A DNA stretch of 64,000 nt from Alphaproteobacteria bacterium LSUCC0396. Lineage in GTDB: Bacteria > Pseudomonadota > Alphaproteobacteria > Puniceispirillales > Puniceispirillaceae. Position numbers and translations under genes: made by a program. The stretch covers positions 744,001 through 808,000 of the forward strand of contig CP166131.1 of the NCBI GenBank assembly GCA_041228345.1, given 5' to 3'. This document shows positions 1 through 64,000 of the stretch, piece by piece. Numbering within the stretch: the stretch's first letter is position 1; the number at the start of each line of letters is the position of its first letter. The notes beneath the pieces are model-generated. The model searched no databases. It was given only the letters and a program-made list of their open reading frames with translations, and had not been told where the DNA came from.

Positions 1-1
1 G

Positions 2-472
2 GAACGTTATGACGGCTCTAAGCTGATGATTGTTTCACCTGATGTTGGCGGCGTTGTGCGGGCACGGTCACTCGCCCGCCGGCTTGAGGCTGATCTTGCG
101 ATCATTGATAAACGCCGCCCAAAGGCAGGCGTGTCTGAAGTCATGAACATCATTGGCGATGTTGAAGACCGCCATTGCATCATGGTTGATGATATCGTCG
201 ATTCCGGTGGCACGCTTTGCAACGCTGCGGTCGCCCTGATGAAGGCTGGCGCCCTGTCGGTTGATGCCTATGTTACGCATGGGGTTTTATCAGGTGGTGC
301 GGTCAGCCGTGTTGCGGCATCACCGCTTAACTCGCTGGTGACAACAGACTCGATTCCAGCCACCGAAGCAGTCCGCGTTGCCCGCAATATCCGGCAATTA
401 TCTATCGCCCCGTTATTGGGTGAGGCGATGCTGCGGATCAACGAAGAACGTTCGGTCTCAACACTGTTTTAA
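2..472 (+). CDS. prs: Ribose-phosphate pyrophosphokinase, C-terminal part (5' end outside window)
   Basis: Makes PRPP from ribose 5-phosphate and ATP for nucleotide, histidine and NAD synthesis; cytosolic. The reading frame is open from the first bases, so the start lies upstream and about 156 C-terminal residues are visible. The PRPP-binding loop [11 protein letters not shown] is clear, as is the upstream [11 protein letters not shown] stretch typical of class I PRPP synthetases. An internal ATG at 26 is not the true start. It precedes rplY by 123 bases on the same strand, an order common in Alphaproteobacteria. Confidence 0.95.
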
Positions 473-595
473 GGCACTGTCTGATTCGCGCGTGAAAACG
501 CAAAAAAGCTTGTATTTTTCCAGTAATCAGCCTATATCTCCGCTGCCGCGCACCCCTGGAGGCGCGGTACATTGTTTTATAAAAAGGAGTTAGCA

Positions 596-1249
596 ATGTC
601 TGACAATACAACCATTAGCGCAGAACAGCGCGAACGGGTCGGTAAGGGGTCCGCCCGTGCGGTACGCCGTGCAGGTCGAGTCCCTGCCGTCATTTATGGC
701 GACAAAAAGGAACCATTGGGCATCACCCTAGAAACCCGTGAGATCTCCAAGATCATTCATCAGCCTGGCATTTTCGGCCGGTTGCTTGATATCAAGGTTG
801 GCAAAGACAGTCACACCGTTCTGACACGTGATATTCAGTTTCATCCGGTGAGCGATAACATTCTTCATATGGATTTCCTGCGCGTATCAGGTTCAGCCAA
901 AGTTGCAGTTGCGGTTGCCGTTGAATTTATCAACGAAGATGATTGCCCGGGTATTAAGATCGGCGGCGTTCTGAACGTTGTTCGTTACGAGGTTGAACTG
1001 CTGTGTCCGGCAACAACAATTCCGGAAAAGATCACAGTTGACCTTAGCGGGTTAAAGATTGGTGACTCGGTTCATATCAGCACCATCGACTTGCCAGATG
1101 GTGTCACCCCGACGATCACTGATCGTGACTTTACCGTCGCGACCATCGCCTCACCGGGCGGCGGCGTGAAGAACGAAGACGAGGACGACGCCGAGGGCGA
1201 TAGTGGCGGTGACGCCGCAGCTGAAAACGCTGAGGCATCCGACGAATAG
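596..1249 (+). CDS. rplY: 50S ribosomal protein L25 / general stress protein Ctc
   Basis: Binds 5S rRNA in the large ribosomal subunit. The 217-residue product is the long Ctc-type form: an N-terminal L25 domain (GKGSARAVRRAGRVPAVIYG), a C-terminal TL5-like beta domain and a very acidic Asp/Glu-rich tail. ATG 596 was chosen over the in-frame ATG 572 because AAGGAG lies 7 bases before it and homologues start near MSDNTT. It is followed 33 bases later by pth, the usual pair, probably cotranscribed. Confidence 0.95.
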   Translation: MSDNTTISAEQRERVGKGSARAVRRAGRVPAVIYGDKKEPLGITLETREISKIIHQPGIFGRLLDIKVGKDSHTVLTRDIQFHPVSDNILHMDFLRVSGSAKVAVAVAVEFINEDDCPGIKIGGVLNVVRYEVELLCPATTIPEKITVDLSGLKIGDSVHISTIDLPDGVTPTITDRDFTVATIASPGGGVKNEDEDDAEGDSGGDAAAENAEASDE

Positions 1250-1282
1250 GCATCAGCCTATCCAACCCAAAACGGGACAATC

Positions 1283-1942
1283 ATGCGTCTTTTTGCAGGA
1301 CTGGGAAATCCCGGATCATCATATGCCATCAACCGGCACAATGTCGGGTTCATGGCCCTTGATCATCTTGCCGATCAGCATGGGTTTACCCCTTGGAAAA
1401 AAAAGGGGGCATCGCTGATCAGCGATGGCCGTATCGGGTCAGAAAAAATCATTCTTGTGAAGCCGCAGAGCTTTATGAACAAATCCGGCCTTCCAATTGC
1501 CGAGATTGCGCGGTTTCACAAGATCGACATTAATGACATTTTCGTATTCCATGACGAGCTTGATCTCGTTGCGGGAAGGTTGCGGGTCAAGGCCGGCGGT
1601 GGGCATGGCGGGCATAATGGCCTTCGCGATATTGACCGGCATATGGGCGTTAATTACTGGCGTGTTCGCATCGGCATTGGTCGCCCGCCACATGATGCTA
1701 TGGATGTAAAATCATGGGTTTTGGCCGACTTTGGTAATGACGAGCGATCGGGCTGGCTTGCACGCTTGCTTGAGGCAATCTCTGATGAGGCCGAACGGCT
1801 TGTGACACATGATGATGGCGGTTTTATGAGCCGTGTTGCCTATCTGGCACCGGCCCCGCAAACGGGTTCTTCAGGTGATAAAGACGGTAATGAAGACGAA
1901 AAGAAAGACCGTCCTGTCTCCACCCGACCAAAACAGACTTAA
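1283..1942 (+). CDS. pth: Peptidyl-tRNA hydrolase
   Basis: Hydrolyses the ester bond of peptidyl-tRNAs dropped from ribosomes, recycling tRNA. The 219-residue protein has the family signatures: GLGNPGSSYAINRHNVGFMA at the N-terminus containing the catalytic His, KPQSFMNKSG near residue 60, and FHDELDLVAGRLRVKAGGGH around residues 90-110. The charged, low-complexity tail of about 30 residues (Asp/Lys/Glu rich) is variable in the family. It lies 33 bases after rplY and 38 before ychF, probably in one transcript. Confidence 0.96.
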   Translation: MRLFAGLGNPGSSYAINRHNVGFMALDHLADQHGFTPWKKKGASLISDGRIGSEKIILVKPQSFMNKSGLPIAEIARFHKIDINDIFVFHDELDLVAGRLRVKAGGGHGGHNGLRDIDRHMGVNYWRVRIGIGRPPHDAMDVKSWVLADFGNDERSGWLARLLEAISDEAERLVTHDDGGFMSRVAYLAPAPQTGSSGDKDGNEDEKKDRPVSTRPKQT

Positions 1943-1980
1943 GCAAAAACAGCATTTAACGGATATGGGGTTTACCAGAT

Positions 1981-3081
1981 ATGGGATTTAATTGTGGCAT
2001 CGTTGGCCTGCCAAATGTAGGAAAATCAACCCTGTTCAACGCCCTGACCGAGACAGCGGCAGCAGAGGCGGCAAATTACCCTTTCTGCACAATCGAGCCT
2101 AATACAGGCCGGGTGGCAGTACCTGACCTGCGTCTTAGCGCGCTTGCTGCGCTTGCCAGCTCAAAGAGCATCATCCCAACCTATCTGGAATTTGTCGATA
2201 TTGCCGGCCTTGTCCGTGGTGCCTCCAAAGGTGAAGGTCTTGGCAACCAGTTTCTTGGCAATATCCGCGAGGTTGACGCGATTGCCCATGTGTTGCGTTG
2301 TTTTGAAGATAGTGAGATTACCCATGTCGATGGTGATGTTGATCCGGTTCGTGACGCCGCCACTGTCGAAACTGAATTGATGCTTGCCGATATTGACTCG
2401 CTAGAACGCCGCATGGCTGCGCTTGTCAAGAAATCACGCGGCGGCGACAAGGAGTCCAAAGCCGATCTGGCACTAATGGAAAAGATCTTTGCGCATCTAT
2501 TGGATGGCCTGCCCGCCCGCAGTACAAAGAGCCTGACCGACGATGAAACCCTGCGCCTTCCCCAACTACAGCTGCTCACCGCAAAGCCGGTTCTCTATGT
2601 TTGCAATGTTGCTGAAGGCGATGCTGCGGTTGGCAATGAATATTGCCAGCGGGTTGCCGAAAAAGCTGCCGCCGAAGGGGCCGCTTCTGTAATTGTGTCA
2701 GCTGCAATCGAAGCCGAAATTGTTCAGTTGGACGAAGCTGATAAAGCCGAGTTTCTGGGCGAATTAGGCCTTGAAGAGGCTGGGCTGGCGCGCCTGATCA
2801 GAGCCGGATATAGCCTGCTTGATCTTTTGACCTTTTTCACTGTCGGCCCGAAAGAAGCCCGCGCCTGGACCGTTGCCAAAGGCGCCCGCGCCCCGCAGGC
2901 CGCCGGCGTTATTCATACTGATTTCCAGCGCGGCTTTATTCGTGCTGAAACCATCGCCTATGATGATTATGTGTCATACAAAGGCGAAAATGGTGCCAAG
3001 GAAGCTGGCAAGCTGCGCATCGAGGGTAGTGAGTATAAAGTCGTTGATGGCGATGTGTTCCATTTCCGCTTTAACGTCTAG
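1981..3081 (+). CDS. ychF: Redox-regulated ATPase/GTPase YchF (Obg family)
   Basis: Ribosome-associated Obg-like NTPase. The 366-residue length is typical. Walker A GLPNVGKSTLFNAL lies at residues 8-21, the switch region DIAGLVRGASKGEGLGNQFL follows, and a C-terminal TGS domain (FFTVGPKEARAWTV, then HTDFQRGFIRAE) completes the architecture. The NKxE-like base-recognition motif is divergent (CNVAEGD), as in YchF proteins, which prefer ATP. It ends the rplY-pth-ychF run and is followed by a strong terminator. Confidence 0.96.
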   Translation: MGFNCGIVGLPNVGKSTLFNALTETAAAEAANYPFCTIEPNTGRVAVPDLRLSALAALASSKSIIPTYLEFVDIAGLVRGASKGEGLGNQFLGNIREVDAIAHVLRCFEDSEITHVDGDVDPVRDAATVETELMLADIDSLERRMAALVKKSRGGDKESKADLALMEKIFAHLLDGLPARSTKSLTDDETLRLPQLQLLTAKPVLYVCNVAEGDAAVGNEYCQRVAEKAAAEGAASVIVSAAIEAEIVQLDEADKAEFLGELGLEEAGLARLIRAGYSLLDLLTFFTVGPKEARAWTVAKGARAPQAAGVIHTDFQRGFIRAETIAYDDYVSYKGENGAKEAGKLRIEGSEYKVVDGDVFHFRFNV

Positions 3082-3132
3082 GCACTAATGCTGATACTGG
3101 CTCGAAAAGAGCCGCGCAAAATTCCAAACAAG

Positions 3133-3164
3133 AAAAAACCCCGCCACATTGACGGGGTTTTTTT
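3133..3164. terminator. Bidirectional intrinsic terminator between ychF and petC
   Basis: CCCCG at 3139-3143 pairs with CGGGG at 3153-3157 around a 9-base loop, flanked by A6 on the left and T7 on the right. The A/T flanks make it usable from both directions, which suits its position between the convergent ychF and petABC operons. Confidence 0.9.
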
Positions 3165-3185
3165 ATGATCTTGTTTTAGTGCTGC

Positions 3186-3941
3186 TTAGTGGACGTCTGC
3201 CCACACCCGACGCTTTGCGAGGTATGAGAAGATCACAAAGATGCTGAGGAAGAATACCGCGGCAACACCGATCCGCTTGCGCACTTCCATCTTTGGCTCA
3301 GCTGCCCACATCAAGAACTGCACGAGATCGCTGGAAATCGCATCAACCGAATTATCGGCACCGTCGCTATAGGTCACATCCTCGCCATATAACGGCTGTG
3401 GCATTGCAATCAAATTACCAGGGTAGGCTGCATTGTAATGCATACCCTCAGGCACGGTTACGCCCTCAGGGGCCTCTTTATAACCGGCAAGCAGGCTGAA
3501 AAGATAATCCGGGCCATTCGCACGTGCCTTGGCAATCAATGACAGATCCGGCGGCAAGGCACCGTTGTTACCGGCACGAGCTGCATTGTCATTCGGGTAA
3601 GGCGATGGAATACGGTCGGCCGCGATACCGGGACGCATAAACATCTCGCCATCGTCGTTCGGGCCATCCTGCACCTCATATTGTGCGGCAATCGCCTTGA
3701 TCTCGGCATCATTATAGCCAAGGTCGGCAAAATTGCGGAACGCAATCAGCTCGAGTGAATGGCACCCAGCACACACTTCACGATAGGCCTGAAACCCACG
3801 CTGCATAGCGGCTTTGTCAAAGGTTCCAAACGGCCCTGAAAAGCTCCAATCGCGTTGCTGAAGCTCAACATTACCACCGGCTGCCATTGCTGGGCCTGCC
3901 AATGTGCAGGCAAGGATTGCTGCAAAGATACGTTTCAACAT
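3186..3941 (-). CDS. petC: Ubiquinol-cytochrome c reductase, cytochrome c1 subunit
   Basis: Membrane-anchored c-type cytochrome of the bc1 complex that passes electrons from the Rieske centre to soluble cytochrome c. The 251-residue precursor starts [20 protein letters not shown], a Sec signal peptide, then has one haem motif CAGCH, the axial Met region and a C-terminal anchor (FFLSIFVIFSYLAKRR). The start at 3941 was chosen because the signal peptide follows directly and the ATG overlaps the TAA of petB by one base, indicating translational coupling. Longer upstream frame is the shadow of petB. Confidence 0.96.
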   Translation of the reverse strand: MLKRIFAAILACTLAGPAMAAGGNVELQQRDWSFSGPFGTFDKAAMQRGFQAYREVCAGCHSLELIAFRNFADLGYNDAEIKAIAAQYEVQDGPNDDGEMFMRPGIAADRIPSPYPNDNAARAGNNGALPPDLSLIAKARANGPDYLFSLLAGYKEAPEGVTVPEGMHYNAAYPGNLIAMPQPLYGEDVTYSDGADNSVDAISSDLVQFLMWAAEPKMEVRKRIGVAAVFFLSIFVIFSYLAKRRVWADVH

Positions 3942-5167
3942 TACGCTGACCTCCCCGATGATCCAAGTACCGGTTCCGAAATGGATTTTGGCAAAGGTTT
4001 CGTTGTTTCGAACATGCTCAACAACGGCAGGATGACGAGGAAATGCAGGAAGTACCACGCCGTCGCAATCCGTGACAATGTGACATAAATTCCCTCAGCC
4101 GGCTTGCCACCAAGATAGCCCAGCAAAATAGCATCAATCAGGAACAGCCAGAAGAAGATACGGAATAACGGACGGAACCGCGCCGAGCGAACTGGTGATT
4201 TATCCAGCCACGGCAGGATGAACAGCACCGCAATCGCACCAAACATCAACAACACGCCGCCCAGCTTGTCAGGCACTGCCCGCAAGATCGCATAGAAAGG
4301 CAGGAAGTACCATTCAGGCACGATGTGCGCTGGTGTCTGCATCGCATTGGCTGGAATGTAATTATCCGGGTGACCCATTGCGTTCGGGAAGAAGAACACG
4401 GTCATTGCAAGCAGCAGCAAGAAAACCGCAATACCGACCATATCCTTCATTGTATAGTAAGGATGGAACGAGATTGTATCTTGCGGGCCGCTGGCATCAA
4501 TACCAATCGGGTTGTTCGATCCAAACCGGTGCAGCGCCACAATATGCAGAACGACCACGCCAGAAATCACGAATGGCAGCAGATAATGCAGCGAGAAGAA
4601 CCGGTTCAAGGTTGCGTTATCAACCGAAAACCCGCCCCAAAGCAGCGTCACAATGCTGTCACCAACAACCGGAATTGCCGAGAATAGGTTGGTAATCACT
4701 GTCGCACCCCAAAAGCTCATCTGGCCCCAAGGCAGCACATAGCCCATGAAGGCAGTCGCCATCATCAGCAAGAAAATCACCACGCCCAAAATCCACAGCA
4801 ATTCACGCGGGGCTTTGTACGACCCATAGTAGAGGCCGCGTAGAATGTGGATATAGACAACGATAAAGAAGAAGCTCGCTGTATTCATGTGAATATAACG
4901 GATCAGCCAGCCATGGTTCACGTCACGCATGATCCGCTCGACTGATTCAAACGCATAATCAACATGCGCAGTATAGCTCATCGCCAACACAATGCCGGTG
5001 ACGATCATGATGGCCAGCGCCATACCGGCCAGCACACCAAAATTCCACATATAGTTCAGGTTCTTTGGAACCGGATAATCATACTTTTCATGATCAAGCA
5101 TGGAAAAGACCGGCAACCGATGGTCAATCCATCGCACAACCGGATTTTGAAACTTCTCAGCAGACAT
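3941..5167 (-). CDS. petB: Ubiquinol-cytochrome c reductase, cytochrome b subunit
   Basis: Core transmembrane quinol-oxidising subunit of the bc1 complex. The 408-residue protein has at least eight hydrophobic helices, paired haem-ligand histidines ([19 protein letters not shown] and [18 protein letters not shown]) and the Qo-site PEWY motif ([16 protein letters not shown]). It is the middle gene of petA-petB-petC, 32 bases after petA, and its stop codon overlaps the petC start. Confidence 0.98.
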
Positions 5168-5199
5168 AGCTTTTCATATCCTCCAGAAGGGAAAACGGA

Positions 5200-5760
5200 T
5201 TAGCCGATACGGATAACCGAGTCGGACAGGAAATTATAAGGCGGGACTTCTAGGTTAGTCGGGGCTGGCCCTTTACGGATCCGGCCTGACGTATCGTAAT
5301 GTGAGCCATGACATGGGCAGAACCAGCCGTCATAGTCACCGCGTACCTCACCAGTTTTCTGGCCAAGCGGCACACAACCAAGATGCGTGCAAACACCAAC
5401 GAGAACCAGATATTCAGGCTTTTCAGCGCGCGTCACATCGTCTTGAGGATCACGAAGATCGGCAATGTCAGTCGTATTGGCCCTGGCAATCTCATCAGCT
5501 GTACGATGCCGGATGAAAACCGGCTTGCCGCGCCATTTCACGGTGATTGACTGTCCAACGGCAATTTTCGAGACATCGACCTCGATATTCGCCAGCGCCA
5601 ATGTATCGGCGGCAGGGTTCAACTGATCAATCAGTGGCCATGCAACCGCAGCAGCACCAAGACCTGCCATCGCATAGGTCGCCACAACAAAAAAATCGCG
5701 ACGTCCGGGTTCCTGAACATCACCTTTGGCGGGGTTTTGGTTTTTATCCGATTTAGCCAT
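5200..5760 (-). CDS. petA: Ubiquinol-cytochrome c reductase, Rieske iron-sulfur subunit
   Basis: Carries the 2Fe-2S Rieske centre of the bc1 complex on the periplasmic side. The 186-residue protein has a twin-arginine-type signal anchor ([20 protein letters not shown] at about residues 19-38), then the two Rieske motifs CTHLGC and CPCHGSHYD in the C-terminal half. First gene of the petABC operon; the promoter must lie in the 208 bases up to hemF, where I see no clear consensus. Confidence 0.98.
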
Positions 5761-5968
5761 ATTGTCCTCTTTAACGCTGTTTTCCGCACATGATTTTCGA
5801 CATGATATAAAGTCGCTTCGGTCTTGGCAGACCGACCATGACGGCCGGCAAAATTTATCGTTGATTTCCTAGCATGGTCAAAGCCTGTTTTCCTACCCTA
5901 ATTTTGCATGATTTTGCCAAAAATTTACCAAAAGCGGCTCGACAGATTGTTTCGACATGGCAAAACCA

Positions 5969-6835
5969 CTAAGGCCAACGAACTTCGGGCGGTAGGCTCA
6001 TCAGAATTGCCTCGATATTACCGCCTGTTTTCAGGCCGAATAACGTACCCCGATCATAAAGCAGGTTAAATTCAACATACCGGCCGCGCCGAACCAGCTG
6101 GGCGTGGCGGTCGTCATCGGTCCATGGCAAACCCATCCTCGCCTTGACGATTTCGGCATAGCCATTTTTGAATGCAGTGCCAACATCGCGGGTAAAGGCA
6201 AAATCCTTTTCCCAGTCACCGCTGTTCAGATTATCATAGAAGATCCCGCCCGCACCCCGTGGTTCGTCGCGATGCGGCAAATAGAAATATTCATCACACC
6301 ATTTTTTATATTTCGGGTAATAGTCAGTGTCATGGCTGTCACAGGCCGCCTTTAGCGCCGCATGAAATTCTTCGCCAGCCGCCGCATCCGGCAATAGCGG
6401 GGTCAGATCACCGCCGCCGCCAAACCAGTTCTTCGAGGTCACGATAAAACGGGTGTTCATGTGCGCGGCGGGCACATGGGGATTGCGCATATGGGCAACC
6501 AGCGAGATTCCCGACGCCCAAAACTGGCCATCATCCTCAGCACCACTGATCTGGCCCTTGAAATCATCAGAAAAAGTGCCGAAAACAGTCGAGATATTCA
6601 CCCCTACCTTTTCAAACACACGGCCATGCATAAGGCTAATTTCGCCGCCACCGCCACCATCACGCTGCCAGGGTTTGCGATTGAAACGGCCGGCGGCACC
6701 ATCGCGGTCGTCGCCAGCATCCTCGATGACTTCAAAAACACCACAAATCTCGTCACGAAGGGCTTTGAACCAGTCGCTTGCAGCATTCTTTTTTTGCTCA
6801 ATTGACGACATGGTCTGGCGCGCCGTATCGGCCAT
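5969..6835 (-). CDS. hemF: Aerobic coproporphyrinogen III oxidase
   Basis: Oxygen-dependent decarboxylation of coproporphyrinogen III to protoporphyrinogen IX in haem synthesis. The 288-residue protein contains the HemF signatures [20 protein letters not shown] and [20 protein letters not shown]. The ATG at 6835 has GAGGG 5 bases upstream and is preferred over a GTG at 6847 that abuts the stop of the preceding gene. It follows the tRNA nucleotidyltransferase gene closely and is probably cotranscribed with it. Confidence 0.96.
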
Positions 6836-6847
6836 GATTACCCTCAC

Positions 6848-8131
6848 CTAATTTCCAAATAGCCATTCCAGTAATGCCGGTTTCGCAAGCGTGAAATTTG
6901 ATCTGACCCACCGCGCCTCTGCATCCTTCAACATCTGACCCAGACCCGGGCCATTGTCAACGCCGTGCGACAATAAGTCTGCACCGCAAAGTGGGTTTTC
7001 CGGCGCCTGCCAACGACCAATTTCGGCAAGCCGTGCGCCCGACACTGGCGTTTTGTTGCGCCATGATTGCACCGCATAAAGCATCGCTGCCATATCGCCA
7101 AGATAATAAGCCGCCTGCCGCCACCTGGCCCCAGCCAGCATCGTCATATTTTCGTCATCAAGACCCTGATCCAGTCGGGCCAGCCATCTAGTTTCAGCCC
7201 GGCTTAACCGCAACCGATCAGATAATGCCGCCGCTGACCCGGCTGGCATCACCGCTGCCAGACCACCAAGCCACCCATGACCAACGGCCCTGTCCAATTC
7301 AGCAATAGCCACCTCGGCCGCCGCATCGAAAGCCAGCCCCGCCGCATCAAGAGGGACGCCAAGCGCGGCCTGATCAATCGCCGTGTCATTCATCATCGCG
7401 ATCCCAAGGGCAAAGCTGTTGCCACGCAAGATGCGCCGCAGCTCATGACCAACACGCTCGCCCGACAGCGCCGCGCAAAGATGCGCGTTTTGGCGCAATG
7501 CGTCCCGCGCGTCAGGGTCAATGCCAGCAATGCCAAAGCGCGGCAAAAACCGGCAATAGCGCATCATCCGCAACGCATCTTCCTGCACCCGCTGACCGGC
7601 ATCACCGGCAAAGCGCAAGCGGCCGGCTTGTAAATCTGCCTGCCCCCCAAGCGGATCAAAAATTGCACCATCAGCATCCAGATAAATCGCATTAATGGTG
7701 AAATCGCGCCGCGCCGCATCACGCGTCCAGTCGCGATCATGCGCAACAATTGCATGACGGCCGTCGGTTTCAAGATCTACGCGCGTTTGGGTCAGCTCGA
7801 TTTGATCATCACCATCAAACAGCGTAATCGTGCCATGCTTTAGGCCGGTTTCAACCACCCGTATCTGGTGCGCGCGCATATGGCTTGCAACGGTTTCAAT
7901 GGGCAGGTTAATCGCCATATCAATATCGCCAACCGGATAGCCAGCCAGCCAATCACGCACGGCGCCACCAACAATGCGCGCCTCACCGCCAAGCGCACGC
8001 GCCCCATCAAATATCTGCCGGACAAGAGGACGTTGCGCCCAATCGGGAAGACCGTCTTTGGCCAGACTGATTTGATTTGATCTATTTTGCGCATGATCAA
8101 GGTGATCAGGGTTTTTCTGATTGTCGTTCAA
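6848..8131 (-). CDS. cca: CCA tRNA nucleotidyltransferase (class II family)
   Basis: Adds or repairs the 3' CCA end of tRNAs; cytosolic. The 427-residue protein has the class II nucleotidyltransferase core: ARIVGGAVRDWLAGYPVGDID with the catalytic GGxVRD and DxD carboxylates, then DFTINAIYLDADGAIFDPLG and RFLPRFGI further on. The C-terminal half is helical and less conserved. Alphaproteobacterial members are often labelled CCA-adding or poly(A) polymerase; the single copy here suggests CCA addition. Its start overlaps the end of the DUF6111 gene by 26 bases. Confidence 0.9.
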   Translation of the reverse strand: MNDNQKNPDHLDHAQNRSNQISLAKDGLPDWAQRPLVRQIFDGARALGGEARIVGGAVRDWLAGYPVGDIDMAINLPIETVASHMRAHQIRVVETGLKHGTITLFDGDDQIELTQTRVDLETDGRHAIVAHDRDWTRDAARRDFTINAIYLDADGAIFDPLGGQADLQAGRLRFAGDAGQRVQEDALRMMRYCRFLPRFGIAGIDPDARDALRQNAHLCAALSGERVGHELRRILRGNSFALGIAMMNDTAIDQAALGVPLDAAGLAFDAAAEVAIAELDRAVGHGWLGGLAAVMPAGSAAALSDRLRLSRAETRWLARLDQGLDDENMTMLAGARWRQAAYYLGDMAAMLYAVQSWRNKTPVSGARLAEIGRWQAPENPLCGADLLSHGVDNGPGLGQMLKDAEARWVRSNFTLAKPALLEWLFGN

Positions 8132-8390
8132 AACTGCCCCCGGTTACGTTTCCGTTTTCAATCCTTGCCGGAGAATAGGTCGAATCCGGAGGCACGCTGT
8201 TAGACTCCAGCCACCACGCACCGCCCGCAAAGACCAGCCCAGCGACAACCAGACCAACGAAATAATTATTGTGAACTGCCTCTGGCGGCTGACCCGTTTT
8301 AAGGGCTTTGCGAGACTGCCAGCTGCGGACAAGCCCCATCACCAGAACCGCCGCACCTAGGGCAGACAAAATTACCAATAAGGCTCGCAT
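8106..8390 (-). CDS. DUF6111 family small membrane protein
   Basis: A 94-residue protein with two hydrophobic segments, one at the N-terminus (LLVILSALGAAVLVMGLV) and one near the middle (YFVGLVVAGLVFAGGAWWL), separated by a basic loop. Small proteins of this shape commonly precede the CCA transferase gene in Alphaproteobacteria and are grouped as DUF6111. Function unknown. The overlap with the downstream gene suggests cotranslation. Confidence 0.75.
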   Translation of the reverse strand: MRALLVILSALGAAVLVMGLVRSWQSRKALKTGQPPEAVHNNYFVGLVVAGLVFAGGAWWLESNSVPPDSTYSPARIENGNVTGGSFERQSEKP

Positions 8391-8491
8391 CTCTTATCCA
8401 CTCCATTGTTGTTTGCGATTTCCATGACCTGAACATCTCGTCAAAAAATACAAATCCTATCATCATTATATGGGGTCAATCTGCGTCAAGA

Positions 8492-9214
8492 TCAAACGGC
8501 AGCACCAATCCGGCGATGCAGATCATTTAGCACCCGCGCCGACAGGCCCCAGATCAAATGATCATCATGTTCGACAATCCAATAATCATTGCGGCGGCCA
8601 TTCGTCTCACGCGGCACCAGCCGAAACTTATTCGGATTAACAATATGCGATAATGGCAGGGTGAAAATAAGATCAACCTCACCCGGGTCAGCGATCAGCC
8701 CTGCCAGCCCGTTATCCCCACCAACAATGCCGACAACAGGCTGCACGACAAAGCCTGCCGGACTGCGCACCGGATCAAGCCCGCCAACAATCCGTACCGA
8801 TTGCGGCACAAGGCGCACCTCTTCAAAGGCTTCGCGCAATGCCGCTGCCACCGGCCCGTCATCCTCCGGCTCGACCTTGCCCCCGGGAAAGCTGATTTGT
8901 CCGGCGTGATGCGCCAGATGTGCCGCCCGTTTCGTCATCAGCACATGCCAGTCTCCAGCATCGCGCAGCAATGGCACCAAAATAGCCGCCGGCCGATCCG
9001 GCGCTGTTCCAGCGCCCGGCCCAGACGATAGTTTTTGCTCACCCGATCCGCCCGATCCGCCTGATCCGCCCGATCCGCCTAACCCGTCCGATTTTCCTGA
9101 CCCGTCCGGCAGGCGGTTCAGACAGGCGTCAAGGCGTTGGTGCAAATCAATATAACTGATTTGCCGCGCATCTGTTTGCGATAAGAGTGACCAATCAACA
9201 GAGCGGGACATCAC
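8492..9214 (-). CDS. Nudix hydrolase, CoA pyrophosphatase-like
   Basis: Likely cleaves coenzyme A or its oxidised/acylated forms into phosphopantetheine and 3',5'-ADP. The 240-residue protein has the Nudix box GGKVEPEDDGPVAAALREAF followed by EEVRL, and the preceding LMTKRAAHLAHHAGQISFPG stretch typical of the CoA pyrophosphatase (UPF0035) group. Between an N-terminal segment and the Nudix domain sits a Gly-Gly-Ser linker at about residues 46-60, made by a 9-base DNA tandem repeat. It overlaps the DUF1285 gene upstream by four bases. Confidence 0.87.
   Translation of the reverse strand: MMSRSVDWSLLSQTDARQISYIDLHQRLDACLNRLPDGSGKSDGLGGSGGSGGSGGSGEQKLSSGPGAGTAPDRPAAILVPLLRDAGDWHVLMTKRAAHLAHHAGQISFPGGKVEPEDDGPVAAALREAFEEVRLVPQSVRIVGGLDPVRSPAGFVVQPVVGIVGGDNGLAGLIADPGEVDLIFTLPLSHIVNPNKFRLVPRETNGRRNDYWIVEHDDHLIWGLSARVLNDLHRRIGAAV
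9042..9086. repeat. 9-bp tandem repeat coding for Gly-Gly-Ser units
   Basis: Four near-identical copies of CCCGATCCG (one with a C-to-T change) and a fifth degenerate copy CCTAACCCG lie head to tail inside the Nudix gene. Each unit is three codons, so copy-number change by slippage would alter linker length without shifting the frame. Confidence 0.85.
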
Positions 9215-9726
9215 GCCTCTAACGGGAAAAACTGGTGATGGCTCCAGACACCAAACCGGCCGTCAGGCCCGGTCTCGGCATATTCGGCCAATTGGTAATA
9301 GACCGGCCGCGATAATTTTGCCAACAGCCCGTCACGAACCTCAATATAGGGCCGCATATAATCTGACGCCGCTGCCTTTTGCAATTGCAGGGGATGCGCC
9401 TCATCAAGCGGGACGATGTCATCAAGACTTGTTTGAAAGCTGATTTTTTGAGGCGCCATGCCAGCGCCCGCTTCGACGCTCATCTCGCGAATGATAAAGG
9501 GGGCGTCATCAACGGCAATCCGGCCCTTTTCAGCTGGCGTCGCCAACCAGTATACCCCGTCGTCATCGCGCAGCAAGATGGAGGCAAATAATTTCACCAA
9601 TTCAATGCGCCGGATTTCGCCCCCATCATGGTACCACCGGCCATCACTGGCGATCCGAATGTCAAATTGCTGTTCGGCAATAAGACGCAGGCGCTCAAGA
9701 CTGATTTTTGCTAATTTTGACTTCAT
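9211..9726 (-). CDS. DUF1285 domain-containing protein
   Basis: A 171-residue protein that matches the DUF1285 pattern: FDIRIASDGRWYHDGGEIRR, then KLFASILLRDDDGVYWLATP and DDAPFIIREM. No signal peptide or membrane segment. Function unknown; a neighbouring Nudix hydrolase and, in other alphaproteobacteria, a tRNA nucleotidyltransferase recur in the context, so the DUF1285-Nudix-DUF6111-CCA run may be one conserved unit. Its TGA overlaps the Nudix start in an ATGA arrangement. Confidence 0.85.
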   Translation of the reverse strand: MKSKLAKISLERLRLIAEQQFDIRIASDGRWYHDGGEIRRIELVKLFASILLRDDDGVYWLATPAEKGRIAVDDAPFIIREMSVEAGAGMAPQKISFQTSLDDIVPLDEAHPLQLQKAAASDYMRPYIEVRDGLLAKLSRPVYYQLAEYAETGPDGRFGVWSHHQFFPLEA

Positions 9727-9967
9727 TATAATGCCGTTCAGTGTTTTCTTGACCGCCTACCAACCGAGATTTTAACAATCCTATCGGCATTGCAAACTCA
9801 TCCGCCTCGACGCCATGAATGCTTCCGCCGAAATAACGCCGCCTGTAAACCCTTTGTAAATCTTTTCATGTCATACTAGTGCGCAAAGGCAAAGACAGGA
9901 CAATTTACTTTACCATAGTCCACATCGTTTTACCTATGACCAACTGGATTTAGGCACTGATAACGAT

Positions 9968-10744
9968 ATGCGTGCGAATATTGCGATAAATGACCTGGGC
10001 ATTGTATTCGCATCATCAAATGCCGCGCCGTCGACCGGCGGTGCTGTTGCTGTACGCGTTAATCAAAGGGTCGCAATCACGCTTGGCAGCGACCCAACGT
10101 TTGCGGCATTATTATCATTGATCCGCACCTTGCGCGCTGTCAAAGCCCCGATCACCTTGATTGACGCCAACGATATTGACAGCTCCAGCTACACCCAAAG
10201 CAAATTATGTATTCTTCTCGCGCGGATGGCACTTGCGAAACTGGAAAGTGAAAATCAAAAATGCTTTCAAAGTAAAATTGCCCTTGTTACGCCGGATCTC
10301 CTGACTTTAGACAACCTTCCCGATGATCTGCTGCGGCTGGCACAAATGTCCTTTGATGCGCCAGATGTGCCAACATCCCTGATCAAGGTCTATGACGCAA
10401 AAATCAGGAACCTCACACTTGTGGGCCAGTCACTTTCAATGAAACTATGTTTTGTTGTCGTTCCAAAAGATCTGGTATGGCCAGACCCCGCGCCGCTGCT
10501 GGCACAATCCTTTGACCATTGCCTTGATGCGCCATTCAATCAATGGCTTGCTATTATTTATGAAACGGCAATGGCTATTAGCAGCCCATTATATCAGCAT
10601 GGGACAATCTGCCTGAACGATAATTTGACTTATCAGTTTAAACGCATCATCTACCCCATCATGCCGGCCAATGAACGTGCGAGCAATCACCGCATCTTGT
10701 CAGCAGCCCGCCTTTTGGATGATCTAGAAGCACCTATTATCTAG
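9968..10744 (+). CDS. Hypothetical protein, 258 residues
   Basis: I do not recognise this protein. It is 258 residues, without signal peptide or membrane helix, and has several hydrophobic beta-like strands alternating with Asp/Ser-rich loops. The last 60 residues (a His-Gly-Thr-containing strand pair, then YQFKRIIYPIMP) resemble in pattern the end of a PAS-type fold, which is only a shape impression. It stands alone between divergent DUF1285 and the ArsR unit, with AT-rich flanks. No convincing ribosome site is visible before the ATG, so the start is uncertain. Confidence 0.6.
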   Translation: MRANIAINDLGIVFASSNAAPSTGGAVAVRVNQRVAITLGSDPTFAALLSLIRTLRAVKAPITLIDANDIDSSSYTQSKLCILLARMALAKLESENQKCFQSKIALVTPDLLTLDNLPDDLLRLAQMSFDAPDVPTSLIKVYDAKIRNLTLVGQSLSMKLCFVVVPKDLVWPDPAPLLAQSFDHCLDAPFNQWLAIIYETAMAISSPLYQHGTICLNDNLTYQFKRIIYPIMPANERASNHRILSAARLLDDLEAPII

Positions 10745-10919
10745 GGCTGACCTTGCTGCAAATTAGCAAATGAGATCGTTGGAAAATTAATAAATCCTTA
10801 AAAAGACTGATCTAATGATGAAAAAAGCAATTTAGTAAAAAATATTCCGCATTATTAAAGGTTTTATAACTTTTCTCACATAACCTCTTTTAAAGGCTAA
10901 AAGATTCAGGAGAAGCGAC

Positions 10920-11249
10920 ATGGCAAGATCACCCGAATTTGGAGGTGAGCCGTCAAAAGTCACCACGGTATTGCGTGCAATTGGCAATACCAAGCGACTG
11001 CGCATTCTAAACGAGTTATCGGACGGTCAGGAACGATCTGTATCCGAGTTGGAGAGTATAATTGCAACCCTTAGCCAGTCTGCATTATCGCAGCATCTAG
11101 GACGTTTGCGCCGCGCCAACATCGTCCGCACTCAGCGTGCGTCACAAACGATCTATTATTCAATTGATGATCATGACGTGCTGCGTATTCTGCGCTTATT
11201 ATCGCATATTTATGAAGATGATCCGGTAATGCGTCGCACGCGCCATTAG
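10920..11249 (+). CDS. ArsR-family winged-helix regulator
   Basis: A 109-residue DNA-binding protein with the ArsR fold: AIGNTKRLRILNELSDGQ, then SQSALSQHLGRLRRANIVRT as recognition helix and turn, then the beta wing. It contains no cysteine, so it is neither a CxC metal sensor nor a BigR/SqrR-type persulfide sensor; the trigger is unknown. ATG 10920 has AGGAGAAG 6 bases upstream. It lies about 200 bases ahead of a TauE-type exporter on the same strand, which it may regulate. Confidence 0.9.
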   Translation: MARSPEFGGEPSKVTTVLRAIGNTKRLRILNELSDGQERSVSELESIIATLSQSALSQHLGRLRRANIVRTQRASQTIYYSIDDHDVLRILRLLSHIYEDDPVMRRTRH

Positions 11250-11457
11250 GCATTTACAAAAACTTTACCAAATACCCGTGACGCGCACGGCTGTTCCTGA
11301 CCGCTTGTCAAACACCGGCCGCCAAAAGGGTACATTGTCCGAATTGCCCTTGCATCCAATAACGCACTATGCCAAACCAAATTAGGGAAGGGTTTTCCGC
11401 AACCGCGCTTGACGTCAAACCCGTTTTCCTCAAATCAAATTCCTGATGCCGGCATCA

Positions 11458-12372
11458 ATGTATATTTACCTACCTATTGCTGAAATTTCGATGCACATCG
11501 CCATCATCATCGGCCTTGGTGGGGGTGTTGGCTTTTTATCAGGATTATTCGGCGTTGGCGGCGGCTTTTTGATGACCCCGTTACTGATTTTTCTTGGCGT
11601 GCCACCGGCGGTTGCCGTTGCCACCGAGGCTAACCAAATTGTGGCGTCATCCGTATCGGGCGTTTTGGCGCATATGCGGCGCGGCAATGTCGACTTTAAA
11701 ATGGGTGGCATCCTGCTGATCGGCGGTGTCATCGGATCCTCGCTTGGGGTTATGCTTTTCACCTTTTTGCGTGACGTTGGACAGATCGATCTGGTTATCA
11801 AGCTGTCTTATGTTGTGTTTCTTGGCATCATTGGATTTTTGATGCTGCTGGAAAGTGTGCGTGCGATTATGCGCACACGCCAACCAGGCGCGCGTCGGCG
11901 CAAATTACACCAGCATAACTGGCTTCACGGTCTGCCCCTAAAAATGCGGTTCCGCCGCTCAAAACTTTACATCAGCGCTTTATTACCGCTGGGCATCGGG
12001 GCATTTGTGGGGGTTTTGGCGGCGATCATGGGTGTTGGTGGCGGCTTTATTATGGTGCCCGCGATGATCTATCTTCTTGGCATGCCAACATCGGTTGTCG
12101 TTGGCACATCACTTTTCCAGATCATTTTCGTGACGGCAAACGTGACGTTCCTGCAATCGGTGCAAACCCAGACAGTCGATTTTATGCTAGCGGGCTTGTT
12201 GCTGTTTGGGGCGGTTATCGGGGCGCAGTTTGGAACACGCGCCAGCGCGCTTCTTCGCGGCGAGCAATTGCGTGGCCTTTTGGCGCTGATGGTTTTGGCG
12301 GTCTGTATCAAGCTTGGTTTTGACCTTGTCATTCGCCCTGATGATTTATTTAGTGTGGAATTGTTAAAATGA
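11458..12372 (+). CDS. TauE/SafE (TSUP) family anion exporter
   Basis: Multi-pass membrane protein of the TSUP family, whose members move sulfite, organosulfonates or other anions. The 304-residue protein has two repeats, each with a Gly-rich motif (GFLSGLFGVGGGFLMTPLLI and VGVLAAIMGVGGGFIMVPAM) and about eight helices. ATG 11458 (MYIYLPIAEIS) is preferred to ATG 11446 because alphaproteobacterial homologues begin with this YLPIAE motif. Its stop overlaps the next gene (ATGA). Confidence 0.9.
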   Translation: MYIYLPIAEISMHIAIIIGLGGGVGFLSGLFGVGGGFLMTPLLIFLGVPPAVAVATEANQIVASSVSGVLAHMRRGNVDFKMGGILLIGGVIGSSLGVMLFTFLRDVGQIDLVIKLSYVVFLGIIGFLMLLESVRAIMRTRQPGARRRKLHQHNWLHGLPLKMRFRRSKLYISALLPLGIGAFVGVLAAIMGVGGGFIMVPAMIYLLGMPTSVVVGTSLFQIIFVTANVTFLQSVQTQTVDFMLAGLLLFGAVIGAQFGTRASALLRGEQLRGLLALMVLAVCIKLGFDLVIRPDDLFSVELLK

Positions 12373-13139
12373 TCCACGCGCATCGTTTCATTCTTGGCCT
12401 GATTCTGCTCATTGGCATGACTGGTTTTGCCACTGCCAATTCGGGCCGGATCGTTGCCGATCTTTCCAAATCGAACGTCGCGATCACCAGCGGCTTTCAC
12501 GGCACTGACCTCCTGTTGTTCGGCGCTGTTGATGGCAATATTGGCGATGATATTCTGGTTGTTGTTAGCGGCCCGCCAACTGATGTTGCCCAACGCCGCA
12601 AGGCCAATCGGGCCGGCATATGGATCAATGTCGAAACGAATATCTGGCAGCAAATTCCCAGCCTCTACACGGTGCTTGCCACCAACCCGATTGAAAAGAT
12701 TGCCAGCCCCGACGTGCTGGCTGAACTTGGCATTGGCACGCAGAATATTGGGCTGAAAATTGTTCCAGAAACCCCGATACCGGGTCAGGCCCCGCCGCTG
12801 GCCGCTGACTTTATCGCGGCGCTTCAGGCGAATATGGCTAGCATTGATTTATGGTCGGATGAAACTGGCAAGGTTAAGCTGACCGAAAATGCGCTTTTCC
12901 GTGCCGAAGTCTCATTACCGGCAAATATCGTCTCTGGTACTTATGATGTTCGGGTTCTTCAGTTTCGTGATGGTGTTGCAATCAGCGAGGATCGGACTAA
13001 CCTGTTCATTAAACGGGGCGGCTTGAGTGCCGGCATCTATAATTTCGCGCATGATTATTCGGCGTTATATGGCATTTTTGCAATCCTGTTCGCGGTTGCC
13101 TCGGGCTGGCTTGCCGCTGCTGTATTCCGCCGCAAATAA
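12369..13139 (+). CDS. TIGR02186 family membrane-anchored periplasmic protein
   Basis: A 256-residue protein of the family known as TIGR02186 or Alph_Pro_TM, found mainly in Alphaproteobacteria next to TauE-type transporters. It has an N-terminal signal (LGLILLIGMTGFATANSG), a periplasmic domain (GFHGTDLLLFGAV, VVVSGPP, RKANRAGIWIN) and a C-terminal membrane helix (YGIFAILFAVASGWLAAAVF). The ATGA overlap with TauE indicates coupled translation and a joint role, perhaps as an accessory subunit for the exporter. Function unproven. Confidence 0.87.
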   Translation: MIHAHRFILGLILLIGMTGFATANSGRIVADLSKSNVAITSGFHGTDLLLFGAVDGNIGDDILVVVSGPPTDVAQRRKANRAGIWINVETNIWQQIPSLYTVLATNPIEKIASPDVLAELGIGTQNIGLKIVPETPIPGQAPPLAADFIAALQANMASIDLWSDETGKVKLTENALFRAEVSLPANIVSGTYDVRVLQFRDGVAISEDRTNLFIKRGGLSAGIYNFAHDYSALYGIFAILFAVASGWLAAAVFRRK

Positions 13140-13176
13140 TCATTCATTCCCCCGATGAAAGTGGAGTTTTAATATT

Positions 13177-13662
13177 ATGGCAAAAGCAAAGGCACACCAA
13201 AAACAGCCAGTCTTTCTTGTTGTCGTTGACGATAGCGAAGAAATGCATCAGGCATTGCAATTTGCCTGTGGGCGCGCACGCTCGGTAAATGGCCGTGTTG
13301 CGCTGATGTATTGCATCGTTCCAGCGGAATTTGAATATTGGGCAGGCGTCGGTGAATTAATGCGTGAGGAAGCGCGCGAAGAGGCCGAAGCCAAAATGGC
13401 CACGCACGCCGAATATGTAAAAACATTGACCAACGACACACCAATCCTGTATGTGCGTGAAGGCGATATTCGCGACGAGTTGCTTGACCTGATTGACACC
13501 GAACATGATATCAGCCTGCTGGTACTTGGTGCCGATACAAAATCGGAAACTGCTGGCCCGCTGATTACCTTTCTGATGGCAAAAGGGGCGTCACGTTGCC
13601 GGGTTCCAATTACCGTTGTTCCCGGAAACTTGACCGACGAGCATCTTGACGCATTGTTCTAG
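13177..13662 (+). CDS. Universal stress protein (UspA family)
   Basis: A 161-residue single Usp domain: N-terminal FLVVVDDSEEMHQALQFA, a central helix rich in Glu/Ala, and the C-terminal strand pair LLVLGADTKSETAG and SRCRVPITVVPG. The usual GxxGxxxS nucleotide loop is poorly conserved, so ATP binding is uncertain. GGAG lies before the ATG. It follows TIGR02186 by 37 bases and overlaps nothing once the cyclophilin start is placed at 13691. Confidence 0.9.
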   Translation: MAKAKAHQKQPVFLVVVDDSEEMHQALQFACGRARSVNGRVALMYCIVPAEFEYWAGVGELMREEAREEAEAKMATHAEYVKTLTNDTPILYVREGDIRDELLDLIDTEHDISLLVLGADTKSETAGPLITFLMAKGASRCRVPITVVPGNLTDEHLDALF

Positions 13663-13690
13663 TCTCATCGTGTTTTTTAGGGTCTTTCAG

Positions 13691-14206
13691 ATGAAAACTA
13701 TTTTATTACGCTTATTAGGAGTTGGATTTTTAATTATGAGTGAAGCAAGTGCAGCCGCCACCGGCAAAAGCCTTCTGCTTGAAACCAGTCAGGGACAAGT
13801 AGAGATCAAATTACTGCCAGACATTGCCCCAAACCATGTTGCCCGCATTTCCGAGCTGGCAGCTTCGGGCTTTTATGATGGCATCGTCTTTCACCGTGTT
13901 ATCCCCGGATTTATGGCACAAACTGGCGATCCGACAGGCACCGGCATGGGCGGATCAGGCACCAAGCTAAAGGCCGAATTTAGTGATTATAAATACCGTA
14001 ATGGTACTGTTGGTATGGCCCGCTCGGTGAGCCCTGACAGTGGCGACAGCCAGTTCTTCATCTGCTTTGATGGTTGCGGCCATCTAACCGGACAATACAC
14101 TGTCTGGGGACAGGTCGAAAACGGTATGGACGCGGTTGAAAAGCTGGCAGCCGGCGAGCCACCAGCGACGCCTGATCAGATTATCTCGGCAAAGCTAATC
14201 GACTAG
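13691..14206 (+). CDS. Periplasmic peptidyl-prolyl cis-trans isomerase (cyclophilin)
   Basis: Cyclophilin-type proline isomerase assisting protein folding. Of 171 residues, the first 23 form a signal peptide (MKTILLRLLGVGFLIMSEAS then AAA), indicating export. The catalytic core is intact: FHRVIPGFMAQTGDPTGTG, and MARSVSPDSGDSQFFIC. ATG 13691 was chosen over the longer frame at 13646, which would overlap the stress gene and bury the signal. A terminator follows at 14271. Confidence 0.93.
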   Translation: MKTILLRLLGVGFLIMSEASAAATGKSLLLETSQGQVEIKLLPDIAPNHVARISELAASGFYDGIVFHRVIPGFMAQTGDPTGTGMGGSGTKLKAEFSDYKYRNGTVGMARSVSPDSGDSQFFICFDGCGHLTGQYTVWGQVENGMDAVEKLAAGEPPATPDQIISAKLID

Positions 14207-14270
14207 ACTAGTGGCAAATGCTGCCTAGAGGCGATTGAGACTAATAACTATATTGACACCAAAGAATATA

Positions 14271-14295
14271 AAGCCGGAGATTTCCGGCTTTTTTT
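14271..14295 (+). terminator. Intrinsic terminator after the cyclophilin gene
   Basis: AAGCCGGA at 14271-14278 pairs perfectly with TCCGGCTT at 14283-14290 around GATT, followed by T5 (seven consecutive T in all including the stem end). It closes the ArsR-to-cyclophilin stretch and lies before the convergent rarD gene. Confidence 0.9.
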
Positions 14296-14339
14296 CATTA
14301 CAGGCGGATTTAATAAAGATCGGCATGACGCCATCACCC

Positions 14340-15242
14340 CTATGGAGCAGGGATTGCGAGGCGAGCCACCCTGGCCCGAGTCGTGAAATAGACTGTTATA
14401 CCAAGCCAGATCAATCCAAAGACAATTAAATCCTGCGGTAAAAACGCCTCAGAAAACACCACAACCCCAAACAAAAGCTGCATTGTCGGATTGCTGTAAA
14501 ATAACAAACTGGCCATGGTCATGCTAAGCGCCCGATTGCCTTTTAAAAACAGCACTAGCGGCAACACTGTAATCCCGCCAGCCAGCAATGCCAGCGCAAC
14601 ATTCGCAGCCCCACCGCCAAAAAACGGCACTTGCCCGTTGGCCTGCATCCAGAACAGGAACCCCGCTGCAAATGGCAGCAAAAACAGCGTCTCGATGAAC
14701 AGACCCTGCAACGGATCAACATCCATGCGTTTGCGCAGCACCGCATAAAGCGAGAAACTACCCGCCAGCGCCAGCGAAATCCACGGCACGCCCATGATCA
14801 TGATCGCCTTGGCAATTACCCCAAGACATACCAGCCCGATCGCCAGCCACGCCCATTTATCAAGTCGTTCCCCAAGCACAATAATACCCAGAAAAACCGT
14901 ACAGAGCGGATAGACGAAATAGCCAAGTGCCGCGGCGACCACTTGTTCACTCTGAACCGCATAGACATAAAACCCCCAATTCAGTGACAAAAGGCAAGTT
15001 GTGACAAAAAAATTAAATAAATTACGCCGCACCCTTATCAACCGCCAAATATCGCCAAGCTGGCCCACAACCCAGCAAATCATGAATAACAGCACCGCCG
15101 ACCATAATGACCGATGTGCAATGATCTCATAGGGGTCGTCAGCATCAATATACTTGATATAAAGCGGGACAATTGCCCATAAAAAACCGGCACTTAACGA
15201 AAAGCATATGCCGGCTAGACTATTTTGTTTTGGAGTTTCCAT
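14340..15242 (-). CDS. rarD: RarD-type EamA/DMT family transporter
   Basis: Inner-membrane transporter of the drug/metabolite superfamily, RarD branch; substrate unknown. The 300-residue protein has ten hydrophobic segments and typical features such as FLWAIVPLYIKYID, AHRSLWSAVLL, LSLNWGFYVYAVQ and LGYFVYPLCTVFLG. It is convergent with the cyclophilin gene and separated by the terminator. The upstream region is shared with the cold-shock gene promoter. Confidence 0.92.
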   Translation of the reverse strand: METPKQNSLAGICFSLSAGFLWAIVPLYIKYIDADDPYEIIAHRSLWSAVLLFMICWVVGQLGDIWRLIRVRRNLFNFFVTTCLLSLNWGFYVYAVQSEQVVAAALGYFVYPLCTVFLGIIVLGERLDKWAWLAIGLVCLGVIAKAIMIMGVPWISLALAGSFSLYAVLRKRMDVDPLQGLFIETLFLLPFAAGFLFWMQANGQVPFFGGGAANVALALLAGGITVLPLVLFLKGNRALSMTMASLLFYSNPTMQLLFGVVVFSEAFLPQDLIVFGLIWLGITVYFTTRARVARLAIPAP

Positions 15243-15388
15243 CGACCGTGGCTCACCATTAAACTTTTACCGAAAATTGACCTTTTGGCCGGTTAGAAAA
15301 GGTAGATTTGATCGCTGTTACCACCCCGCAGAGGCAGTAAATTGACCAGTGAGCGCTCAGGTAAGACCCGGTAAGATTCATTTATCAT

Positions 15389-15419
15389 TTGACATTAACT
15401 ATTGCTGTTCCCATATGTA
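15389..15419 (+). promoter_or_regulatory. Candidate sigma70 promoter of the cold-shock gene
   Basis: TTGACA at 15389-15394 is a perfect -35 box; TATGTA at 15414-15419 is a plausible -10 with a 19-base spacer, or ATATGT with 18. Transcription from here would give a 5' UTR of about 115-120 bases, a length typical of cold-shock mRNAs. The rest of the 301-base gap before it (15243-15388) holds nothing I recognise. Confidence 0.5.
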
Positions 15420-15497
15420 TTTAGCCGAAAGGGCTTTATGAGACTAGAATCCAACGAAGGTTCGATGCCGCATAGAAGTCGTATTAAGAGACATTGG

Positions 15498-15522
15498 GCC
15501 TTGATCACCGGCAGATCAAGGC
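15498..15522 (+). promoter_or_regulatory. Perfect 9-bp hairpin in the 5' UTR of the cold-shock gene
   Basis: GCCTTGATC (15498-15506) and GATCAAGGC (15514-15522) are exact reverse complements around the loop ACCGGCA. The hairpin ends 21 bases before the ATG and 7 before the GGAG ribosome site at 15530-15533, a position suited to translational or stability control. No T-run follows, so it is not a terminator. Confidence 0.75.
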
Positions 15523-15543
15523 TGAAGTTGGAGACTAGAAAAT

Positions 15544-15753
15544 ATGGCACAGGGTACTGTGAAATGGTTTAACACCCAAAAAGGGTATGGCTTTATCAAT
15601 CCAGACGATGATGGCAATGATGTATTTGTACATATCACCGCTGTACAGAATTCAGGCCTGAACGGTTTGAATGAAGGTCAGAAGGTATCTTACGATCTTG
15701 AAGAACAGCGCAACGGCAAAATGGCCGCTGTCGGACTGTCTATCGTAGAGTAA
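15544..15753 (+). CDS. Cold-shock protein (CspA family)
   Basis: A 69-residue single cold-shock domain that binds single-stranded RNA or DNA. The RNP1 motif KGYGFINP and RNP2 DVFVHITAV are intact, and the start MAQGTVKWFN is standard. It is monocistronic: a promoter-like TTGACA lies 150 bases upstream, a hairpin sits in the leader, and a terminator follows 67 bases after the stop. GGAG is 10 bases before the ATG. Confidence 0.97.
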   Translation: MAQGTVKWFNTQKGYGFINPDDDGNDVFVHITAVQNSGLNGLNEGQKVSYDLEEQRNGKMAAVGLSIVE

Positions 15754-15819
15754 GCAATCGCCGTTTGCGATAAAACAAATTGTACTTTGGCCATGCTGAC
15801 CATGGACTAAATGCAGCTG

Positions 15820-15850
15820 GGTCGCCCGATCATTTGGGGCGGCCTTTTTT
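15820..15850 (+). terminator. Intrinsic terminator after the cold-shock gene
   Basis: Bases 15820-15827 pair with 15837-15844 (eight pairs, one T-G wobble), followed by T6. It lies 67 bases after the cold-shock stop codon. Confidence 0.88.
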
Positions 15851-15899
15851 ATTCATTATCGGGCACGACAGATGGTTGCGGGTCAGGATCACGGATCCG

Positions 15900-17060
15900 T
15901 TACCGCACCACCAGATAATGCAGCACGCCACTCCAGATCGGTGATATAAACAGGCTTGCAACGATCACTGCCAACAGGAAATCTGCTTCAAATCCGGTAA
16001 AGATGCCTGACGCAACGCCGCTCGTTGTCAGCACAAAACTGAACTCGCCAATCTGCGGCGTTACAAGTGATGATACCAGCGCGCGACCAACTGGTTCGCC
16101 GCCCAGTGATAAAAGCGCCCACCCAAAAAGCGTCTTGATAAACAGCACGCCGAGCGTAACTGCAGCAATAACCCCCCAATGGCTTTTCACATAATCCAGA
16201 TCAACTAGCAGGCCGATTGAAACAAAAAACACCACCAGCAATAATGATTGTAACGGCAAAATAGCGTCAAGTACGGCTTTGCGTAAATTGGTATGGCTGA
16301 GGGCAAGTCCGGCGCAAAAGGCACCAAAAACTGCCGATAGCCCCATGGTACCGGTCAGGCTGGCCGTCAGCATGCAAGCACCCAGGCTGAACAATATTAT
16401 TGCCAGCGCGACATTCCCCTCAAGCAGTGTCGCCAGCGGCAGCCTTTGGCGCGCCGTTTTGCCAATCCAAACCAGTAATCCGGCTAGCACCAGCAAGGCG
16501 ATCACAATCCTGATCAGCAATAACTGCCATTGCTGAAACACATCAGCCCCCGATTGCGCAAAAACCAACATCGGCGCCACCGCAATATCCTGTGCCACCA
16601 GCACACCAACCGTCAGCTGGCCTGCATGAGTGCGAAGCTGGCCAAGCCCCTGCAACACCATTAATGCCACCGCAGTCGAGGATAGGGTTAACACAAAACC
16701 GATCAACAGAATTTGCGGCAGCGTCCAGCCGAAATAGCTTTTCACCGATATCGCCAAAAGAATACAGCAGGCAATCTGGCCCAGCGTGGCAACGACCGCC
16801 GGTTGCAACACGCGCAAAAACGCTTCGACTGATAATTCGATACCGATGATGAACAGCAGCAGGATTACACCAAATTCGGCAAGCGATGAAATTTCATCCG
16901 AGTAATCGACAAGCCCGAGGCCAGCTGGCCCCAGGGCCAATCCGGCTAGAATATATCCCACCAGAGGCGGCTGCTTCAGCCAGCGTAGTATCAGACCAAA
17001 GCTAACCGCGCTTAGCATCAAAAATGGTGTTGTCAGTAACTCGCTCTCATGCCCGTGCAT
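15900..17060 (-). CDS. Cation:proton antiporter (CPA2/Kef-type), no TrkA domain
   Basis: Inner-membrane monovalent cation/proton antiporter. The 386-residue protein contains only the Na_H_exchanger membrane domain (GYILAGLALGPAGLGLVD, FGVILLLFIIGIELS, and SSTAVALMVLQGLGQL) with about 11-12 helices. The C-terminal TrkA-N nucleotide-binding domain of KefB/C is absent, so regulation must differ. It stands alone between the cold-shock terminator and dmdA; the ion is unknown. Confidence 0.9.
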   Translation of the reverse strand: MHGHESELLTTPFLMLSAVSFGLILRWLKQPPLVGYILAGLALGPAGLGLVDYSDEISSLAEFGVILLLFIIGIELSVEAFLRVLQPAVVATLGQIACCILLAISVKSYFGWTLPQILLIGFVLTLSSTAVALMVLQGLGQLRTHAGQLTVGVLVAQDIAVAPMLVFAQSGADVFQQWQLLLIRIVIALLVLAGLLVWIGKTARQRLPLATLLEGNVALAIILFSLGACMLTASLTGTMGLSAVFGAFCAGLALSHTNLRKAVLDAILPLQSLLLVVFFVSIGLLVDLDYVKSHWGVIAAVTLGVLFIKTLFGWALLSLGGEPVGRALVSSLVTPQIGEFSFVLTTSGVASGIFTGFEADFLLAVIVASLFISPIWSGVLHYLVVR

Positions 17061-17148
17061 TTGGTAACGCTAGCGAAATTCAAATTTAAGCGAAATTGGT
17101 TTTAAAGATTAGCCACAAGAGGTAATGGCCCGCTAGATGGATGCCCCC

Positions 17149-18258
17149 CTAGATAAATGGTAACGAAACAATGCGGCCTGATCGCGGCCCCTCTTCCATC
17201 ATGATTTCTACCGGCTCCAGCGCATCAATCGCCGCTGTTGCAACCATGCCAACGCCAATATTCTCACCAACCCTCGGTGAGTATACACACGCACTGACAT
17301 AGCCCGCATCGGCGCCATTAAAGGTGATGGTCTGACGATCTTCACTCGTCTGCATGATCCGCGGGCTATCAATAATCAACCCCATAAAGCGGCGCGTGAC
17401 ACCCGCCCTCTTTAGCGCGATCAGCGCGTCTTTGCCAATGAAATCATGTGGCTGATCAAGCGCGATGAATTTATCCATGCCCAGCTCAAACGGGTTGGTC
17501 TTTGCGTCAGTATCGGCGCCATAGGAAATCAGGCCGCTTTCAATCCGCTCAATGTAATTGGGCGTGCCCGGCCCGATATTATAGGGCTTGCCAGCCTTGG
17601 CAACACGCGCCCACAACTCATCACCGCGATTGCCGTCACGCAGATACAGCTCATAGCCGCCCTGCTTTGACCAGCCCGACCGCGCAACCACTAGCGGAAT
17701 CCCATCGAGTTCAGTAACACGAAAACCGAAATATTTCAGCTCACGAACCCAGTCACCGAACAGATCTGAGACAACATCAATCGCCTTTGGCCCCTGAATC
17801 GCAAGTGGTGAGACATCGGGTTCGAACACATCGACATCCAGCTTTAACGTACCTGCCACCGCACTGGCCCATAATTGAATGTCACTATCGGCGATTGACA
17901 GCCAGATTTCATCCTCGGCCACCTGCAGCAGAACCGGATCATTGATAATCACGCCATTGTGATTGCACAGCGGTACATATTTGCCCTGCCCAATGACCAG
18001 ACCGTCAAGGTTGCGCGGCGTCAATAACCGCGCCAACGCCAGCGCATCCGGCCCCTTTAACGCCACCTGCCGTTCAACTGCAACATCCCACATGGCAACG
18101 CCATTAATCAGCCGGTCATATTCGGCCGCCGGATCACCATAGCTGGTTGGCATATACATATGGTTGTAAACACTTGCAGCCACCAGACCTGCGTCACGGC
18201 TTGCTTTAAAGAACGGGCTTTTGCGAACCCGCGCACCAATGGATAGATGAACCGCCAT
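17149..18258 (-). CDS. dmdA: Dimethylsulfoniopropionate demethylase DmdA
   Basis: Transfers a methyl group from DMSP to tetrahydrofolate, giving 3-methylmercaptopropionate, the first step of DMSP demethylation. It is a 369-residue GcvT-fold protein. DmdA-specific patterns known from the SAR11 enzyme are present: YNHMYMP, WDVAVERQVAL, SIADSDIQLW, AIQGPKAIDV, ELKYFGF, ARSGWSKQGGYELYL, IGPGTPNYIERIESGL and a C-terminal LPFI. These separate it from glycine cleavage T-protein. AGGGG lies about 6 bases before the ATG. It follows threonine aldolase by 120 bases; the dmdBCD genes are not nearby, as is usual. Confidence 0.92.
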   Translation of the reverse strand: MAVHLSIGARVRKSPFFKASRDAGLVAASVYNHMYMPTSYGDPAAEYDRLINGVAMWDVAVERQVALKGPDALALARLLTPRNLDGLVIGQGKYVPLCNHNGVIINDPVLLQVAEDEIWLSIADSDIQLWASAVAGTLKLDVDVFEPDVSPLAIQGPKAIDVVSDLFGDWVRELKYFGFRVTELDGIPLVVARSGWSKQGGYELYLRDGNRGDELWARVAKAGKPYNIGPGTPNYIERIESGLISYGADTDAKTNPFELGMDKFIALDQPHDFIGKDALIALKRAGVTRRFMGLIIDSPRIMQTSEDRQTITFNGADAGYVSACVYSPRVGENIGVGMVATAAIDALEPVEIMMEEGPRSGRIVSLPFI

Positions 18259-18378
18259 AACAGCCCCTATGGAGAAATTATCTAAACGCCAAATTGCGGC
18301 CAGATACTGCCATAGTTAAAGCCCCATCGAATGTTCCCTTTGCGTCATCTTATCGGCTGTTTCTTGTGCAAAAACGCC

Positions 18379-19431
18379 CTATTCAAAAAAATCAGCCAGC
18401 TCAGCGGTAAATTGGTCGATCGACGAGACATCAATATCAAGATGCGTGACAAGCCGAATTATCCGGTCGCCGCCGCCAAGCAGTATGCCGCGGCCGGCAA
18501 GATGCGCCCGAAGCGGGTCTGCCGCTCCCTCTGGCAACTGCATAAATACCATGTTCGTTTCAACCAGATCGGCATTAACGCTAACCTTGGCAATGCGGCC
18601 AAGCTGATCCGCAAGCCGAAGTGCCGCCGCATGGTCATCGGCTAGCCGGTCAATGTGATGCTCCAGCGCATAAAGCCCTGCTGCGGCCAGAATTCCGACC
18701 TGCCGCATACCGCCGCCAACCAGCTTTCGCATCCGGCGGGCGCGCGCAATAAATTCAGTTGATCCGACCAGCACTGACCCTGCTGGCGTTCCCAATCCTT
18801 TTGACAGGCATAAAGACACGCTATCGACCGGTTCGACTAGCTGGCGTGCAGGCACACCCAGCTTGACCGCTGCATTCATCAGCCTTGCCCCATCAAGATG
18901 TACCGCAAGCCCACTATCCCTGCCAGCACTGGCAAGGCCGGTGATGCTTGCCACATCATGCACATGACCCGAGACAGTATTTTCCAGACATAAAAGACGG
19001 CTGATCGGGCAATGCGGGTCATCCGGCTTTACCGCCTCAGTAATAGCATCAGGCTGCATCATGCCGCGATGATCAGTGGCAAGCGCCTCCATCATTACCC
19101 CACCAAGCACGGACACGCCGCCAGCCTCATAGCGGTGGACATGATAGCAATCACCAACCAGCAATTCATCACCGCGCTGACAATGCGCCAGCAATGCGCA
19201 TAGGTTGGACTGCGTTCCACTGGCAACAAACAGACCCGCTTCCTTGCCAAGAAGCGCGGCCACCTGCGCCTGCAGTGCGTTAACCGTTGGATCATCGCCA
19301 TAAACATCATCCCCAACTTCGGCAATTGCCATGGCTGCACGCATCTCTGCAGTTGGTCTGGTTACTGTGTCGCTGCGAAGGTCAATCCGCACCTTTTGAT
19401 TGGCCTGTGCCGCATCCTGATAATTCATCAT
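18379..19431 (-). CDS. ltaE: Low-specificity L-threonine aldolase
   Basis: PLP enzyme cleaving L-threonine or allo-threonine to glycine and acetaldehyde. The 350-residue protein has [32 protein letters not shown], the substrate region [12 protein letters not shown] and the PLP lysine in [17 protein letters not shown]. Its first codons overlap the end of the flavoprotein gene by four bases, so the two are probably cotranscribed. Glycine-derived one-carbon units could connect it with folate-dependent DmdA next door (inference). Confidence 0.93.
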
Positions 19432-20660
19432 TGGGATGCCTCCGCAATAAAGGTTTTCAGGTCAAAATCGGCATTGACGATTTCGTTAGGATCGGGTGAC
19501 AAGCCTAAATCAAGGCATTTCTTGCCAAGCATATAGCCTGCTGGATCACGAACCGCCTCAACCGCAGCAAGAACGCCCGCCCCATCATAACTCCAGACCG
19601 AGAATCCGCCCTCGCGCTTGCCCGGGCGCACCCGATATTGTACCCCGGGCACGGCCAAGGGCACAATCCCGGCAGATTGCAATCGCACATCAAATTGTTC
19701 TGACCAGAACCATGGTGCCGCAATTGCCGGTTGCGCCGTGTCGCAAATCGCGGCGGCGGCACGCGCTGCTGTTACTTGTGCATTATCAACAGACTCGATT
19801 CGCAACGCCGCCCCATCAATTAACGCCACATCACCAATGGCAAAAATATCATCGATTGAGCTTTGCATCATGGCATTGACAAGAATGCCATTACCGCAAG
19901 CAATCCCTGCATCGGCCGCCAGATCAAGGTCTGGCGATACGCCAATACCAACAAGCAATAAGTCAGCCTCAAGCACACCCCCGCTATCAAGCCGCACGCC
20001 GGTAAAGCTGCCATCCTTTTGCAAAATTTCATCGCTGCTGGCACCAAGGTGAAGCTGCACATCGTGGCTTTGATGTAACGCGGCAAAAAAATCTGAAATG
20101 GGCGGACTTGCTACCCGTGCCAGTAATCTGTCGGCCATTTCGATCACATCAACCTTAACACCAATTTTGGTCAGGCTGGCGGCAACCTCCAGCCCAATGT
20201 AACCGCCGCCAATCACCACTGCACGGCGCCGACCACCGATCGCCATGCGCAAACGATGCGCGTCATCTGGATGACGCAGCACAAACACTCCATCAAGCCC
20301 ACTTGCCGTGGCTAGCTGGCGCGGCACCGCACCAGTGGCAAGCACCAGCTTGTCATAATGGTGCTGGCTGCCATCATCGAGGCTTATTTGCTTTTGCAGC
20401 GGGTCGATTGCCGTTGCGATCCGGCTATCAACAAGGTCAATCTGATGCGCGGTAAACCAGTCAGATCGCCGCAATAGAAATTTTGCATCGTCGCTGCCAT
20501 CGGCCTGCAAAAACGCCTTCGACAATGGTGGGCGTTCAAGCGGCGGGCCCTCAAGCCGGTCGATCATCGTAATTTGGCCGGCGAACCCGTTCATGCGTAA
20601 TTGTTCGGCGCAGGCAATCCCCGCATGACTGGCTCCGATAATAATGACGTTATCTGACAT
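19428..20660 (-). CDS. FAD-dependent NAD(P)H:ferredoxin/rubredoxin reductase family protein
   Basis: Two-dinucleotide-domain flavoprotein of the putidaredoxin/rubredoxin reductase type, 410 residues. FAD motif [18 protein letters not shown] at the N-terminus, [11 protein letters not shown] typical of this group, the NAD motif [18 protein letters not shown] near residue 150, the IFAIGDVA motif near residue 275, and a C-terminal reductase domain. It would reduce a ferredoxin or rubredoxin with NAD(P)H. It follows the HAD gene by 26 bases, downstream of the nicotinate-type operon, whose ring reductase is expected to need reduced ferredoxin; a link is inference. Confidence 0.88.
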
Positions 20661-20686
20661 GATTTTCCTGCTGATTATTCTCTTGG

Positions 20687-21430
20687 CTAACCGGCCAGCC
20701 GCGCCGCCATCAAGGCTGGCAACTGATCGATCCTGCCAATGACCTTAGCATGATCAATATCATGATGCGGCCGATCGTCAACATGATCGGCGACACAGAT
20801 AAAATCAGCTGCCTTTGCCGCAGTGGCGGTACCATAATCGGCCATTGTATCCCCAACCATAATGCTGGCGGCCGGCGTCACACCGGCAATCTCACAACAG
20901 CGAAAAAACCCGTGCGGCCCTGGTTTTGGCCCATAGCCACTATCCGCACCAATGATCGCACAAAAATAATCAAGGACGCCGATATCTTGCATATTCTTTC
21001 GCGCACTGTTTTCGGTATCGTTGGTCAGGATCGCCAGCGCATAGCCAGCATCATAGAGCTGGCGAAGCGGTGTCACCACGTCACCTTTCGGCACAGTTTT
21101 ATTGCGGCCGTGCAGGTTAACCAATTCCCCAACATCATGCGCATAGCCCTTGTCACTATCCAGCCTGATCATATGAGGTGGCAGCATTTTCTGCCACCGA
21201 TCTCGGATATCGGCAAAAGAACCAGCCGCAAAAATCCCCCGCGGGTCAATGATACCAGCCTCCTCGTTAATACCAATAGAGGCGAGCAATTCTGGCGCAC
21301 CCACCGATCCATCCCAATCATCGGGGATACGACTTGCAGTATAATGCGCCACCGCCAGCGCCACCGGCAACCAAGTTGCCTCAAGGTCAAGGATCACTCC
21401 ATCCTTATCAAACACAATTAAATCTATCAT
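20687..21430 (-). CDS. HAD superfamily hydrolase
   Basis: A 247-residue phosphatase-like protein. HAD motif I is FDKDGVILDLEATW, motif II AILTNDTENSAR, motif III with Lys in GYGPKPGPHGF, and motif IV VGDTMADYGTA. The DKDG (instead of DxDG) motif I keeps the nucleophile Asp. Start ATG 21430 gives the standard N-terminus; the longer upstream frame overlaps UPF0280. Substrate unknown. It follows UPF0280 by 110 bases and may belong to the same transcript. Confidence 0.88.
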   Translation of the reverse strand: MIDLIVFDKDGVILDLEATWLPVALAVAHYTASRIPDDWDGSVGAPELLASIGINEEAGIIDPRGIFAAGSFADIRDRWQKMLPPHMIRLDSDKGYAHDVGELVNLHGRNKTVPKGDVVTPLRQLYDAGYALAILTNDTENSARKNMQDIGVLDYFCAIIGADSGYGPKPGPHGFFRCCEIAGVTPAASIMVGDTMADYGTATAAKAADFICVADHVDDRPHHDIDHAKVIGRIDQLPALMAARLAG

Positions 21431-21540
21431 GATCTTATCGGAGAGCCTAAATTGGTGAGGTAATTTACGTGCGTTAGCCTGACCGATTTTCGCGCCGTGA
21501 CCAAGGGGCTTTTGCAAAAAACATTCAGCCTTTCGCCTGA

Positions 21541-22548
21541 TCAGACATTCACCACAATCGAATGCCCCTGCAACCATGCGTGCATACCAGCGATCAGCCC
21601 ATCATCACACATCTGACGGGCAAGCGCAGAACCATGGCCTAGCGCGCTGTTAATTTCATCTGCCGTCAACACGCCAACTTCAACCGTAACCAGTCGTTCT
21701 TTTAAATCACTATCTGGATATAGATCAGTTGCCGGCACCCGCAATATCGCTGGCGACGATATTGTTATCGCATTCGCAATCAGCGTTGCCGCCACATCAG
21801 CCGCCGCCGCCGTTTGGGCCAGAACTGTCACCGAATCCGCGATTCCCAATGACTGGCTGCGCCCGCGCCAACCACTTGTTGCAACCCCGCCTATGCGGTC
21901 ATGCTGATGCAGCCTGATGCGACCATGAAGAGGTAATTTGCCGCGGCCACCCGCCGTTGCAGCCACCGCAAAATCGCTTAGATGCGCATCGCGCTCATCA
22001 CCGATCCCAATGTCAAAATGCGCCGTCTTGCCAAGATAAAGCGCGATATCACCGCCATTATTTACCGATGCGCGATCAAGGTTACTCCCCATCGCTTGCA
22101 AAATCTCATCAGCAACACTTCCGGCAACTGCCGCCATTGGGGTGATAAAATCTGCGTTACTATAACGGGGTAGATGAGGCTGGATAGCCGCCGCCATACG
22201 CTGTGCAACCGGCCCGTCAAAAGTGGCAAGCCTGTCTTTTTCTGCAGGCAATCGCAGCATTGACAATTCGCCAACAAGTTCATCCAGCAAGCCGCAAAAC
22301 CTGTCAGCCGCTCGCGCGTAAGCCAGTGCTGCCGCTGCCGGATCACCCTCTGCCGTCACGATAAGGTCGATGGGCCCATGCTGAAGATGCAGCCGGTGAT
22401 CAAGCCAGTTTACCATTGCCCCGCTTGGCATTTGCAATGGCTGTCCACCCCTTTTGGGCAGTTTTACTGATATGGCTCGGGGGGTTAGCGCCTTTACAGG
22501 CTGGAGCGGCTTTGATAGCTGGGGCGGTTGGGACCGTGAGCCGGACAT
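21541..22548 (-). CDS. UPF0280 family protein (ApbE-like)
   Basis: A 335-residue protein of the uncharacterised UPF0280 family, distantly related in fold to the flavin transferase ApbE. Recognisable motifs are FITPMAAVAGSVADEIL, ASVNNGGDIALYLG and GVATSGWRGRSQSLGIAD, with ADSVTVLA after. No signal peptide. It starts three bases after the ring-reductase stop codon, so it is almost certainly cotranslated. I recall this family next to 6-hydroxynicotinate reductase and DUF1185 genes in other alphaproteobacteria. Its function is unknown; flavin attachment or metallocentre maturation would fit the fold. Confidence 0.88.
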   Translation of the reverse strand: MSGSRSQPPQLSKPLQPVKALTPRAISVKLPKRGGQPLQMPSGAMVNWLDHRLHLQHGPIDLIVTAEGDPAAAALAYARAADRFCGLLDELVGELSMLRLPAEKDRLATFDGPVAQRMAAAIQPHLPRYSNADFITPMAAVAGSVADEILQAMGSNLDRASVNNGGDIALYLGKTAHFDIGIGDERDAHLSDFAVAATAGGRGKLPLHGRIRLHQHDRIGGVATSGWRGRSQSLGIADSVTVLAQTAAAADVAATLIANAITISSPAILRVPATDLYPDSDLKERLVTVEVGVLTADEINSALGHGSALARQMCDDGLIAGMHAWLQGHSIVVNV

Positions 22549-22551
22549 AGG

Positions 22552-24051
22552 CTAGCGCCTTATCGGCCACGGGTTTTGCGGCTGTTGAGCAAAGTGTTTT
22601 TTGCCACTCAGCTTGTGATCATTCTGCCGCCCAATTTTGCCAGCCAGCACATCGTCAATCGACATCACATGATCGAGATGCCCACCAAGCGCGATATAAT
22701 CTTCCCTACGCATGGTAAATTCGATTGGTGCAACCAATGCGGGAGTCGGCACATAACCAAACGCATTTTCCGGCAGGCTAGTTACATCAACCATTAGCGT
22801 GATGCCGCCACCCGGCCAAATATAAACCGGCGCCCCGCCACACGTAACACGGGTAAGCGCATCCTTTACCGAGCGTGTCAGCATCACCGGATTTTCCGTA
22901 ACACCCGCTCGCAACGAGCCACCGGCACCGCCCATAAAGCTGACCGAAGTTAGGGCCGGTTCACAATTTTCTTCAATACGCCGGATTGATGGCTGTAATC
23001 TTTCTGGCATTTCGGTTTCTATTGGCAGCAGATTTTCATCCAGCTCGTAATAAGCAAACTGCTCGCCGGTCGTCGAGATCATCAGCAATGACTGACCCGG
23101 CTTGGCAATTTTGGCGTCAAACGGCCCCAAAATCGTCAACGGATCGGTCAGGTTTGTACCGCCCCATCCGGTGCCCGGTTCGGCAACCTGAAAATAGCGC
23201 CCGGGCGTTGATCTGCGGCCGATAATCTTAATCCCACTTGACGGCCAGCCAATAACTTTGCCGGCCTGATGCTCGGACATGACGCCGGTGATGTGATCAT
23301 CAACAATGACCACTTCGTCAACCAGCCCTTGCCATTGCGCCGCAAACATACCGACCGTCGCCGAGCCGCACCCGACCCGCATCCGCGCCTCGACAACGCC
23401 ATTAATGACTGGCGGCTTGCCAGCCTGCAACAAAAGGCTTGAGCCGTCATCAATCTGCATATCAACCGCCTCGCCATTGCACAGCGCCAGCAAAGTGGCA
23501 CAGGTAACACGGCCTTCCTTTTTACCGCCGCCGGTAAGGTGATGCACCCCACCCAAAGACAGCATTTGCGACCCATATTCACCGGTTGTTACATGGCCAA
23601 CCGGTTCACCATCAACCCGAACCAGCGCGGTTTCAGGGCCAATATGCCGGTCGGTGTCGATTTTAACCTTGGCGCCGCAATAGCTGAAAATCCCTTCAGA
23701 CACCACCGTGACCATATCCACGCCGTCAACAACACTGCTGACGATAAACGGCGCCGGCTTGTAATCGGGATAGGTCGTCCCCGCACCAACCGCGGTTACA
23801 AAGGCGTCCTGTGGGGCGATCAGATCACCATTCCAATCATCCGCATTATCCAGAAACGGCACCAACTGGCCGCCATCATCAATCCGGCGTTGCATCACCA
23901 GCAACGGATCAAGCCTTACAAGCTGGCCGCCATCATTTGCATAGCGATCACACGCCCCCGATTTACCATCGGCGATGTAACACATCACCGGACAGGCATC
24001 ACAGCGGATCTTTTCTTCAACGCGCTTGTCACGGCTGGTTTTCATTGTCAT
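22552..24051 (-). CDS. hnr: 6-hydroxynicotinate reductase family protein
   Basis: Family of the ferredoxin-dependent enzyme (EC 1.3.7.1) that reduces 6-hydroxynicotinate to 1,4,5,6-tetrahydro-6-oxonicotinate. The 499-residue protein has an N-terminal Fe-S cysteine set, C17, C20, C24 and C34 (CDACPVMC then GACDRY), and family features such as TTYPDYKPAPFIVSSVVDG, EYGSQMLSLGGVHHLTGGGK and EFTMRREDYIALGGH. It overlaps the molybdenum hydroxylase stop by four bases and is followed by UPF0280. The neighbouring enamidase makes the assignment specific to a nicotinate-type ring. Confidence 0.88.
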   Translation of the reverse strand: MTMKTSRDKRVEEKIRCDACPVMCYIADGKSGACDRYANDGGQLVRLDPLLVMQRRIDDGGQLVPFLDNADDWNGDLIAPQDAFVTAVGAGTTYPDYKPAPFIVSSVVDGVDMVTVVSEGIFSYCGAKVKIDTDRHIGPETALVRVDGEPVGHVTTGEYGSQMLSLGGVHHLTGGGKKEGRVTCATLLALCNGEAVDMQIDDGSSLLLQAGKPPVINGVVEARMRVGCGSATVGMFAAQWQGLVDEVVIVDDHITGVMSEHQAGKVIGWPSSGIKIIGRRSTPGRYFQVAEPGTGWGGTNLTDPLTILGPFDAKIAKPGQSLLMISTTGEQFAYYELDENLLPIETEMPERLQPSIRRIEENCEPALTSVSFMGGAGGSLRAGVTENPVMLTRSVKDALTRVTCGGAPVYIWPGGGITLMVDVTSLPENAFGYVPTPALVAPIEFTMRREDYIALGGHLDHVMSIDDVLAGKIGRQNDHKLSGKKHFAQQPQNPWPIRR

Positions 24052-26807
24052 GCCTGATCGCCTCCGGCTGCAGTCAGCGCCGCGATTGCCGCGCGCACCT
24101 TATCCGGCGTTGCGGGCAAATCATAGATGGCCGCACCGGTTGCATGGCGGATCGCATTCAAGATTGCCGGCGCGGTCGGGATCAGCACATGCTCGCCCAG
24201 CCCCTTGGCACCATAAGGGCCTTCTTCGTCAGCCACCTCGACAATGATATGCTCAAATTCGGGCATATCGCCAATTGTCGGGATCAAATAATCATGCAAA
24301 TTCTCGGTTCGTCCGGGCTGATAATCTTCCATTAACGCCATGCCAATCCCCTGACCAACGCCGCCCTCTATCTGGCCCTCGACCAAAAGGGGGTTGATCG
24401 CACGCCCGACATCATGGGCGGTTGTGATTTTATCCAGCCGCACCCGACCCAGTGCCATATCAACCGACAATTCAACAATCTGTGCACCGTAACCAAACAC
24501 CGCATAGGGAATGCCCTGCCCCTTTTCATCAAGCGGACTGGTCGGCGGATCATAGGTTTCCTCGGCCATAAAGACATAGCCATATTCATTTACCGGCAGC
24601 CCTGCCAATTCAACCCGAACCGCCCCACCAGCGGCATCCTCTAGCCGCAAAGTTGCGCCATCAAGACTGATCTTGGCGTCAGCATCAACATTGCCATGCC
24701 GCAGCAATTTCCAGCGCAACGCCATACCCGACAGCATGGCTGCCTTGCCTGACACAAATGTCTGGCGCGACGCCGAGGTTTTGCCGCAATCAGGCGTTAA
24801 ATCGGTATCGCCCCCAACAATCTTTAGATCATGAACAGCAACACCAAGCGCATCCGCAGCAATTTGGCTAATCACCGTATTCGCGCCCTGCCCGATATCC
24901 ATTGCCCCTTGATGCAGGACAACCTGTCCATCGCTGGTGATGCCCATGCGCATCGTCGACGGGTTTGGCAATGATGTGTTGCCGCATCCATACCAGCAGC
25001 TGGCGATACCGACACCTTTGCGCCATGGGCTGGCATCCTCTAGCGCTGCCGCATTAAATTGATCTGCCGCGCCCAGCGCGTGCTGCCAGCTGTCTTCAAG
25101 GGCGGCAAAGCAATCGTCGATACCAACACCGCTGTTAAAGACTTGACCCGTGACGGTTGGCACACCATTTTTCAGCGCGTTCAGCCGCCGAAATGCCAGC
25201 CGGTCCATGCCAATTTTTTCCGCCAGCAAATCATAGGCGCATTCCTGTGCCACGGCTGATTGCGGGACACCAAATCCGCGAAACGCACCGGCTGGCGGGG
25301 CATTGGTATGAACGGCAACAGAATTGGCGCGGTAATCCTTTGTTTGATAGGGCCCGCTTGCATGAATGGGAACACGGTTCGCCACCGTCGGCCCCCAGCT
25401 GGCATAGGCACCCGTGTTAAAGACACCATCAAAAACAAAGCCGCTGATCCGGCCAGTTTCATCACAGCCAACTTGCAACCGGATATCCGACGGATGCCGC
25501 TTGGTCGACGCACGCATCGACTCGCCGCGGCTGTAGCAAATTCGCACCGGTCGCCCCAGAACCCACGCTGCCAGCGCGATATAAGGCTGAAACGATATAT
25601 CCAGTTTTGATCCAAAGCCGCCACCACAGGCTGATGGCACCACCCGAATAGCCTCACGCTCCATCGCCATAATCTCGGCTAGGCTGTCGCGATCCATCTG
25701 CGCGGCTTGCGTGCAACCACGAATAACCAGACGATTGCCCTCACGCATCGCATAACCGGCCTCAGGCTCGATATAGGCATGTTCGATAAACGGCGTTGTT
25801 GTATGAATTTCTGCAAGATGCGCCGCCGCCCGCAACGCCGCATCTGCGTCGCCAGTTTCGACATAGCCGCGCACCAGAATATTGCCATCACGGCTTTCAT
25901 GCAGTTTTGGCGCCCCGTCAGCCATCGCCTGTGCCGGTGATAACATGGTGTCATGCGGCGTCCATGTAATCGGGAAATCAGCGTCATCAAAATGCGTAAT
26001 CACCGCCGCATCACCAACAATGGCTGCCACCGCATCGCCGCGGTAAAGCGCGGTCTTTTCCGCAAACACCGGCTGGTCGGCGAATGGCGGGATCACACCA
26101 AAACAATTGCGACCCGGAACATCACTGGCATCAAGAACGGCATGAATACCCGGATGGCGCGCAAGAAATGCGGCCTTATCGCCAATTTCAAAACTACTAT
26201 AATGATAGGGGCTGCGGATGACCCGCACCAGCAGCGCATCTGACGGCACCGCATCATCACCATAACGCAGGCTGCCATCAACCTTTGGCTGGCCATCAAG
26301 ATGCCTGATAGCACTGCCAACATTTTGTCCAGCCTGCGGACAAACTGGGGCGACCACATCATGGCCAACCGCCACGATCGCATCAATGATCTTGCTATAG
26401 CCCGTACATCGACATAAAACCCCGCCCAGCGCATCCTCGACCGCACGCCTATCTGGTGCCTGATTATCCGCCAGCAACGCCGCCGCAGACACCATCATAC
26501 CCGGGGTGCAAATACCGCATTGCGCCGCACCATGCGCCAGAAAACTATCCTGCAATTTTGCGATAATACCGGCATCATGCAGGCCTTCAATACTAGTCAC
26601 GTTGGCGCCGTCAACCTGTGCAACCGCGGTCAGGCAACTGCAAATTGGCGCGCCATCAAGAAGCACACTACACGCCCCGCAATCACCAGCATTACAGCCT
26701 ACCTTGGTGCCATAAAGCCCCATTTCATCACGAAGAACCTCGCTAAGGCGCGTTCCCGCCGGTAATTCGCTGGCAACAGCGCGGCCATTCAAGGTAAATC
26801 GCGTCAT
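24048..26807 (-). CDS. Molybdenum hydroxylase, fused 2Fe-2S and molybdopterin subunit (nicotinate/xanthine dehydrogenase family)
   Basis: Hydroxylates an N-heterocycle next to the ring nitrogen; here probably nicotinate to 6-hydroxynicotinate. The 919-residue chain is a fusion. Residues 1-150 hold two 2Fe-2S centres (GCNAGDCGACSVLLDGAPIC, and CGICTPGMM with CRCTGYSKI). The rest is the molybdopterin subunit with GGGFGSK near residue 400, GAFRGFGVPQSA, MDIGQGANT and the catalytic glutamate in GAKGLGEH near the C-terminus. The fusion resembles E. coli XdhD; Eubacterium nicotinate dehydrogenase has separate chains. It overlaps both neighbours by four bases. Substrate is inferred from hnr and ena. 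Confidence 0.88.
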   Translation of the reverse strand: MTRFTLNGRAVASELPAGTRLSEVLRDEMGLYGTKVGCNAGDCGACSVLLDGAPICSCLTAVAQVDGANVTSIEGLHDAGIIAKLQDSFLAHGAAQCGICTPGMMVSAAALLADNQAPDRRAVEDALGGVLCRCTGYSKIIDAIVAVGHDVVAPVCPQAGQNVGSAIRHLDGQPKVDGSLRYGDDAVPSDALLVRVIRSPYHYSSFEIGDKAAFLARHPGIHAVLDASDVPGRNCFGVIPPFADQPVFAEKTALYRGDAVAAIVGDAAVITHFDDADFPITWTPHDTMLSPAQAMADGAPKLHESRDGNILVRGYVETGDADAALRAAAHLAEIHTTTPFIEHAYIEPEAGYAMREGNRLVIRGCTQAAQMDRDSLAEIMAMEREAIRVVPSACGGGFGSKLDISFQPYIALAAWVLGRPVRICYSRGESMRASTKRHPSDIRLQVGCDETGRISGFVFDGVFNTGAYASWGPTVANRVPIHASGPYQTKDYRANSVAVHTNAPPAGAFRGFGVPQSAVAQECAYDLLAEKIGMDRLAFRRLNALKNGVPTVTGQVFNSGVGIDDCFAALEDSWQHALGAADQFNAAALEDASPWRKGVGIASCWYGCGNTSLPNPSTMRMGITSDGQVVLHQGAMDIGQGANTVISQIAADALGVAVHDLKIVGGDTDLTPDCGKTSASRQTFVSGKAAMLSGMALRWKLLRHGNVDADAKISLDGATLRLEDAAGGAVRVELAGLPVNEYGYVFMAEETYDPPTSPLDEKGQGIPYAVFGYGAQIVELSVDMALGRVRLDKITTAHDVGRAINPLLVEGQIEGGVGQGIGMALMEDYQPGRTENLHDYLIPTIGDMPEFEHIIVEVADEEGPYGAKGLGEHVLIPTAPAILNAIRHATGAAIYDLPATPDKVRAAIAALTAAGGDQA

Positions 26808-27691
26808 GCCTGCGCCTCATTCGCAACAAAGGCCAGCTGATCACGAACCAGCCGCTGTACAATTTCGCATGACGCCTCCAGCCGGTAAGCCGCTGTTGCG
26901 CGCACATCATCAATTGGCGAAAGACCAGTGAAAAGATCCGGGATAATCTTGCTGGCGGCCGCGGTTAATGCTGTTCCGCGCAATGCCGCTTCAACACCGC
27001 CCATACGCTGGGCGACCTCACTGCAGGCACCGATCGCCAGCGCGACATCTTCAATAACACCAGCATCATCAACCACCAGTCGTAACGCTGCCATACTGAT
27101 CGAAATCACCAGATAGGAACGTGCGCCAAGCTTTCGAAACCCCGACCGGCCAGCAGCTGACGCGCCGGGAATCCGCAAGGCACTTACCATCTCGCCAGCC
27201 CCAAGCGCGGTTTTCCGATTACCCAATATAAACGCCGATAAAGGCAGGTGGCGCATTCCAGCTGCACCGACAATTTCCACCTCTGCATCTAGCGTCAGTA
27301 ACGGCGGCACACCATCAGCCGCAGGCGACGCGTTACAAAGATTGCCAATAATCGTTGCGCGGTTCTGGATTTGCACCGAGCCGACTTCGCGCGCCGCCGC
27401 CTTTAACCCATCAAAGGCCGCTGGCACATCAGCCTTTAGCAATTTGCTCCAGCTTGCCGCCGCACCAATGCGCCAATAGCTGCCGTCAAAGGCAATTGCG
27501 CCAAGTGCGGGAATCCCCGATATATCAAGAACAGGGCCGCTTAGCGGGCGATCTTGCAAGCGTGGAAACACATCGGTTCCGCCGGCAAGAATGGTTTTCG
27601 GGCCGGTGGACAATGCGGCAATCGCGCTCTCTAGGCTATCTGCCCGCACATAATCACCGATCCCGCCATCAGCAGCTAGCCTATCTTGCAT
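26804..27691 (-). CDS. Molybdenum hydroxylase FAD-binding subunit
   Basis: The 295-residue FAD subunit of the xanthine dehydrogenase family (CoxM/CutM type). The FAD motifs are TILAGGTDVFPRLQ at about residue 34 and NRATIIGNLCNASPAADGVP at about residue 112, with a CO_deh_flav_C-like end. GGAGAAATC precedes the ATG. The ATGA overlap with the large subunit indicates equimolar translation. Together these two chains form one hydroxylase. Confidence 0.9.
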   Translation of the reverse strand: MQDRLAADGGIGDYVRADSLESAIAALSTGPKTILAGGTDVFPRLQDRPLSGPVLDISGIPALGAIAFDGSYWRIGAAASWSKLLKADVPAAFDGLKAAAREVGSVQIQNRATIIGNLCNASPAADGVPPLLTLDAEVEIVGAAGMRHLPLSAFILGNRKTALGAGEMVSALRIPGASAAGRSGFRKLGARSYLVISISMAALRLVVDDAGVIEDVALAIGACSEVAQRMGGVEAALRGTALTAAASKIIPDLFTGLSPIDDVRATAAYRLEASCEIVQRLVRDQLAFVANEAQA

Positions 27692-27750
27692 TGATTTCTC
27701 CGCACCACAGCCCCAGTTCGTACCCCAGCCTCGACTTGAAAAACCTAACC

Positions 27751-29472
27751 TTAGTGGCTATGCGCATCCATCAAATTCTGCATCGCAATATTCACTTCAC
27801 GGCTGTAAAGACGCGCCATTTTACCGGTTGGTGGCAGCGGCTCGTCGCGGAAAAATGATGGCAATTCATCATCGTCCTGATCAAACCCTGCGGCCTTGTT
27901 GAACGCCGCCTCAAGCCGCAATGTCTCAAAGCCGATATTACGGATAAAGTCAGGGGTCACACCAGCGTCAAACGAGTCATTAATCGCATCGGCAATCAGC
28001 GTCAGATTATCGTCGGTAACCGACCGGCCGAACACGCAAAGACCGAACGAGTCAGCGACCGCGCTGTTAATCTGCATTCGCAAGCTTTCGGCAACCAATT
28101 CTTCAATCGTCTTATCATCACATTTGAACGATGGTGCGTTACCAACCGTATGATCAGCACCTTGCGCGGTCAGCATCATTGAAATGCCGGTAACCTCGAT
28201 GATCCGCGGATCATAGGCGCTGATCGCCTGCTGTTTGATAACCGGCACCCGCGCAACCTTCAGCGCCTTGCCAACCCGCGCCGTACCCGACGCATAAAGC
28301 CGCCCACGCTCATTGCCAACCCGAATATCCTCAAGGCAGGATTGCATAAATGCCACATCGCCAAATGCGCCTTCGCCAGCCTCCATTAAAACACCGATTG
28401 TCGCGCCAAGCTCGATACTGTCGACGCCAAGATCATTTGCCGTCTCGTTCAACCTTGCCACATCATCCGGATCATCAAGTCCGCAATTGGTACCCAGCAA
28501 GCCAATGGTTTCATATTCCAGCGGCGAGACAAGTTCACGCCCAGTATCATCGACATAGACATTGCTGCATTTAATCAGGCATCCAGGCATACAAGCGTGC
28601 GATGTCTCACCGCCGCGACCACCATTCAGGTCGCGTATAAAGTCACCACCCATTCGAAGCGGCCCATCATCAGCACCGGTTAATTGCCCAGATGAGAAAT
28701 TACGCACCGGCAAGGCGCCTAGATGGTTGGTAAGGTCAGCAACCATCGCTGTTCCCGTGGTTTTCAGGCTTTGTACCGCAACAGACTCGCCAAGCTTCTT
28801 GCCATAATCCTTGATCGCGCCCATTAATTTTTTACGGTTATTCACCGGCGGCATACGGTCCTTGTCAATAACGACAGCCTTGATTTTCTTGGCACCCATT
28901 ACCGCGCCAACACCGCCGCGCGCGGCCAAACGTGACGGCCGGTTATCGGTATCGGAAAAGGCCACCCCAGCCATCAGCCCAAGATATTCACCAACCGGCC
29001 CACACAGCGCCAACGACGTTTTGTCTCCATAAGCCTCATGCAGCTTTCGCGCACAATCGAAATTACCCAACCCCATATAGGGCGTCGCATCATCAAAGCT
29101 AATCACGCCATCCTTGGTGATACGGATCACAACCCATGTATCACTGGCGCCTTGAAACGTAATGCCGGCAATCAGCAACTGCCCCATCGCAAAGCCAAAT
29201 GTCCCACCACTATTGGCCTCTTTGACGCCGCCAGTTAACGGGCTTTTGCAGCCAACACTGAGCCGGTTTGCATTGGAAAAATTTGTTCCAGCAAATGGCC
29301 CAACCGAAAAAATTAACGGGTTTTCCGGTGCCATCGGATCGACTGTAGCTATATTTTGATCGAGCAGCATCCGCGCGATCAGATATCGTCCGGACTTGGC
29401 AATCTCACGCCCAGACAAATCACGGCTGGCAGTGGTTTTCTTACCAAGATCTATTGTGATAAATTTGCGCAT
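27751..29472 (-). CDS. Aldehyde:ferredoxin oxidoreductase (tungsten-type AOR family)
   Basis: Oxidises an aldehyde to a carboxylic acid and reduces ferredoxin, using a tungsto- or molybdopterin. The 573-residue protein has AOR hallmarks: GPFAGTNFSNANRLSVGCKS, KEANSGGTFGFAM, ARGGVGAVMGAKKIKAVV, and a 4Fe-4S set with C294, C298, C302 and the distal C479 (FGLCVFG). ATG 29472 was chosen because AGGA is 6 bases before it; the ATG two codons earlier abuts the AGGA. It lies between enamidase and the hydroxylase. A likely substrate is 2-formylglutarate, the enamidase product (inference). Confidence 0.9.
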   Translation of the reverse strand: MRKFITIDLGKKTTASRDLSGREIAKSGRYLIARMLLDQNIATVDPMAPENPLIFSVGPFAGTNFSNANRLSVGCKSPLTGGVKEANSGGTFGFAMGQLLIAGITFQGASDTWVVIRITKDGVISFDDATPYMGLGNFDCARKLHEAYGDKTSLALCGPVGEYLGLMAGVAFSDTDNRPSRLAARGGVGAVMGAKKIKAVVIDKDRMPPVNNRKKLMGAIKDYGKKLGESVAVQSLKTTGTAMVADLTNHLGALPVRNFSSGQLTGADDGPLRMGGDFIRDLNGGRGGETSHACMPGCLIKCSNVYVDDTGRELVSPLEYETIGLLGTNCGLDDPDDVARLNETANDLGVDSIELGATIGVLMEAGEGAFGDVAFMQSCLEDIRVGNERGRLYASGTARVGKALKVARVPVIKQQAISAYDPRIIEVTGISMMLTAQGADHTVGNAPSFKCDDKTIEELVAESLRMQINSAVADSFGLCVFGRSVTDDNLTLIADAINDSFDAGVTPDFIRNIGFETLRLEAAFNKAAGFDQDDDELPSFFRDEPLPPTGKMARLYSREVNIAMQNLMDAHSH

Positions 29473-29533
29473 CTTCATTCCTGTTCGGCAATATCATGCC
29501 TCAAAACAATGCCGGATACCCAGCGTTAATTCG

Positions 29534-29549
29534 TTTGTATACTAACAAA
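29534..29549. promoter_or_regulatory. Inverted repeat upstream of the AOR gene
   Basis: TTTGT and ACAAA flank ATACTA, forming a 5-base inverted repeat that also contains the palindrome GTATAC at 29537-29542. It lies about 60 bases before the AOR start in a 220-base gap after enamidase. This could be an operator for the MarR regulator; weak evidence. Confidence 0.35.
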
Positions 29550-29692
29550 AATACTTCGTCTTGTAAAGACAATCCGGTAGAGCATTTTCATATGAACAGA
29601 TTTCCGCCAGCGCCATTGTCTGCTGCGCGTCATATACCAATCGGTTTATATTCTGGTTCATCACGAATCGCCGCGAGATGATTATTCGATGA

Positions 29693-30862
29693 TCATTCAA
29701 GAACTTCCGGCAAATTAGTCGCTGGCGGGGTATTACGGCTGCGATTGGTGCGCACAATACCGTCGATAATCGTCATTCCAACACCGGGCAAATTACCCTG
29801 ATGGATACTTTCTAGCATATTACGGCCCGGCGCGTGCTGGGCGGTGTCCATAAGCACAAAATCGGCGCTGCGACCAATTTCGACAATGCCACAATCAAGG
29901 TCACGCATCCGCGCAGTATTGCCGGTGGCAAAACAAAAGGCGATTTCCGGCGGGATATCACCGAGGCTCGACAGCATCGCGATCATCCGCAAGATGCCCA
30001 GCGGCTGTACACCAGAACCGGCCGGCGCATCAGTGCCAAGGATAACACGTTCCGACTGCTTAATTTCAAAGGCAGTTCGCATCGCCAGCAAACCAGCGCG
30101 CTCATTCCCATTATGCACAATCTCGATCCCGCGACTGCAACTTTCGCAAAGGCAGGTGATCTGATCATCGGGGAGCGCGGTATGGCCGCCATTGATATGA
30201 CCGATGATGTCAGCATCAGCCTCCAGCACAACATCCTTGTCAATCAGACCCGACCCAGGAATCGACGGCCCACCGGTATGAATGGTCGACTGAATACCAT
30301 ATTTACGCGCCCATTTGACCATCTGTGCAGCGGTTTCGCCAGCCTTGACCGAACCAAGCCCAACCTCACCGAGCAGCTTGACGCCAGCATCCGCCAGCTC
30401 TTTAAAATCAGACTCAACCATGCCATCCTCGATCACCGGCGCTCCTGCCAGCATCTTAACACCCGAAGGACGGAAATTTTCGTACCAGCGCTGCGAGGCA
30501 ATCGCCATCGCCTTTAATCCGACAATATCTTTCGGCCGCCCAGGGGCGTGAACCTCACCGGCTGAAATCATCGTTGTGACACCGCCATGCAGGCAGGAGT
30601 CAATCCAGTTCAATTGCTGTTGCCGCGGCGTATAATCGCCAATCACCGGATGCACATGGCTGTCGATTAGGCCCGGCGTCAGCGTCACACCATGTGCATG
30701 AACCCGCACCGTGGCATTGTCCAAATCCATATCCTTGGCATAGCCGATATCGGTAATCCGGCCATCAACCGCAACCACGCAATCACCATCAAGAATGGGC
30801 GCCTCCAGCTTACCCGACAGGATCTGGCCGATATTGGTAATAACAAGCTTTTCTGATGCCAT
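29693..30862 (-). CDS. ena: Enamidase (amidohydrolase superfamily)
   Basis: Converts 1,4,5,6-tetrahydro-6-oxonicotinate to 2-formylglutarate and ammonia. The 389-residue protein resembles Eubacterium barkeri enamidase closely in motif order: TPGLIDSHVHPVIGDYTPRQ (metal HxH), LHGGVTTMISAGEVHAPGRP then KDIVGLKAMAI, GEVGLGSVK, IHTGGPSIPGS, the metal Asp in ILGTDAPAGSG, and C-terminal SRNTPPA. ATG 30862 has GAGGGA 8 bases upstream and is preferred over a TTG five codons earlier. First gene of the minus-strand catabolic run, 203 bases after the MarR gene. Confidence 0.88.
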   Translation of the reverse strand: MASEKLVITNIGQILSGKLEAPILDGDCVVAVDGRITDIGYAKDMDLDNATVRVHAHGVTLTPGLIDSHVHPVIGDYTPRQQQLNWIDSCLHGGVTTMISAGEVHAPGRPKDIVGLKAMAIASQRWYENFRPSGVKMLAGAPVIEDGMVESDFKELADAGVKLLGEVGLGSVKAGETAAQMVKWARKYGIQSTIHTGGPSIPGSGLIDKDVVLEADADIIGHINGGHTALPDDQITCLCESCSRGIEIVHNGNERAGLLAMRTAFEIKQSERVILGTDAPAGSGVQPLGILRMIAMLSSLGDIPPEIAFCFATGNTARMRDLDCGIVEIGRSADFVLMDTAQHAPGRNMLESIHQGNLPGVGMTIIDGIVRTNRSRNTPPATNLPEVLE

Positions 30863-31065
30863 GATTTTGTCCCTCAATATTTTTGCCGAAACCGCTTAAC
30901 AGTCTGTTCACCCAGATTTATGACCTTTTATTGCTAGCATAAACACCAGTCTTTTAGGCCGCATTGATAACACGCACTCACCTTATTATTAGTCAGCAAT
31001 CCTGTGGCGCCGGTCAAGATCGTTATTTAACCCTCTTCATCTCAAAAACGTGCTCAGACATCCCG

Positions 31066-31521
31066 TCATTGCTGAAGCTTATCCAGCAGCGTTAAGAGCT
31101 GTGCAACTTCACGCGAGGTCAGTCTTTCGGTGGTTTCTTTGGTGATATCTTTTGCCGTGATTATGGCTGCCTCTACCGCCGCCTGACCGACATCGGTCAG
31201 TGAAATCTGGAGGCGGCGCATATCATCCGTATCCTGGCGCGCCCTCAGCAATCCGCGATCCATCAGGCGGGCAATCACCCCCTTGGTCGTTGCTGCATCC
31301 ATCGCAACAAGGCGGCCAAGCTGATTTTGTGATACTTCCCCAACTTCCCGAAGTCGCACCAAAACAGAGAATTGCGTTGGTGTTATATCCGGCAGCTGCC
31401 GCGAAAAAATCTCCAGATGACGCTGGCTAGCCAGCCGCAGCTTGTAACCTACCTGATCATCAAGCTGATAATCATCGGCCAGAGATTTTGCCGAAACACC
31501 GCGAGAATCACCAACAGTCAT
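31066..31521 (-). CDS. MarR-family regulator (NicR-like)
   Basis: A 151-residue winged-helix protein. The N-terminal stretch DDQVGYKLRLASQRHLEIF, then LTPTQFSVLVRLREVGEVSQ-like helices, NQLGRLVAMDAATTKGVIAR as recognition helix and the wing. This pattern is close to NicR, the MarR repressor of Pseudomonas nicotinate genes, as I remember it. It sits directly upstream of enamidase on the same strand and divergent from DUF1185, ideally placed to control both. The ligand is inferred to be a pathway intermediate such as 6-hydroxynicotinate. Confidence 0.87.
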   Translation of the reverse strand: MTVGDSRGVSAKSLADDYQLDDQVGYKLRLASQRHLEIFSRQLPDITPTQFSVLVRLREVGEVSQNQLGRLVAMDAATTKGVIARLMDRGLLRARQDTDDMRRLQISLTDVGQAAVEAAIITAKDITKETTERLTSREVAQLLTLLDKLQQ

Positions 31522-31706
31522 AACAAAACCAGATCCAGTTCAGCCCCGAAAAAACGCCACGATACCGCAACACATTCAAGGTGTAACATTGGCACATCAA
31601 AAAAGCCAGACTTGAAAATATAAGTTAATTTCAACAATTAACCGCATCGTAACGGCGCGTTTTCATGCCGCAGATCCACTAAAATATCCTTTGACAGCAA
31701 ACGATA

Positions 31707-31732
31707 TTTATCTTTTGATCAGGAAAGATAAA
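31707..31732. promoter_or_regulatory. Perfect 9-bp inverted repeat between MarR and DUF1185
   Basis: TTTATCTTT (31707-31715) and AAAGATAAA (31724-31732) are exact reverse complements around TGATCAGG, which contains the palindrome TGATCA. A further ATCAAAGAT at 31733-31741 overlaps the end of the repeat and mirrors ATCTTTTGAT. This is a good operator candidate for the MarR protein in the 303-base divergent region; I see nothing else definite there. Confidence 0.55.
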
Positions 31733-31824
31733 ATCAAAGATCACCGCAAATGCCCCTAAATAGTCATCGCTAGCTATCAATGGGCATGAGTGGTGGCGAC
31801 TGGCGAAAATTGGGGATGCAGCTT

Positions 31825-32412
31825 ATGGTATTAGCCAAAATTCGGAAAATTGTGACGATTGTCGAGGACACACACCAAGAGGCAGGACAGGACATCACCC
31901 CGCCTACCCGCCGTGCGGCGGCAATTGCCGTGATCGAAAACCCTTATGCGGGCATCTATGAAGAAGACCTTGAGACACTAATGGCCATCGGCGAAGAGCT
32001 TGGCGGATTACTTGGCGAGCGGTGCGTTGCCGCGCTTGGCATTGAACCACAGGCGGCAGAGAGCTATGGCAAGGCGGCGATTGTCGGCGAAAATGGCGAG
32101 CTTGAGCATGCCGCGGCGATCCTGCATCCACGCCTTGGCAAACCGTTACGCGCGGCAGTGGAAAAAGGTGCTGCACTCGTGCCATCAAATAAAAAACGCG
32201 GTGGCATGGGGCATCCGATTGATGTGCCCCTTGGCCATAAGGATGCCGCCTATGTACGGTCACATTTTGACGGTATGGAAGTCAGTGTGAATGATGCGCC
32301 GCGCGCCAATGAAATTCTGGTCGCTGTGGCGGTGACAGATTCGGGACGGCCACTACCGCGTGTTGGCGGCCTGACGCATGATCAGGCAGACGGCAAGGAT
32401 GGCCTGCGCTAG
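31825..32412 (+). CDS. DUF1185 (AA_synth) family protein
   Basis: A 195-residue member of the family called amino acid synthesis (DUF1185), whose biochemical role is unproven. Conserved family stretches are KIRKIVTIVEDTHQEAG, ENPYAGIYEEDLETLM, YGKAAIVGENGELEHAAAIL, HPIDVPLGHKDAAYVRSHFD and a final GRPLPRVGGL. Start ATG 31825 matches the family N-terminus; frame is open back to an ATG at 31780. GGGGA lies 10 bases upstream. It is divergent from the MarR gene, and its association with 6-hydroxynicotinate reductase and UPF0280 suggests a role in the same pathway. Confidence 0.83.
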   Translation: MVLAKIRKIVTIVEDTHQEAGQDITPPTRRAAAIAVIENPYAGIYEEDLETLMAIGEELGGLLGERCVAALGIEPQAAESYGKAAIVGENGELEHAAAILHPRLGKPLRAAVEKGAALVPSNKKRGGMGHPIDVPLGHKDAAYVRSHFDGMEVSVNDAPRANEILVAVAVTDSGRPLPRVGGLTHDQADGKDGLR

Positions 32413-32440
32413 GGCACGGCTTACCAATGATTGCCGCGCT

Positions 32441-32902
32441 TCATGTCCATTTACCGTTGGCAATCTGAGTGATGACCAGACCGGTCAGCAATAGACTGGC
32501 CCCGCCAAGCTGTAGCAAATTCACGGGCCGGATTGGTGCGCCAAACAGGCCAAAATGATCAATCAGCAGCGAAAAGATAATCTGCCCCGATACCGCCATA
32601 ACAATGAAATTGGCGACGCCAATCTTGCCAGCGAGAACCGTCGCACTAATTACGTAAAAAGCCACAACAAATCCGGCCAGATATTCAACTGGCTGCAAAT
32701 GCCTGAACTGGCCAATGTCGGGCAGACCGCGGCCAGCCAAAAGCGCCACCATTATGGCAAGAAGGATTGCCACACCAAATAACAAAACACTGGCATGAAG
32801 CGGCTCACCAAACGCCCGGGCAACCCGGCCGTTCAAAATTCCAACAACCGGAATGAATGATCCGGCGAGAAGCGCCCAGACAAGATATTTGATATTGATC
32901 AT
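32441..32902 (-). CDS. DUF606/YdcZ-type DMT transporter
   Basis: A 153-residue membrane protein with five hydrophobic segments, of the DMT_YdcZ (DUF606) type: GSFIPVVGILNGRVARAFGE, then a second helix, and FIVMAVSGQIIFSLLIDHFG. These half-size DMT proteins usually act as dimers. Substrate unknown. It ends the minus-strand run that begins with the ABC transporter, 53 bases after the NIPSNAP gene. Confidence 0.87.
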   Translation of the reverse strand: MINIKYLVWALLAGSFIPVVGILNGRVARAFGEPLHASVLLFGVAILLAIMVALLAGRGLPDIGQFRHLQPVEYLAGFVVAFYVISATVLAGKIGVANFIVMAVSGQIIFSLLIDHFGLFGAPIRPVNLLQLGGASLLLTGLVITQIANGKWT

Positions 32903-32955
32903 TTTGGCATCTCCTCGTTCACCATGCCGTTACCGCATGCGCAATGACTCTAAAA

Positions 32956-33279
32956 TCACGGATGCGGCCCCCAAGGGGCTGCATTCAAAAGCTGGTTTTG
33001 CTGACTTATTAGGAGCGGGCGAAGATCACCGGCAAAATTCATGAAGTCATCATTCGCAAACAGGCTATTCCAATGATTGCGGCGATCGGCATCATCATCA
33101 AATTTCCACAGATGCACAATCTGATGCAACGGGCCGGTATCAGAGATGAAATAGCCCACCAGCTTTTTATCAAAGCCCCCCTTTTGCAAGGCAGGCCAGC
33201 CCTTGTTGGTATAGGCCTCAACCGCATCTTTCATCTTGCCGACAGTTACCTGATAGGTTCGTAATTCGTAAATAGCCAT
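32956..33279 (-). CDS. NIPSNAP family protein
   Basis: A 107-residue single ferredoxin-like NIPSNAP domain: YELRTYQVTVGKMKDAVEAY at the start, a central LVGYFISDTGPLHQIVHLW and a helix with RRNHWNSLF. Such small proteins occur in catabolic operons and may act as dimeric isomerase- or monooxygenase-like enzymes. ATG 33279 is preferred to a TTG six codons upstream. It follows the DapA-like gene by 75 bases. Confidence 0.87.
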   Translation of the reverse strand: MAIYELRTYQVTVGKMKDAVEAYTNKGWPALQKGGFDKKLVGYFISDTGPLHQIVHLWKFDDDADRRNHWNSLFANDDFMNFAGDLRPLLISQQNQLLNAAPWGPHP

Positions 33280-33354
33280 GATCTTTTTCTCACTCAACAG
33301 TCTTAAGATTAGTCAAATTAAAACCTGGGCGGGCGCCATAGCGCGTAACCGCCG

Positions 33355-34281
33355 CTAATTTAGCAAGCCAGCCGCTATCAGCGCCCCTTTAAGACGGGCA
33401 ATTTCCGCCGCTTCTAGCTTGATCAATGGCGGCCTTACAATTGCTTGATCTAACCTGCCAAGCAGCACCAGACATTCCTTCATCCGGTTGTGCATATCAA
33501 GAAACGGTGCGCTATAGAATGCTTGTGCTAGCGGGAAAATCCGGTCATTTACCGCACGCGCTGCCGCCAGATCATCGCGCTGCATCGCAGTAAATAATTC
33601 AACCTGCAAATCGGCGATGACGCTTCCTGCCCCCGATAATAATCCGGCAGGCTTCATCGAAAGTGACGCCATCAACCATGATGAATGGGTCGATAGCACA
33701 TTCACCTTACGCGACAATGACTGAAAAGTGCGGATATGGCGCTCATGCAACATCGGATCGTTACACCAATCCTTGATTGCAACCACGCTTGGCACTTCAT
33801 CAAAGATGCGCAGCATCGTCTCAACCGAATAGCCAAGGCCGGTACCAGCAGGATATTGGAACAAGATCAGCGGCAGGTCAGTGGCATCGGCAATTGTCTT
33901 GAAATGAGCAAGTGCCATATCGGGGCGCAACTGTCCGCCCATGCTCATGCTGTTTGGCGGGAACACCAATAGCGCGCTTGCGCCTTCGCGGGCGGCCATT
34001 TTAGCAATTTCAACGGCGGCGTGACTGCCATCGGCATAAACACCATTTACCAGTGGCAGCGCGCCGCCAACCTCATCCAATGATGCAGCCAAGAGACGGC
34101 ATTGTTCATCACGGCTAAAGGCGTGTATTTCCGATGCGTGACCATTTACCGTGATCGCACTTAGCCCGGCGATATCAGCAACATCTCTTAAATGTTTACG
34201 CGACGCCTCAATATCAATTTCAAAATCTTGGTCAAATGCAACAAGAGTTGCCGGAATCACGCCCTGTGCTTGGAATTTCAT
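33355..34281 (-). CDS. Dihydrodipicolinate synthase (DapA) family aldolase/lyase
   Basis: A 308-residue class I aldolase of the DHDPS/NAL superfamily. The Schiff-base lysine is in VVAIKDWCND, the partner tyrosine in LILFQYPAGTG, and the N-terminal GVIPATLVAFD aligns with the usual GxxPAlvTPF. The substrate-loop GxxGE motif has become NGHASE, so it is not a lysine-pathway DapA and probably acts on a catabolic 2-keto acid. It follows livF by 16 bases, so it probably shares the transporter transcript. ATG 34281 has GAGG upstream. Confidence 0.86.
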   Translation of the reverse strand: MKFQAQGVIPATLVAFDQDFEIDIEASRKHLRDVADIAGLSAITVNGHASEIHAFSRDEQCRLLAASLDEVGGALPLVNGVYADGSHAAVEIAKMAAREGASALLVFPPNSMSMGGQLRPDMALAHFKTIADATDLPLILFQYPAGTGLGYSVETMLRIFDEVPSVVAIKDWCNDPMLHERHIRTFQSLSRKVNVLSTHSSWLMASLSMKPAGLLSGAGSVIADLQVELFTAMQRDDLAAARAVNDRIFPLAQAFYSAPFLDMHNRMKECLVLLGRLDQAIVRPPLIKLEAAEIARLKGALIAAGLLN

Positions 34282-34297
34282 CTTATAAACAACCTCA

Positions 34298-34942
34298 TTA
34301 AGCAGTGACGATAGACCCCCGCTCAATCGTATATGTACGATCTATAACGTCCGACACATGTGCATCGTTTGACTCAGCGATGATAATTGACACACCCTCT
34401 CGCTTTAGAGACGCAAGAATTTCACCCATTCTAAGCGCTAGAACTGGCGCTATGCCCTCTGTAGGCTCATCAAGAAGCAAAAGTTTTTGTCCAACCATCA
34501 ATGCCCGAGCGAGTGCTACCAACTTCTGTTGACCGCCGGATAATGATGTAGCCGCCATCTCTCTAAATCCTTTACACTCAGGAATGATTTCATAAATCCA
34601 CGACAGCCGCCCCTCATATCCTTGTATATTGGTTGACCATACCGGCACTAAAATATTTTCTTCAGCCGTCATCTCAGGAACCAGACGTCTATCCTCAGGC
34701 ATGTAACCTATCCCCATATGAGCGCGGCGATATCCAGGAGTGGACTCTAAAGCTTCAGCCTCAAACACAAACTTTCCACCGCGGATCGGCAAAAGACCCA
34801 TCAGAGACCTAAGAAAAGTTGTCTTACCAGCCCCATTTCGGCCGATTAAACCCACTATCTCACCAGATTCAATTTCTAAACCAATGTCTCGTAATATTGG
34901 CGTTCCATTTATATCAACATCAAGACCATCCACTTTCAACAT
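34298..34942 (-). CDS. livF: Branched-chain-type ABC transporter ATP-binding protein LivF
   Basis: ATPase of a HAAT-family importer. The 214-residue protein is slightly short but complete: Walker A LIGRNGAGKTTFLRSLMGLL, signature SLSGGQQKLVALARAL, Walker B LLLLDEPTEGI. Last transporter gene, 20 bases after livG. The region 34.3-38.9 kb is visibly AT-richer than its flanks and uses more AGA, TCT and CTA codons. Confidence 0.93.
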   Translation of the reverse strand: MLKVDGLDVDINGTPILRDIGLEIESGEIVGLIGRNGAGKTTFLRSLMGLLPIRGGKFVFEAEALESTPGYRRAHMGIGYMPEDRRLVPEMTAEENILVPVWSTNIQGYEGRLSWIYEIIPECKGFREMAATSLSGGQQKLVALARALMVGQKLLLLDEPTEGIAPVLALRMGEILASLKREGVSIIIAESNDAHVSDVIDRTYTIERGSIVTA

Positions 34943-34962
34943 AACTAAATCTGCCTCTTGCT

Positions 34963-35721
34963 CTAGTGCCGCGTACCAATGACAAACTCTTGAACCTTAG
35001 CGTCTGCCAAAGCTTTCTTAGGAGACATGTCAGCTATGATCTCTCCCTGATAGAATGCAAGAACCCGGCTAACGTATCGCTCGACAATTTCCATATCATG
35101 TTCAACAAACAAAACCGTCACTTCGTCCTCACGTAGTGCTTCCATAACCACATCCATGAAGCCAAATTTTTCTTCCACTGATATTCCGCTCGTGGGTTCG
35201 TCAAGGAGAAGAATACGCGGTTCGCTCACCACAGCCATTGCAATGTCCAGTAACTTTCTAACGCCCTGAGAAAGAACATTAACCGTCATGTCTTTGTAGC
35301 TCTCTAGATGATATCGGGTTAAAACATCATCTCTACGCGCGAGCAGGTCGGGACTCTCCATTTCACGGAGCGCGGCAAAACCACGATTCTTAGCAATTGC
35401 AAGCGCAATCATCAAATTTTCTGCGACAGTCATCGTATGAAACACTTGAGATACTTGAAATGACCGAGAAATACCCGCGTGCGTTACCTCGCGGGGGCCT
35501 TTGCCAACAAGCTGGACTCCATCAAAGGCGATGCTACCACTGGTTGGCTTCAAGTAACCAGTGACCATATTTACAAAACATGTCTTGCCCGCACCATTTG
35601 CTCCAATTATTCCAACAATCTCACCTTTATGCACATCAACGTTAATGTCTTTGGCTGCCACAACAGCACCAAAAGTCTTTAGAAGATCACGCACTTCCAA
35701 AATCGGTTTTGACTCTGTCAT
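34963..35721 (-). CDS. livG: Branched-chain-type ABC transporter ATP-binding protein LivG
   Basis: Second ATPase of the importer, 252 residues. Walker A is IIGANGAGKTCFVNMVTGYL, the signature region reads NVLSQGVRKLLDIAMAV (LSQG instead of LSGG, common in LivG proteins), and Walker B is ILLLDEPTSGI. The extra C-terminal BCA_ABC_TP segment ends with VIGTRH. Its ATG overlaps the livM stop (ATGA), and GGAAGGAA lies upstream. Confidence 0.93.
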   Translation of the reverse strand: MTESKPILEVRDLLKTFGAVVAAKDINVDVHKGEIVGIIGANGAGKTCFVNMVTGYLKPTSGSIAFDGVQLVGKGPREVTHAGISRSFQVSQVFHTMTVAENLMIALAIAKNRGFAALREMESPDLLARRDDVLTRYHLESYKDMTVNVLSQGVRKLLDIAMAVVSEPRILLLDEPTSGISVEEKFGFMDVVMEALREDEVTVLFVEHDMEIVERYVSRVLAFYQGEIIADMSPKKALADAKVQEFVIGTRH

Positions 35722-36653
35722 GACTTGTTCCTTCCCAACTTCGAGATAAGGCTCCAAATCCCTCCTGGCAGGAAGAAAATAATTGTTAAGAAAGTTCCAC
35801 CGACAATCAGCTGCCAAAGATGCGGAGCTAATTCAAAAGCATATGTTCTCAGCACTTCGAATACCAATGACCCAATAAATGGTGCAATCACATTACCCGG
35901 ACCAGATAATATCGTGATAAAGACCAACTCCCCTGATACGGTCCAGTTGATCATTGAGTCGGGATCCACCTGTCCAAGAGACATAGCCATCAAAGCACCA
36001 GCACCACCGGCTAAGATCGCCGACATAGTGTATTTGAGGTGAATTGCATGTGCGACCGAAAAACCTAAATATTCAACCCTAATCTCATTATCTCGTATTG
36101 GAGTAGTGAGGCGTCCAATCGTAGTCTTGAGATAAAAGTTGATCAACAATGCACTAACTATTGCCACAGTAGTGATTACAACAAAGAGTGGGTATTTGGT
36201 TTCTGGCGCCACCCCAAAAATTGTAGGCAACGAAATGGCAAAGCCGTCAGTTGAGCCAAGAGACTCAGTTTTTACAATTATACCGTAGAGAACCATTGAT
36301 ATTGCTGTATTGAGCATCGCGAAAAAAATGTCGCGATAATTTCTCATTATGAAGCCAACCAAAAATCCAGCCAACCCAGCCAAGCATGCTCCACCCAGCA
36401 ACCTCACAAACACATCAGTGACGCCTAACTGGATATCCAAGATTGCAACGGTATACGCTCCAAGGCCGAAATAAAATGCATGCCCGAAGGAAACCAACCC
36501 TGTCCGCCATAAAACCAAAAGCCCAAGAATAGCCAGAGCCCTAGAAAAGCCAAACATAAGTTGATTAACAATCCAGTTTGGGGCAACGGCGCCGAACAGA
36601 ATGATTAAAATACCACCAATCAATACAACTTTTGAAGTGTTATCTCTAAGCAT
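35718..36653 (-). CDS. livM: Branched-chain-type ABC transporter permease LivM
   Basis: Inner-membrane permease, 311 residues, about nine helices. The family signature VSFGHAFYFGLGAYTVAI is present, and the EAA-like cytoplasmic loop reads TPIRDNEIRVEYLGFSV. ATG 36653 is one base after the livH stop (TAA T ATG). A longer frame upstream is the shadow of livH. Confidence 0.93.
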   Translation of the reverse strand: MLRDNTSKVVLIGGILIILFGAVAPNWIVNQLMFGFSRALAILGLLVLWRTGLVSFGHAFYFGLGAYTVAILDIQLGVTDVFVRLLGGACLAGLAGFLVGFIMRNYRDIFFAMLNTAISMVLYGIIVKTESLGSTDGFAISLPTIFGVAPETKYPLFVVITTVAIVSALLINFYLKTTIGRLTTPIRDNEIRVEYLGFSVAHAIHLKYTMSAILAGGAGALMAMSLGQVDPDSMINWTVSGELVFITILSGPGNVIAPFIGSLVFEVLRTYAFELAPHLWQLIVGGTFLTIIFFLPGGIWSLISKLGRNKS

Positions 36654-36654
36654 A

Positions 36655-37551
36655 TTAGATCTTCCTTGGCTTGGCTGGCGCAAAGAGGCCCTCTGGCCGG
36701 AAAACCAAAACCACAGCCATAACAGCGAACACCACAAACAACTCAACTTGCGGTAACTCATGTACTGCAAGGGCCCTCAAGAGTCCAATTATCACAGAGC
36801 CAATTGCAGCACCCATTATCGAGCCCATACCACCAACGACGACAACCGCGAATGACAATACAATTACCTCTGTGCCAAGGCCGGGAGCAACGGATATTGT
36901 GGGAGCGATGTATGCACCGCCAAGGCCACCAAGGATCGCACCACCAATAAACGTTAACGTGTAAACGAACGGAACATTGATTCCCATGGAAATCCCCATT
37001 TCCCGATCAAAGATCACGGCTTTTAGGATCGTCCCCCACTTGGTTTTATTTAAGAGCAACCAACATCCTGCCGCCACTAGGGCCGCAACACCAATAAGGG
37101 TGAGTCCATATACGTCTCTGACAATCCCGCCCATTTCGACGGAGTCCAAAAGCGCCATTGGTTGATATGCAAAATAGGGATCAGTTCCAAAGGCAATTAA
37201 GATCACGTCTTCCAGAACCAAAAACAACCCAAAGGTCGCCAAGACTATTAGCACTTCATCGCGGTGGTACATATGCTTCAAGATAAGCTGCTCGATTAAA
37301 AAACCTAGCACCAACCCCACAATAATTGCTGAAGCCACAATTACGACGAAACCCAAACCGTCAGGCAAGCCCATTTCAGAGAACTTCCCAATAAAAAAGG
37401 CTGAGGTGTAAGCGCCCCAAGCGTAAAAACTTCCATGACATACATTAAGTATTTTCATCACGCCAAAGATGATGGTAAGACCGGCGGATACTATGAAGAG
37501 ATAGGACGAAAACTGAAGCCCGTCCAACAGAATTGTTAGGAAGGTTTCCAT
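36655..37551 (-). CDS. livH: Branched-chain-type ABC transporter permease LivH
   Basis: Inner-membrane permease, 298 residues. It has GLTIIFGVMKILNVCHGSFY near the N-terminus, typical of LivH, and VVVVGGMGSIMGAAIGSVII near the C-terminus. ATG 37551 was chosen over a TTG five codons earlier. It follows livK by 93 bases, which include a stem-loop. Confidence 0.93.
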   Translation of the reverse strand: METFLTILLDGLQFSSYLFIVSAGLTIIFGVMKILNVCHGSFYAWGAYTSAFFIGKFSEMGLPDGLGFVVIVASAIIVGLVLGFLIEQLILKHMYHRDEVLIVLATFGLFLVLEDVILIAFGTDPYFAYQPMALLDSVEMGGIVRDVYGLTLIGVAALVAAGCWLLLNKTKWGTILKAVIFDREMGISMGINVPFVYTLTFIGGAILGGLGGAYIAPTISVAPGLGTEVIVLSFAVVVVGGMGSIMGAAIGSVIIGLLRALAVHELPQVELFVVFAVMAVVLVFRPEGLFAPAKPRKI

Positions 37552-37604
37552 ATTAGTCGCCCCCAAAAGAAATAAATCAAAGTTCGAGAAAATCTAAAAT
37601 CGCC

Positions 37605-37622
37605 AGGGCACAAAGTGGCCCT
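37605..37622 (-). terminator. Intercistronic stem-loop between livK and livH
   Basis: AGGGCAC (37605-37611) pairs with GTGGCCCT (37615-37622) with one bulged base and a three-base loop. On the minus strand it is followed by T-rich sequence. It sits just after the livK stop, as expected for a partial terminator or RNA-stabilising element that keeps binding-protein levels above those of the permeases. Confidence 0.5.
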
Positions 37623-37644
37623 AGCGATTGCCCTTATTTACGGT

Positions 37645-38937
37645 TTAGCACTTCGCGCCCTTCATGCCACCATTAATCCATTCAACACTGTCAACACCGT
37701 CGGGGGGCAGAACACATGATGCAGGATAAAATTTAACGTCGGTAACTACGTTTTCTCCTGCTTCGCTATCATATTTGGTGATACCATAGCCATTTTCTGT
37801 TGCCGCTTGATGCCCACCACCAAGCTTCATTTCAACGGTAGTTGAGAATGACTCGAAGGTTATACCGCGTAAAGCATCAGCAAGCTGCTCGTCGGAGGCA
37901 TCGCTGCCAGCCTTATCATAAGCAATCTTAGCTGCAAGAATTGCCTGACCGTATTGGTAAGCTGGGCCTGATGGATAAATACCGTATATGTCTTTGTAGG
38001 TATTGACGAACCACTGGTTTAGAACCGTGTCACGGTCCTTGACAAGGATCCCATAGGGACCACGGGCTCCAAGAACCAGTCCATCTGGCAGCTTTTTGCC
38101 TAATCGATAAGCCGCTGTGCCACCAACAGTTACCACACCAAGTTTCTTTTTAAACAATCCACGAGCCGCACCCTGGAAGATAAAGGCTTCCAAGTCGCCA
38201 CCCCAGAAACTGCTGTGAACCAAGTCAGCCTTATCGAGTGACATCGCCGAAATTTCTGAGCCGTACTGCCCAGCAAAGATCTTCGGGAATTGAGTTTTAT
38301 CTGATGCCATTGTGTTTGGCATAATTTGTTTCATGGTCAGATCAAAATCACGCCAAGAGTCTTGTCCCCACGCGTAGTTTTGGTTGATCCCTGTATAACC
38401 CTTTACATTCGGGAATTTTTCTTTGACATACATCGCCGCAGCAACATTATCTGAAGTTGCATGTCCCATAGTTCTAAAAACATATTTTCTCGGAGCCTCT
38501 TCAAAAATTCGAGGCGTGCCACATGTTGCAAAGATTGTGAACTGTTTCAGTTCTTCAGCTATTGGCGCCAAAGCCTGACAATTACCGGAGGAAATATAAC
38601 CAACAATTGCGTCAACATTACGCTTTTCTACTAGGTTACGGTACTCAGCAACCTGTTTTGTTGCGCCGCCACCTTCATCGAGCTCGATGAGGCTGGCTGA
38701 CGCACCGCCAAATCCTTTTGTATTATAAGGCGCAGGAAGCTTTCCGTTGTTTATTGCGTCAGTTACCATTTTAGCACCATTCATAGCGGGGATGCCGAAT
38801 GGACCAGCCGCACCGCCTGTTAGGAACGACGGCACCGCAATCGTGATAGAGTCTTTCGCTTGAGCAAATCCACCCGTCAATGCTACAGATGAAACGGCCG
38901 CGATGCCCAAAGCACGCGTTAAAAATCTTCTATTCAT
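37645..38937 (-). CDS. ABC transporter substrate-binding protein (LivK/Peripla_BP_6 family)
   Basis: Periplasmic ligand-binding protein of the importer, 430 residues. The signal peptide is LTRALGIAAVSSVALTGGFA followed by QAKDS. The mature start SITIAVPSFLTGGAAGPFG and a central GYISSGNCQALAPIAEE are typical of amide/urea/branched-chain binders. GGAGGG lies 6 bases before the ATG. The ligand is not evident; the genes downstream suggest a carboxylate or amide used as carbon source. First gene of livKHMGF-dapA-like-NIPSNAP-DUF606. Confidence 0.9.
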   Translation of the reverse strand: MNRRFLTRALGIAAVSSVALTGGFAQAKDSITIAVPSFLTGGAAGPFGIPAMNGAKMVTDAINNGKLPAPYNTKGFGGASASLIELDEGGGATKQVAEYRNLVEKRNVDAIVGYISSGNCQALAPIAEELKQFTIFATCGTPRIFEEAPRKYVFRTMGHATSDNVAAAMYVKEKFPNVKGYTGINQNYAWGQDSWRDFDLTMKQIMPNTMASDKTQFPKIFAGQYGSEISAMSLDKADLVHSSFWGGDLEAFIFQGAARGLFKKKLGVVTVGGTAAYRLGKKLPDGLVLGARGPYGILVKDRDTVLNQWFVNTYKDIYGIYPSGPAYQYGQAILAAKIAYDKAGSDASDEQLADALRGITFESFSTTVEMKLGGGHQAATENGYGITKYDSEAGENVVTDVKFYPASCVLPPDGVDSVEWINGGMKGAKC

Positions 38938-39329
38938 AATGACCCTCCCAGTCTTTAGATTTTTACTTTTTGGCGTCGCCGCCGATAAAGACGGAATTAT
39001 TAAGCGATACTGATTGAGGCTTCGTCAAGCTTTGTATGCAAAACTGCCTTGAAAATTATTTACCAAAAACACCTGCGGCGCCCGTGCGCCGCCAAAACAT
39101 TTCACCGGCACCTATTCTGCCTGATCGGAAATAGCCCAGCCCAATGGCATGATCCGTTGCCGGCGCGGCGACTTGTATCACCAAAATTGCAACATCGATA
39201 TTGCCACGGCGGTCGTAATGATTAGGATATTGATAGCATGTTGGCCGTGCCAGCTTTGAACATGATTCAGAGTAAATGGCGATAACGCTACCCTGTTAAA
39301 ATGACGGCTTTGATAAAGGTTTGGGATAA
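38938..39329. other. 392-base divergent intergenic region
   Basis: Separates the minus-strand transporter from the plus-strand monooxygenase. The first 130 bases are AT-rich and should hold the livK promoter, though no clear -35/-10 pair stands out. A perfect 7-bp inverted repeat, GCGGCGC/GCGCCGC, lies at 39075-39092. A minus-strand frame is open across about 39063-39298 but has no start codon. Confidence 0.6.
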
Positions 39330-41135
39330 TTGAACGAGCATAAATCCATCACCACGATTGAAACGTTGGTTACTGACTGGCTTGGCCGTTTTAACGCGGT
39401 AATGACATCAAGAGCTGCGGCGTCGAGCGATGCGCCAGCTGGTCTTGCTGACCTCTTTCATGATGACAGCTACTGGCGCGACGCGCTGGCGTTGAGCTGG
39501 CACCTAAAAACCGTTACTGGCGCTGCGTCAATTCTAGATTTGCTTCCCAGTGTGGCGGCAAATTCGGGGCTTGGGCCGTTAACGCTCGACCTTAACGCCA
39601 CCGCGCCGCGCCTCGTCAATCGGGCTGGCACCGAAACAGTTGAAGCCTTCTTCACCTTTAACACTGATCATGCACATTGCCGTGGTATTTTACGGCTGTG
39701 TCCGGATAGCCAGAACCCAGACCACTACCGCGCATGGACATTCTTTACCGCGATTGATGCGCTGATCGGCTTTGAGGAAAAAACCGACCGTAACCGGCCA
39801 ACCGGACAATCCTATTCGCGCGATTTTCGTGGCCCCAACTGGCTGGACAAGCGCGTCACTGCCTCCAGCTATGACGACCGCGATCCCAGCGTGCTGGTTA
39901 TTGGTGGCGGACAGGCCGGCCTCTCCATCGCCGCACGGCTGACCCAGCTTGGCATTGACACATTAATTGTCGATAAGAACAGCCGCATCGGCGATAATTG
40001 GCGCAACCGCTATCATGCGCTGACCTTGCATAATCAGCTTCATGTGAACCACCTCCCCTATATGCCGTTTCCACCGACATGGCCGACCTATATTCCAAAG
40101 GATATGCTGGCCTTGTGGTTTGAGTCCTATGCCGCAGCGATGGAGTTGAATTTTTGGGTCAGTTGCGAAGTGACCTCGGCAATCTATGATGATGATAAAG
40201 CGCGCTGGCAAGTGGATATAAAACGCGCCGATGGCACCCTAAGGCAAATGACACCGCGTCATGTTATCATGGCAACCGGCGTCAGCGGCATTCCCAATTT
40301 ACCAGATATCGACAGCCTTTCAGCCTTCAAAGGGCCGACGCTTCATTCCAGTCAATATCATGATGGCGATGATTGGTCAGGCAAACACGCCATTGTTCTT
40401 GGATGCGGCAATAGCGGCCATGATATCTCACAAGACCTCTATTCAAGCGGCGCCAAGGTCACGATGATCCAGCGTAGCCCAAGCCTTGTGGTCAATATCG
40501 AACCCAGCGCGCAATTTCCCTATAAACTATATGAAGAAGATCGGAGCACCGATGAGTGTGATTTCATCACCACATCAATGCCGACCCCGCTGGTCAAAGC
40601 AGCGCATCGTCATTTCACCAGATCCGCGCGTGAAACCGATAAACCGCTGCTAGATGCGTTAGAAAAAATCGGCTTTAAGCTTGATTTTGGAGAGGATGAC
40701 ACTGGCTGGCAATTCAAATATCTGACCCGTGGTGGCGGCTATTATTTCAATGTCGGTTGTTCAAACCTGCTGGCCGAAGGTGCAATTGATCTTGTGCAAT
40801 TTGATCAGATTGAACAATTTACCGAGCGCGGTATGCAGATGAAAGATGGCCGCGCCATTAATGCCGATATTGTGATTTTGGCGACCGGCTACAAGCCGCA
40901 GGAACACCTTGTTGAGAAGATGTTTGGCGAGATGGTTGCGGCACGCGTTGGCCCAATTTGGGGCTTTGGCGATGGGGTGGAACTGCGCAACATGTATTGT
41001 CAGACTGGTCAGCCCGGCCTATGGTTTATCGCTGGCAGTTTTGCGCAATGTCGGATTTATTCGAAATATCTGGCCTTCCAGATCAAAGCATTAGAAGAAG
41101 GGCTTGTGCCGCCCCAGCGACCAGCATCACAATAA
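39330..41135 (+). CDS. Flavin-containing monooxygenase family protein with N-terminal NTF2-like domain
   Basis: FAD/NADPH-dependent oxygenase, 601 residues. Residues 1-160 look like an NTF2/SnoaL-type domain. Residues from about 185 carry the FAD motif VLVIGGGQAGLSIAARL; the NADP motif HAIVLGCGNSGHDIS is near residue 352, and an ATGYKP-type motif (VILATGYKPQ) is near 525. Class B FMO-like; the substrate is unknown. The start is TTG 39330 with AAAGG 10 bases upstream. It is 37 bases before the hydrolase gene, probably cotranscribed. Confidence 0.87.
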   Translation: MNEHKSITTIETLVTDWLGRFNAVMTSRAAASSDAPAGLADLFHDDSYWRDALALSWHLKTVTGAASILDLLPSVAANSGLGPLTLDLNATAPRLVNRAGTETVEAFFTFNTDHAHCRGILRLCPDSQNPDHYRAWTFFTAIDALIGFEEKTDRNRPTGQSYSRDFRGPNWLDKRVTASSYDDRDPSVLVIGGGQAGLSIAARLTQLGIDTLIVDKNSRIGDNWRNRYHALTLHNQLHVNHLPYMPFPPTWPTYIPKDMLALWFESYAAAMELNFWVSCEVTSAIYDDDKARWQVDIKRADGTLRQMTPRHVIMATGVSGIPNLPDIDSLSAFKGPTLHSSQYHDGDDWSGKHAIVLGCGNSGHDISQDLYSSGAKVTMIQRSPSLVVNIEPSAQFPYKLYEEDRSTDECDFITTSMPTPLVKAAHRHFTRSARETDKPLLDALEKIGFKLDFGEDDTGWQFKYLTRGGGYYFNVGCSNLLAEGAIDLVQFDQIEQFTERGMQMKDGRAINADIVILATGYKPQEHLVEKMFGEMVAARVGPIWGFGDGVELRNMYCQTGQPGLWFIAGSFAQCRIYSKYLAFQIKALEEGLVPPQRPASQ

Positions 41136-41172
41136 ACGGTTCTCCCCCCTTGTTCCCCATAAATAACGAGAC

Positions 41173-41967
41173 ATGAAAATGAAATTTGCAGCGATTAACG
41201 GCATCTCTATCCACTATCAATTTGATGATGCGGGCGCAGGAAAACCGCTGATTGTGTTTTCCAACTCGCTCGCCACCGATTTTCGCATCTGGCAAGATTG
41301 TGTGGATGACCTATCGGCTGATTATTCCATCCTACGTTATGACAAACGCGGTCATGGTCTCTCGGGCATGGGAACGCCGCCCTATCAGATTGATGATCAT
41401 ATCAATGATCTGGTCGCCCTGATGGATCATCTTGGGCTTTCTGGTGGGGTTGTTGTCGGGCTTTCGGTTGGCGGCCTGATTGCACAAGGCGTTTATCACG
41501 CTCGTCCTGACCTTGTACGGGCGCTGATCCTTTGTGACACGGCAGCCAAAATTGGCAATGCCGATATGTGGAATGACCGGATTGGGATTGCCCGCGAGGG
41601 CGGCTTGGCAGCGCTTGTTGACGCCAATATGCAACGCTGGTTCTCACCCGCCTTCCATACCGAGCGCGCAACCGATCTAGCCGGTTTTATTGCCATGTTT
41701 ACCCGTACACCGCTTGAGGGCTACATCGGCACTGGCATGGCGATCCGCGATGCTGATTTCCGTGATCAGGCGCCATCGATTGCGGTGCCGACGACCTGTG
41801 TTGTTGGGGATCAGGACGGCGCAACCCCGCCAGATCTGGTGCGCGGTACTGCTGATATGATCCCCGGCGCTAAATTTGAGCTGGTCAAAGACGCTGGACA
41901 TATTCCGTGTGCTGAACAGCCTGCCGCAATTATCAAGATCATCCGCGATATGATGGCGGGGCTGTAA
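41173..41967 (+). CDS. pcaD: 3-oxoadipate enol-lactonase-like alpha/beta hydrolase
   Basis: A 264-residue alpha/beta hydrolase closest in pattern to PcaD, which opens 3-oxoadipate enol-lactone. The nucleophile elbow GLSVGG, acid GDQDGATPP and histidine AGHIPCAEQ are intact, and NSLATDFRIW and YDKRGHGLS match the family. No other protocatechuate genes are nearby and the preceding gene is a flavin monooxygenase, so it may instead hydrolyse an ester or lactone formed by that enzyme. The symbol is by similarity only. Confidence 0.82.
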   Translation: MKMKFAAINGISIHYQFDDAGAGKPLIVFSNSLATDFRIWQDCVDDLSADYSILRYDKRGHGLSGMGTPPYQIDDHINDLVALMDHLGLSGGVVVGLSVGGLIAQGVYHARPDLVRALILCDTAAKIGNADMWNDRIGIAREGGLAALVDANMQRWFSPAFHTERATDLAGFIAMFTRTPLEGYIGTGMAIRDADFRDQAPSIAVPTTCVVGDQDGATPPDLVRGTADMIPGAKFELVKDAGHIPCAEQPAAIIKIIRDMMAGL

Positions 41968-42051
41968 CGCGCCAGCTTTATTAAACAAGCCCTGATTGCC
42001 AGCCCGTATCATCGCAGTGAATTATGCTGAAAGCTGGTGATGACAGCATAA

Positions 42052-42675
42052 TCAGGCTGGCTTTGTGCGGCGTGGCTGTGCTGCAATCGTTTCCGCCACG
42101 GATGGCCGCGCCCGCATTTCATCAAGCAATGCGTTCAATCGCGGCCTGCCTGCGCGCATCGCCGCTTTATCAAGATCCCAGCGACTAAGCATATAGAGGT
42201 AAAAATCGGCAGCGGTGATTGTTTGACCACATATATATGGGTCAAGATTAGCCTCAAGATAATCAAAAATAACCCGTTGTTCGGCACGCGCCCGATCTCG
42301 GATCGCCTCGGCGGCAGCGTCATCCCCATAATAGCGGGTGTGATGCTGGCGGTGATAAGCCGGATAGACTGACGTTGCCAAAAGCGCCAGAAACTGGTGA
42401 TAACGATCACAAAGCGGCGTTCCCGGCGGCGGTGCCAAATCGCCAAAGCGGCAGGTTATATGATTGATGATGGCAAGGGTCTCAAAGACTTTGGTGCCGT
42501 CCGGGCAGATCAGCACAGGAATTCGCCCCAGCGGATTGGCCGCATAAAAGGTGGGGCTTTTCACGTCAGCCGGATCAGGAAACGAAATATCATAGTCAAT
42601 TCCGGCTTCACGAAACAAAAATTCGACAATCAGTGATCCAGCGCCAGCCCTGCCGATAATGTGATATTTTTCCAT
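42052..42675 (-). CDS. Glutathione S-transferase family protein
   Basis: A 207-residue cytosolic GST. The N-terminal thioredoxin-like domain shows NPLGRIPVLICPDG with the cis-proline and the FETLAIINHI glutathione-binding helix (usual ES replaced by ET). The C-terminal helical domain has TITAADFYLYMLSRW. ATG 42675 has GGGGA 9 bases upstream; an ATG seven codons earlier lacks one. Substrate unknown. Confidence 0.9.
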   Translation of the reverse strand: MEKYHIIGRAGAGSLIVEFLFREAGIDYDISFPDPADVKSPTFYAANPLGRIPVLICPDGTKVFETLAIINHITCRFGDLAPPPGTPLCDRYHQFLALLATSVYPAYHRQHHTRYYGDDAAAEAIRDRARAEQRVIFDYLEANLDPYICGQTITAADFYLYMLSRWDLDKAAMRAGRPRLNALLDEMRARPSVAETIAAQPRRTKPA

Positions 42676-42821
42676 TATAAAAATCCCCGTTTTCATGTCT
42701 GACCGCCCAGCAAATCATGCTTTATATCCGGCTTGTCTGACCTGTGATCTATAGTTACTCTGGTGTCCGATCATTTTTCAGGCTGTATTCTCGCCCCACA
42801 TTACGAAGATAGGCAAGTCAC

Positions 42822-43988
42822 ATGTTTAATTCTGCTGTTGCCACCTTGAATGCACCACCTGTTTCTGTCGTGCTGAACTGGAAATCATCTTATGACGGCG
42901 CGAACGGGCCGTTGATTGATATGAGCCAAGCTGTTCCGGGCTATGCGTCACATCCTGATATTCTAGCCGCATTGGCCGCCGCCGCCGCTGATCCGGTACT
43001 TGCCCGCTATGGGCCGGTCGAGGGTGATCCAGATTTCCGCCGCGCCTATGCAGATCATGTCAGCCATATATATAATGCTCCTATTGACCAAAGCGAGGTG
43101 CAGGTCACTTCGGGGTGCAATCAGGCCTTTGTCGCAACTGTGCTGGCGATTGCCGGCCATGGCGACCGCGTCCTGATGATGCGCCCCTGTTATTTCAATC
43201 ATGAATCGACCCTTGGCATGCTTGGGGTTGGCATTGATTATGTCGATTGCGATGCCGATGCCGGTTTATTACCCGATTGCGCGGCGATTGATGCCGCAAT
43301 TGGAGACAAGACCCGCGCCGTCGCACTGGTCAGCCCGAATAATCCGGCGGGCAGCATTTATCCAGCACCACTTCTTGCCGAAATTCTGGCATTATGTCGG
43401 CGCCGCGGTATCTGGCTCATTCTTGACGAAACCTACCGTGATTTCTTGCCGCTTGATCAAGATTTGCCGCACCAGCTTTTTACCGAGGATGACTGGCAAT
43501 CAACATTGATCCAGCTTTATAGCTTTTCCAAATCCTATTGCCTGCCGGGGCACCGGCTAGGTGCAATCATCGCTGGCCGTGACGTGGTTTTCCAATTGGC
43601 AAAGGTAATCGACAATATTCAGATTTGCGCACCGCGTGTGGTGCAAAACGCCCTTGCCCCCATGCTGGCATCAATGGGTGCATGGCGGCAGGAAAACCGT
43701 CAACGGATTGCCGCACGCGTTGCCGTTTTCCGGTCAGCAATGGATGGTTTGCCCGGATGGGATTTGCTCAGCAGCGGTGCCTATTTTGGATATGTGCGTC
43801 ACCCTTTTATTGGCGTTGACTCGCGCCAGATTGCCGAGGCGATGGCAAGCAAAGCCGGCGTTCTGGTGATCCCGGGCGCATTTTTTGGCGCAGGTCAAGA
43901 TGGGGCGCTTCGCTTTGCCTTTGCGAACGCGGGGCGTGATGTCATTGCCCAGCTTGGCAGCAGGCTTTCACCCTTCAGCCCATATTAG
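42822..43988 (+). CDS. Class I/II PLP-dependent aminotransferase
   Basis: A 388-residue fold-type I aminotransferase. Motifs are RYGPVEGDPDFRRAYADHV, QVTSGCNQAFVATV, VSPNNPAGSIYP, the PLP Asp region LILDETYRDF and the PLP lysine in YSFSKSYCLPGHRLG. The C-terminal substrate-binding arginine is likely in ALRFAFAN. Substrate is not evident from the context. It stands alone between GST and the GH84 gene. Confidence 0.9.
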   Translation: MFNSAVATLNAPPVSVVLNWKSSYDGANGPLIDMSQAVPGYASHPDILAALAAAAADPVLARYGPVEGDPDFRRAYADHVSHIYNAPIDQSEVQVTSGCNQAFVATVLAIAGHGDRVLMMRPCYFNHESTLGMLGVGIDYVDCDADAGLLPDCAAIDAAIGDKTRAVALVSPNNPAGSIYPAPLLAEILALCRRRGIWLILDETYRDFLPLDQDLPHQLFTEDDWQSTLIQLYSFSKSYCLPGHRLGAIIAGRDVVFQLAKVIDNIQICAPRVVQNALAPMLASMGAWRQENRQRIAARVAVFRSAMDGLPGWDLLSSGAYFGYVRHPFIGVDSRQIAEAMASKAGVLVIPGAFFGAGQDGALRFAFANAGRDVIAQLGSRLSPFSPY

Positions 43989-44005
43989 CATGCCTAATTT
44001 GGTGC

Positions 44006-45187
44006 TTATAATCCGCCCTCTATGATCTTTGTGGCGAGCGGTGCCAGCTGTGTCTTTTCGATCCGGTCCTGCGGCAATTGCCCATCGGCGAGCATAATAT
44101 CCTGCTTCAGCCCCATCAGATACGGATACCATTCGCGTTGAAGTGGCGATTTCCATTGCCATAGCAGAATTTCCAGTGCCGCCAATGCCCGTTCGGTGGA
44201 TGGCAGGTCAAACGCTGCCACAAATCCGTAAGGCGCATCAAAATATGCGGCGATATCAAAAAATGCGTCTGGCACACCGTTATCGGTCATAATCCGGCGC
44301 CAGCTCTCAATGCTGGCGTTTGCGCAGCGATTTTGATCGCCGTGATCACGCCCCACCGCCATCATCGTCAAAAGCAGCAGATCGGTCTCGATCATGCCGG
44401 TCGGGTTCGTCAATATATGAGCCGCCTCAGCCGCGCGCCATGGCCCAACAAAAAGGCGGCGCGGACAATAATCATTGGCATAGAAATTATCCCAGATGAT
44501 TGACGACGCGGGATCCAACCGCCCGCCAGCATCGGCCGCCGGATGCGGTGCCACAATATCATCGCCGCAATAAACCACCAGATGTTGTGGATCGAGCGCG
44601 CTGACCAGATCATCAAGATAGACCAATGATTGCGGATCATTGGGGGTAATCAGGCTGTCGGCATAGATGCGCGGCACAACAATCACCGCCGCGCCAAGCG
44701 CCGCCCCAAGCCGGTTGGCAAGCAATCCATGCGCATTGCCCTCGCTGGTCAGACTGCCGCATCGCGCCTCAAAATCAGCCGCAATATCATCCATCAGTAA
44801 TGCAATCATATGCGCCCCGCTGGCAACAAGGCTGCGTGCCTTTTCCAGCAGGATCACAAAGTCATTAAGTTCATTTTTGGCACGATCATTTGAGCCAGTA
44901 TTGGCGTCATCAATCGCCGCAAAATCAAAATCTAATCCGGGCGCAATACCGGCAATGATATGGATATTTCTGGCCTCGGCATTAGCGGTAAATTTGGCAA
45001 AGCTTGCTTGCCATGCCGCGTCATAGGGCTGACGCCACAAATAGCGATGGTACGCATCTTCCTTTGGCGCATAAAAATAGCTTGTCATTCCCGCAATCTT
45101 CAGACCGTCAAGCAACCGGTCGCGGTCATGCCAGCTAAGCAGCTGGCCGTAATAGCCCTCAATATAGCCGGTAAAATTCAGCGCCAT
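44006..45187 (-). CDS. GH84-type beta-N-acetylglucosaminidase
   Basis: Glycosidase of the O-GlcNAcase/hyaluronidase-like family GH84, cleaving terminal beta-GlcNAc by substrate-assisted catalysis. The 393-residue protein is a single catalytic domain without signal peptide. Seen: FTGYIEGYYGQLLSW at the start, YFYAPKEDAYHR at 37-48, the catalytic pair D133-D134 in LLMDDIAADF, and IIWDNFYANDY at 230-240 with the substrate-binding Asp/Asn residues. It lies beside PIG-L, anmK, murQ and ampG, and no NagZ (GH3) is in the window, so a role on GlcNAc-anhydroMurNAc muropeptides in the cytoplasm is inferred. Confidence 0.88.
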   Translation of the reverse strand: MALNFTGYIEGYYGQLLSWHDRDRLLDGLKIAGMTSYFYAPKEDAYHRYLWRQPYDAAWQASFAKFTANAEARNIHIIAGIAPGLDFDFAAIDDANTGSNDRAKNELNDFVILLEKARSLVASGAHMIALLMDDIAADFEARCGSLTSEGNAHGLLANRLGAALGAAVIVVPRIYADSLITPNDPQSLVYLDDLVSALDPQHLVVYCGDDIVAPHPAADAGGRLDPASSIIWDNFYANDYCPRRLFVGPWRAAEAAHILTNPTGMIETDLLLLTMMAVGRDHGDQNRCANASIESWRRIMTDNGVPDAFFDIAAYFDAPYGFVAAFDLPSTERALAALEILLWQWKSPLQREWYPYLMGLKQDIMLADGQLPQDRIEKTQLAPLATKIIEGGL

Positions 45188-45434
45188 TTATGTCCTATCC
45201 TTACGCATATACTATCTGCTGCCGATTTATCACGCATCTTACGACGGATTGATCACAAATCGTACGATTGTTATTTGTCACCAGCTTTGCATCCGTTATC
45301 ATCGCATCGGCAAAGCCTTGTTATGAAGGCCTCTTCACTAAAACCTATTTCTGGGCAAAAGCAAAATCTTTGTGAGACCAAGCGGGCATATTGCGAAACA
45401 ATTGCCAGAAGCGCCAGATGATGGAGGGCAAAAG

Positions 45435-46124
45435 ATGAACATTCTCGCGATTGGCGCACACCCTGATGATCTGGAAATTTTTGCCTATGGCTTTCTGGCG
45501 GCAGCGGCGGCACGCGGCGATAATCTGGTGCTTGGCGTTGCCACTGATGGGGCGGCTGGTGGACCAAATCCGGGGCTAGAGCTTGCCCGCCAACGCGCCG
45601 ATGAAGCGCGCAACGGCCTTGCCGCGCTTGGCAAGCCAGTGCTTCTTGATCTTCCCGACGGACAGCTTGCCACTGCGCCTGATGCGCGCGAAGCGGTCAC
45701 CGATTTTATCCGCAGCACCGCATCCGATCTGGTAATCACCCACGCCCCCGAAGACTATCATCCCGATCATCGCGCCCTGTCCGCCTTTGTCAGCGATGCG
45801 GCGGGGTTTATCTGTCCAGTATTATTTTGCGACACATTGATGGGGGTCGGGTTTACGCCTGATTTTTACGTTGATATCAGCCCGCATTTCACCGCCAAGC
45901 AAAATGCCATCATGGCGCATCACAGTCAGGATCCGGCAAGATTTGCCAGTGCCAGCGCAATCATGAACAGGTTCCGTGCGGCGCAGTGCAATGCACCCGA
46001 TGGTCATTATGCCGAGGCCTACCGCATGGCGCGCCGGTTCCCTTTTACGGATATCCGCGATCTTTTGCCACCGCCACCGCCCTATCGGCCGTTTTATGTG
46101 CCGGGGTCTGACGCGCTGATTTAG
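45435..46124 (+). CDS. PIG-L family deacetylase
   Basis: Zinc-dependent N-deacetylase family (LmbE/MshB/PIG-L) acting on N-acetylglucosaminyl compounds. The 229-residue protein has the metal motif AIGAHPDDLEIFAYG and the third ligand in YHPDHRALS. ATG 45435 has GGAGG 7 bases upstream. It is divergent from the GH84 gene and convergent with anmK, so it may deacetylate the GlcNAc that GH84 releases (inference). Other possibilities are BshB-like thiol synthesis, but no partner genes are seen. Confidence 0.87.
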   Translation: MNILAIGAHPDDLEIFAYGFLAAAAARGDNLVLGVATDGAAGGPNPGLELARQRADEARNGLAALGKPVLLDLPDGQLATAPDAREAVTDFIRSTASDLVITHAPEDYHPDHRALSAFVSDAAGFICPVLFCDTLMGVGFTPDFYVDISPHFTAKQNAIMAHHSQDPARFASASAIMNRFRAAQCNAPDGHYAEAYRMARRFPFTDIRDLLPPPPPYRPFYVPGSDALI

Positions 46125-46148
46125 GCGGGGCTTCACTTTAATCAGGTA

Positions 46149-47300
46149 TTATTGTGAAACCGGCGTCACCAGAACACCGCCGCAAACCGGATGATGACAC
46201 CCCGTTGTTTCGGGAAAGGACGTCGGCAATCCGGCCATATGCCGCGCCGCCAGAAACGCCATTAACTCGGCCTCCAGCATATCGGGGAAAAACTGGCCCT
46301 TTGCCGTGCTGAAATCAGGCTCAAGCAAGGCGCGCCCATACCAGCCGCGTAAATGCGCTAAAACACAGCGATTATGACGCCCCCCACCAGCAATCAGAAT
46401 GCTTGATGGTGGCAGCGGCAACCGATCAATCGCGGCACCAATGCTGCCAGCAGTCAGCAATGCCAGACTGGCCATCGCATCTGCCGGGGTTTTTGCAAGC
46501 AGGTTTTTATCATCAAGACAATGGCGAAACGCCTGACGGTCCAGTGATTTAGGCCAGCCCTCGGCAAAAAACGGAAGGTCCAGCCACTGCCGGACAAGCG
46601 AATGATCAGCCCGGCCATTTTCCGCTAAGGCGCCGCCCTTATCGAAATCGGCATCGCAATAAAGCCGCATATAATCATCCATCAGCGCATTACCGGGGCC
46701 GGTATCAAACCCGATCATGCTGCCAGAACCATCGGCCCATGTCAGATTGGCCACGCCGCCAATATTCACCATAACCGCAGGCAACGCGACGCCAAGACGG
46801 GCCAGCATCGCCGCATGAAACACTGGTGCCAGCGGTGCGCCCTGCCCGCCAGCCATCATATCTGCGCGGCGCACATCATGCACAACCGGAATTCCGCAGC
46901 GCCGAGCCAGTAACGCCGCATCGCCGAGCTGGATTGTGGTGCGGCCAAGCGGATGACCTTCGTCACCCGATGGATTGTGATAGATTGTCTGGCCGTGGAA
47001 CCCGATCAAGCTGGGGCTAAGCCCGCTATCTTTGATAAGTCCTGATACGGCATTGGCATGATCTTCGGCAATCAGCCGGTCAAGATGCAGGCGCGCAGCA
47101 TCATCGCGCATATGCTGCTGGGCATCGGCAACAGCTTTCCAGATACCAGCTCTGGTTTCCGGCCGATACTCAAACGAGCCATAACAATTGACGCCCTCGA
47201 AATGCTGACCGTCAGTCCGCAGCACCGCCGCATCAATACCATCGGCGCTGGTGCCCGACATCAGGCCAATAACAAGTATTTCTGCCATTACCCCCGACAT
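46149..47300 (-). CDS. anmK: Anhydro-N-acetylmuramic acid kinase
   Basis: Opens and phosphorylates 1,6-anhydroMurNAc to MurNAc 6-phosphate in cell-wall recycling. The 383-residue protein has GLMSGTSADGIDAAVLRTDG, GFHGQTIYHNP, DVRRADMMAGGQGAPLAP, the catalytic-domain NIGGVANLTW and GFDTGPGNALMD. Start ATG 47300 has AAGGGG 4 bases upstream; an ATG four codons later is possible. It is divergent from murQ with only 42 bases between starts. Confidence 0.94.
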   Translation of the reverse strand: MSGVMAEILVIGLMSGTSADGIDAAVLRTDGQHFEGVNCYGSFEYRPETRAGIWKAVADAQQHMRDDAARLHLDRLIAEDHANAVSGLIKDSGLSPSLIGFHGQTIYHNPSGDEGHPLGRTTIQLGDAALLARRCGIPVVHDVRRADMMAGGQGAPLAPVFHAAMLARLGVALPAVMVNIGGVANLTWADGSGSMIGFDTGPGNALMDDYMRLYCDADFDKGGALAENGRADHSLVRQWLDLPFFAEGWPKSLDRQAFRHCLDDKNLLAKTPADAMASLALLTAGSIGAAIDRLPLPPSSILIAGGGRHNRCVLAHLRGWYGRALLEPDFSTAKGQFFPDMLEAELMAFLAARHMAGLPTSFPETTGCHHPVCGGVLVTPVSQ

Positions 47301-47330
47301 GCGCCCCTTCTCTTTTACCCGACTGCCGCC

Positions 47331-47336
47331 TATAGT
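47331..47336 (+). promoter_or_regulatory. Candidate -10 box for a leaderless murQ transcript
   Basis: TATAGT ends six bases before the murQ ATG at 47343, so a transcript would begin at or next to the start codon. No Shine-Dalgarno sequence is present. The -35 position (TTCTCT) is a poor match. Confidence 0.4.
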
Positions 47337-47342
47337 GACCCG

Positions 47343-48107
47343 ATGAGCAGCAGAAATCGATACCCAAATTACGGCAGCACTGAAGATGTGCCACAAGCGG
47401 CCCAGCATATAGATAAGCTGGCGCCCCTTGCAGCCTTATCCTTGATGCTTGACAGCCAAGCTGGCGCAATCCCAGCCATAGAGGCCGCCCTGCCAGCCAT
47501 CGAAACTGCCGCAATTGCGGCTTATGACCGGCTGGTGAGCGATCCAGCAGGACGATTAATTTATGCCGGCGCCGGTACATCGGCACGCATCGGCGTTCAA
47601 GATGGTGCCGAATTGCCACCAACCTTTAACTGGCCTCGGGACCGGCTTGGGTTTTTGATTGCAGGCGGGCCGTCAGCATTGTTGGGCGCGATTGAAAATG
47701 CCGAAGATGATGCCAGCGCCGGTGCGACTGGCTTTACCGCGATGAATGGTGGCGCACATGATGTCGTTATTGGCATCGCGGCAAGTGGGAAAACACCCTT
47801 CACGATTGGCGCCATCACCGCAGCGCGAAAGGCAGGTGCCGTCACCATCGGCATCGCCAATAATCCGGACACACCGCTTTTAGCCGCCGCCCATTATCCA
47901 ATTTTATTGGCAACCGGCGGTGAAATCATTGCCGGTTCAACGCGGCTGACCGCAGGCACTGCACAGAAAATCTGCATGAATCTGATCTCGAATATGATCA
48001 TGGTCAAGATGGGGTTTGTTGCTAATGGAATGATGGTGGCGATGGTTCCAACCAATGAAAAACTGCGCCAGCGGCGGGCGCAGATTGACGCCGCGCTAGG
48101 GCAATAG
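47343..48107 (+). CDS. murQ: N-acetylmuramic acid 6-phosphate etherase, short form
   Basis: Splits MurNAc 6-phosphate into GlcNAc 6-phosphate and D-lactate. The 254-residue SIS-domain protein has GRLIYAGAGTSARIGVQDGA, ELPPTFNWP, AENAEDD-type loop (IENAEDDASAGATGF) and GEIIAGSTRLTAGTAQK. It stops right after NEKLRQRRAQI, where family members such as the E. coli enzyme (about 298 residues) continue with a C-terminal helical domain, so that domain is missing. The longer frame upstream overlaps anmK and is rejected. Its 3' end overlaps the convergent YkuD gene by 12 bases. Confidence 0.92.
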   Translation: MSSRNRYPNYGSTEDVPQAAQHIDKLAPLAALSLMLDSQAGAIPAIEAALPAIETAAIAAYDRLVSDPAGRLIYAGAGTSARIGVQDGAELPPTFNWPRDRLGFLIAGGPSALLGAIENAEDDASAGATGFTAMNGGAHDVVIGIAASGKTPFTIGAITAARKAGAVTIGIANNPDTPLLAAAHYPILLATGGEIIAGSTRLTAGTAQKICMNLISNMIMVKMGFVANGMMVAMVPTNEKLRQRRAQIDAALGQ

Positions 48108-48629
48108 CCCCGCATCAATCGACAGATATTGATCGGCATCCAGCTTTGCCATTAGCTGCAATAGCGCCGCGCGCTCAATCGCAACGCAGCCCGCGGTACT
48201 GGTTTTACCCTCGGCGATGCAATGCAGAAATATGGCACTACCGCGTCCGGCGACCGGCGGTGCATCATTAAACCCCAGCATCACCACCAGATCATAGGCA
48301 CCATCATTACGCCACATCACCTCGTGGCTAGCGGTAAATGGCAGCGGCACATAGCGGTTATAATCCTTATGATCCGGATCATCGCACCAGCCACAATGCG
48401 GCGTGATCACGCTTTTCGGCAAGTCAGCATTCAATGGACCCAGCAAATCCTGCCGGTAATAGAGGTGGCGCAATGCCCAACGTCCAACCGGCGTTGCCAT
48501 ATCGCCCTCGCGCTTGGCCGCACCGGCAATAAGACCAGCCTTGCCAATAATGGCGCGCATCGGTGCCATACCCGCGGCCTCTAACCAATAGCCGCCCGCC
48601 CTATCACGCAGCAAACACAAGTCCGGCAT
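48096..48629 (-). CDS. YkuD (L,D-transpeptidase) domain protein without signal peptide
   Basis: A 177-residue L,D-transpeptidase-fold protein. The catalytic motif is intact, with His136 in IFLHCIAEGK and Cys148 in TSTAGCVAI. There is no signal peptide or anchor, so it should be cytoplasmic. Cytoplasmic YkuD enzymes are known to act as L,D-carboxypeptidases in peptidoglycan recycling (ElsL/LdtK of Acinetobacter), trimming tetrapeptides to tripeptides. Its place among ampG, murQ and anmK supports that role; biochemical proof is lacking. Confidence 0.87.
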   Translation of the reverse strand: MPDLCLLRDRAGGYWLEAAGMAPMRAIIGKAGLIAGAAKREGDMATPVGRWALRHLYYRQDLLGPLNADLPKSVITPHCGWCDDPDHKDYNRYVPLPFTASHEVMWRNDGAYDLVVMLGFNDAPPVAGRGSAIFLHCIAEGKTSTAGCVAIERAALLQLMAKLDADQYLSIDAGLLP

Positions 48630-48728
48630 CGCATCGTTCCCCTATCAAATCAGGTCAAATTCGGTCAGCATTGCGATTATGCCTTTTCCCGCCGCCATCG
48701 CCCAGTCTATCATAGCAAATGCAATCTG

Positions 48729-50105
48729 ATGGAGCCACGGGGAATGGGTGATTTCAAAGCGGGTTTGGCGGCCTATCGTGACCGGCGAATGCTTCGGATA
48801 TTATTGCTTGGCGCGATGAGCGGTTTTCCATGGGTGTTGATCGGCTCATCACTATCATTATGGTTGAACGAAGATGGCCTAAGCCGGTCTGCCATTGGCT
48901 GGGCTGGATTGATCTTTAGCGTCTATGCGGTAAATTTTTTGTGGGCGCCGCTGATCGACCGTATTCGTATTCCCCAACTTGCCAGTAAAATCGGCCAACG
49001 CAAGGCTTGGATTCTTTGCTTTCAGATCATCATCCTTGTGGCTCTTCTGATCTGGAGCTTGCTGCGACCAGCCGAGGATATCTGGTTAGTTATGGCAGTT
49101 GGCTTGGTCATTGCCACCGCATCCGCATCACAAGACATCACCATTGACGCCTTGCGCATCGAACAGATTGACGCTTCGGAAAAAAGCGCGATGGCAGCAG
49201 GTGCCGCAATCCATGTCACCGGATGGTGGAGCGGGTATAAAATTGGCGGCATCGTTGCGTTATTTACCGCTGATTTATTGCAGAATGCTGGCTATGAAAA
49301 TTACTGGCAATTGACCTTTGTCGGGTTAGGCGGGCTCGTTGTTCTGGCAAATATCGGGCTGTTATTCATCCCCGAGGCTAGTGCCAACGCCCGCATCAAA
49401 GCACAAAATAAAGCCCAGCAAGACATCGCTGACAAACTACGCAGCGACAGCCGCGCAGCAAAAATCATCGGCTTTCTTGGCAGTACAGTCTGGGCACCAC
49501 TTGCCAGCTTTTTCCGGCATAACGGCGTTGCCATTGGGCTTGGGATACTTGGTTTTGTTCTGCTGTTCAAAATTGGCGAAGCCTTTATGGGCAAAATGTC
49601 ATTAATCTTCTATTCCGAAATTGGCTTTTCAAAATCGGATATCGCCCTTTATTCCAAAGGTATTGGCTGGGTGACCACAGTTGTCTTTACATTGCTTGGC
49701 GGATTTTTTGCCATCCGGTCAGGTGCTTTGCGCGCCCTGTTTATCGCTGGCATTGCCATGGCTGCCACCAATGTCATGTTCAGTATTCTGGCATGGACCG
49801 GCAAATCCGAATGGGTGTTTGCAGTGGCGGTTCTTTTAGATGACATCGCCGCCGCCTTTGCGACAGTTGCCTTTGTGACTTTTATTTCGCTGCTTGTTGA
49901 TCGCACCTATACCGCCACGCAATATGCGTTACTGGCGTCAATTGGCACGATTGGGCGGACCACGCTTGCCGCATCATCCGGGGCAATGATTGATTGGCTT
50001 GGCGGTGATTGGGGGCTGTTTTTTGTAATTACCGCGTTAATGGTATTGCCATCGCTTTGCCTGCTTTGGATGCTGCGCGATAAAATCCAGCTGAATGGAG
50101 GTTAG
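48729..50105 (+). CDS. ampG: AmpG-type muropeptide permease (MFS)
   Basis: Imports GlcNAc-anhydroMurNAc peptides from periplasm to cytoplasm. The 458-residue protein has 12 or more helices and AmpG features: SGFPWVLIGSSLSLWLNEDG, IGWAGLIFSVYAVNFLWAPL, IATASASQDITIDALRIEQ and TGWWSGYKIGG. An ATG five codons in (MGDFKAG) is an alternative start. Divergent from the YkuD gene and convergent with the NlpC/P60 gene. Confidence 0.92.
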   Translation: MEPRGMGDFKAGLAAYRDRRMLRILLLGAMSGFPWVLIGSSLSLWLNEDGLSRSAIGWAGLIFSVYAVNFLWAPLIDRIRIPQLASKIGQRKAWILCFQIIILVALLIWSLLRPAEDIWLVMAVGLVIATASASQDITIDALRIEQIDASEKSAMAAGAAIHVTGWWSGYKIGGIVALFTADLLQNAGYENYWQLTFVGLGGLVVLANIGLLFIPEASANARIKAQNKAQQDIADKLRSDSRAAKIIGFLGSTVWAPLASFFRHNGVAIGLGILGFVLLFKIGEAFMGKMSLIFYSEIGFSKSDIALYSKGIGWVTTVVFTLLGGFFAIRSGALRALFIAGIAMAATNVMFSILAWTGKSEWVFAVAVLLDDIAAAFATVAFVTFISLLVDRTYTATQYALLASIGTIGRTTLAASSGAMIDWLGGDWGLFFVITALMVLPSLCLLWMLRDKIQLNGG

Positions 50106-50172
50106 GGCTAAACCGGCTAGCCAGCCATGCCAGCGAAATGATCTCGCCGCTTAATATCGTATTATTGATAGA

Positions 50173-51000
50173 TCATATGACCGGCCGCCGAAGCGCTGTT
50201 ACCGGCCCGGCAATAGTGGCGATACGCTCGACCGCATGATCTAGTGGCTCGCTTGCCACTGCCATATGATGCGCGTTGGCGTGCAGCAATCTCGCGTCAT
50301 CCTGCATGATGCCAACATGGCCATGCCAAAACACCAGATCACCGCGGCAAAGTGCCGTCAGATCACTGATCGGGGATCCAATCTTATGCTGCGGGCCGGA
50401 ATCACGCGGCACATCTAATCCAGCTGCTGCCAAGGTCAGCTGCACTAACGCCGAGCAATCCAGCCCCCATGCGGTGCGCCCACCCCATTTATAGGGGCTG
50501 CCGATCAACCGCTCGCCAAGCCCGACCCAATCATCAATTTTGGTATCTGCGGCGGGCAGGTGATTATCATCTGCCGCCAGTGGCAACAGATGCCGGCATG
50601 GCAAAAATCCATCACCATTAGCTGTGACGATCTTGGCACGATCACCGGTAATCTCCCTCACCGTCACCAAGGCACCAAGCGACAGCCCAAAACGCCCCGG
50701 GCTTTTAATATCGGCGGCACTGGTGACATCACTCATCGGCACCATAATTTGCGCGGTTGGTGGCGGCATGTCGCCAAGACATTCACGCGGCACCCAGCCC
50801 TGATACCTATCAGTGCCAAGCGTTCCAAAAACAAATCCGTCAATCGGCATCACTCCGCCATCGGCAATGTCAAACCGCTCGCCAAAAAGACATTCACTAT
50901 CAAGGGGGGCATCTGCCTTTGGGCCGGATAGCAGCGGTGCCGATGGTGTAATAATGCGCGTCGCCAACATCAGATTTACAGCCCAACCCTTTCGCACCAT
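50173..51000 (-). CDS. NlpC/P60 (C40) endopeptidase with SH3-like domains
   Basis: Cysteine peptidase cleaving gamma-D-glutamyl-diamino acid bonds in peptidoglycan stems. The 275-residue protein has two bacterial SH3-like segments in residues 10-145, then the catalytic domain: Cys182 in WGLDCSALVQ, His228 in FWHGHVGIM and a third His in LLHANAHH. There is no signal peptide, suggesting a cytoplasmic recycling enzyme. The start is uncertain: ATG 51000 overlaps the amidase by 25 bases, and ATG 50970 would leave a five-base gap; neither has a strong ribosome site. Confidence 0.9.
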   Translation of the reverse strand: MVRKGWAVNLMLATRIITPSAPLLSGPKADAPLDSECLFGERFDIADGGVMPIDGFVFGTLGTDRYQGWVPRECLGDMPPPTAQIMVPMSDVTSAADIKSPGRFGLSLGALVTVREITGDRAKIVTANGDGFLPCRHLLPLAADDNHLPAADTKIDDWVGLGERLIGSPYKWGGRTAWGLDCSALVQLTLAAAGLDVPRDSGPQHKIGSPISDLTALCRGDLVFWHGHVGIMQDDARLLHANAHHMAVASEPLDHAVERIATIAGPVTALRRPVI

Positions 51001-51380
51001 TGTGCGACATCAAAATTTGGACAGGTCTTTGGCGTATATTCAAAATCACGATGGCCGCAGATTTCAGCAGCCGGATAGGTTTTGCGCCACTCACGAAGCA
51101 CGGTCTCCAGAGCGGCAAATTGCGCATCGGTAAAATCATTCCGCCCGATCAGACAAACGCCAAGGCTTATCTCATTAAAGCCTTTGACATGGGCACCAAC
51201 CCAGTAATCAGGACGGCCATGTTCGATCCGCCCATCACGGCAAATCACCCGATGATAGCCCACCCCATGCCAGCCAAACGCAAGATGCATCTGGTGAATA
51301 TCACGCGCACCAAGGTTTTGGTCATCCGGCGTATCAGCACAATGCACCACTAAGTAACGGATGTTTTCAGCTTTCAACAT
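50976..51380 (-). CDS. N-acetylmuramoyl-L-alanine amidase (T7-lysozyme-type, Amidase_2)
   Basis: Zinc amidase cutting the bond between MurNAc and L-Ala. The 134-residue protein resembles T7 lysozyme more than AmpD: zinc ligands His13 (VVHCADTP), His110 (CGHRDFEYTP) and Cys120 with the catalytic Lys118 (PKTCPNFDV), and GWHGVGYHRVICRDGRIE. No signal peptide. In this cluster it is the candidate for the AmpD role in cytoplasmic muropeptide recycling. Followed by the NlpC/P60 gene on the same strand. Confidence 0.9.
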   Translation of the reverse strand: MLKAENIRYLVVHCADTPDDQNLGARDIHQMHLAFGWHGVGYHRVICRDGRIEHGRPDYWVGAHVKGFNEISLGVCLIGRNDFTDAQFAALETVLREWRKTYPAAEICGHRDFEYTPKTCPNFDVAQWCERVGL

Positions 51381-51586
51381 TGCGCAATCGTCCAGTCCTT
51401 TTGACTATTTATAACAGTACCACCGGCACAGCGGCGGTTTGGCACCCGCTTGATACCCACATGCCACCCGCTGGGCAAAGCAGATCGTTGGCATTTTCAT
51501 TTGACAGCGAAACGTGCCATAGTCGCCCAGCGTGCTAAGAGCCAAATCATCGCACAGGTAAAAGCCGCATTCATAGGGAAATATTC

Positions 51587-52282
51587 ATGCCATTATCACC
51601 GGTAAAATCACCAATTGAAATTAGCCGGATCAAGGCTGTCATTTTTGATATGGACGGGCTTTTGCTTGATACAGAAACCCTTTCATTCCAGTCATTTGTT
51701 ACCACAGCATCGCGCTATGATCTGAACGTTGGCATTGATGATTATCGCGGCATGATCGGGCTGAACGCGGCTACCGGCATTGATATTCTTCGGGCGATGC
51801 TGCCGCCTCATATGGATGCCGTTGCCTTTAAAAATGAATGGCTCGATGTTTATCGCCAATTGCTGGTTGGTGATGTGCCGGTAAAGGCCAGAGCATATGC
51901 AGTTCTGAGAGGTTTTCAGCAGATGGATATGCCGCTTGCGGTTGCCACCTCATCATCTGGCAGCAAAGCGCGTGACATTCTAACAAGAACCGGCCTGATG
52001 CCCTATCTTCGGCATGTGACCGGCGGCGATGAGGTGCCTGCTGGAAAACCTGCACCAGATGTGTATCTGGACGTTGCGCAAAAACTAGGCATTGCACCTG
52101 ATGATTGTCTTGCGTTTGAAGATTCGAACAACGGAACGACGGCGGCTATCGCTGCTGGCATGAAGGTTATTCAGATACCCGATTTGGCACCGCCAAACCG
52201 GACCCCCAATCCACCAGATTTTCAGATTTGTTCCAGCCTGACCGAGGCCGCCGCAATGATCGGTTTACAGCTTGACGAATAA
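51587..52282 (+). CDS. HAD-IA phosphatase (beta-phosphoglucomutase/phosphatase-like)
   Basis: A 231-residue HAD-superfamily protein. Motif I FDMDGLLLDTETLS, motif II VATSSSGSKARDIL, motif III GGDEVPAGKPAPDVYL with the lysine, and motif IV CLAFEDSNNGTTAAIAAGM. It probably dephosphorylates a sugar phosphate. The 206 bases between the amidase and this gene hold no recognised element. Given the cluster beside it, MurNAc or GlcN phosphate are conceivable substrates (speculative). Confidence 0.9.
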   Translation: MPLSPVKSPIEISRIKAVIFDMDGLLLDTETLSFQSFVTTASRYDLNVGIDDYRGMIGLNAATGIDILRAMLPPHMDAVAFKNEWLDVYRQLLVGDVPVKARAYAVLRGFQQMDMPLAVATSSSGSKARDILTRTGLMPYLRHVTGGDEVPAGKPAPDVYLDVAQKLGIAPDDCLAFEDSNNGTTAAIAAGMKVIQIPDLAPPNRTPNPPDFQICSSLTEAAAMIGLQLDE

Positions 52283-52460
52283 CCCAGCTTGAAATCAAAT
52301 TTCAGGATAAAACCTATGAGCGATGCCGCCGGGGCGCGCCGACAATTGGCTAGACATGGCTCTGGCATGGCGCCTATCATGGGCTTTGGTTATAATGGCG
52401 AGGCAGCCGCCGTTAAATAAGGCAGCAAAACTGGCCAGCAAGATAGGAGCGATGGTAGCT

Positions 52461-52901
52461 ATGCGGTTTCTTCACACAATGGTTCGGGTTCGTGATGTCG
52501 AGCAATCACTTGATTTTTATTGTAAAAAACTTGGGCTTGTTGAGATGCGCCGCAAAGACGTTCCCCAAGGGCGGTTTACCTTGATCTTTCTTGCCGCACC
52601 AAAGGACAAGGACAGCAGCCTCGCCGCCATGGCACCGGAATTGGAATTGACCTTTAACTGGGATCCTGAAGATTATGATTACGGCCGGAATTTTGGACAC
52701 CTCGCCTATAAGGTCGATAATATCTATGATACCTGCCAGCGGCTGATGGATGCTGGCGTTGTGATTAATCGCCCGCCGCGTGATGGGCGTATGGCCTTTA
52801 TCAAGTCACCGGATAATATTTCGATCGAACTGCTGCAAGAGGGCGATTCATTGCCGCCAGCCGAACCATGGCTGTCGATGGAAAATACCGGAAGCTGGTA
52901 G
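52461..52901 (+). CDS. gloA: Lactoylglutathione lyase (glyoxalase I)
   Basis: Isomerises the methylglyoxal-glutathione adduct to S-lactoylglutathione. The 146-residue protein has [40 protein letters not shown] with a metal Glu, and the second metal Glu in [15 protein letters not shown] 52461 gives the canonical start; ATG 52452 lies right behind AGGAG, and either is possible. gloB follows 33 bases later, completing the glyoxalase pair. Confidence 0.94.
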
Positions 52902-52934
52902 ATAAACACACCGCTGGTTTAATCGGAGAGATCA

Positions 52935-53702
52935 ATGGCCTTTCAAACACATCAATTCCCCTATGGTGACGATAATTACGGACTTTTGCTGCATTGCACT
53001 GACAGCAATCTAACCGCCTGTATTGATGCCGGCGACGCCGACGCCACCGCGGCCGCATTGGCCGAAACTGGCTGGCAATTAAGCCATATATTTATCACTC
53101 ATCATCATGGCGATCATACTGCCGGCCTTGCCGATTTGAAACAGCGCCATAACGCCACCGTAATGGGTCCAGTTATTGATAGTGCTGCCAGCGCGCTTTA
53201 TGATGTCAGACTTGGCGACGGTGATCATTTTGACTTTGCTGGACGGCGGGTTGATGTGATTGCAACGCCGGGTCACACCCTAGATATGCTGAATTTCCAC
53301 ATTGCATCCGAAGATATGGTTTGCACCGGTGATACCCTATTTGTTATGGGATGCGGCCGTATTTTTGAGGGTGATGCCGATATGATGTGGGCGTCACTGG
53401 AAAAGCTGTTGGCGCTTCCTGATCACACAATCATCTATTGCAGCCATGAATACACCATTGCCAATGCTTCATTTGCGCGCGCCGTTGACCCTGATAATGC
53501 GGCGCTTGCCGCGCGTCAGGAGGCGATCGCCGAATTGCGCAACGGCGGCCTGCCGACCGTGCCAACAAGGCTGGATCTTGAGAAAGCGACAAACCCTTTT
53601 TTACGGGTAGATAACGCGGCAATCCGCGCGCATCTGGGCATGGAACAGGCAAGCAATGCGGCGGTTTTTGCCGAAATCCGGAAACGCAAAGATAACTTTT
53701 AA
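52935..53702 (+). CDS. gloB: Hydroxyacylglutathione hydrolase (glyoxalase II)
   Basis: Hydrolyses S-lactoylglutathione to D-lactate and glutathione. The 255-residue metallo-beta-lactamase-fold protein has the dinuclear motif FITHHHGDHTAGL, ATPGHTLDMLNFH, the bridging Asp in VCTGDTLFVMGCGRIFEGDA and SHEYTIANASFA. GGAGAG precedes the ATG. D-lactate from this enzyme and from MurQ would share a fate. Confidence 0.96.
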   Translation: MAFQTHQFPYGDDNYGLLLHCTDSNLTACIDAGDADATAAALAETGWQLSHIFITHHHGDHTAGLADLKQRHNATVMGPVIDSAASALYDVRLGDGDHFDFAGRRVDVIATPGHTLDMLNFHIASEDMVCTGDTLFVMGCGRIFEGDADMMWASLEKLLALPDHTIIYCSHEYTIANASFARAVDPDNAALAARQEAIAELRNGGLPTVPTRLDLEKATNPFLRVDNAAIRAHLGMEQASNAAVFAEIRKRKDNF

Positions 53703-53808
53703 GGACAAGACGGTTTTACCCCTTAAAGATTTTACCCAAAAAGATGTTCATCTAATGCGGGGCTGTTTAGGGCTTGGCCTTTCCTAAGATCGTGATATCA
53801 GCGGCCGC

Positions 53809-54195
53809 CTATCGACAGCCATAAGCGTCCTTGATTGCACCCCAAATGAGTAACGTTGCCGCAAGGTCAAGATTAGCCTCTGGCCGCGCCAGCCATGTCA
53901 TCGTTGTGTCCTTTAACTGATCTGGCGATATGCCGTCGGGAAGGCAGAAATGCCGTTTTGTTCCGCTAGCTTTCTCGCCCATCAAATCAATCGTGGTAAA
54001 CGCATCAACAGCGCCGGCGATATAGACAAAACAGACAGCCTCGTCATTTGGGTTTTTTTATGTGCAGTAAAGCCGCAATTGATCACCATTGATAAAATCA
54101 GCACGTGCCGTTACCGCCTGCAAAAAAGACATACCGATCAGCACGGTAAGCGCCAGTTTTGCAACGCCTGAAAATAGTGAAGATTGCATCATCAT
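53809..54195 (-). pseudogene. Rap1a/Tai-like secreted protein gene interrupted by in-frame TAA
   Basis: Read from ATG 54195, the frame gives a signal peptide (LALTVLIGMSFLQAVTARA) and the mature start DFINGDQLRLYCT, then meets TAA at 54060-54058 (codon 46). The same frame continues for 82 codons: NPNDEAVCFVYIAGAVDAF, HFCLPDGISPDQLKDT, MTWLARPEANLDLAATLLIW and GAIKDAYGCR before TAG at 53809. That pattern with four spaced cysteines matches the Rap1a/Tai immunity-type family (PF18602). The remainder is intact, so a recent nonsense mutation or a sequencing error is likely. Its start overlaps the hpsP stop (ATGA). The domain function outside type VI immunity is unknown. Confidence 0.78.
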
Positions 54196-55208
54196 ATCTC
54201 GCTTGTTTGTAAAATAATCTTTGGTGGCGCCTTGCCTTCATGGATATCAATGAAAGAGCGCGCACCATCATCAAGCGGTCGGATTTCTGCCCAGCCCTTG
54301 CCCCTAATCTTGCCACTTGTGAGCAGCGCCAAGGCTTCGGCAAAATCATCTGTGCGATAGCAGTAGGTGCCCTGAAATTTAATTTCCTGCAACGTGATCC
54401 GGCGCGTATCAAGACCAGCTTCATTATCCTGCAGGCCGATATGCACAATCACCCCGCCTGGCCGCACCATCATGCTGGCCGCACGGCGCGTCGCGCCCGA
54501 GCCAACCGCGTCAACAACAATATCAATCTGGCGCGCACCCGGCGCCTCATGCAGCGGATCATAGGCCCGCATCGCGCCACTATTTTCCAGAACTTTGCGG
54601 CGATGCGGATTGGTTTCCGCAATCCAGATGTCCTTATATCCATAGGCCTCAAACACCAGCGCGGTCAAAAGTCCGATTGCACCACCACCAAGCACAATGA
54701 CGCCAGCATCGAGATTATTCCCGCCAAGCTGGCAGGCAAGGCGCACCGCATGAACCGAACAGGCCAGCGGCTCGGCAAGGGCTGCCTCGGCAAATGACAA
54801 GCCATCATCAATCACGGTTAAATTGCCAGCATCAATCACCAGTTTTTCGGCAAAGGCACCAGGAACCCGCATACCAATCAATTCACGCTTGGCGCATAGA
54901 TGCTCATCGCCGCTGGTGCAGACATCACAAATCCCGCAGGTCATCAACGGATTGATCGCGACCCGTTTACCAGCAAGGTTACTGGCAGGATTATTGGCAA
55001 AATTATTGACCTGCACAATGCCAACAGCCTCATGCCCAAGCACAAGCGGCGGTACACGGCGTTCATCATGCCCATGCCATGCGTGCATATCCGATCCGCA
55101 GATACCGCAAAAGGCCAGATCAACCAAAACCTGACCCGGGCCAGCAACCGGTAATTCAACGTCACGGATCTCGGACAATTGGGTGCCGGTATAAACAAGC
55201 GCTTTCAT
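54192..55208 (-). CDS. hpsP: Zinc-dependent alcohol dehydrogenase HpsP-like (DHPS 2-dehydrogenase)
   Basis: Medium-chain zinc dehydrogenase, 338 residues. Catalytic zinc site CGICGSDMHAWHG and GHEAVG; structural zinc cysteines in CGICDVCTSGDEHLC; NAD motif VIVLGGGAIGLLTALVFEA. On its own it would be called a sorbitol/idonate-type dehydrogenase. Its place after hpsN and an SDR gene, as in the Cupriavidus and Ruegeria hps clusters, identifies it as HpsP, which with HpsO interconverts DHPS enantiomers through the 2-keto form. ATGA overlap with hpsO. Confidence 0.82.
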   Translation of the reverse strand: MKALVYTGTQLSEIRDVELPVAGPGQVLVDLAFCGICGSDMHAWHGHDERRVPPLVLGHEAVGIVQVNNFANNPASNLAGKRVAINPLMTCGICDVCTSGDEHLCAKRELIGMRVPGAFAEKLVIDAGNLTVIDDGLSFAEAALAEPLACSVHAVRLACQLGGNNLDAGVIVLGGGAIGLLTALVFEAYGYKDIWIAETNPHRRKVLENSGAMRAYDPLHEAPGARQIDIVVDAVGSGATRRAASMMVRPGGVIVHIGLQDNEAGLDTRRITLQEIKFQGTYCYRTDDFAEALALLTSGKIRGKGWAEIRPLDDGARSFIDIHEGKAPPKIILQTSEI

Positions 55209-55963
55209 TTTGCTGTAAACCCTCCATCTACCGCAATTGATTGGCCGGTGACATAGCCGCTGGCATCTGACGCCAGAAACAGCAATGGCCCCCGCATATC
55301 CTCAAGCACCCCATTCCGCCCAATCGCGGTTGCATTTGCCAGCCTTTGCGCCGCCGCCTGATCGGCAAAAACCGGCGCGGTCAATTCCGTCGGGAAAAAC
55401 CCGGGCGCCAGCGCATTAGCGGTAATACCGTGGGGCGACCATGCCTGTGCCATCGCACGAGTAAGCTGCAAGATACCGCCTTTGGCTGCACCATAGGCAA
55501 TGCCATTTTCAAAAGCACGGGTGGATTGCAAAGAGGCGATATTGATAATTCGTCCCCACCCCGCCTGTTTCATAGAGGGGACAAATTTCTGGCTAACCAG
55601 AAACGGAACATTCAAATTCAGATCGACCGTGTAATGCCATTCGGACTCGGAAATTTCATCTGCCGGCCGACGCGGGTTAATACCGGCAGCATTGACGATG
55701 ATGTCAGGCTGCCTGCCTTGTGCCGTGACCATCTCAAACAAACGATCCGTCGCATCGCGTTCAACCAGATCAAGCGGAAATACCGCCCCGTCGTGACTGC
55801 CAAGACTTGCTTTTAATCTGTCTTCACGCCGCCCAACGAGGTAGATGTTCGCCCCAGCTTCGGCCAGCGCCTTTGCCATAAACTGGCCAAGGCCACTGCC
55901 GCCACCGGTTATCAGGGCCGTTTTGCCAGCGATATCAAATAGGCTCAAGCCAGCATTAGCCAA
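55205..55963 (-). CDS. hpsO: Short-chain dehydrogenase HpsO-like (DHPS 2-dehydrogenase)
   Basis: A 252-residue SDR. Cofactor motif TALITGGGSGLGQFMA, NNAG variant VNAAGIN, catalytic Ser in INIASLQS, YxxxK in AYGAAKGGI, and C-terminal GQSIAVDGGF. The best start is TTG 55963 with GGAG 6 bases upstream, overlapping the hpsN end by eight bases; the next ATG upstream lies deep inside hpsN. Position between hpsN and the zinc dehydrogenase supports HpsO, oxidising one DHPS enantiomer at C2. Confidence 0.84.
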   Translation of the reverse strand: MANAGLSLFDIAGKTALITGGGSGLGQFMAKALAEAGANIYLVGRREDRLKASLGSHDGAVFPLDLVERDATDRLFEMVTAQGRQPDIIVNAAGINPRRPADEISESEWHYTVDLNLNVPFLVSQKFVPSMKQAGWGRIINIASLQSTRAFENGIAYGAAKGGILQLTRAMAQAWSPHGITANALAPGFFPTELTAPVFADQAAAQRLANATAIGRNGVLEDMRGPLLFLASDASGYVTGQSIAVDGGFTAK

Positions 55964-57248
55964 GATTTTCTCCGGGGAAATATTTGCGCAACCGCACATC
56001 AGCCGCACGGGCATGGCCTTCCATACCTTCCAGCCGCGAAATTCGCGCGGCCGCCTGTCCAACCTCGCGATTAGCCTCTTTGGTCATGCGCTGCGTTGTA
56101 ACAATTTTCAGATATTTATGAACCGAAAGACCGCCAGTGTAATGCGCTGCACCCTTGGTTGGCAGGATATGGTTTGTGCCTGAACATTTATCGCCGTAAG
56201 TCACCGTGGTTTCTTCACCAATAAACAGCGATCCGTAATTTTTTAGACGTGCGGTATACCATTCATCCTTGCTTGTATGAATTTCGAGATGTTCGGCGGC
56301 ATATTCATCCGACACTTGTGCCGCTTCTTCGTCAGTATCACACAAAATCACCTCGCCGTAATCGCGCCATGCCACGGTTGCAGCATTACGCGCAGTTTCT
56401 GGCAAGGCATTAATGTGACGATCCATTTGCGCCATCACATCATCAGCCAGCTGGCGCGATGTTGTAATCAGCCATGCAGGCGAGTCTGGGCCATGTTCGG
56501 CCTGACTGACAAGGTCTTCAGCAACCACCGCCGCATCAGCGCTATCATCAGCAATCACCGCAATTTCGGTTGGGCCCGCAAACATATCAATACCGACACG
56601 GCCATAGAGCATCCGTTTTGCCTCGGCAACAAACCGGTTGCCCGGCCCGACCAGAATGCGCGCCGGTTTGCCGGTAAATAATCCAAAGGCCATCGAGGCA
56701 ATGCCCTGAACGCCGCCAAGCGACAGAATGGTATCGGCTCCACATAGGTTCATCGCATAAATGATCGCCGGATTTGGGCCTTCCTTGCCATGCGGCGCGG
56801 TACAGGCGACCACATGATTAACCCCCGCCACCTTGGCCGTGGCAATTGACATAATCGCCGAGGCCACATGGGCATAGCGTCCGCCCGGCACATAACAGCC
56901 AGCCGTTTCAATCGGAATTAATTTTTGTCCCGCCCATAATCCGGGCGATAATTCGGTTTCAAATTCACTGATCGACGCCAGCTGCGCCTTGGCAAATTTC
57001 GTCACCCTGTCATAGGCAAATTGAATATCGTCCTTTAACTGCGGCGATACTGTTGCCGCCGCCGCCGAAATCACCTCATCACTTACAATCGCATCACCGC
57101 CATAGCCATCAAGATCCCGCCCAAAGGCAAGCGCGGCCGCTTCGCCGCCAGCCTCAATTTTAGCAAGCATATCAGCAACAATATTACGAGTTTCATCACT
57201 GCCAGTTTGCGGGGTTTTTGCCGCCTTCTTCAAATAAGTTACCGTCAT
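55956..57248 (-). CDS. hpsN: Sulfopropanediol 3-dehydrogenase HpsN
   Basis: Oxidises (R)-2,3-dihydroxypropane-1-sulfonate to (R)-sulfolactate with NAD. The 430-residue protein belongs to the histidinol dehydrogenase superfamily but shows HpsN features: start VTYLKKAAKTPQT, GCYVPGGRYAHVASAIMSIA, GLFTGKPARILVGPGN, SQAEHGPDSPAWL, YGSLFIGEETTVTYGDKCSG, TNHILPTKGAAHYTGGLSVH and ISRLEGMEGHARAADVRL. It is not in a histidine operon. AGGT lies before the ATG. First gene of hpsNOP. The 276 bases upstream hold no recognised operator; transporter hpsKLM and sulfolactate lyase suyAB are not in the window. Confidence 0.92.
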   Translation of the reverse strand: MTVTYLKKAAKTPQTGSDETRNIVADMLAKIEAGGEAAALAFGRDLDGYGGDAIVSDEVISAAAATVSPQLKDDIQFAYDRVTKFAKAQLASISEFETELSPGLWAGQKLIPIETAGCYVPGGRYAHVASAIMSIATAKVAGVNHVVACTAPHGKEGPNPAIIYAMNLCGADTILSLGGVQGIASMAFGLFTGKPARILVGPGNRFVAEAKRMLYGRVGIDMFAGPTEIAVIADDSADAAVVAEDLVSQAEHGPDSPAWLITTSRQLADDVMAQMDRHINALPETARNAATVAWRDYGEVILCDTDEEAAQVSDEYAAEHLEIHTSKDEWYTARLKNYGSLFIGEETTVTYGDKCSGTNHILPTKGAAHYTGGLSVHKYLKIVTTQRMTKEANREVGQAAARISRLEGMEGHARAADVRLRKYFPGENLG

Positions 57249-57524
57249 TTAAATACCTATTGCCCATAAATGTAAGTCGGAAGCCATAATGCAATTTACG
57301 GGAACAGAAAGATTAATGCGAGACCAATCAACTGAATCACCATAAATCGTATCATACCAAAATAGATGTCTTTCAAGTCCCATTCAGCTACTCCCTATAG
57401 CCGCACCATGTTGATGAAGGTCTTTAAACATAGTTTTGCCCGGCTACAGTCATTTCAGACAATCGAACCAAACATCATTTCCACTTGCCTGATAAGCCAA
57501 TTCACATCGCCCTTGGCGGCAGGG

Positions 57525-58184
57525 CTAAAAGATTGCCGTGATCACCCCAAGATCGATTAATCCGTCATAGATCATTGTGACTGTTAGATAGATCAGAAAC
57601 CATAATCCCAGATAAGACAGCCACCGATACCTGATCATCACCCGCATAATTAGTGAGGCGCTGAACGCCATAAAGGCGATCGCCAGCCCAAGGCCAAAGA
57701 TCAAAAGCGCTGTGTTATCGCGGGCAATCGCCGCCACCGCGACAATATTATCAATCGACATTGACACATCAGCGACCAAAATGGTCACCAAGGCACGGCC
57801 AAACGTTTTTTCCGCGGGCTTGTCTGTTCCAGCTTCCCCCGGCGCGGCCCCGTCCGCCCCGTTTGTGGCGGTGCTGTTGAATTCTTTCAAGTCGTAATAA
57901 AACCGGTAACAGACCCACGCAAGCAACCCGCCACCGATCAAGAGAATGCCCTTGATTGCCAGCAATTGTGCGGCAACAACAGCAAACACAATGCGCAATA
58001 TCGCCGCCACTGCCATGCCAATCGCAATCGCACGTTTGCGTTGCTTGGCGGCCAACCCCGCCGCCGCCATACCGATCACCAGCGCATTATCGCCCGACAA
58101 GATGATGTCGGCGAAAATGATCTGCGCAATATCGGTTACTTCGGCGATACCATATTGGGTAAAATCAAGCCCGCTGATATTCAT
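57525..58184 (-). CDS. TerC/YjbE family membrane protein
   Basis: Integral membrane protein of the TerC family, linked to metal (manganese) export in several bacteria. The 219-residue protein has seven hydrophobic segments and the two inverted motifs IIFADIILSGDNALVIGMA and ILVADVSMSIDNIVAVAAIA with intramembrane Asp residues. A Gly/Ala/Asp-rich loop of about 25 residues separates the halves. Its ATG overlaps the stop of the GMC gene (ATGA), an odd partner. Confidence 0.9.
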   Translation of the reverse strand: MNISGLDFTQYGIAEVTDIAQIIFADIILSGDNALVIGMAAAGLAAKQRKRAIAIGMAVAAILRIVFAVVAAQLLAIKGILLIGGGLLAWVCYRFYYDLKEFNSTATNGADGAAPGEAGTDKPAEKTFGRALVTILVADVSMSIDNIVAVAAIARDNTALLIFGLGLAIAFMAFSASLIMRVMIRYRWLSYLGLWFLIYLTVTMIYDGLIDLGVITAIF

Positions 58185-59776
58185 CTCGCCCCCTCCAAGA
58201 TCAAATCTGAGAGTTTTTCACCAATCATAATGGTCGGCGCATTTGTATTACCCGAGGTGATGGTTGGCATAATCGACGCATCTGCAACGCGCAATCCGCG
58301 AACGCCAAAAACCCGCAGCTTTTCATCAACAACCGCCATTTTATCCTGACCCATTTTACAGGTTCCAGTTGGATGATAGATGGTTGTTGACGTGTTGCGC
58401 GCCCATTCAAGGATCGCCGCATCATCGTTATCTGCGACCGCTGGCCCCGGCGCATATTCTTCGGTGATCAGCGATTTTACCGGATCGGTGCGGCATACCG
58501 CGCGGGCAATCTTGATGCCGGCAACAATAGTGTCGCAATCGGTTTTGGTTCCCAGATAATTCGGATAGATCGCCGGATAATCCTCGGGCTTTGATGACTT
58601 GAGTTCGATGTGCCCTCTGCTTTCTGGCCGCAATTGCAAAACCGAGGCGGTAAAGGCCGAAAAATTATGGCTGCCATCGGCGATATTATCGGCGCTGAAC
58701 GGCTGTAGGTGAAACTGGATATCAGGGGTTTCTAACGCCGGATGGGTTTTTAAAAACGCTGTACCAAGGCTGGCCGCCATTGCCATTGGGCCAGATCGGT
58801 TCACCGCATATTCCAGTGCAATTTTTACAAGCTGTAACGGGTTTTTGGTTTCCGTATTGATCGTGCTGGCGTTGCATTTAAAAACCGGGCGAGCTTGCAG
58901 ATGGTCTTGCAGATTACGCCCCACCCCCGGTAAATGATGCGTTACGGCGATACCATGCTTGCCAAGATCATGCTGATCGCCAATGCCGGACAGCATCAGA
59001 ATCTGGGGCGATCCAATCGCACCTGCCGACAAAATGATTTCACGGCGCGCGCTGATCCGCTGGCTCTTTCCTTGGATCCGAACCAACGCCGCCGTGGCGC
59101 GCTTGTCCTCAAACTCGATCCGGTCAGTATGCGTATGGGTGAAGATATGCAAATTCTTGCGCGCTAGAACCGGCTTCAGATAGGCCGCAGCCGTACTGCA
59201 ACGCCGACCATTTTTCATCGTCATCTGAAAAAAGCCAACACCCTCTTGATCTTCACGGTTATAGTCGCCCGTGCGCCGGTAACCGGCTTTTGCCGCCGCC
59301 TCAATCCACGCGTCGATAATGTCCCAATCGACCTTATTTTCAGATACATTTAACGGGCCATCAACACCGCGTTCAGGCGACGGCGTACCTTCCCAATTTT
59401 CGGCTCGCCGGAACAACGGCAGCACATCATTCCAACTCCAACCCGCATTGCCAAGCTGTCGCCAATGATCATAATCCTGCGGTTGCCCACGAACATATAA
59501 AAGTCCGTTGATCGAGCTGCTGCCGCCAAGCACCTTGCCGCGCGGCCAATTGATCGCCCGCCCGTTCAACCCGGGGTCAGGCTGGGTACGATAGCACCAG
59601 TCAGTTTTTGGATTACCCATGGTTTTGAAGTAACCAACCGGAATGTGAATCCACGGATAGCTATCCTTGCCGCCCGCCTCGACAAGCGCCACGGAAACAG
59701 ACGGATCAGCGGACAGACGGTTGGCAATCACACAACCAGCCGACCCGGCGCCAATGATGACGTAATCAAACTTCAA
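58181..59776 (-). CDS. GMC family FAD-dependent alcohol dehydrogenase (choline dehydrogenase-like)
   Basis: Flavoprotein oxidising an alcohol to an aldehyde. The 531-residue protein has DYVIIGAGSAGCVIANRLS, the GMC signature RGKVLGGSSSINGLLYVRG, GAIGSPQILMLSGIG and the catalytic His region TIYHPTGTCKMG. No BetB or choline genes adjoin, so choline is not assured. The preferred start is TTG 59776 with GGGGGA 4 bases upstream; another TTG lies four codons earlier. Divergent from the IclR regulator, which probably controls it. Confidence 0.9.
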   Translation of the reverse strand: MKFDYVIIGAGSAGCVIANRLSADPSVSVALVEAGGKDSYPWIHIPVGYFKTMGNPKTDWCYRTQPDPGLNGRAINWPRGKVLGGSSSINGLLYVRGQPQDYDHWRQLGNAGWSWNDVLPLFRRAENWEGTPSPERGVDGPLNVSENKVDWDIIDAWIEAAAKAGYRRTGDYNREDQEGVGFFQMTMKNGRRCSTAAAYLKPVLARKNLHIFTHTHTDRIEFEDKRATAALVRIQGKSQRISARREIILSAGAIGSPQILMLSGIGDQHDLGKHGIAVTHHLPGVGRNLQDHLQARPVFKCNASTINTETKNPLQLVKIALEYAVNRSGPMAMAASLGTAFLKTHPALETPDIQFHLQPFSADNIADGSHNFSAFTASVLQLRPESRGHIELKSSKPEDYPAIYPNYLGTKTDCDTIVAGIKIARAVCRTDPVKSLITEEYAPGPAVADNDDAAILEWARNTSTTIYHPTGTCKMGQDKMAVVDEKLRVFGVRGLRVADASIMPTITSGNTNAPTIMIGEKLSDLILEGAR

Positions 59777-59805
59777 CCATTCCCCCAAAAAATCATTTAC
59801 TTTTT

Positions 59806-59842
59806 GAGACTTTTAGTCTCTATTATTGAATGGAGACTAAAA
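59806..59842. promoter_or_regulatory. Operator-like GAGACT repeats between the GMC and iclR genes
   Basis: GAGACT-TTT-AGTCTC (59806-59820) is a perfect palindrome with a three-base centre. A further half site, GAGACTAAAA, lies at 59833-59842. On the minus strand the palindrome also reads GAGACTAAAA, so the motif occurs in both orientations. It lies 30 bases before the GMC start, the right place for an IclR-family operator. Confidence 0.65.
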
Positions 59843-59929
59843 TCATGCACGAATCCACGGCTTGTTCAAGGAATTTTTGCCGTCACTTTTTGTTTCGTGC
59901 GGGAATTGCGCGTGAAAAAAGGCACCATA

Positions 59930-60679
59930 ATGACCGACTCAACTCCACCAAATTTGCGGATTTTGAAGATATTTGAAGTGATTGCAGATGCCGGAGGCCC
60001 TCTGACACCGAGCGAGATCAATGAACAGCTCGACTGGCCCAAACAAAGTCTACACCGACTTTGCCAGACCTTGATTGCCGAAGGGTATCTGGTCAAACAG
60101 GCGCGCCGCCTTCACCCGACCAAACGCCTTTTGTCTCTTGCTGCGGGGTTGGCCCAGCACGCCACCGGTCAGACCACGCGCCACCAGATTTTGCAGAATA
60201 TTGCGCGCGAGGCTGGTGAGACGGTGAATTTCGTCAGGCCAGAAATCAAGGGGATGATCTATGCTGATCGCGTCGAGACGAATTGGCCTTTTCGGGTTCT
60301 GCTGCCAGTTGGAACGCATGTGCCGTTTCACTGCACAGCAAGCGGTAAAACCTATCTTGCCAGTCTGCCGCCAAAAAAACGGCGCGTTTTGCTAGATAGC
60401 TTGGACCTGCGCGCCTATACAAAACACACCCATACCAGCACCGAAACGCTGGAGGACGAGCTGCAACGGATCAGCAAAGATGGCTTTGCGCTTGATTTGG
60501 AGGAATTCCATGATGGCATGGTTGCGATTGCCGTGCCAGTGCTGGACTCGCGCCGGCGTTATGTCGCTGCGCTTGCGATTCATGGGCCAAAACAGCGCTT
60601 TGATTTTGACGAAGCGATGGCACGGCGCGGTTTGCTGGCCGAGTCAGCCAAAATCATCTCGCAGACATTTGGCTATTAA
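59930..60679 (+). CDS. IclR-family transcriptional regulator
   Basis: A 249-residue regulator with an N-terminal winged helix (LRILKIFEVIADAGGPLTPS, SLHRLCQTLIAEGYLVKQ) and a C-terminal ligand domain (PFHCTASGKTYLASLP, DLEEFHDGMVAIAVPVLDSR). ATG 59930 has AAAAGG 7 bases upstream; the longer frame from 59645 overlaps the GMC gene. It probably regulates the divergent GMC-TerC pair. Confidence 0.92.
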   Translation: MTDSTPPNLRILKIFEVIADAGGPLTPSEINEQLDWPKQSLHRLCQTLIAEGYLVKQARRLHPTKRLLSLAAGLAQHATGQTTRHQILQNIAREAGETVNFVRPEIKGMIYADRVETNWPFRVLLPVGTHVPFHCTASGKTYLASLPPKKRRVLLDSLDLRAYTKHTHTSTETLEDELQRISKDGFALDLEEFHDGMVAIAVPVLDSRRRYVAALAIHGPKQRFDFDEAMARRGLLAESAKIISQTFGY

Positions 60680-60733
60680 CCCCAAGGTCAATTCGGCATT
60701 TGCGATCGCGATATTCGTGGCAATGCAATTGGC

Positions 60734-61888
60734 CTAACCGCGACGCGCCTCACCTGCACTGGCGATCAGCGCCGCAAACCGATACAGCCCATGCACAAAT
60801 TTTGAAAATGGCAGGATCAGGAAAAACCCGTAAACAACGCCTAGATGCACCGCCAAAGTCACGCCCATATAGCTGGTCTCGCGGACTGCAAGCAGCAGCA
60901 ATCCGGTAAAGCTGACGAAAAACAGCGACACGATAAAAGCGTAATCCATGCCAAGCCCTTCATCATGGCGAACCGAAGGATGCATTCGCCGCTTTTCGAC
61001 AAAAAGGCCAGCCGTTCCGATACACAAAATAATGCCGCCAACTGTGCCAAGTACCACCGGCAATTCCAGATAGCCGTAGGGGGCCTCACGGCCAAGCACG
61101 TAATGATAGATTGTGCCAACCGAGGTTGCGGCAAAACACAGCAAAAAACCGTACATCGTCAATTGATGATAGATGCGCCGCGCATTGCTTGACCGGTCAT
61201 CACCGGTCGGGCAGCCCGGCCCCGATAACACACCGCTGGACGAGTCGCCGCCAAGATGGCGCAAACTCGCCGCAGCCTTGATGGCGTCAAACAGATCGAC
61301 AAAGCCGCCCCATTTCGCGCCTGTATGGCGCCAGTAACGCCGCCAGCCCATAATAAACGACATCAGCACAAAAGCTGAAATCGCCAGCGGAATACCTGCC
61401 ATGACTGTATGCGGCATGATCTTGTAAAATGCGCCCTCACCGACATGCACACCCCAAAATAGCTGCGGCGCAATCATCGCCAGCATCACCCCAACGGTGA
61501 TTGCCAAACCAAGCGAAATTACCGATGTAACAAACAGCCCGTTACGCCTGAACAATCCGGCCATTGGCGCGGGCCAAGCATAGGCGGCATAGCTGTCGTT
61601 CCGCGCCGCCGCCAGCGCCTGCGGCACATTCACGCCAAATTCATGCGGCGGTGCATATTGGCACGCATGATAACAGGCGCCACAATTATGGCAAAGATTG
61701 GCAAGATAGCCGACATCACCCTCGTCAAATGAACGACGACGGGTCATCGCCGGAAACACGGCACAAAACCCCTCGCAATAACGACAGGCGTTACAGATTT
61801 GCATGACCCGGGTAACCTCACTGGCCGCATCAGGGTCAAGCAGTGCCTTAAGGTCAAACCCCTCAGCTTCGATTTTATCGGTTAAGGA
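60734..61888 (-). CDS. tcuB: Tricarballylate utilisation protein TcuB
   Basis: Membrane electron-transfer partner that reoxidises TcuA and passes electrons to quinone. The 384-residue protein has two 4Fe-4S cysteine sets (ICNACRYCEGFCAVFP and LCHNCGACYHACQY) at about residues 31-80, then six or so helices with His residues that may bind haem. The chosen start is GTG 61888 with GGAGG 6 bases upstream; it overlaps tcuA by 14 bases. A TTG further up is less likely. Second gene of tcuAB. Confidence 0.92.
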   Translation of the reverse strand, partial: SLTDKIEAEGFDLKALLDPDAASEVTRVMQICNACRYCEGFCAVFPAMTRRRSFDEGDVGYLANLCHNCGACYHACQYAPPHEFGVNVPQALAAARNDSYAAYAWPAPMAGLFRRNGLFVTSVISLGLAITVGVMLAMIAPQLFWGVHVGEGAFYKIMPHTVMAGIPLAISAFVLMSFIMGWRRYWRHTGAKWGGFVDLFDAIKAAASLRHLGGDSSSGVLSGPGCPTGDDRSSNARRIYHQLTMYGFLLCFAATSVGTIYHYVLGREAPYGYLELPVVLGTVGGIILCIGTAGLFVEKRRMHPSVRHDEGLGMDYAFIVSLFFVSFTGLLLLAVRETSYMGVTLAVHLGVVYGFFLILPFSKFVHGLYRFAALIASAGEARRG

Positions 61889-63290
61889 CACGTGCCGCCT
61901 CCGCTCCTGCAATGCGGCCAAAGACGCCGCCGATTGTCATGCCAATTCCGCCCAAATACCCTTGGCCAAGAACATTTCCGGCCATAATTTCACCGGCAGC
62001 AAAAAGATTTGCCGCAGGCCTGCCATCCTGCATCAAAACCTGCGCCCGATCATTCACCGCAACCCCCATATAGGTAAAGGTAATCCCTGGTCGCAGCGGG
62101 TATCCGTAGAAAGGCGGCTTTTGAAGTGGTGCCGACCAATTGGTTTTTTCCGGGGTCAGGCCAGTCGTGGCTTTGCCATCGAGTATCATCTGGTCGATCG
62201 GGCCAGAGGGACAGGCTGCATTGAACGCATCAATCGTTTTCTTTGCCGCAGTGGGATCAATGCCGAGCTGGCTTGCCAGCCCCTCAATCGTATCGTCAAC
62301 AATCGGTGTAAAGACCGAAGGCATGAACCGTTCCACCCCTTCAGAGTCAACGATTGCATAGGCAATTTGATCCGGCTGCGCGGCCACCAAACGCCCCCAG
62401 ATCGCATAGCGCTTTGGCCAAAAATCTTCACCCTCGTCATAGAATCGCTCAGCGCTATTATTAAGCACCACACCAAACGGAACCCCATCAACGCGGCTGG
62501 CAATTCCGCCATCATATTTCGGCGCGCGGGCGTCAATTGCCACTGCATGGCATTGATCAAGCGCACCCACCGGCTGTGCCCCACGATCAAGCAACACGCG
62601 CAACACTCTGCCTTTATTATACGGCGTGCCGCGAACCAGAAAATTCTTGGCGGCGTCTCCCCAGCCCTCGGCCAGCCAATCGAGATCAGCCTCAAACCCG
62701 CCTGCCGCGGTAATAAGCTGTTTGCAACGGATACGATGCGATTGACCCTGCCAAGAAACGTCAACCGACTCACAAAAGCCGTTTTCAAGCGCAATATCGG
62801 TTACTTCAGCCTCATAGATGAACTGCACCCCAACCGACTCCGCATGACGGCACAGGCTGTTCAGCATTGCCCGGCCACCGCCAAGGAAAAAGGCATTCGT
62901 ATGGTTCAGGTTTAATGTGCCAGATAAGGCGGTTTGGAATCTGACCCCGCGCTCAATCAACCATTCCATCAACGCTTGTGAACTTTCCAATGTTAGTTTT
63001 GCAAGATGCTCATTTGTAACGCCTTTGGTAACCCTCATAAGGTCATCCCAATATTCCTCAAAGGTGTAGCGATCCGACATAACATCTGTTGGCTCGTCAT
63101 GAACCGAGCGAAGGTTTCGAGTATGCCGCGTATTGCCACCACGGAATTCGCGAGGTGCGGTCTCTATAACCAAAATTGAACACCCACGCTCAGCGGCGGT
63201 AATAGCTGCGCAAACGCCAGCATTTCCACCGCCAATAACCACGATATCCCACGATCTTTCAAAAAGAGACTGACTGTCGTTATCTAACAT
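61875..63290 (-). CDS. tcuA: FAD-dependent tricarballylate dehydrogenase TcuA
   Basis: Oxidises tricarballylate to cis-aconitate. The 471-residue protein belongs to the fumarate reductase/succinate dehydrogenase flavoprotein family: DIVVIGGGNAGVCAAITAAE, EFRGGNTRHTRNLRSVHD, KGVTNEHLAKL and the C-terminal FAD motif NLFAAGEIMAGNVLGQGYLG. Cotranscribed with tcuB and divergent from a GntR gene. A tcuC transporter is not in the window. Other tricarboxylates are possible substrates. Confidence 0.9.
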   Translation of the reverse strand: MLDNDSQSLFERSWDIVVIGGGNAGVCAAITAAERGCSILVIETAPREFRGGNTRHTRNLRSVHDEPTDVMSDRYTFEEYWDDLMRVTKGVTNEHLAKLTLESSQALMEWLIERGVRFQTALSGTLNLNHTNAFFLGGGRAMLNSLCRHAESVGVQFIYEAEVTDIALENGFCESVDVSWQGQSHRIRCKQLITAAGGFEADLDWLAEGWGDAAKNFLVRGTPYNKGRVLRVLLDRGAQPVGALDQCHAVAIDARAPKYDGGIASRVDGVPFGVVLNNSAERFYDEGEDFWPKRYAIWGRLVAAQPDQIAYAIVDSEGVERFMPSVFTPIVDDTIEGLASQLGIDPTAAKKTIDAFNAACPSGPIDQMILDGKATTGLTPEKTNWSAPLQKPPFYGYPLRPGITFTYMGVAVNDRAQVLMQDGRPAANLFAAGEIMAGNVLGQGYLGGIGMTIGGVFGRIAGAEAARVLNR

Positions 63291-63307
63291 TCAGGGCGCC
63301 TTGATCT

Positions 63308-63329
63308 ATTGCATACATTTGCATACAAT
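63308..63329. promoter_or_regulatory. GntR operator candidate between tcuA and its regulator
   Basis: Two copies of TTGCATACA lie 10 bases apart (63309-63317 and 63319-63327). Together they make an imperfect 22-base palindrome in which ATTG-AT-CA and TG-AT-CAAT match by symmetry. It sits in the 59-base divergent gap, 20 bases before the GntR start, as expected for an FCD-type GntR site. Confidence 0.6.
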
Positions 63330-63349
63330 ATACGAAAGAGGAGGCGTTC

Positions 63350-64000
63350 ATGTCAACAGACTGGGCGGCACATGACCTAATTGTACAGGATCATTACGGC
63401 AACAATCTATCGGCGACGGCGCGGATAAGGCATATTCTGCTGGCGGCGATTACGGCGGGTGATATTGGACCGGGTGCGCGGCTAAAAGAAATTGACCTTG
63501 GGCAAAAGCTAGGGGTCAGCCGGACCCCGCTTCGCGAAGCTATTGCAGGGCTCAAGGCTGAGGGCATTCTGTCGATCGGTGACGATGGTGGGCTGCGGGT
63601 GCGCAAGCTTGGCTATCAGGACATCCACGCGCTCTATCAATTCCGCACCGAATTGGAAGCGATGGCGGCCGCGTTGGCCGCAACACAAGCAAGCCCAGCC
63701 GAACGAGAATTTATTGCCGAGATCAGAGCTCGCGAAACGAGCCTTGTCATTGCAGACAGTGATCCGGCAGCTCTTGCCAAAATCAACGGTCAGTTTCATC
63801 AATCGATCGCTCTTGCCAGTCACAATTCTTTTCTGATCGAAACCTTGCAGCGCCTCAGCACCCTGATGGTTTTGCTTGGCCCGACCGCCTATAGCCTGAG
63901 CGTGCGTGTGCGTGAAATCGGCACCGAACATGATGCGATAAATGCCGCCATTCAGACGCATGATCCAGTCGCAGCCAAGCTGGCAGCCGGAACGCATTTA
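63350..64000 (+). CDS. GntR-family regulator (FadR/FCD subfamily), 3' end outside window
   Basis: The first 217 codons of a FadR-type regulator run to the window edge without a stop. The winged helix shows RIRHILLAAITAGDIGPGAR, LKEIDLGQKLGVSRTPLREA and GLRVRKL. The FCD ligand domain follows, with QFRTELEAMAAALA and metal-ligand candidates in NGQFHQSIALASHN and EIGTEHDAINAAI. GAGGAGG lies 6 bases before ATG 63350. It is divergent from tcuAB and probably regulates it. Confidence 0.9.
   Translation, partial: MSTDWAAHDLIVQDHYGNNLSATARIRHILLAAITAGDIGPGARLKEIDLGQKLGVSRTPLREAIAGLKAEGILSIGDDGGLRVRKLGYQDIHALYQFRTELEAMAAALAATQASPAEREFIAEIRARETSLVIADSDPAALAKINGQFHQSIALASHNSFLIETLQRLSTLMVLLGPTAYSLSVRVREIGTEHDAINAAIQTHDPVAAKLAAGTHL

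Follow-up and report, generated by a model that had tools for sequence, protein, structure and literature searches.

A predicted reductive nicotinate catabolic cluster with UPF0280 and DUF1185 genes in a Puniceispirillaceae alphaproteobacterium

The 64,000-nucleotide stretch analyzed here (referred to as the window) comes from the 2.59-Mb, single-contig genome of Alphaproteobacteria bacterium LSUCC0396 and carries a run of closely spaced genes for a molybdenum hydroxylase, a 6-hydroxynicotinate reductase (HNR), an enamidase, and several associated proteins (Table 1). An earlier note on this DNA had placed the cluster at positions 20687 to 32412. All of the genes that it named were found as intact open reading frames, and its account of the gene content stood, but the end at 20687 did not, because closely spaced genes on the same strand (ferredoxin-reductase-like, aldolase, and DmdA-like) continue to position 17149. 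Eight gaps lie between the aldehyde:ferredoxin oxidoreductase (AOR) gene and the DmdA-like gene. Seven do not exceed 59 bases, four of these being overlaps, and the final one measures 120 bases; the enamidase-AOR gap is 214 bases.

Table 1. Features of the cluster, in window coordinates
Feature	Position	Strand	Basis
DmdA-like (GcvT family) paralogue, last gene of the codirectional run	17149..18258	-	NF009133; PDB 3tfh
GntG/threonine-aldolase-type PLP enzyme	18379..19431	-	NF041359, 433 bits (cutoff, 230)
Ferredoxin-reductase-like flavoprotein	19428..20660	-	Pyr_redox_2 and Reductase_C; HcaD/AndAa-type models below cutoff
HAD-family phosphatase	20687..21577	-	PF00702, 74 bits
UPF0280, distant ApbE relative, inferred dedicated partner of HNR	21541..22548	-	NF003322, 326 bits (cutoff, 290)
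HNR of the type lacking a 2x[4Fe-4S] ferredoxin domain	22552..24051	-	Homology to L023, tree, motif count
Fused [2Fe-2S] and molybdopterin chain, proposed nicotinate 6-hydroxylase	24048..26807	-	Fer2, Fer2_2, MoCoBD_1, MoCoBD_2; 919 aa
FAD chain of molybdenum hydroxylase	26804..27691	-	FAD_binding_5, 126 bits; 295 aa
AOR	27751..29478	-	AFOR_N and AFOR_C, 176 bits each; PDB 1aor, 175 bits
Enamidase, predicted hydrolysis of 1,4,5,6-tetrahydro-6-oxonicotinate	29693..30877	-	PDB 2vun homology, tree
MarR regulator, BpsR type	31066..31521	-	Pfam MarR, 42.3 bits (cutoff, 24.6); PDB matches
Conserved TTTGACAGCAAAC block, TTTG-N4-CAAA inverted repeat, candidate operator	31690..31702	+	Single match in window
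AA_synth (DUF1185), type II, proposed hydrolase/deaminase helper of enamidase	31780..32412	+	PF06684, 247.7 bits (cutoff, 27); PDB 2qtp, 317 bits
Branched-chain-type ABC transporter and binding protein, candidate uptake system	34298..38937	-	Open reading frames

The molybdenum hydroxylase consists of two chains, as had been claimed, and its Mo/FeS chain matches three chains of the Eubacterium barkeri nicotinate dehydrogenase (PDB 3hrd; 218, 200, and 113 bits). Two observations count against the nicotinate reading of this enzyme: the best single-chain PDB match is an aldehyde oxidoreductase (1dgj; 356 bits), and the best NCBIfam models, all below their cutoffs, are xanthine-dehydrogenase-like. 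The AOR domains were likewise recovered, and the metal of this enzyme is probably tungsten or molybdenum.

The assignment of the next protein to the HNR family was borne out by 42% identity to the HNR of the E. barkeri locus L023, although it matched no Pfam or NCBIfam family and its AlphaFold model was poor (mean pLDDT, 54). The catalytic part shows many invariant columns in a 10-row alignment. No [4Fe-4S] motif was found in the window HNR, and none was found across the proteobacterial-type clade either, so that the absence of the ferredoxin domain marks a subtype, members of which are already named HNR in passages of PMC3511419. In the tree, the window protein falls in a 27-row clade with alphaproteobacterial clusters, including that of Afipia (support, 100/100).

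The enamidase was as close to the E. barkeri enzyme as had been proposed (45% identity and 354.5 bits to PDB 2vun, with a runner-up PDB match of 28.4 bits). Residues H65, H67, E162, H191, H218, and D274 of the 2vun fragment, which we take to be the metal ligands, are all identical in the window protein. Its tree clade of 34 rows is mostly alphaproteobacterial, and 19 of these rows have an HNR within 9 kb. Furthermore, HNR was present in 10 of the 12 other genomes carrying a close (65 to 84%) enamidase, versus 1 of the 4 with a distant paralogue only. The earlier note had asked whether HNR and the enamidase would group with enzymes of another substrate, and neither did.

The regulator had been described as a NicR-like MarR protein; the MarR assignment held, but the protein is of the BpsR type. 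Its first PDB match is the uncharacterized 2nnn (112 bits), which has Tyr at the place of His32, and the next are the BpsR structures 6pcp and 6pco (75 and 74 bits). According to portions of PMC6837509, BpsR contacts 6-hydroxynicotinate through Y15, H23, R26, and H32, contacts that NicR is stated there to lack. Three of the four (Y15, R26, and H32) are kept in the window regulator, in which the place of His23 is taken by Tyr at position 26; the Tyr, Arg, and His contacts recur in 21 of 22 aligned rows, in which the second position is H, F, or Y. On the strength of these residues, the protein probably senses 6-hydroxynicotinate. The candidate operator block is common to loci L137 and L138, with one base changed in L155.

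Sister-genus HNRs are 63 to 72% identical to that of the window, and a close enamidase was found in none of the 27 HNR-bearing genomes outside the window's genus, so HNR alone cannot fix the whole pathway. These enamidase-less genera instead carry other candidate hydrolases with their HNR-UPF0280-Mo hydroxylase modules, implying that the module may be reused. It is on this ground that one could envisage another N-heteroaromatic acid as the substrate, picolinate or homarine (its N-methyl derivative), in which case these types of enzyme would work on the 2-carboxy isomer; homarine catabolism is also the subject of a 2026 paper cited in PMC13390433. Among the literature matches listed, there was no gene-level account of homarine or picolinate breakdown and no mention of SAR116, and the term “nicotin” is absent from the main text of PMC12262181. 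We consider such a substrate very unlikely and set it aside because of the 6-hydroxynicotinate pocket of the regulator and the linkage of nicotinamidase to HNR in sister genera; the close relationship of the cluster to Afipia-type nicotinate clusters also speaks against it.

In the 15 genomes of the order that encode both this nicotinamidase (215.6 bits; cutoff, 174) and HNR, the two genes are no more than 5 kb apart in 6 and on separate contigs in 9, and this linkage provides an independent pointer to 6-hydroxynicotinate. Against this, the enzyme is widespread in the order (56 of 121 genomes, 41 of them without HNR), is encoded by only 1 of the 14 genomes from the window's genus, and is absent from the window's own genome. 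A conserved 182-amino-acid open reading frame beside nicotinamidase in L153 was considered as a ring opener and rejected; it matched no Pfam family, and its sequence looks membrane anchored.

Taken together, the trees, the BpsR-type pocket residues, and the nicotinamidase beside sister-genus HNR support the reductive nicotinate route that the earlier note had put forward, and the cluster is very probably a nicotinate catabolic operon in which the ring would be reduced and then opened.

The AOR, HAD phosphatase, aldolase, ferredoxin reductase, and DmdA-like proteins might be bystanders, with the pathway proper comprising the Mo hydroxylase, HNR, UPF0280, enamidase, and AA_synth, as AOR occurs in just 6 of 88 enamidase loci (loci of at least 15 kb) and these extras carry no label in the E. 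barkeri or Afipia locus. We think this rather unlikely, given that the genes overlap or are separated by short gaps, that the same gene order is found in L138 and in the more distant relative L155 (HNR, 81%), and that two further alphaproteobacterial lineages (L150/L161 and L156; AOR identity, 61 to 76%) again have AOR beside the enamidase. The DmdA-like gene adjoins the cluster in L138 and L155 as well. As for uptake, homologues of the ABC transporter (51 to 64%) are found in the enamidase-less clusters L132, L133, and L135, and branched-chain ABC transporters are present beside several nicotinate-type clusters.

The DmdA-like protein also bears on the identity of the true input, which could be trigonelline (N-methylnicotinate), demethylated to nicotinate by this protein in the window strain, so that the cluster would form the lower half of an osmolyte pathway. 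The protein matches PDB 3tfh (292 bits) but scores 384 bits against NF009133 (cutoff, 410), compared with 559 bits for another copy in the genome; thus, a paralogue that is not the genome's best DmdA closes the gene run. In other alphaproteobacteria, a Rieske/VanA_C oxygenase is encoded within or next to the HNR clusters of L150, L161, L194, L195, L196, and L100 (43%) and, weakly, L197 (36%). However, no such Rieske protein was found at an E value of 1e-30 in the window's genome or in three congeneric genomes, and folate-dependent demethylation of a pyridinium methyl group is conjecture. We therefore regard trigonelline as an improbable input and retain nicotinate.

The UPF0280 assignment was upheld by its NCBIfam score. 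The E. barkeri UPF0280 protein reaches the Pfam ApbE model (29.3 bits; cutoff, 25.6), and the window protein reaches no Pfam model; a PDB search with its sequence returned nothing at an E value of 0.01. The flavin of HNR is reportedly covalent (Alhapel et al., 2006). The idea that UPF0280 is an ordinary ApbE was weakened, since a rough catalytic-His pattern of our own making was found in 1 of 91 UPF0280 proteins and the canonical ApbE target motif, D-x-x-[ST]-G-A-[ST], in 0 of 98 HNRs. UPF0280 was present in all 40 HNR-bearing genomes among the 121 of the order. The literature found for DUF1185, UPF0280, and related terms does not name UPF0280, and no paper naming this reductase was among the matches listed for 6-hydroxynicotinate reductase with ApbE.

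The DUF1185 gene was identified in the window as the earlier note had stated. Sections of PMC2954203 hold an earlier guess that DUF1185 serves amino acid metabolism, argued from adjacent branched-chain ABC genes. With Foldseek, AA_synth reached an E value of 0.001 or better for the two DUF1185 entries only. VIA-align Z scores were 5.7 to 6.8 for Rid proteins, 5.7 to 6.4 for Toblerone cyclic-amide hydrolases, 5.5 to 6.1 for chorismate mutases, and up to 6.7 for PurM/SelD/ThiL-type proteins. Because these scores are tied and below 8, the fold, common to Rid deaminases, cyclic-amide hydrolases, and others, suggests a hydrolase without demonstrating one. The most novel, and unproven, points of this work are offered tentatively: UPF0280 may be an obligate partner of HNR, and AA_synth may help in ring opening or deamination. 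A joint reading, which we hold to be possible rather than probable, is that HNR strictly requires UPF0280 for its maturation or assembly, with UPF0280 perhaps fitting the covalent flavin noncanonically; that AA_synth, being Rid/cyclic-amide-hydrolase-like, opens the reduced pyridine ring or frees ammonium; and that, in the enamidase-less sister genera, a type-I AA_synth or an ATP-dependent hydantoinase pair took over ring opening, which would imply exchangeable ring-opening modules in the reductive nicotinate catabolism of the order.

In the pathway that we propose, the Mo hydroxylase (24048 to 27691) would convert nicotinate to 6-hydroxynicotinate, to which the MarR protein would respond as a BpsR-type repressor. 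HNR, matured or assisted by UPF0280, would reduce it to 1,4,5,6-tetrahydro-6-oxonicotinate with electrons probably supplied by ferredoxin and possibly by way of the ferredoxin-reductase-like flavoprotein. The enamidase, with AA_synth as its assumed helper, would then yield ammonium and 2-formylglutarate, and this aldehyde, or the semialdehyde formed from it by decarboxylation, would be oxidized to glutarate. AOR probably catalyzes this oxidation and would return reduced ferredoxin to the HNR step. Finally, glutarate would be activated and oxidized by a glutaryl-CoA dehydrogenase encoded elsewhere in the genome. Homology, trees, and synteny support the first three steps; the AOR substrate, the ferredoxin loop, the roles of AA_synth and UPF0280, and the CoA-activating enzyme are what we infer. 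The glutarate end point that had been suggested fits with the presence of a clear glutaryl-CoA dehydrogenase (C1:1024134-1025342; 595 bits to PDB 3gnc), located with a short motif and confirmed by PDB search. Judged by eye, no such dehydrogenase lay beside the CoA-transferases examined, and none of these could be assigned to glutarate.

If this reading is correct, small-genome bacteria that are probably marine would gain carbon and nitrogen from vitamin B3 by an oxygen-sparing reductive route, with a bearing on which organisms compete in seawater for pyridine osmolytes and B vitamins. Testable roles also emerge from the comparison for UPF0280 and DUF1185, both of unknown function, which travel with the pathway across archaea, clostridia, and alphaproteobacteria.

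The reductive nicotinate route has precedents in a soil anaerobe and in root-nodule bacteria, and the window cluster is mostly ordinary. In the E. barkeri locus, the Mo hydroxylase (Mo/FeS chains, 42, 32, and 38% identity; FAD chain, 31%), HNR, UPF0280 (33%), enamidase, and AA_synth (51%) are all homologous to those of the window. E. barkeri HNR differs in having two N-terminal [4Fe-4S] motifs, and the lower pathway there uses a B12 mutase and a lyase, in contrast to the AOR and glutaryl-CoA dehydrogenase proposed here; the lower fermentation genes of L023 encode B12-binding mutase, PrpF-like, lyase-like, and hydroxyisobutyrate-dehydrogenase-like proteins. The regulator is homologous over nearly its full length to Bordetella BpsR, a nic locus regulator that, in excerpts of PMC6837509, represses nicC and nicE. 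Passages of PMC3511419 link clusters of this type in Azorhizobium caulinodans, Bradyrhizobium, Rhodopseudomonas, and Bradyrhizobiaceae strain SG-6C to nicotinate, describe nicotinate degradation by SG-6C with transient 6-hydroxynicotinate, and cite a glutarate route for Azorhizobium. We made this comparison through an Afipia metagenome genome (L101) rather than those strains. Its HNR (69%), enamidase (73%), AA_synth (73%), and UPF0280 (50%) resemble those of the window, and both clusters have a BpsR-type MarR regulator and an ABC transporter; in the Afipia cluster, AA_synth is present twice and the enamidase has a ferredoxin-NADP-reductase-like gene beside it, whereas the window has one AA_synth, an AOR, and a different ferredoxin reductase.

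The genes that an earlier note had read from the sequence at the cluster were all present, and the co-directional genes, joined by overlaps or short gaps, extend beyond that set (table). The three additional genes also adjoin the cluster in the homologous loci L155 and L138. The DmdA-like protein scored 384, just under the DMSP demethylase cut-off of 410; two further copies are encoded elsewhere in the window's genome, one of them a clear DmdA (559 bits), the other scoring 376. The intergenic inverted repeat is perfect over 9 bases, TTTATCTTT-N8-AAAGATAAA, and lies beside a conserved TTTGACAGCAAAC block.

Positions of features in the window and in homologous loci (L handles)
Feature	Sequence	Position	Strand
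Enamidase, aldehyde:ferredoxin oxidoreductase (AOR), two-chain Mo hydroxylase, 6-hydroxynicotinate reductase-family protein (HNR), UPF0280, HAD phosphatase	window	within 20687-32412	minus
MarR gene, upstream of the enamidase-HAD genes	window	within 20687-32412	
AA_synth (DUF1185)	window	within 20687-32412	divergent
Ferredoxin-reductase-like, GntG/threonine-aldolase-type and DmdA-like genes	window	between 17149 and the cluster	same as cluster
DmdA-like gene	window	17149-18258	same as cluster
Inverted repeat, MarR/AA_synth intergenic region	window	31707-31732	
Enamidase paralogue region	L152	454-12507 (about C1:335-347 kb)	
Rieske/VanA_C oxygenase	L150	6820-7878	
Rieske/VanA_C oxygenase	L161	17351-18547	
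HNR cluster with hydantoinase A/B pair	L133	7325-18478	

Judged by its sequence, the identity of the window enamidase is unmistakable. In a 107-row tree, from which the loci L102-L131, whose flanks are short, another ten loci, rows below 330 residues and identical copies were omitted, it fell inside a 34-row, mostly alphaproteobacterial clade (SH-aLRT 100), 19 rows of which have HNR within 9 kb. Where no HNR lay nearby, one was usually found elsewhere in the same genome: among other genomes, HNR is present in 10 of the 12 whose enamidase is close (65-84%), G187 and G456 being the exceptions, as against one of the four that hold only a distant paralogue. Such a paralogue (34-41%) is found in 13 loci. 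One, L152, belongs to the window's own genome; there the enamidase-like gene (38%) has its own AA_synth beside it, plus a phage-type integrase and a 2019-aa Calx-beta/LapA protein. The HNR tree (78 rows, drawn from 97 HNRs after omission of L003-L022, 20 loci from the window's order with short flanks) placed the window in a 27-row clade (100/100) of alphaproteobacterial and two acidobacterial clusters, Afipia included; the remaining 51 rows form the other side, labeled "anaerobe" from its loci, although some rows are archaeal, actinobacterial or armatimonad.

Among 94 loci that span 15 kb or more, UPF0280 occurs in 61 and enamidase in 56 of the 62 HNR-bearing loci, and AA_synth in 74 of the 88 enamidase-bearing ones; in loci of any length, 86 of 95 HNR-UPF0280 pairs are on the same strand and less than 300 bases apart. 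Because the loci were gathered by enamidase or HNR searches, these counts reflect linkage, not prevalence. Across the 121 genomes of the order, HNR was found in 40 and UPF0280 in 41, 12 of the latter passing the curated cut-off of the model. Every one of the 40 HNR genomes also encodes UPF0280 (in the 41st, a draft genome, it is a fragment of 60 residues), a tight dependence, counted across related genomes of one order and not as independent events. UPF0280 is also found in 2 of 14 control genomes, both methanogens, and so has other uses. Since UPF0280 is related to ApbE, and the Eubacterium barkeri HNR reportedly carries a covalent flavin, flavin insertion was an obvious idea. The canonical ApbE target motif (taken from an excerpt of PMC12052999) was found in none of 98 HNRs, however, and one of 91 UPF0280s matched a rough ApbE His pattern; these results count against flavin insertion by UPF0280.

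AA_synth pairs with the enamidase, partly even with the distant paralogues, near which it lies within 104 bases in 5 of the 13 loci, farther away in 2 and nowhere in view in 6. The fold predicted for it (pLDDT 84) is similar to those of Rid deaminases and cyclic-amide hydrolases (Z 5.7-6.8), though no more so than to those of chorismate mutase or PurM-type proteins.

Beyond homology, three lines suggest nicotinate or 6-hydroxynicotinate (6-HNA) as substrate: the literature on related clusters, the regulator pocket and the linkage of HNR to nicotinamidase. Excerpts of PMC3511419 describe growth of SG-6C on both compounds, with 6-HNA transient, map a conserved cluster in SG-6C, Azorhizobium, Bradyrhizobium and Rhodopseudomonas, and cite a glutarate route for Azorhizobium; our comparison used an Afipia metagenome genome in place of these strains. 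The best PDB match of the window MarR protein was 2nnn, an uncharacterised Pseudomonas regulator, followed by 6pcp and 6pco, entries for the Bordetella repressor BpsR. According to excerpts of PMC6837509, BpsR contacts 6-HNA through Tyr15, His23, Arg26 and His32, and these contacts are not conserved in NicR, the regulator to which the earlier note had likened ours. The corresponding residues of the window protein are Tyr18, Tyr26, Arg29 and His35, the last of which is replaced by Tyr in 2nnn. Of 22 regulators from HNR or enamidase loci, 21 retain the Tyr, Arg and His contacts; the set was limited to homologues with at least 38% identity and more than 60% coverage, which excludes, for example, the Aminobacter protein (34%). 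HNR and nicotinamidase occur together in 15 of the 121 genomes, within 5 kb in 6 (one with a split HNR counted) and on different contigs in 9. This linkage should not be over-read, given that nicotinamidase is found in 56 genomes of the order, 41 of them without HNR, and is absent from the window's own genome. Other alphaproteobacteria (L150, L161, L194, L195, L196, L100 and L197) carry, inside their HNR clusters or close by, a Rieske oxygenase with a VanA_C domain, a candidate trigonelline N-demethylase.

Within the window's genus, a close enamidase is present in 11 of 14 genomes and HNR in 13. No enamidase of this kind was found in the 27 HNR genomes of the order outside the genus, many of them incomplete (G001 is one contig at 100%); 3 have a 36-39% paralogue. 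In these enamidase-less clusters, either other enzymes may open the ring or other substrates may be acted on. Three HNR-UPF0280-Mo hydroxylase clusters (L153, L154 and L136) contain a type-I AA_synth and nicotinamidase; in L134 the type-I AA_synth is present and nicotinamidase is not adjacent. Genes for a PfkB kinase, an ADP-ribosylglycohydrolase and a solute-binding protein also adjoin the L153 cluster, which would fit the use of compounds released when NAD is broken down. The HNR clusters L133 and L135 carry a hydantoinase A/B pair, possibly a different lactam-opening step, and a BenE-type permease (in L132 the place of the pair falls outside its stretch); their ABC transporter is 51-64% identical to the window's. 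A weaker pair (30-34%) lies near HNR in L198, whose genome has an enamidase.

The window pathway probably runs through hydroxylation, reduction and hydrolytic ring opening. Two [4Fe-4S] motifs are present in 49 of 97 HNRs, all on the anaerobe side, and absent from 48, the window's among them (apart from L025, which is truncated where its locus ends, L078 is the sole row of the anaerobe side to lack them); a separate ferredoxin is therefore probably required by the window HNR. The ferredoxin-reductase-like gene and AOR are the window's two candidates for supplying it in reduced form, and AOR could couple aldehyde oxidation to HNR. Glutarate as end product would fit the glutaryl-CoA dehydrogenase encoded in the window's genome (595 bits to a solved one); in Azorhizobium, Kitts et al. 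(1992) reportedly found decarboxylation, then oxidation to glutarate.

The earlier annotation of a nicotinate pathway was correct and well read, and the cluster adds a new member to an already known pathway; of interest to specialists are the helper proteins, the way this HNR sub-type is supplied with ferredoxin, and the sister clusters that lack an enamidase. A genome scan with the window enamidase gave at least 572 confirmed stretches, the best 80 of which represent 79 loci, the E. barkeri nicotinate locus itself (L023) among them. Homologues of HNR, UPF0280, the FAD, FeS and Mo chains, enamidase and AA_synth are all there, which means that neither UPF0280 nor AA_synth is peculiar to the window's cluster; the E. 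barkeri locus additionally has fermentation-specific lower genes. Instead of the window's two candidate ferredoxin sources, the Afipia locus (L101) and L163 have, next to their enamidase, a gene resembling that of a ferredoxin-NADP reductase.
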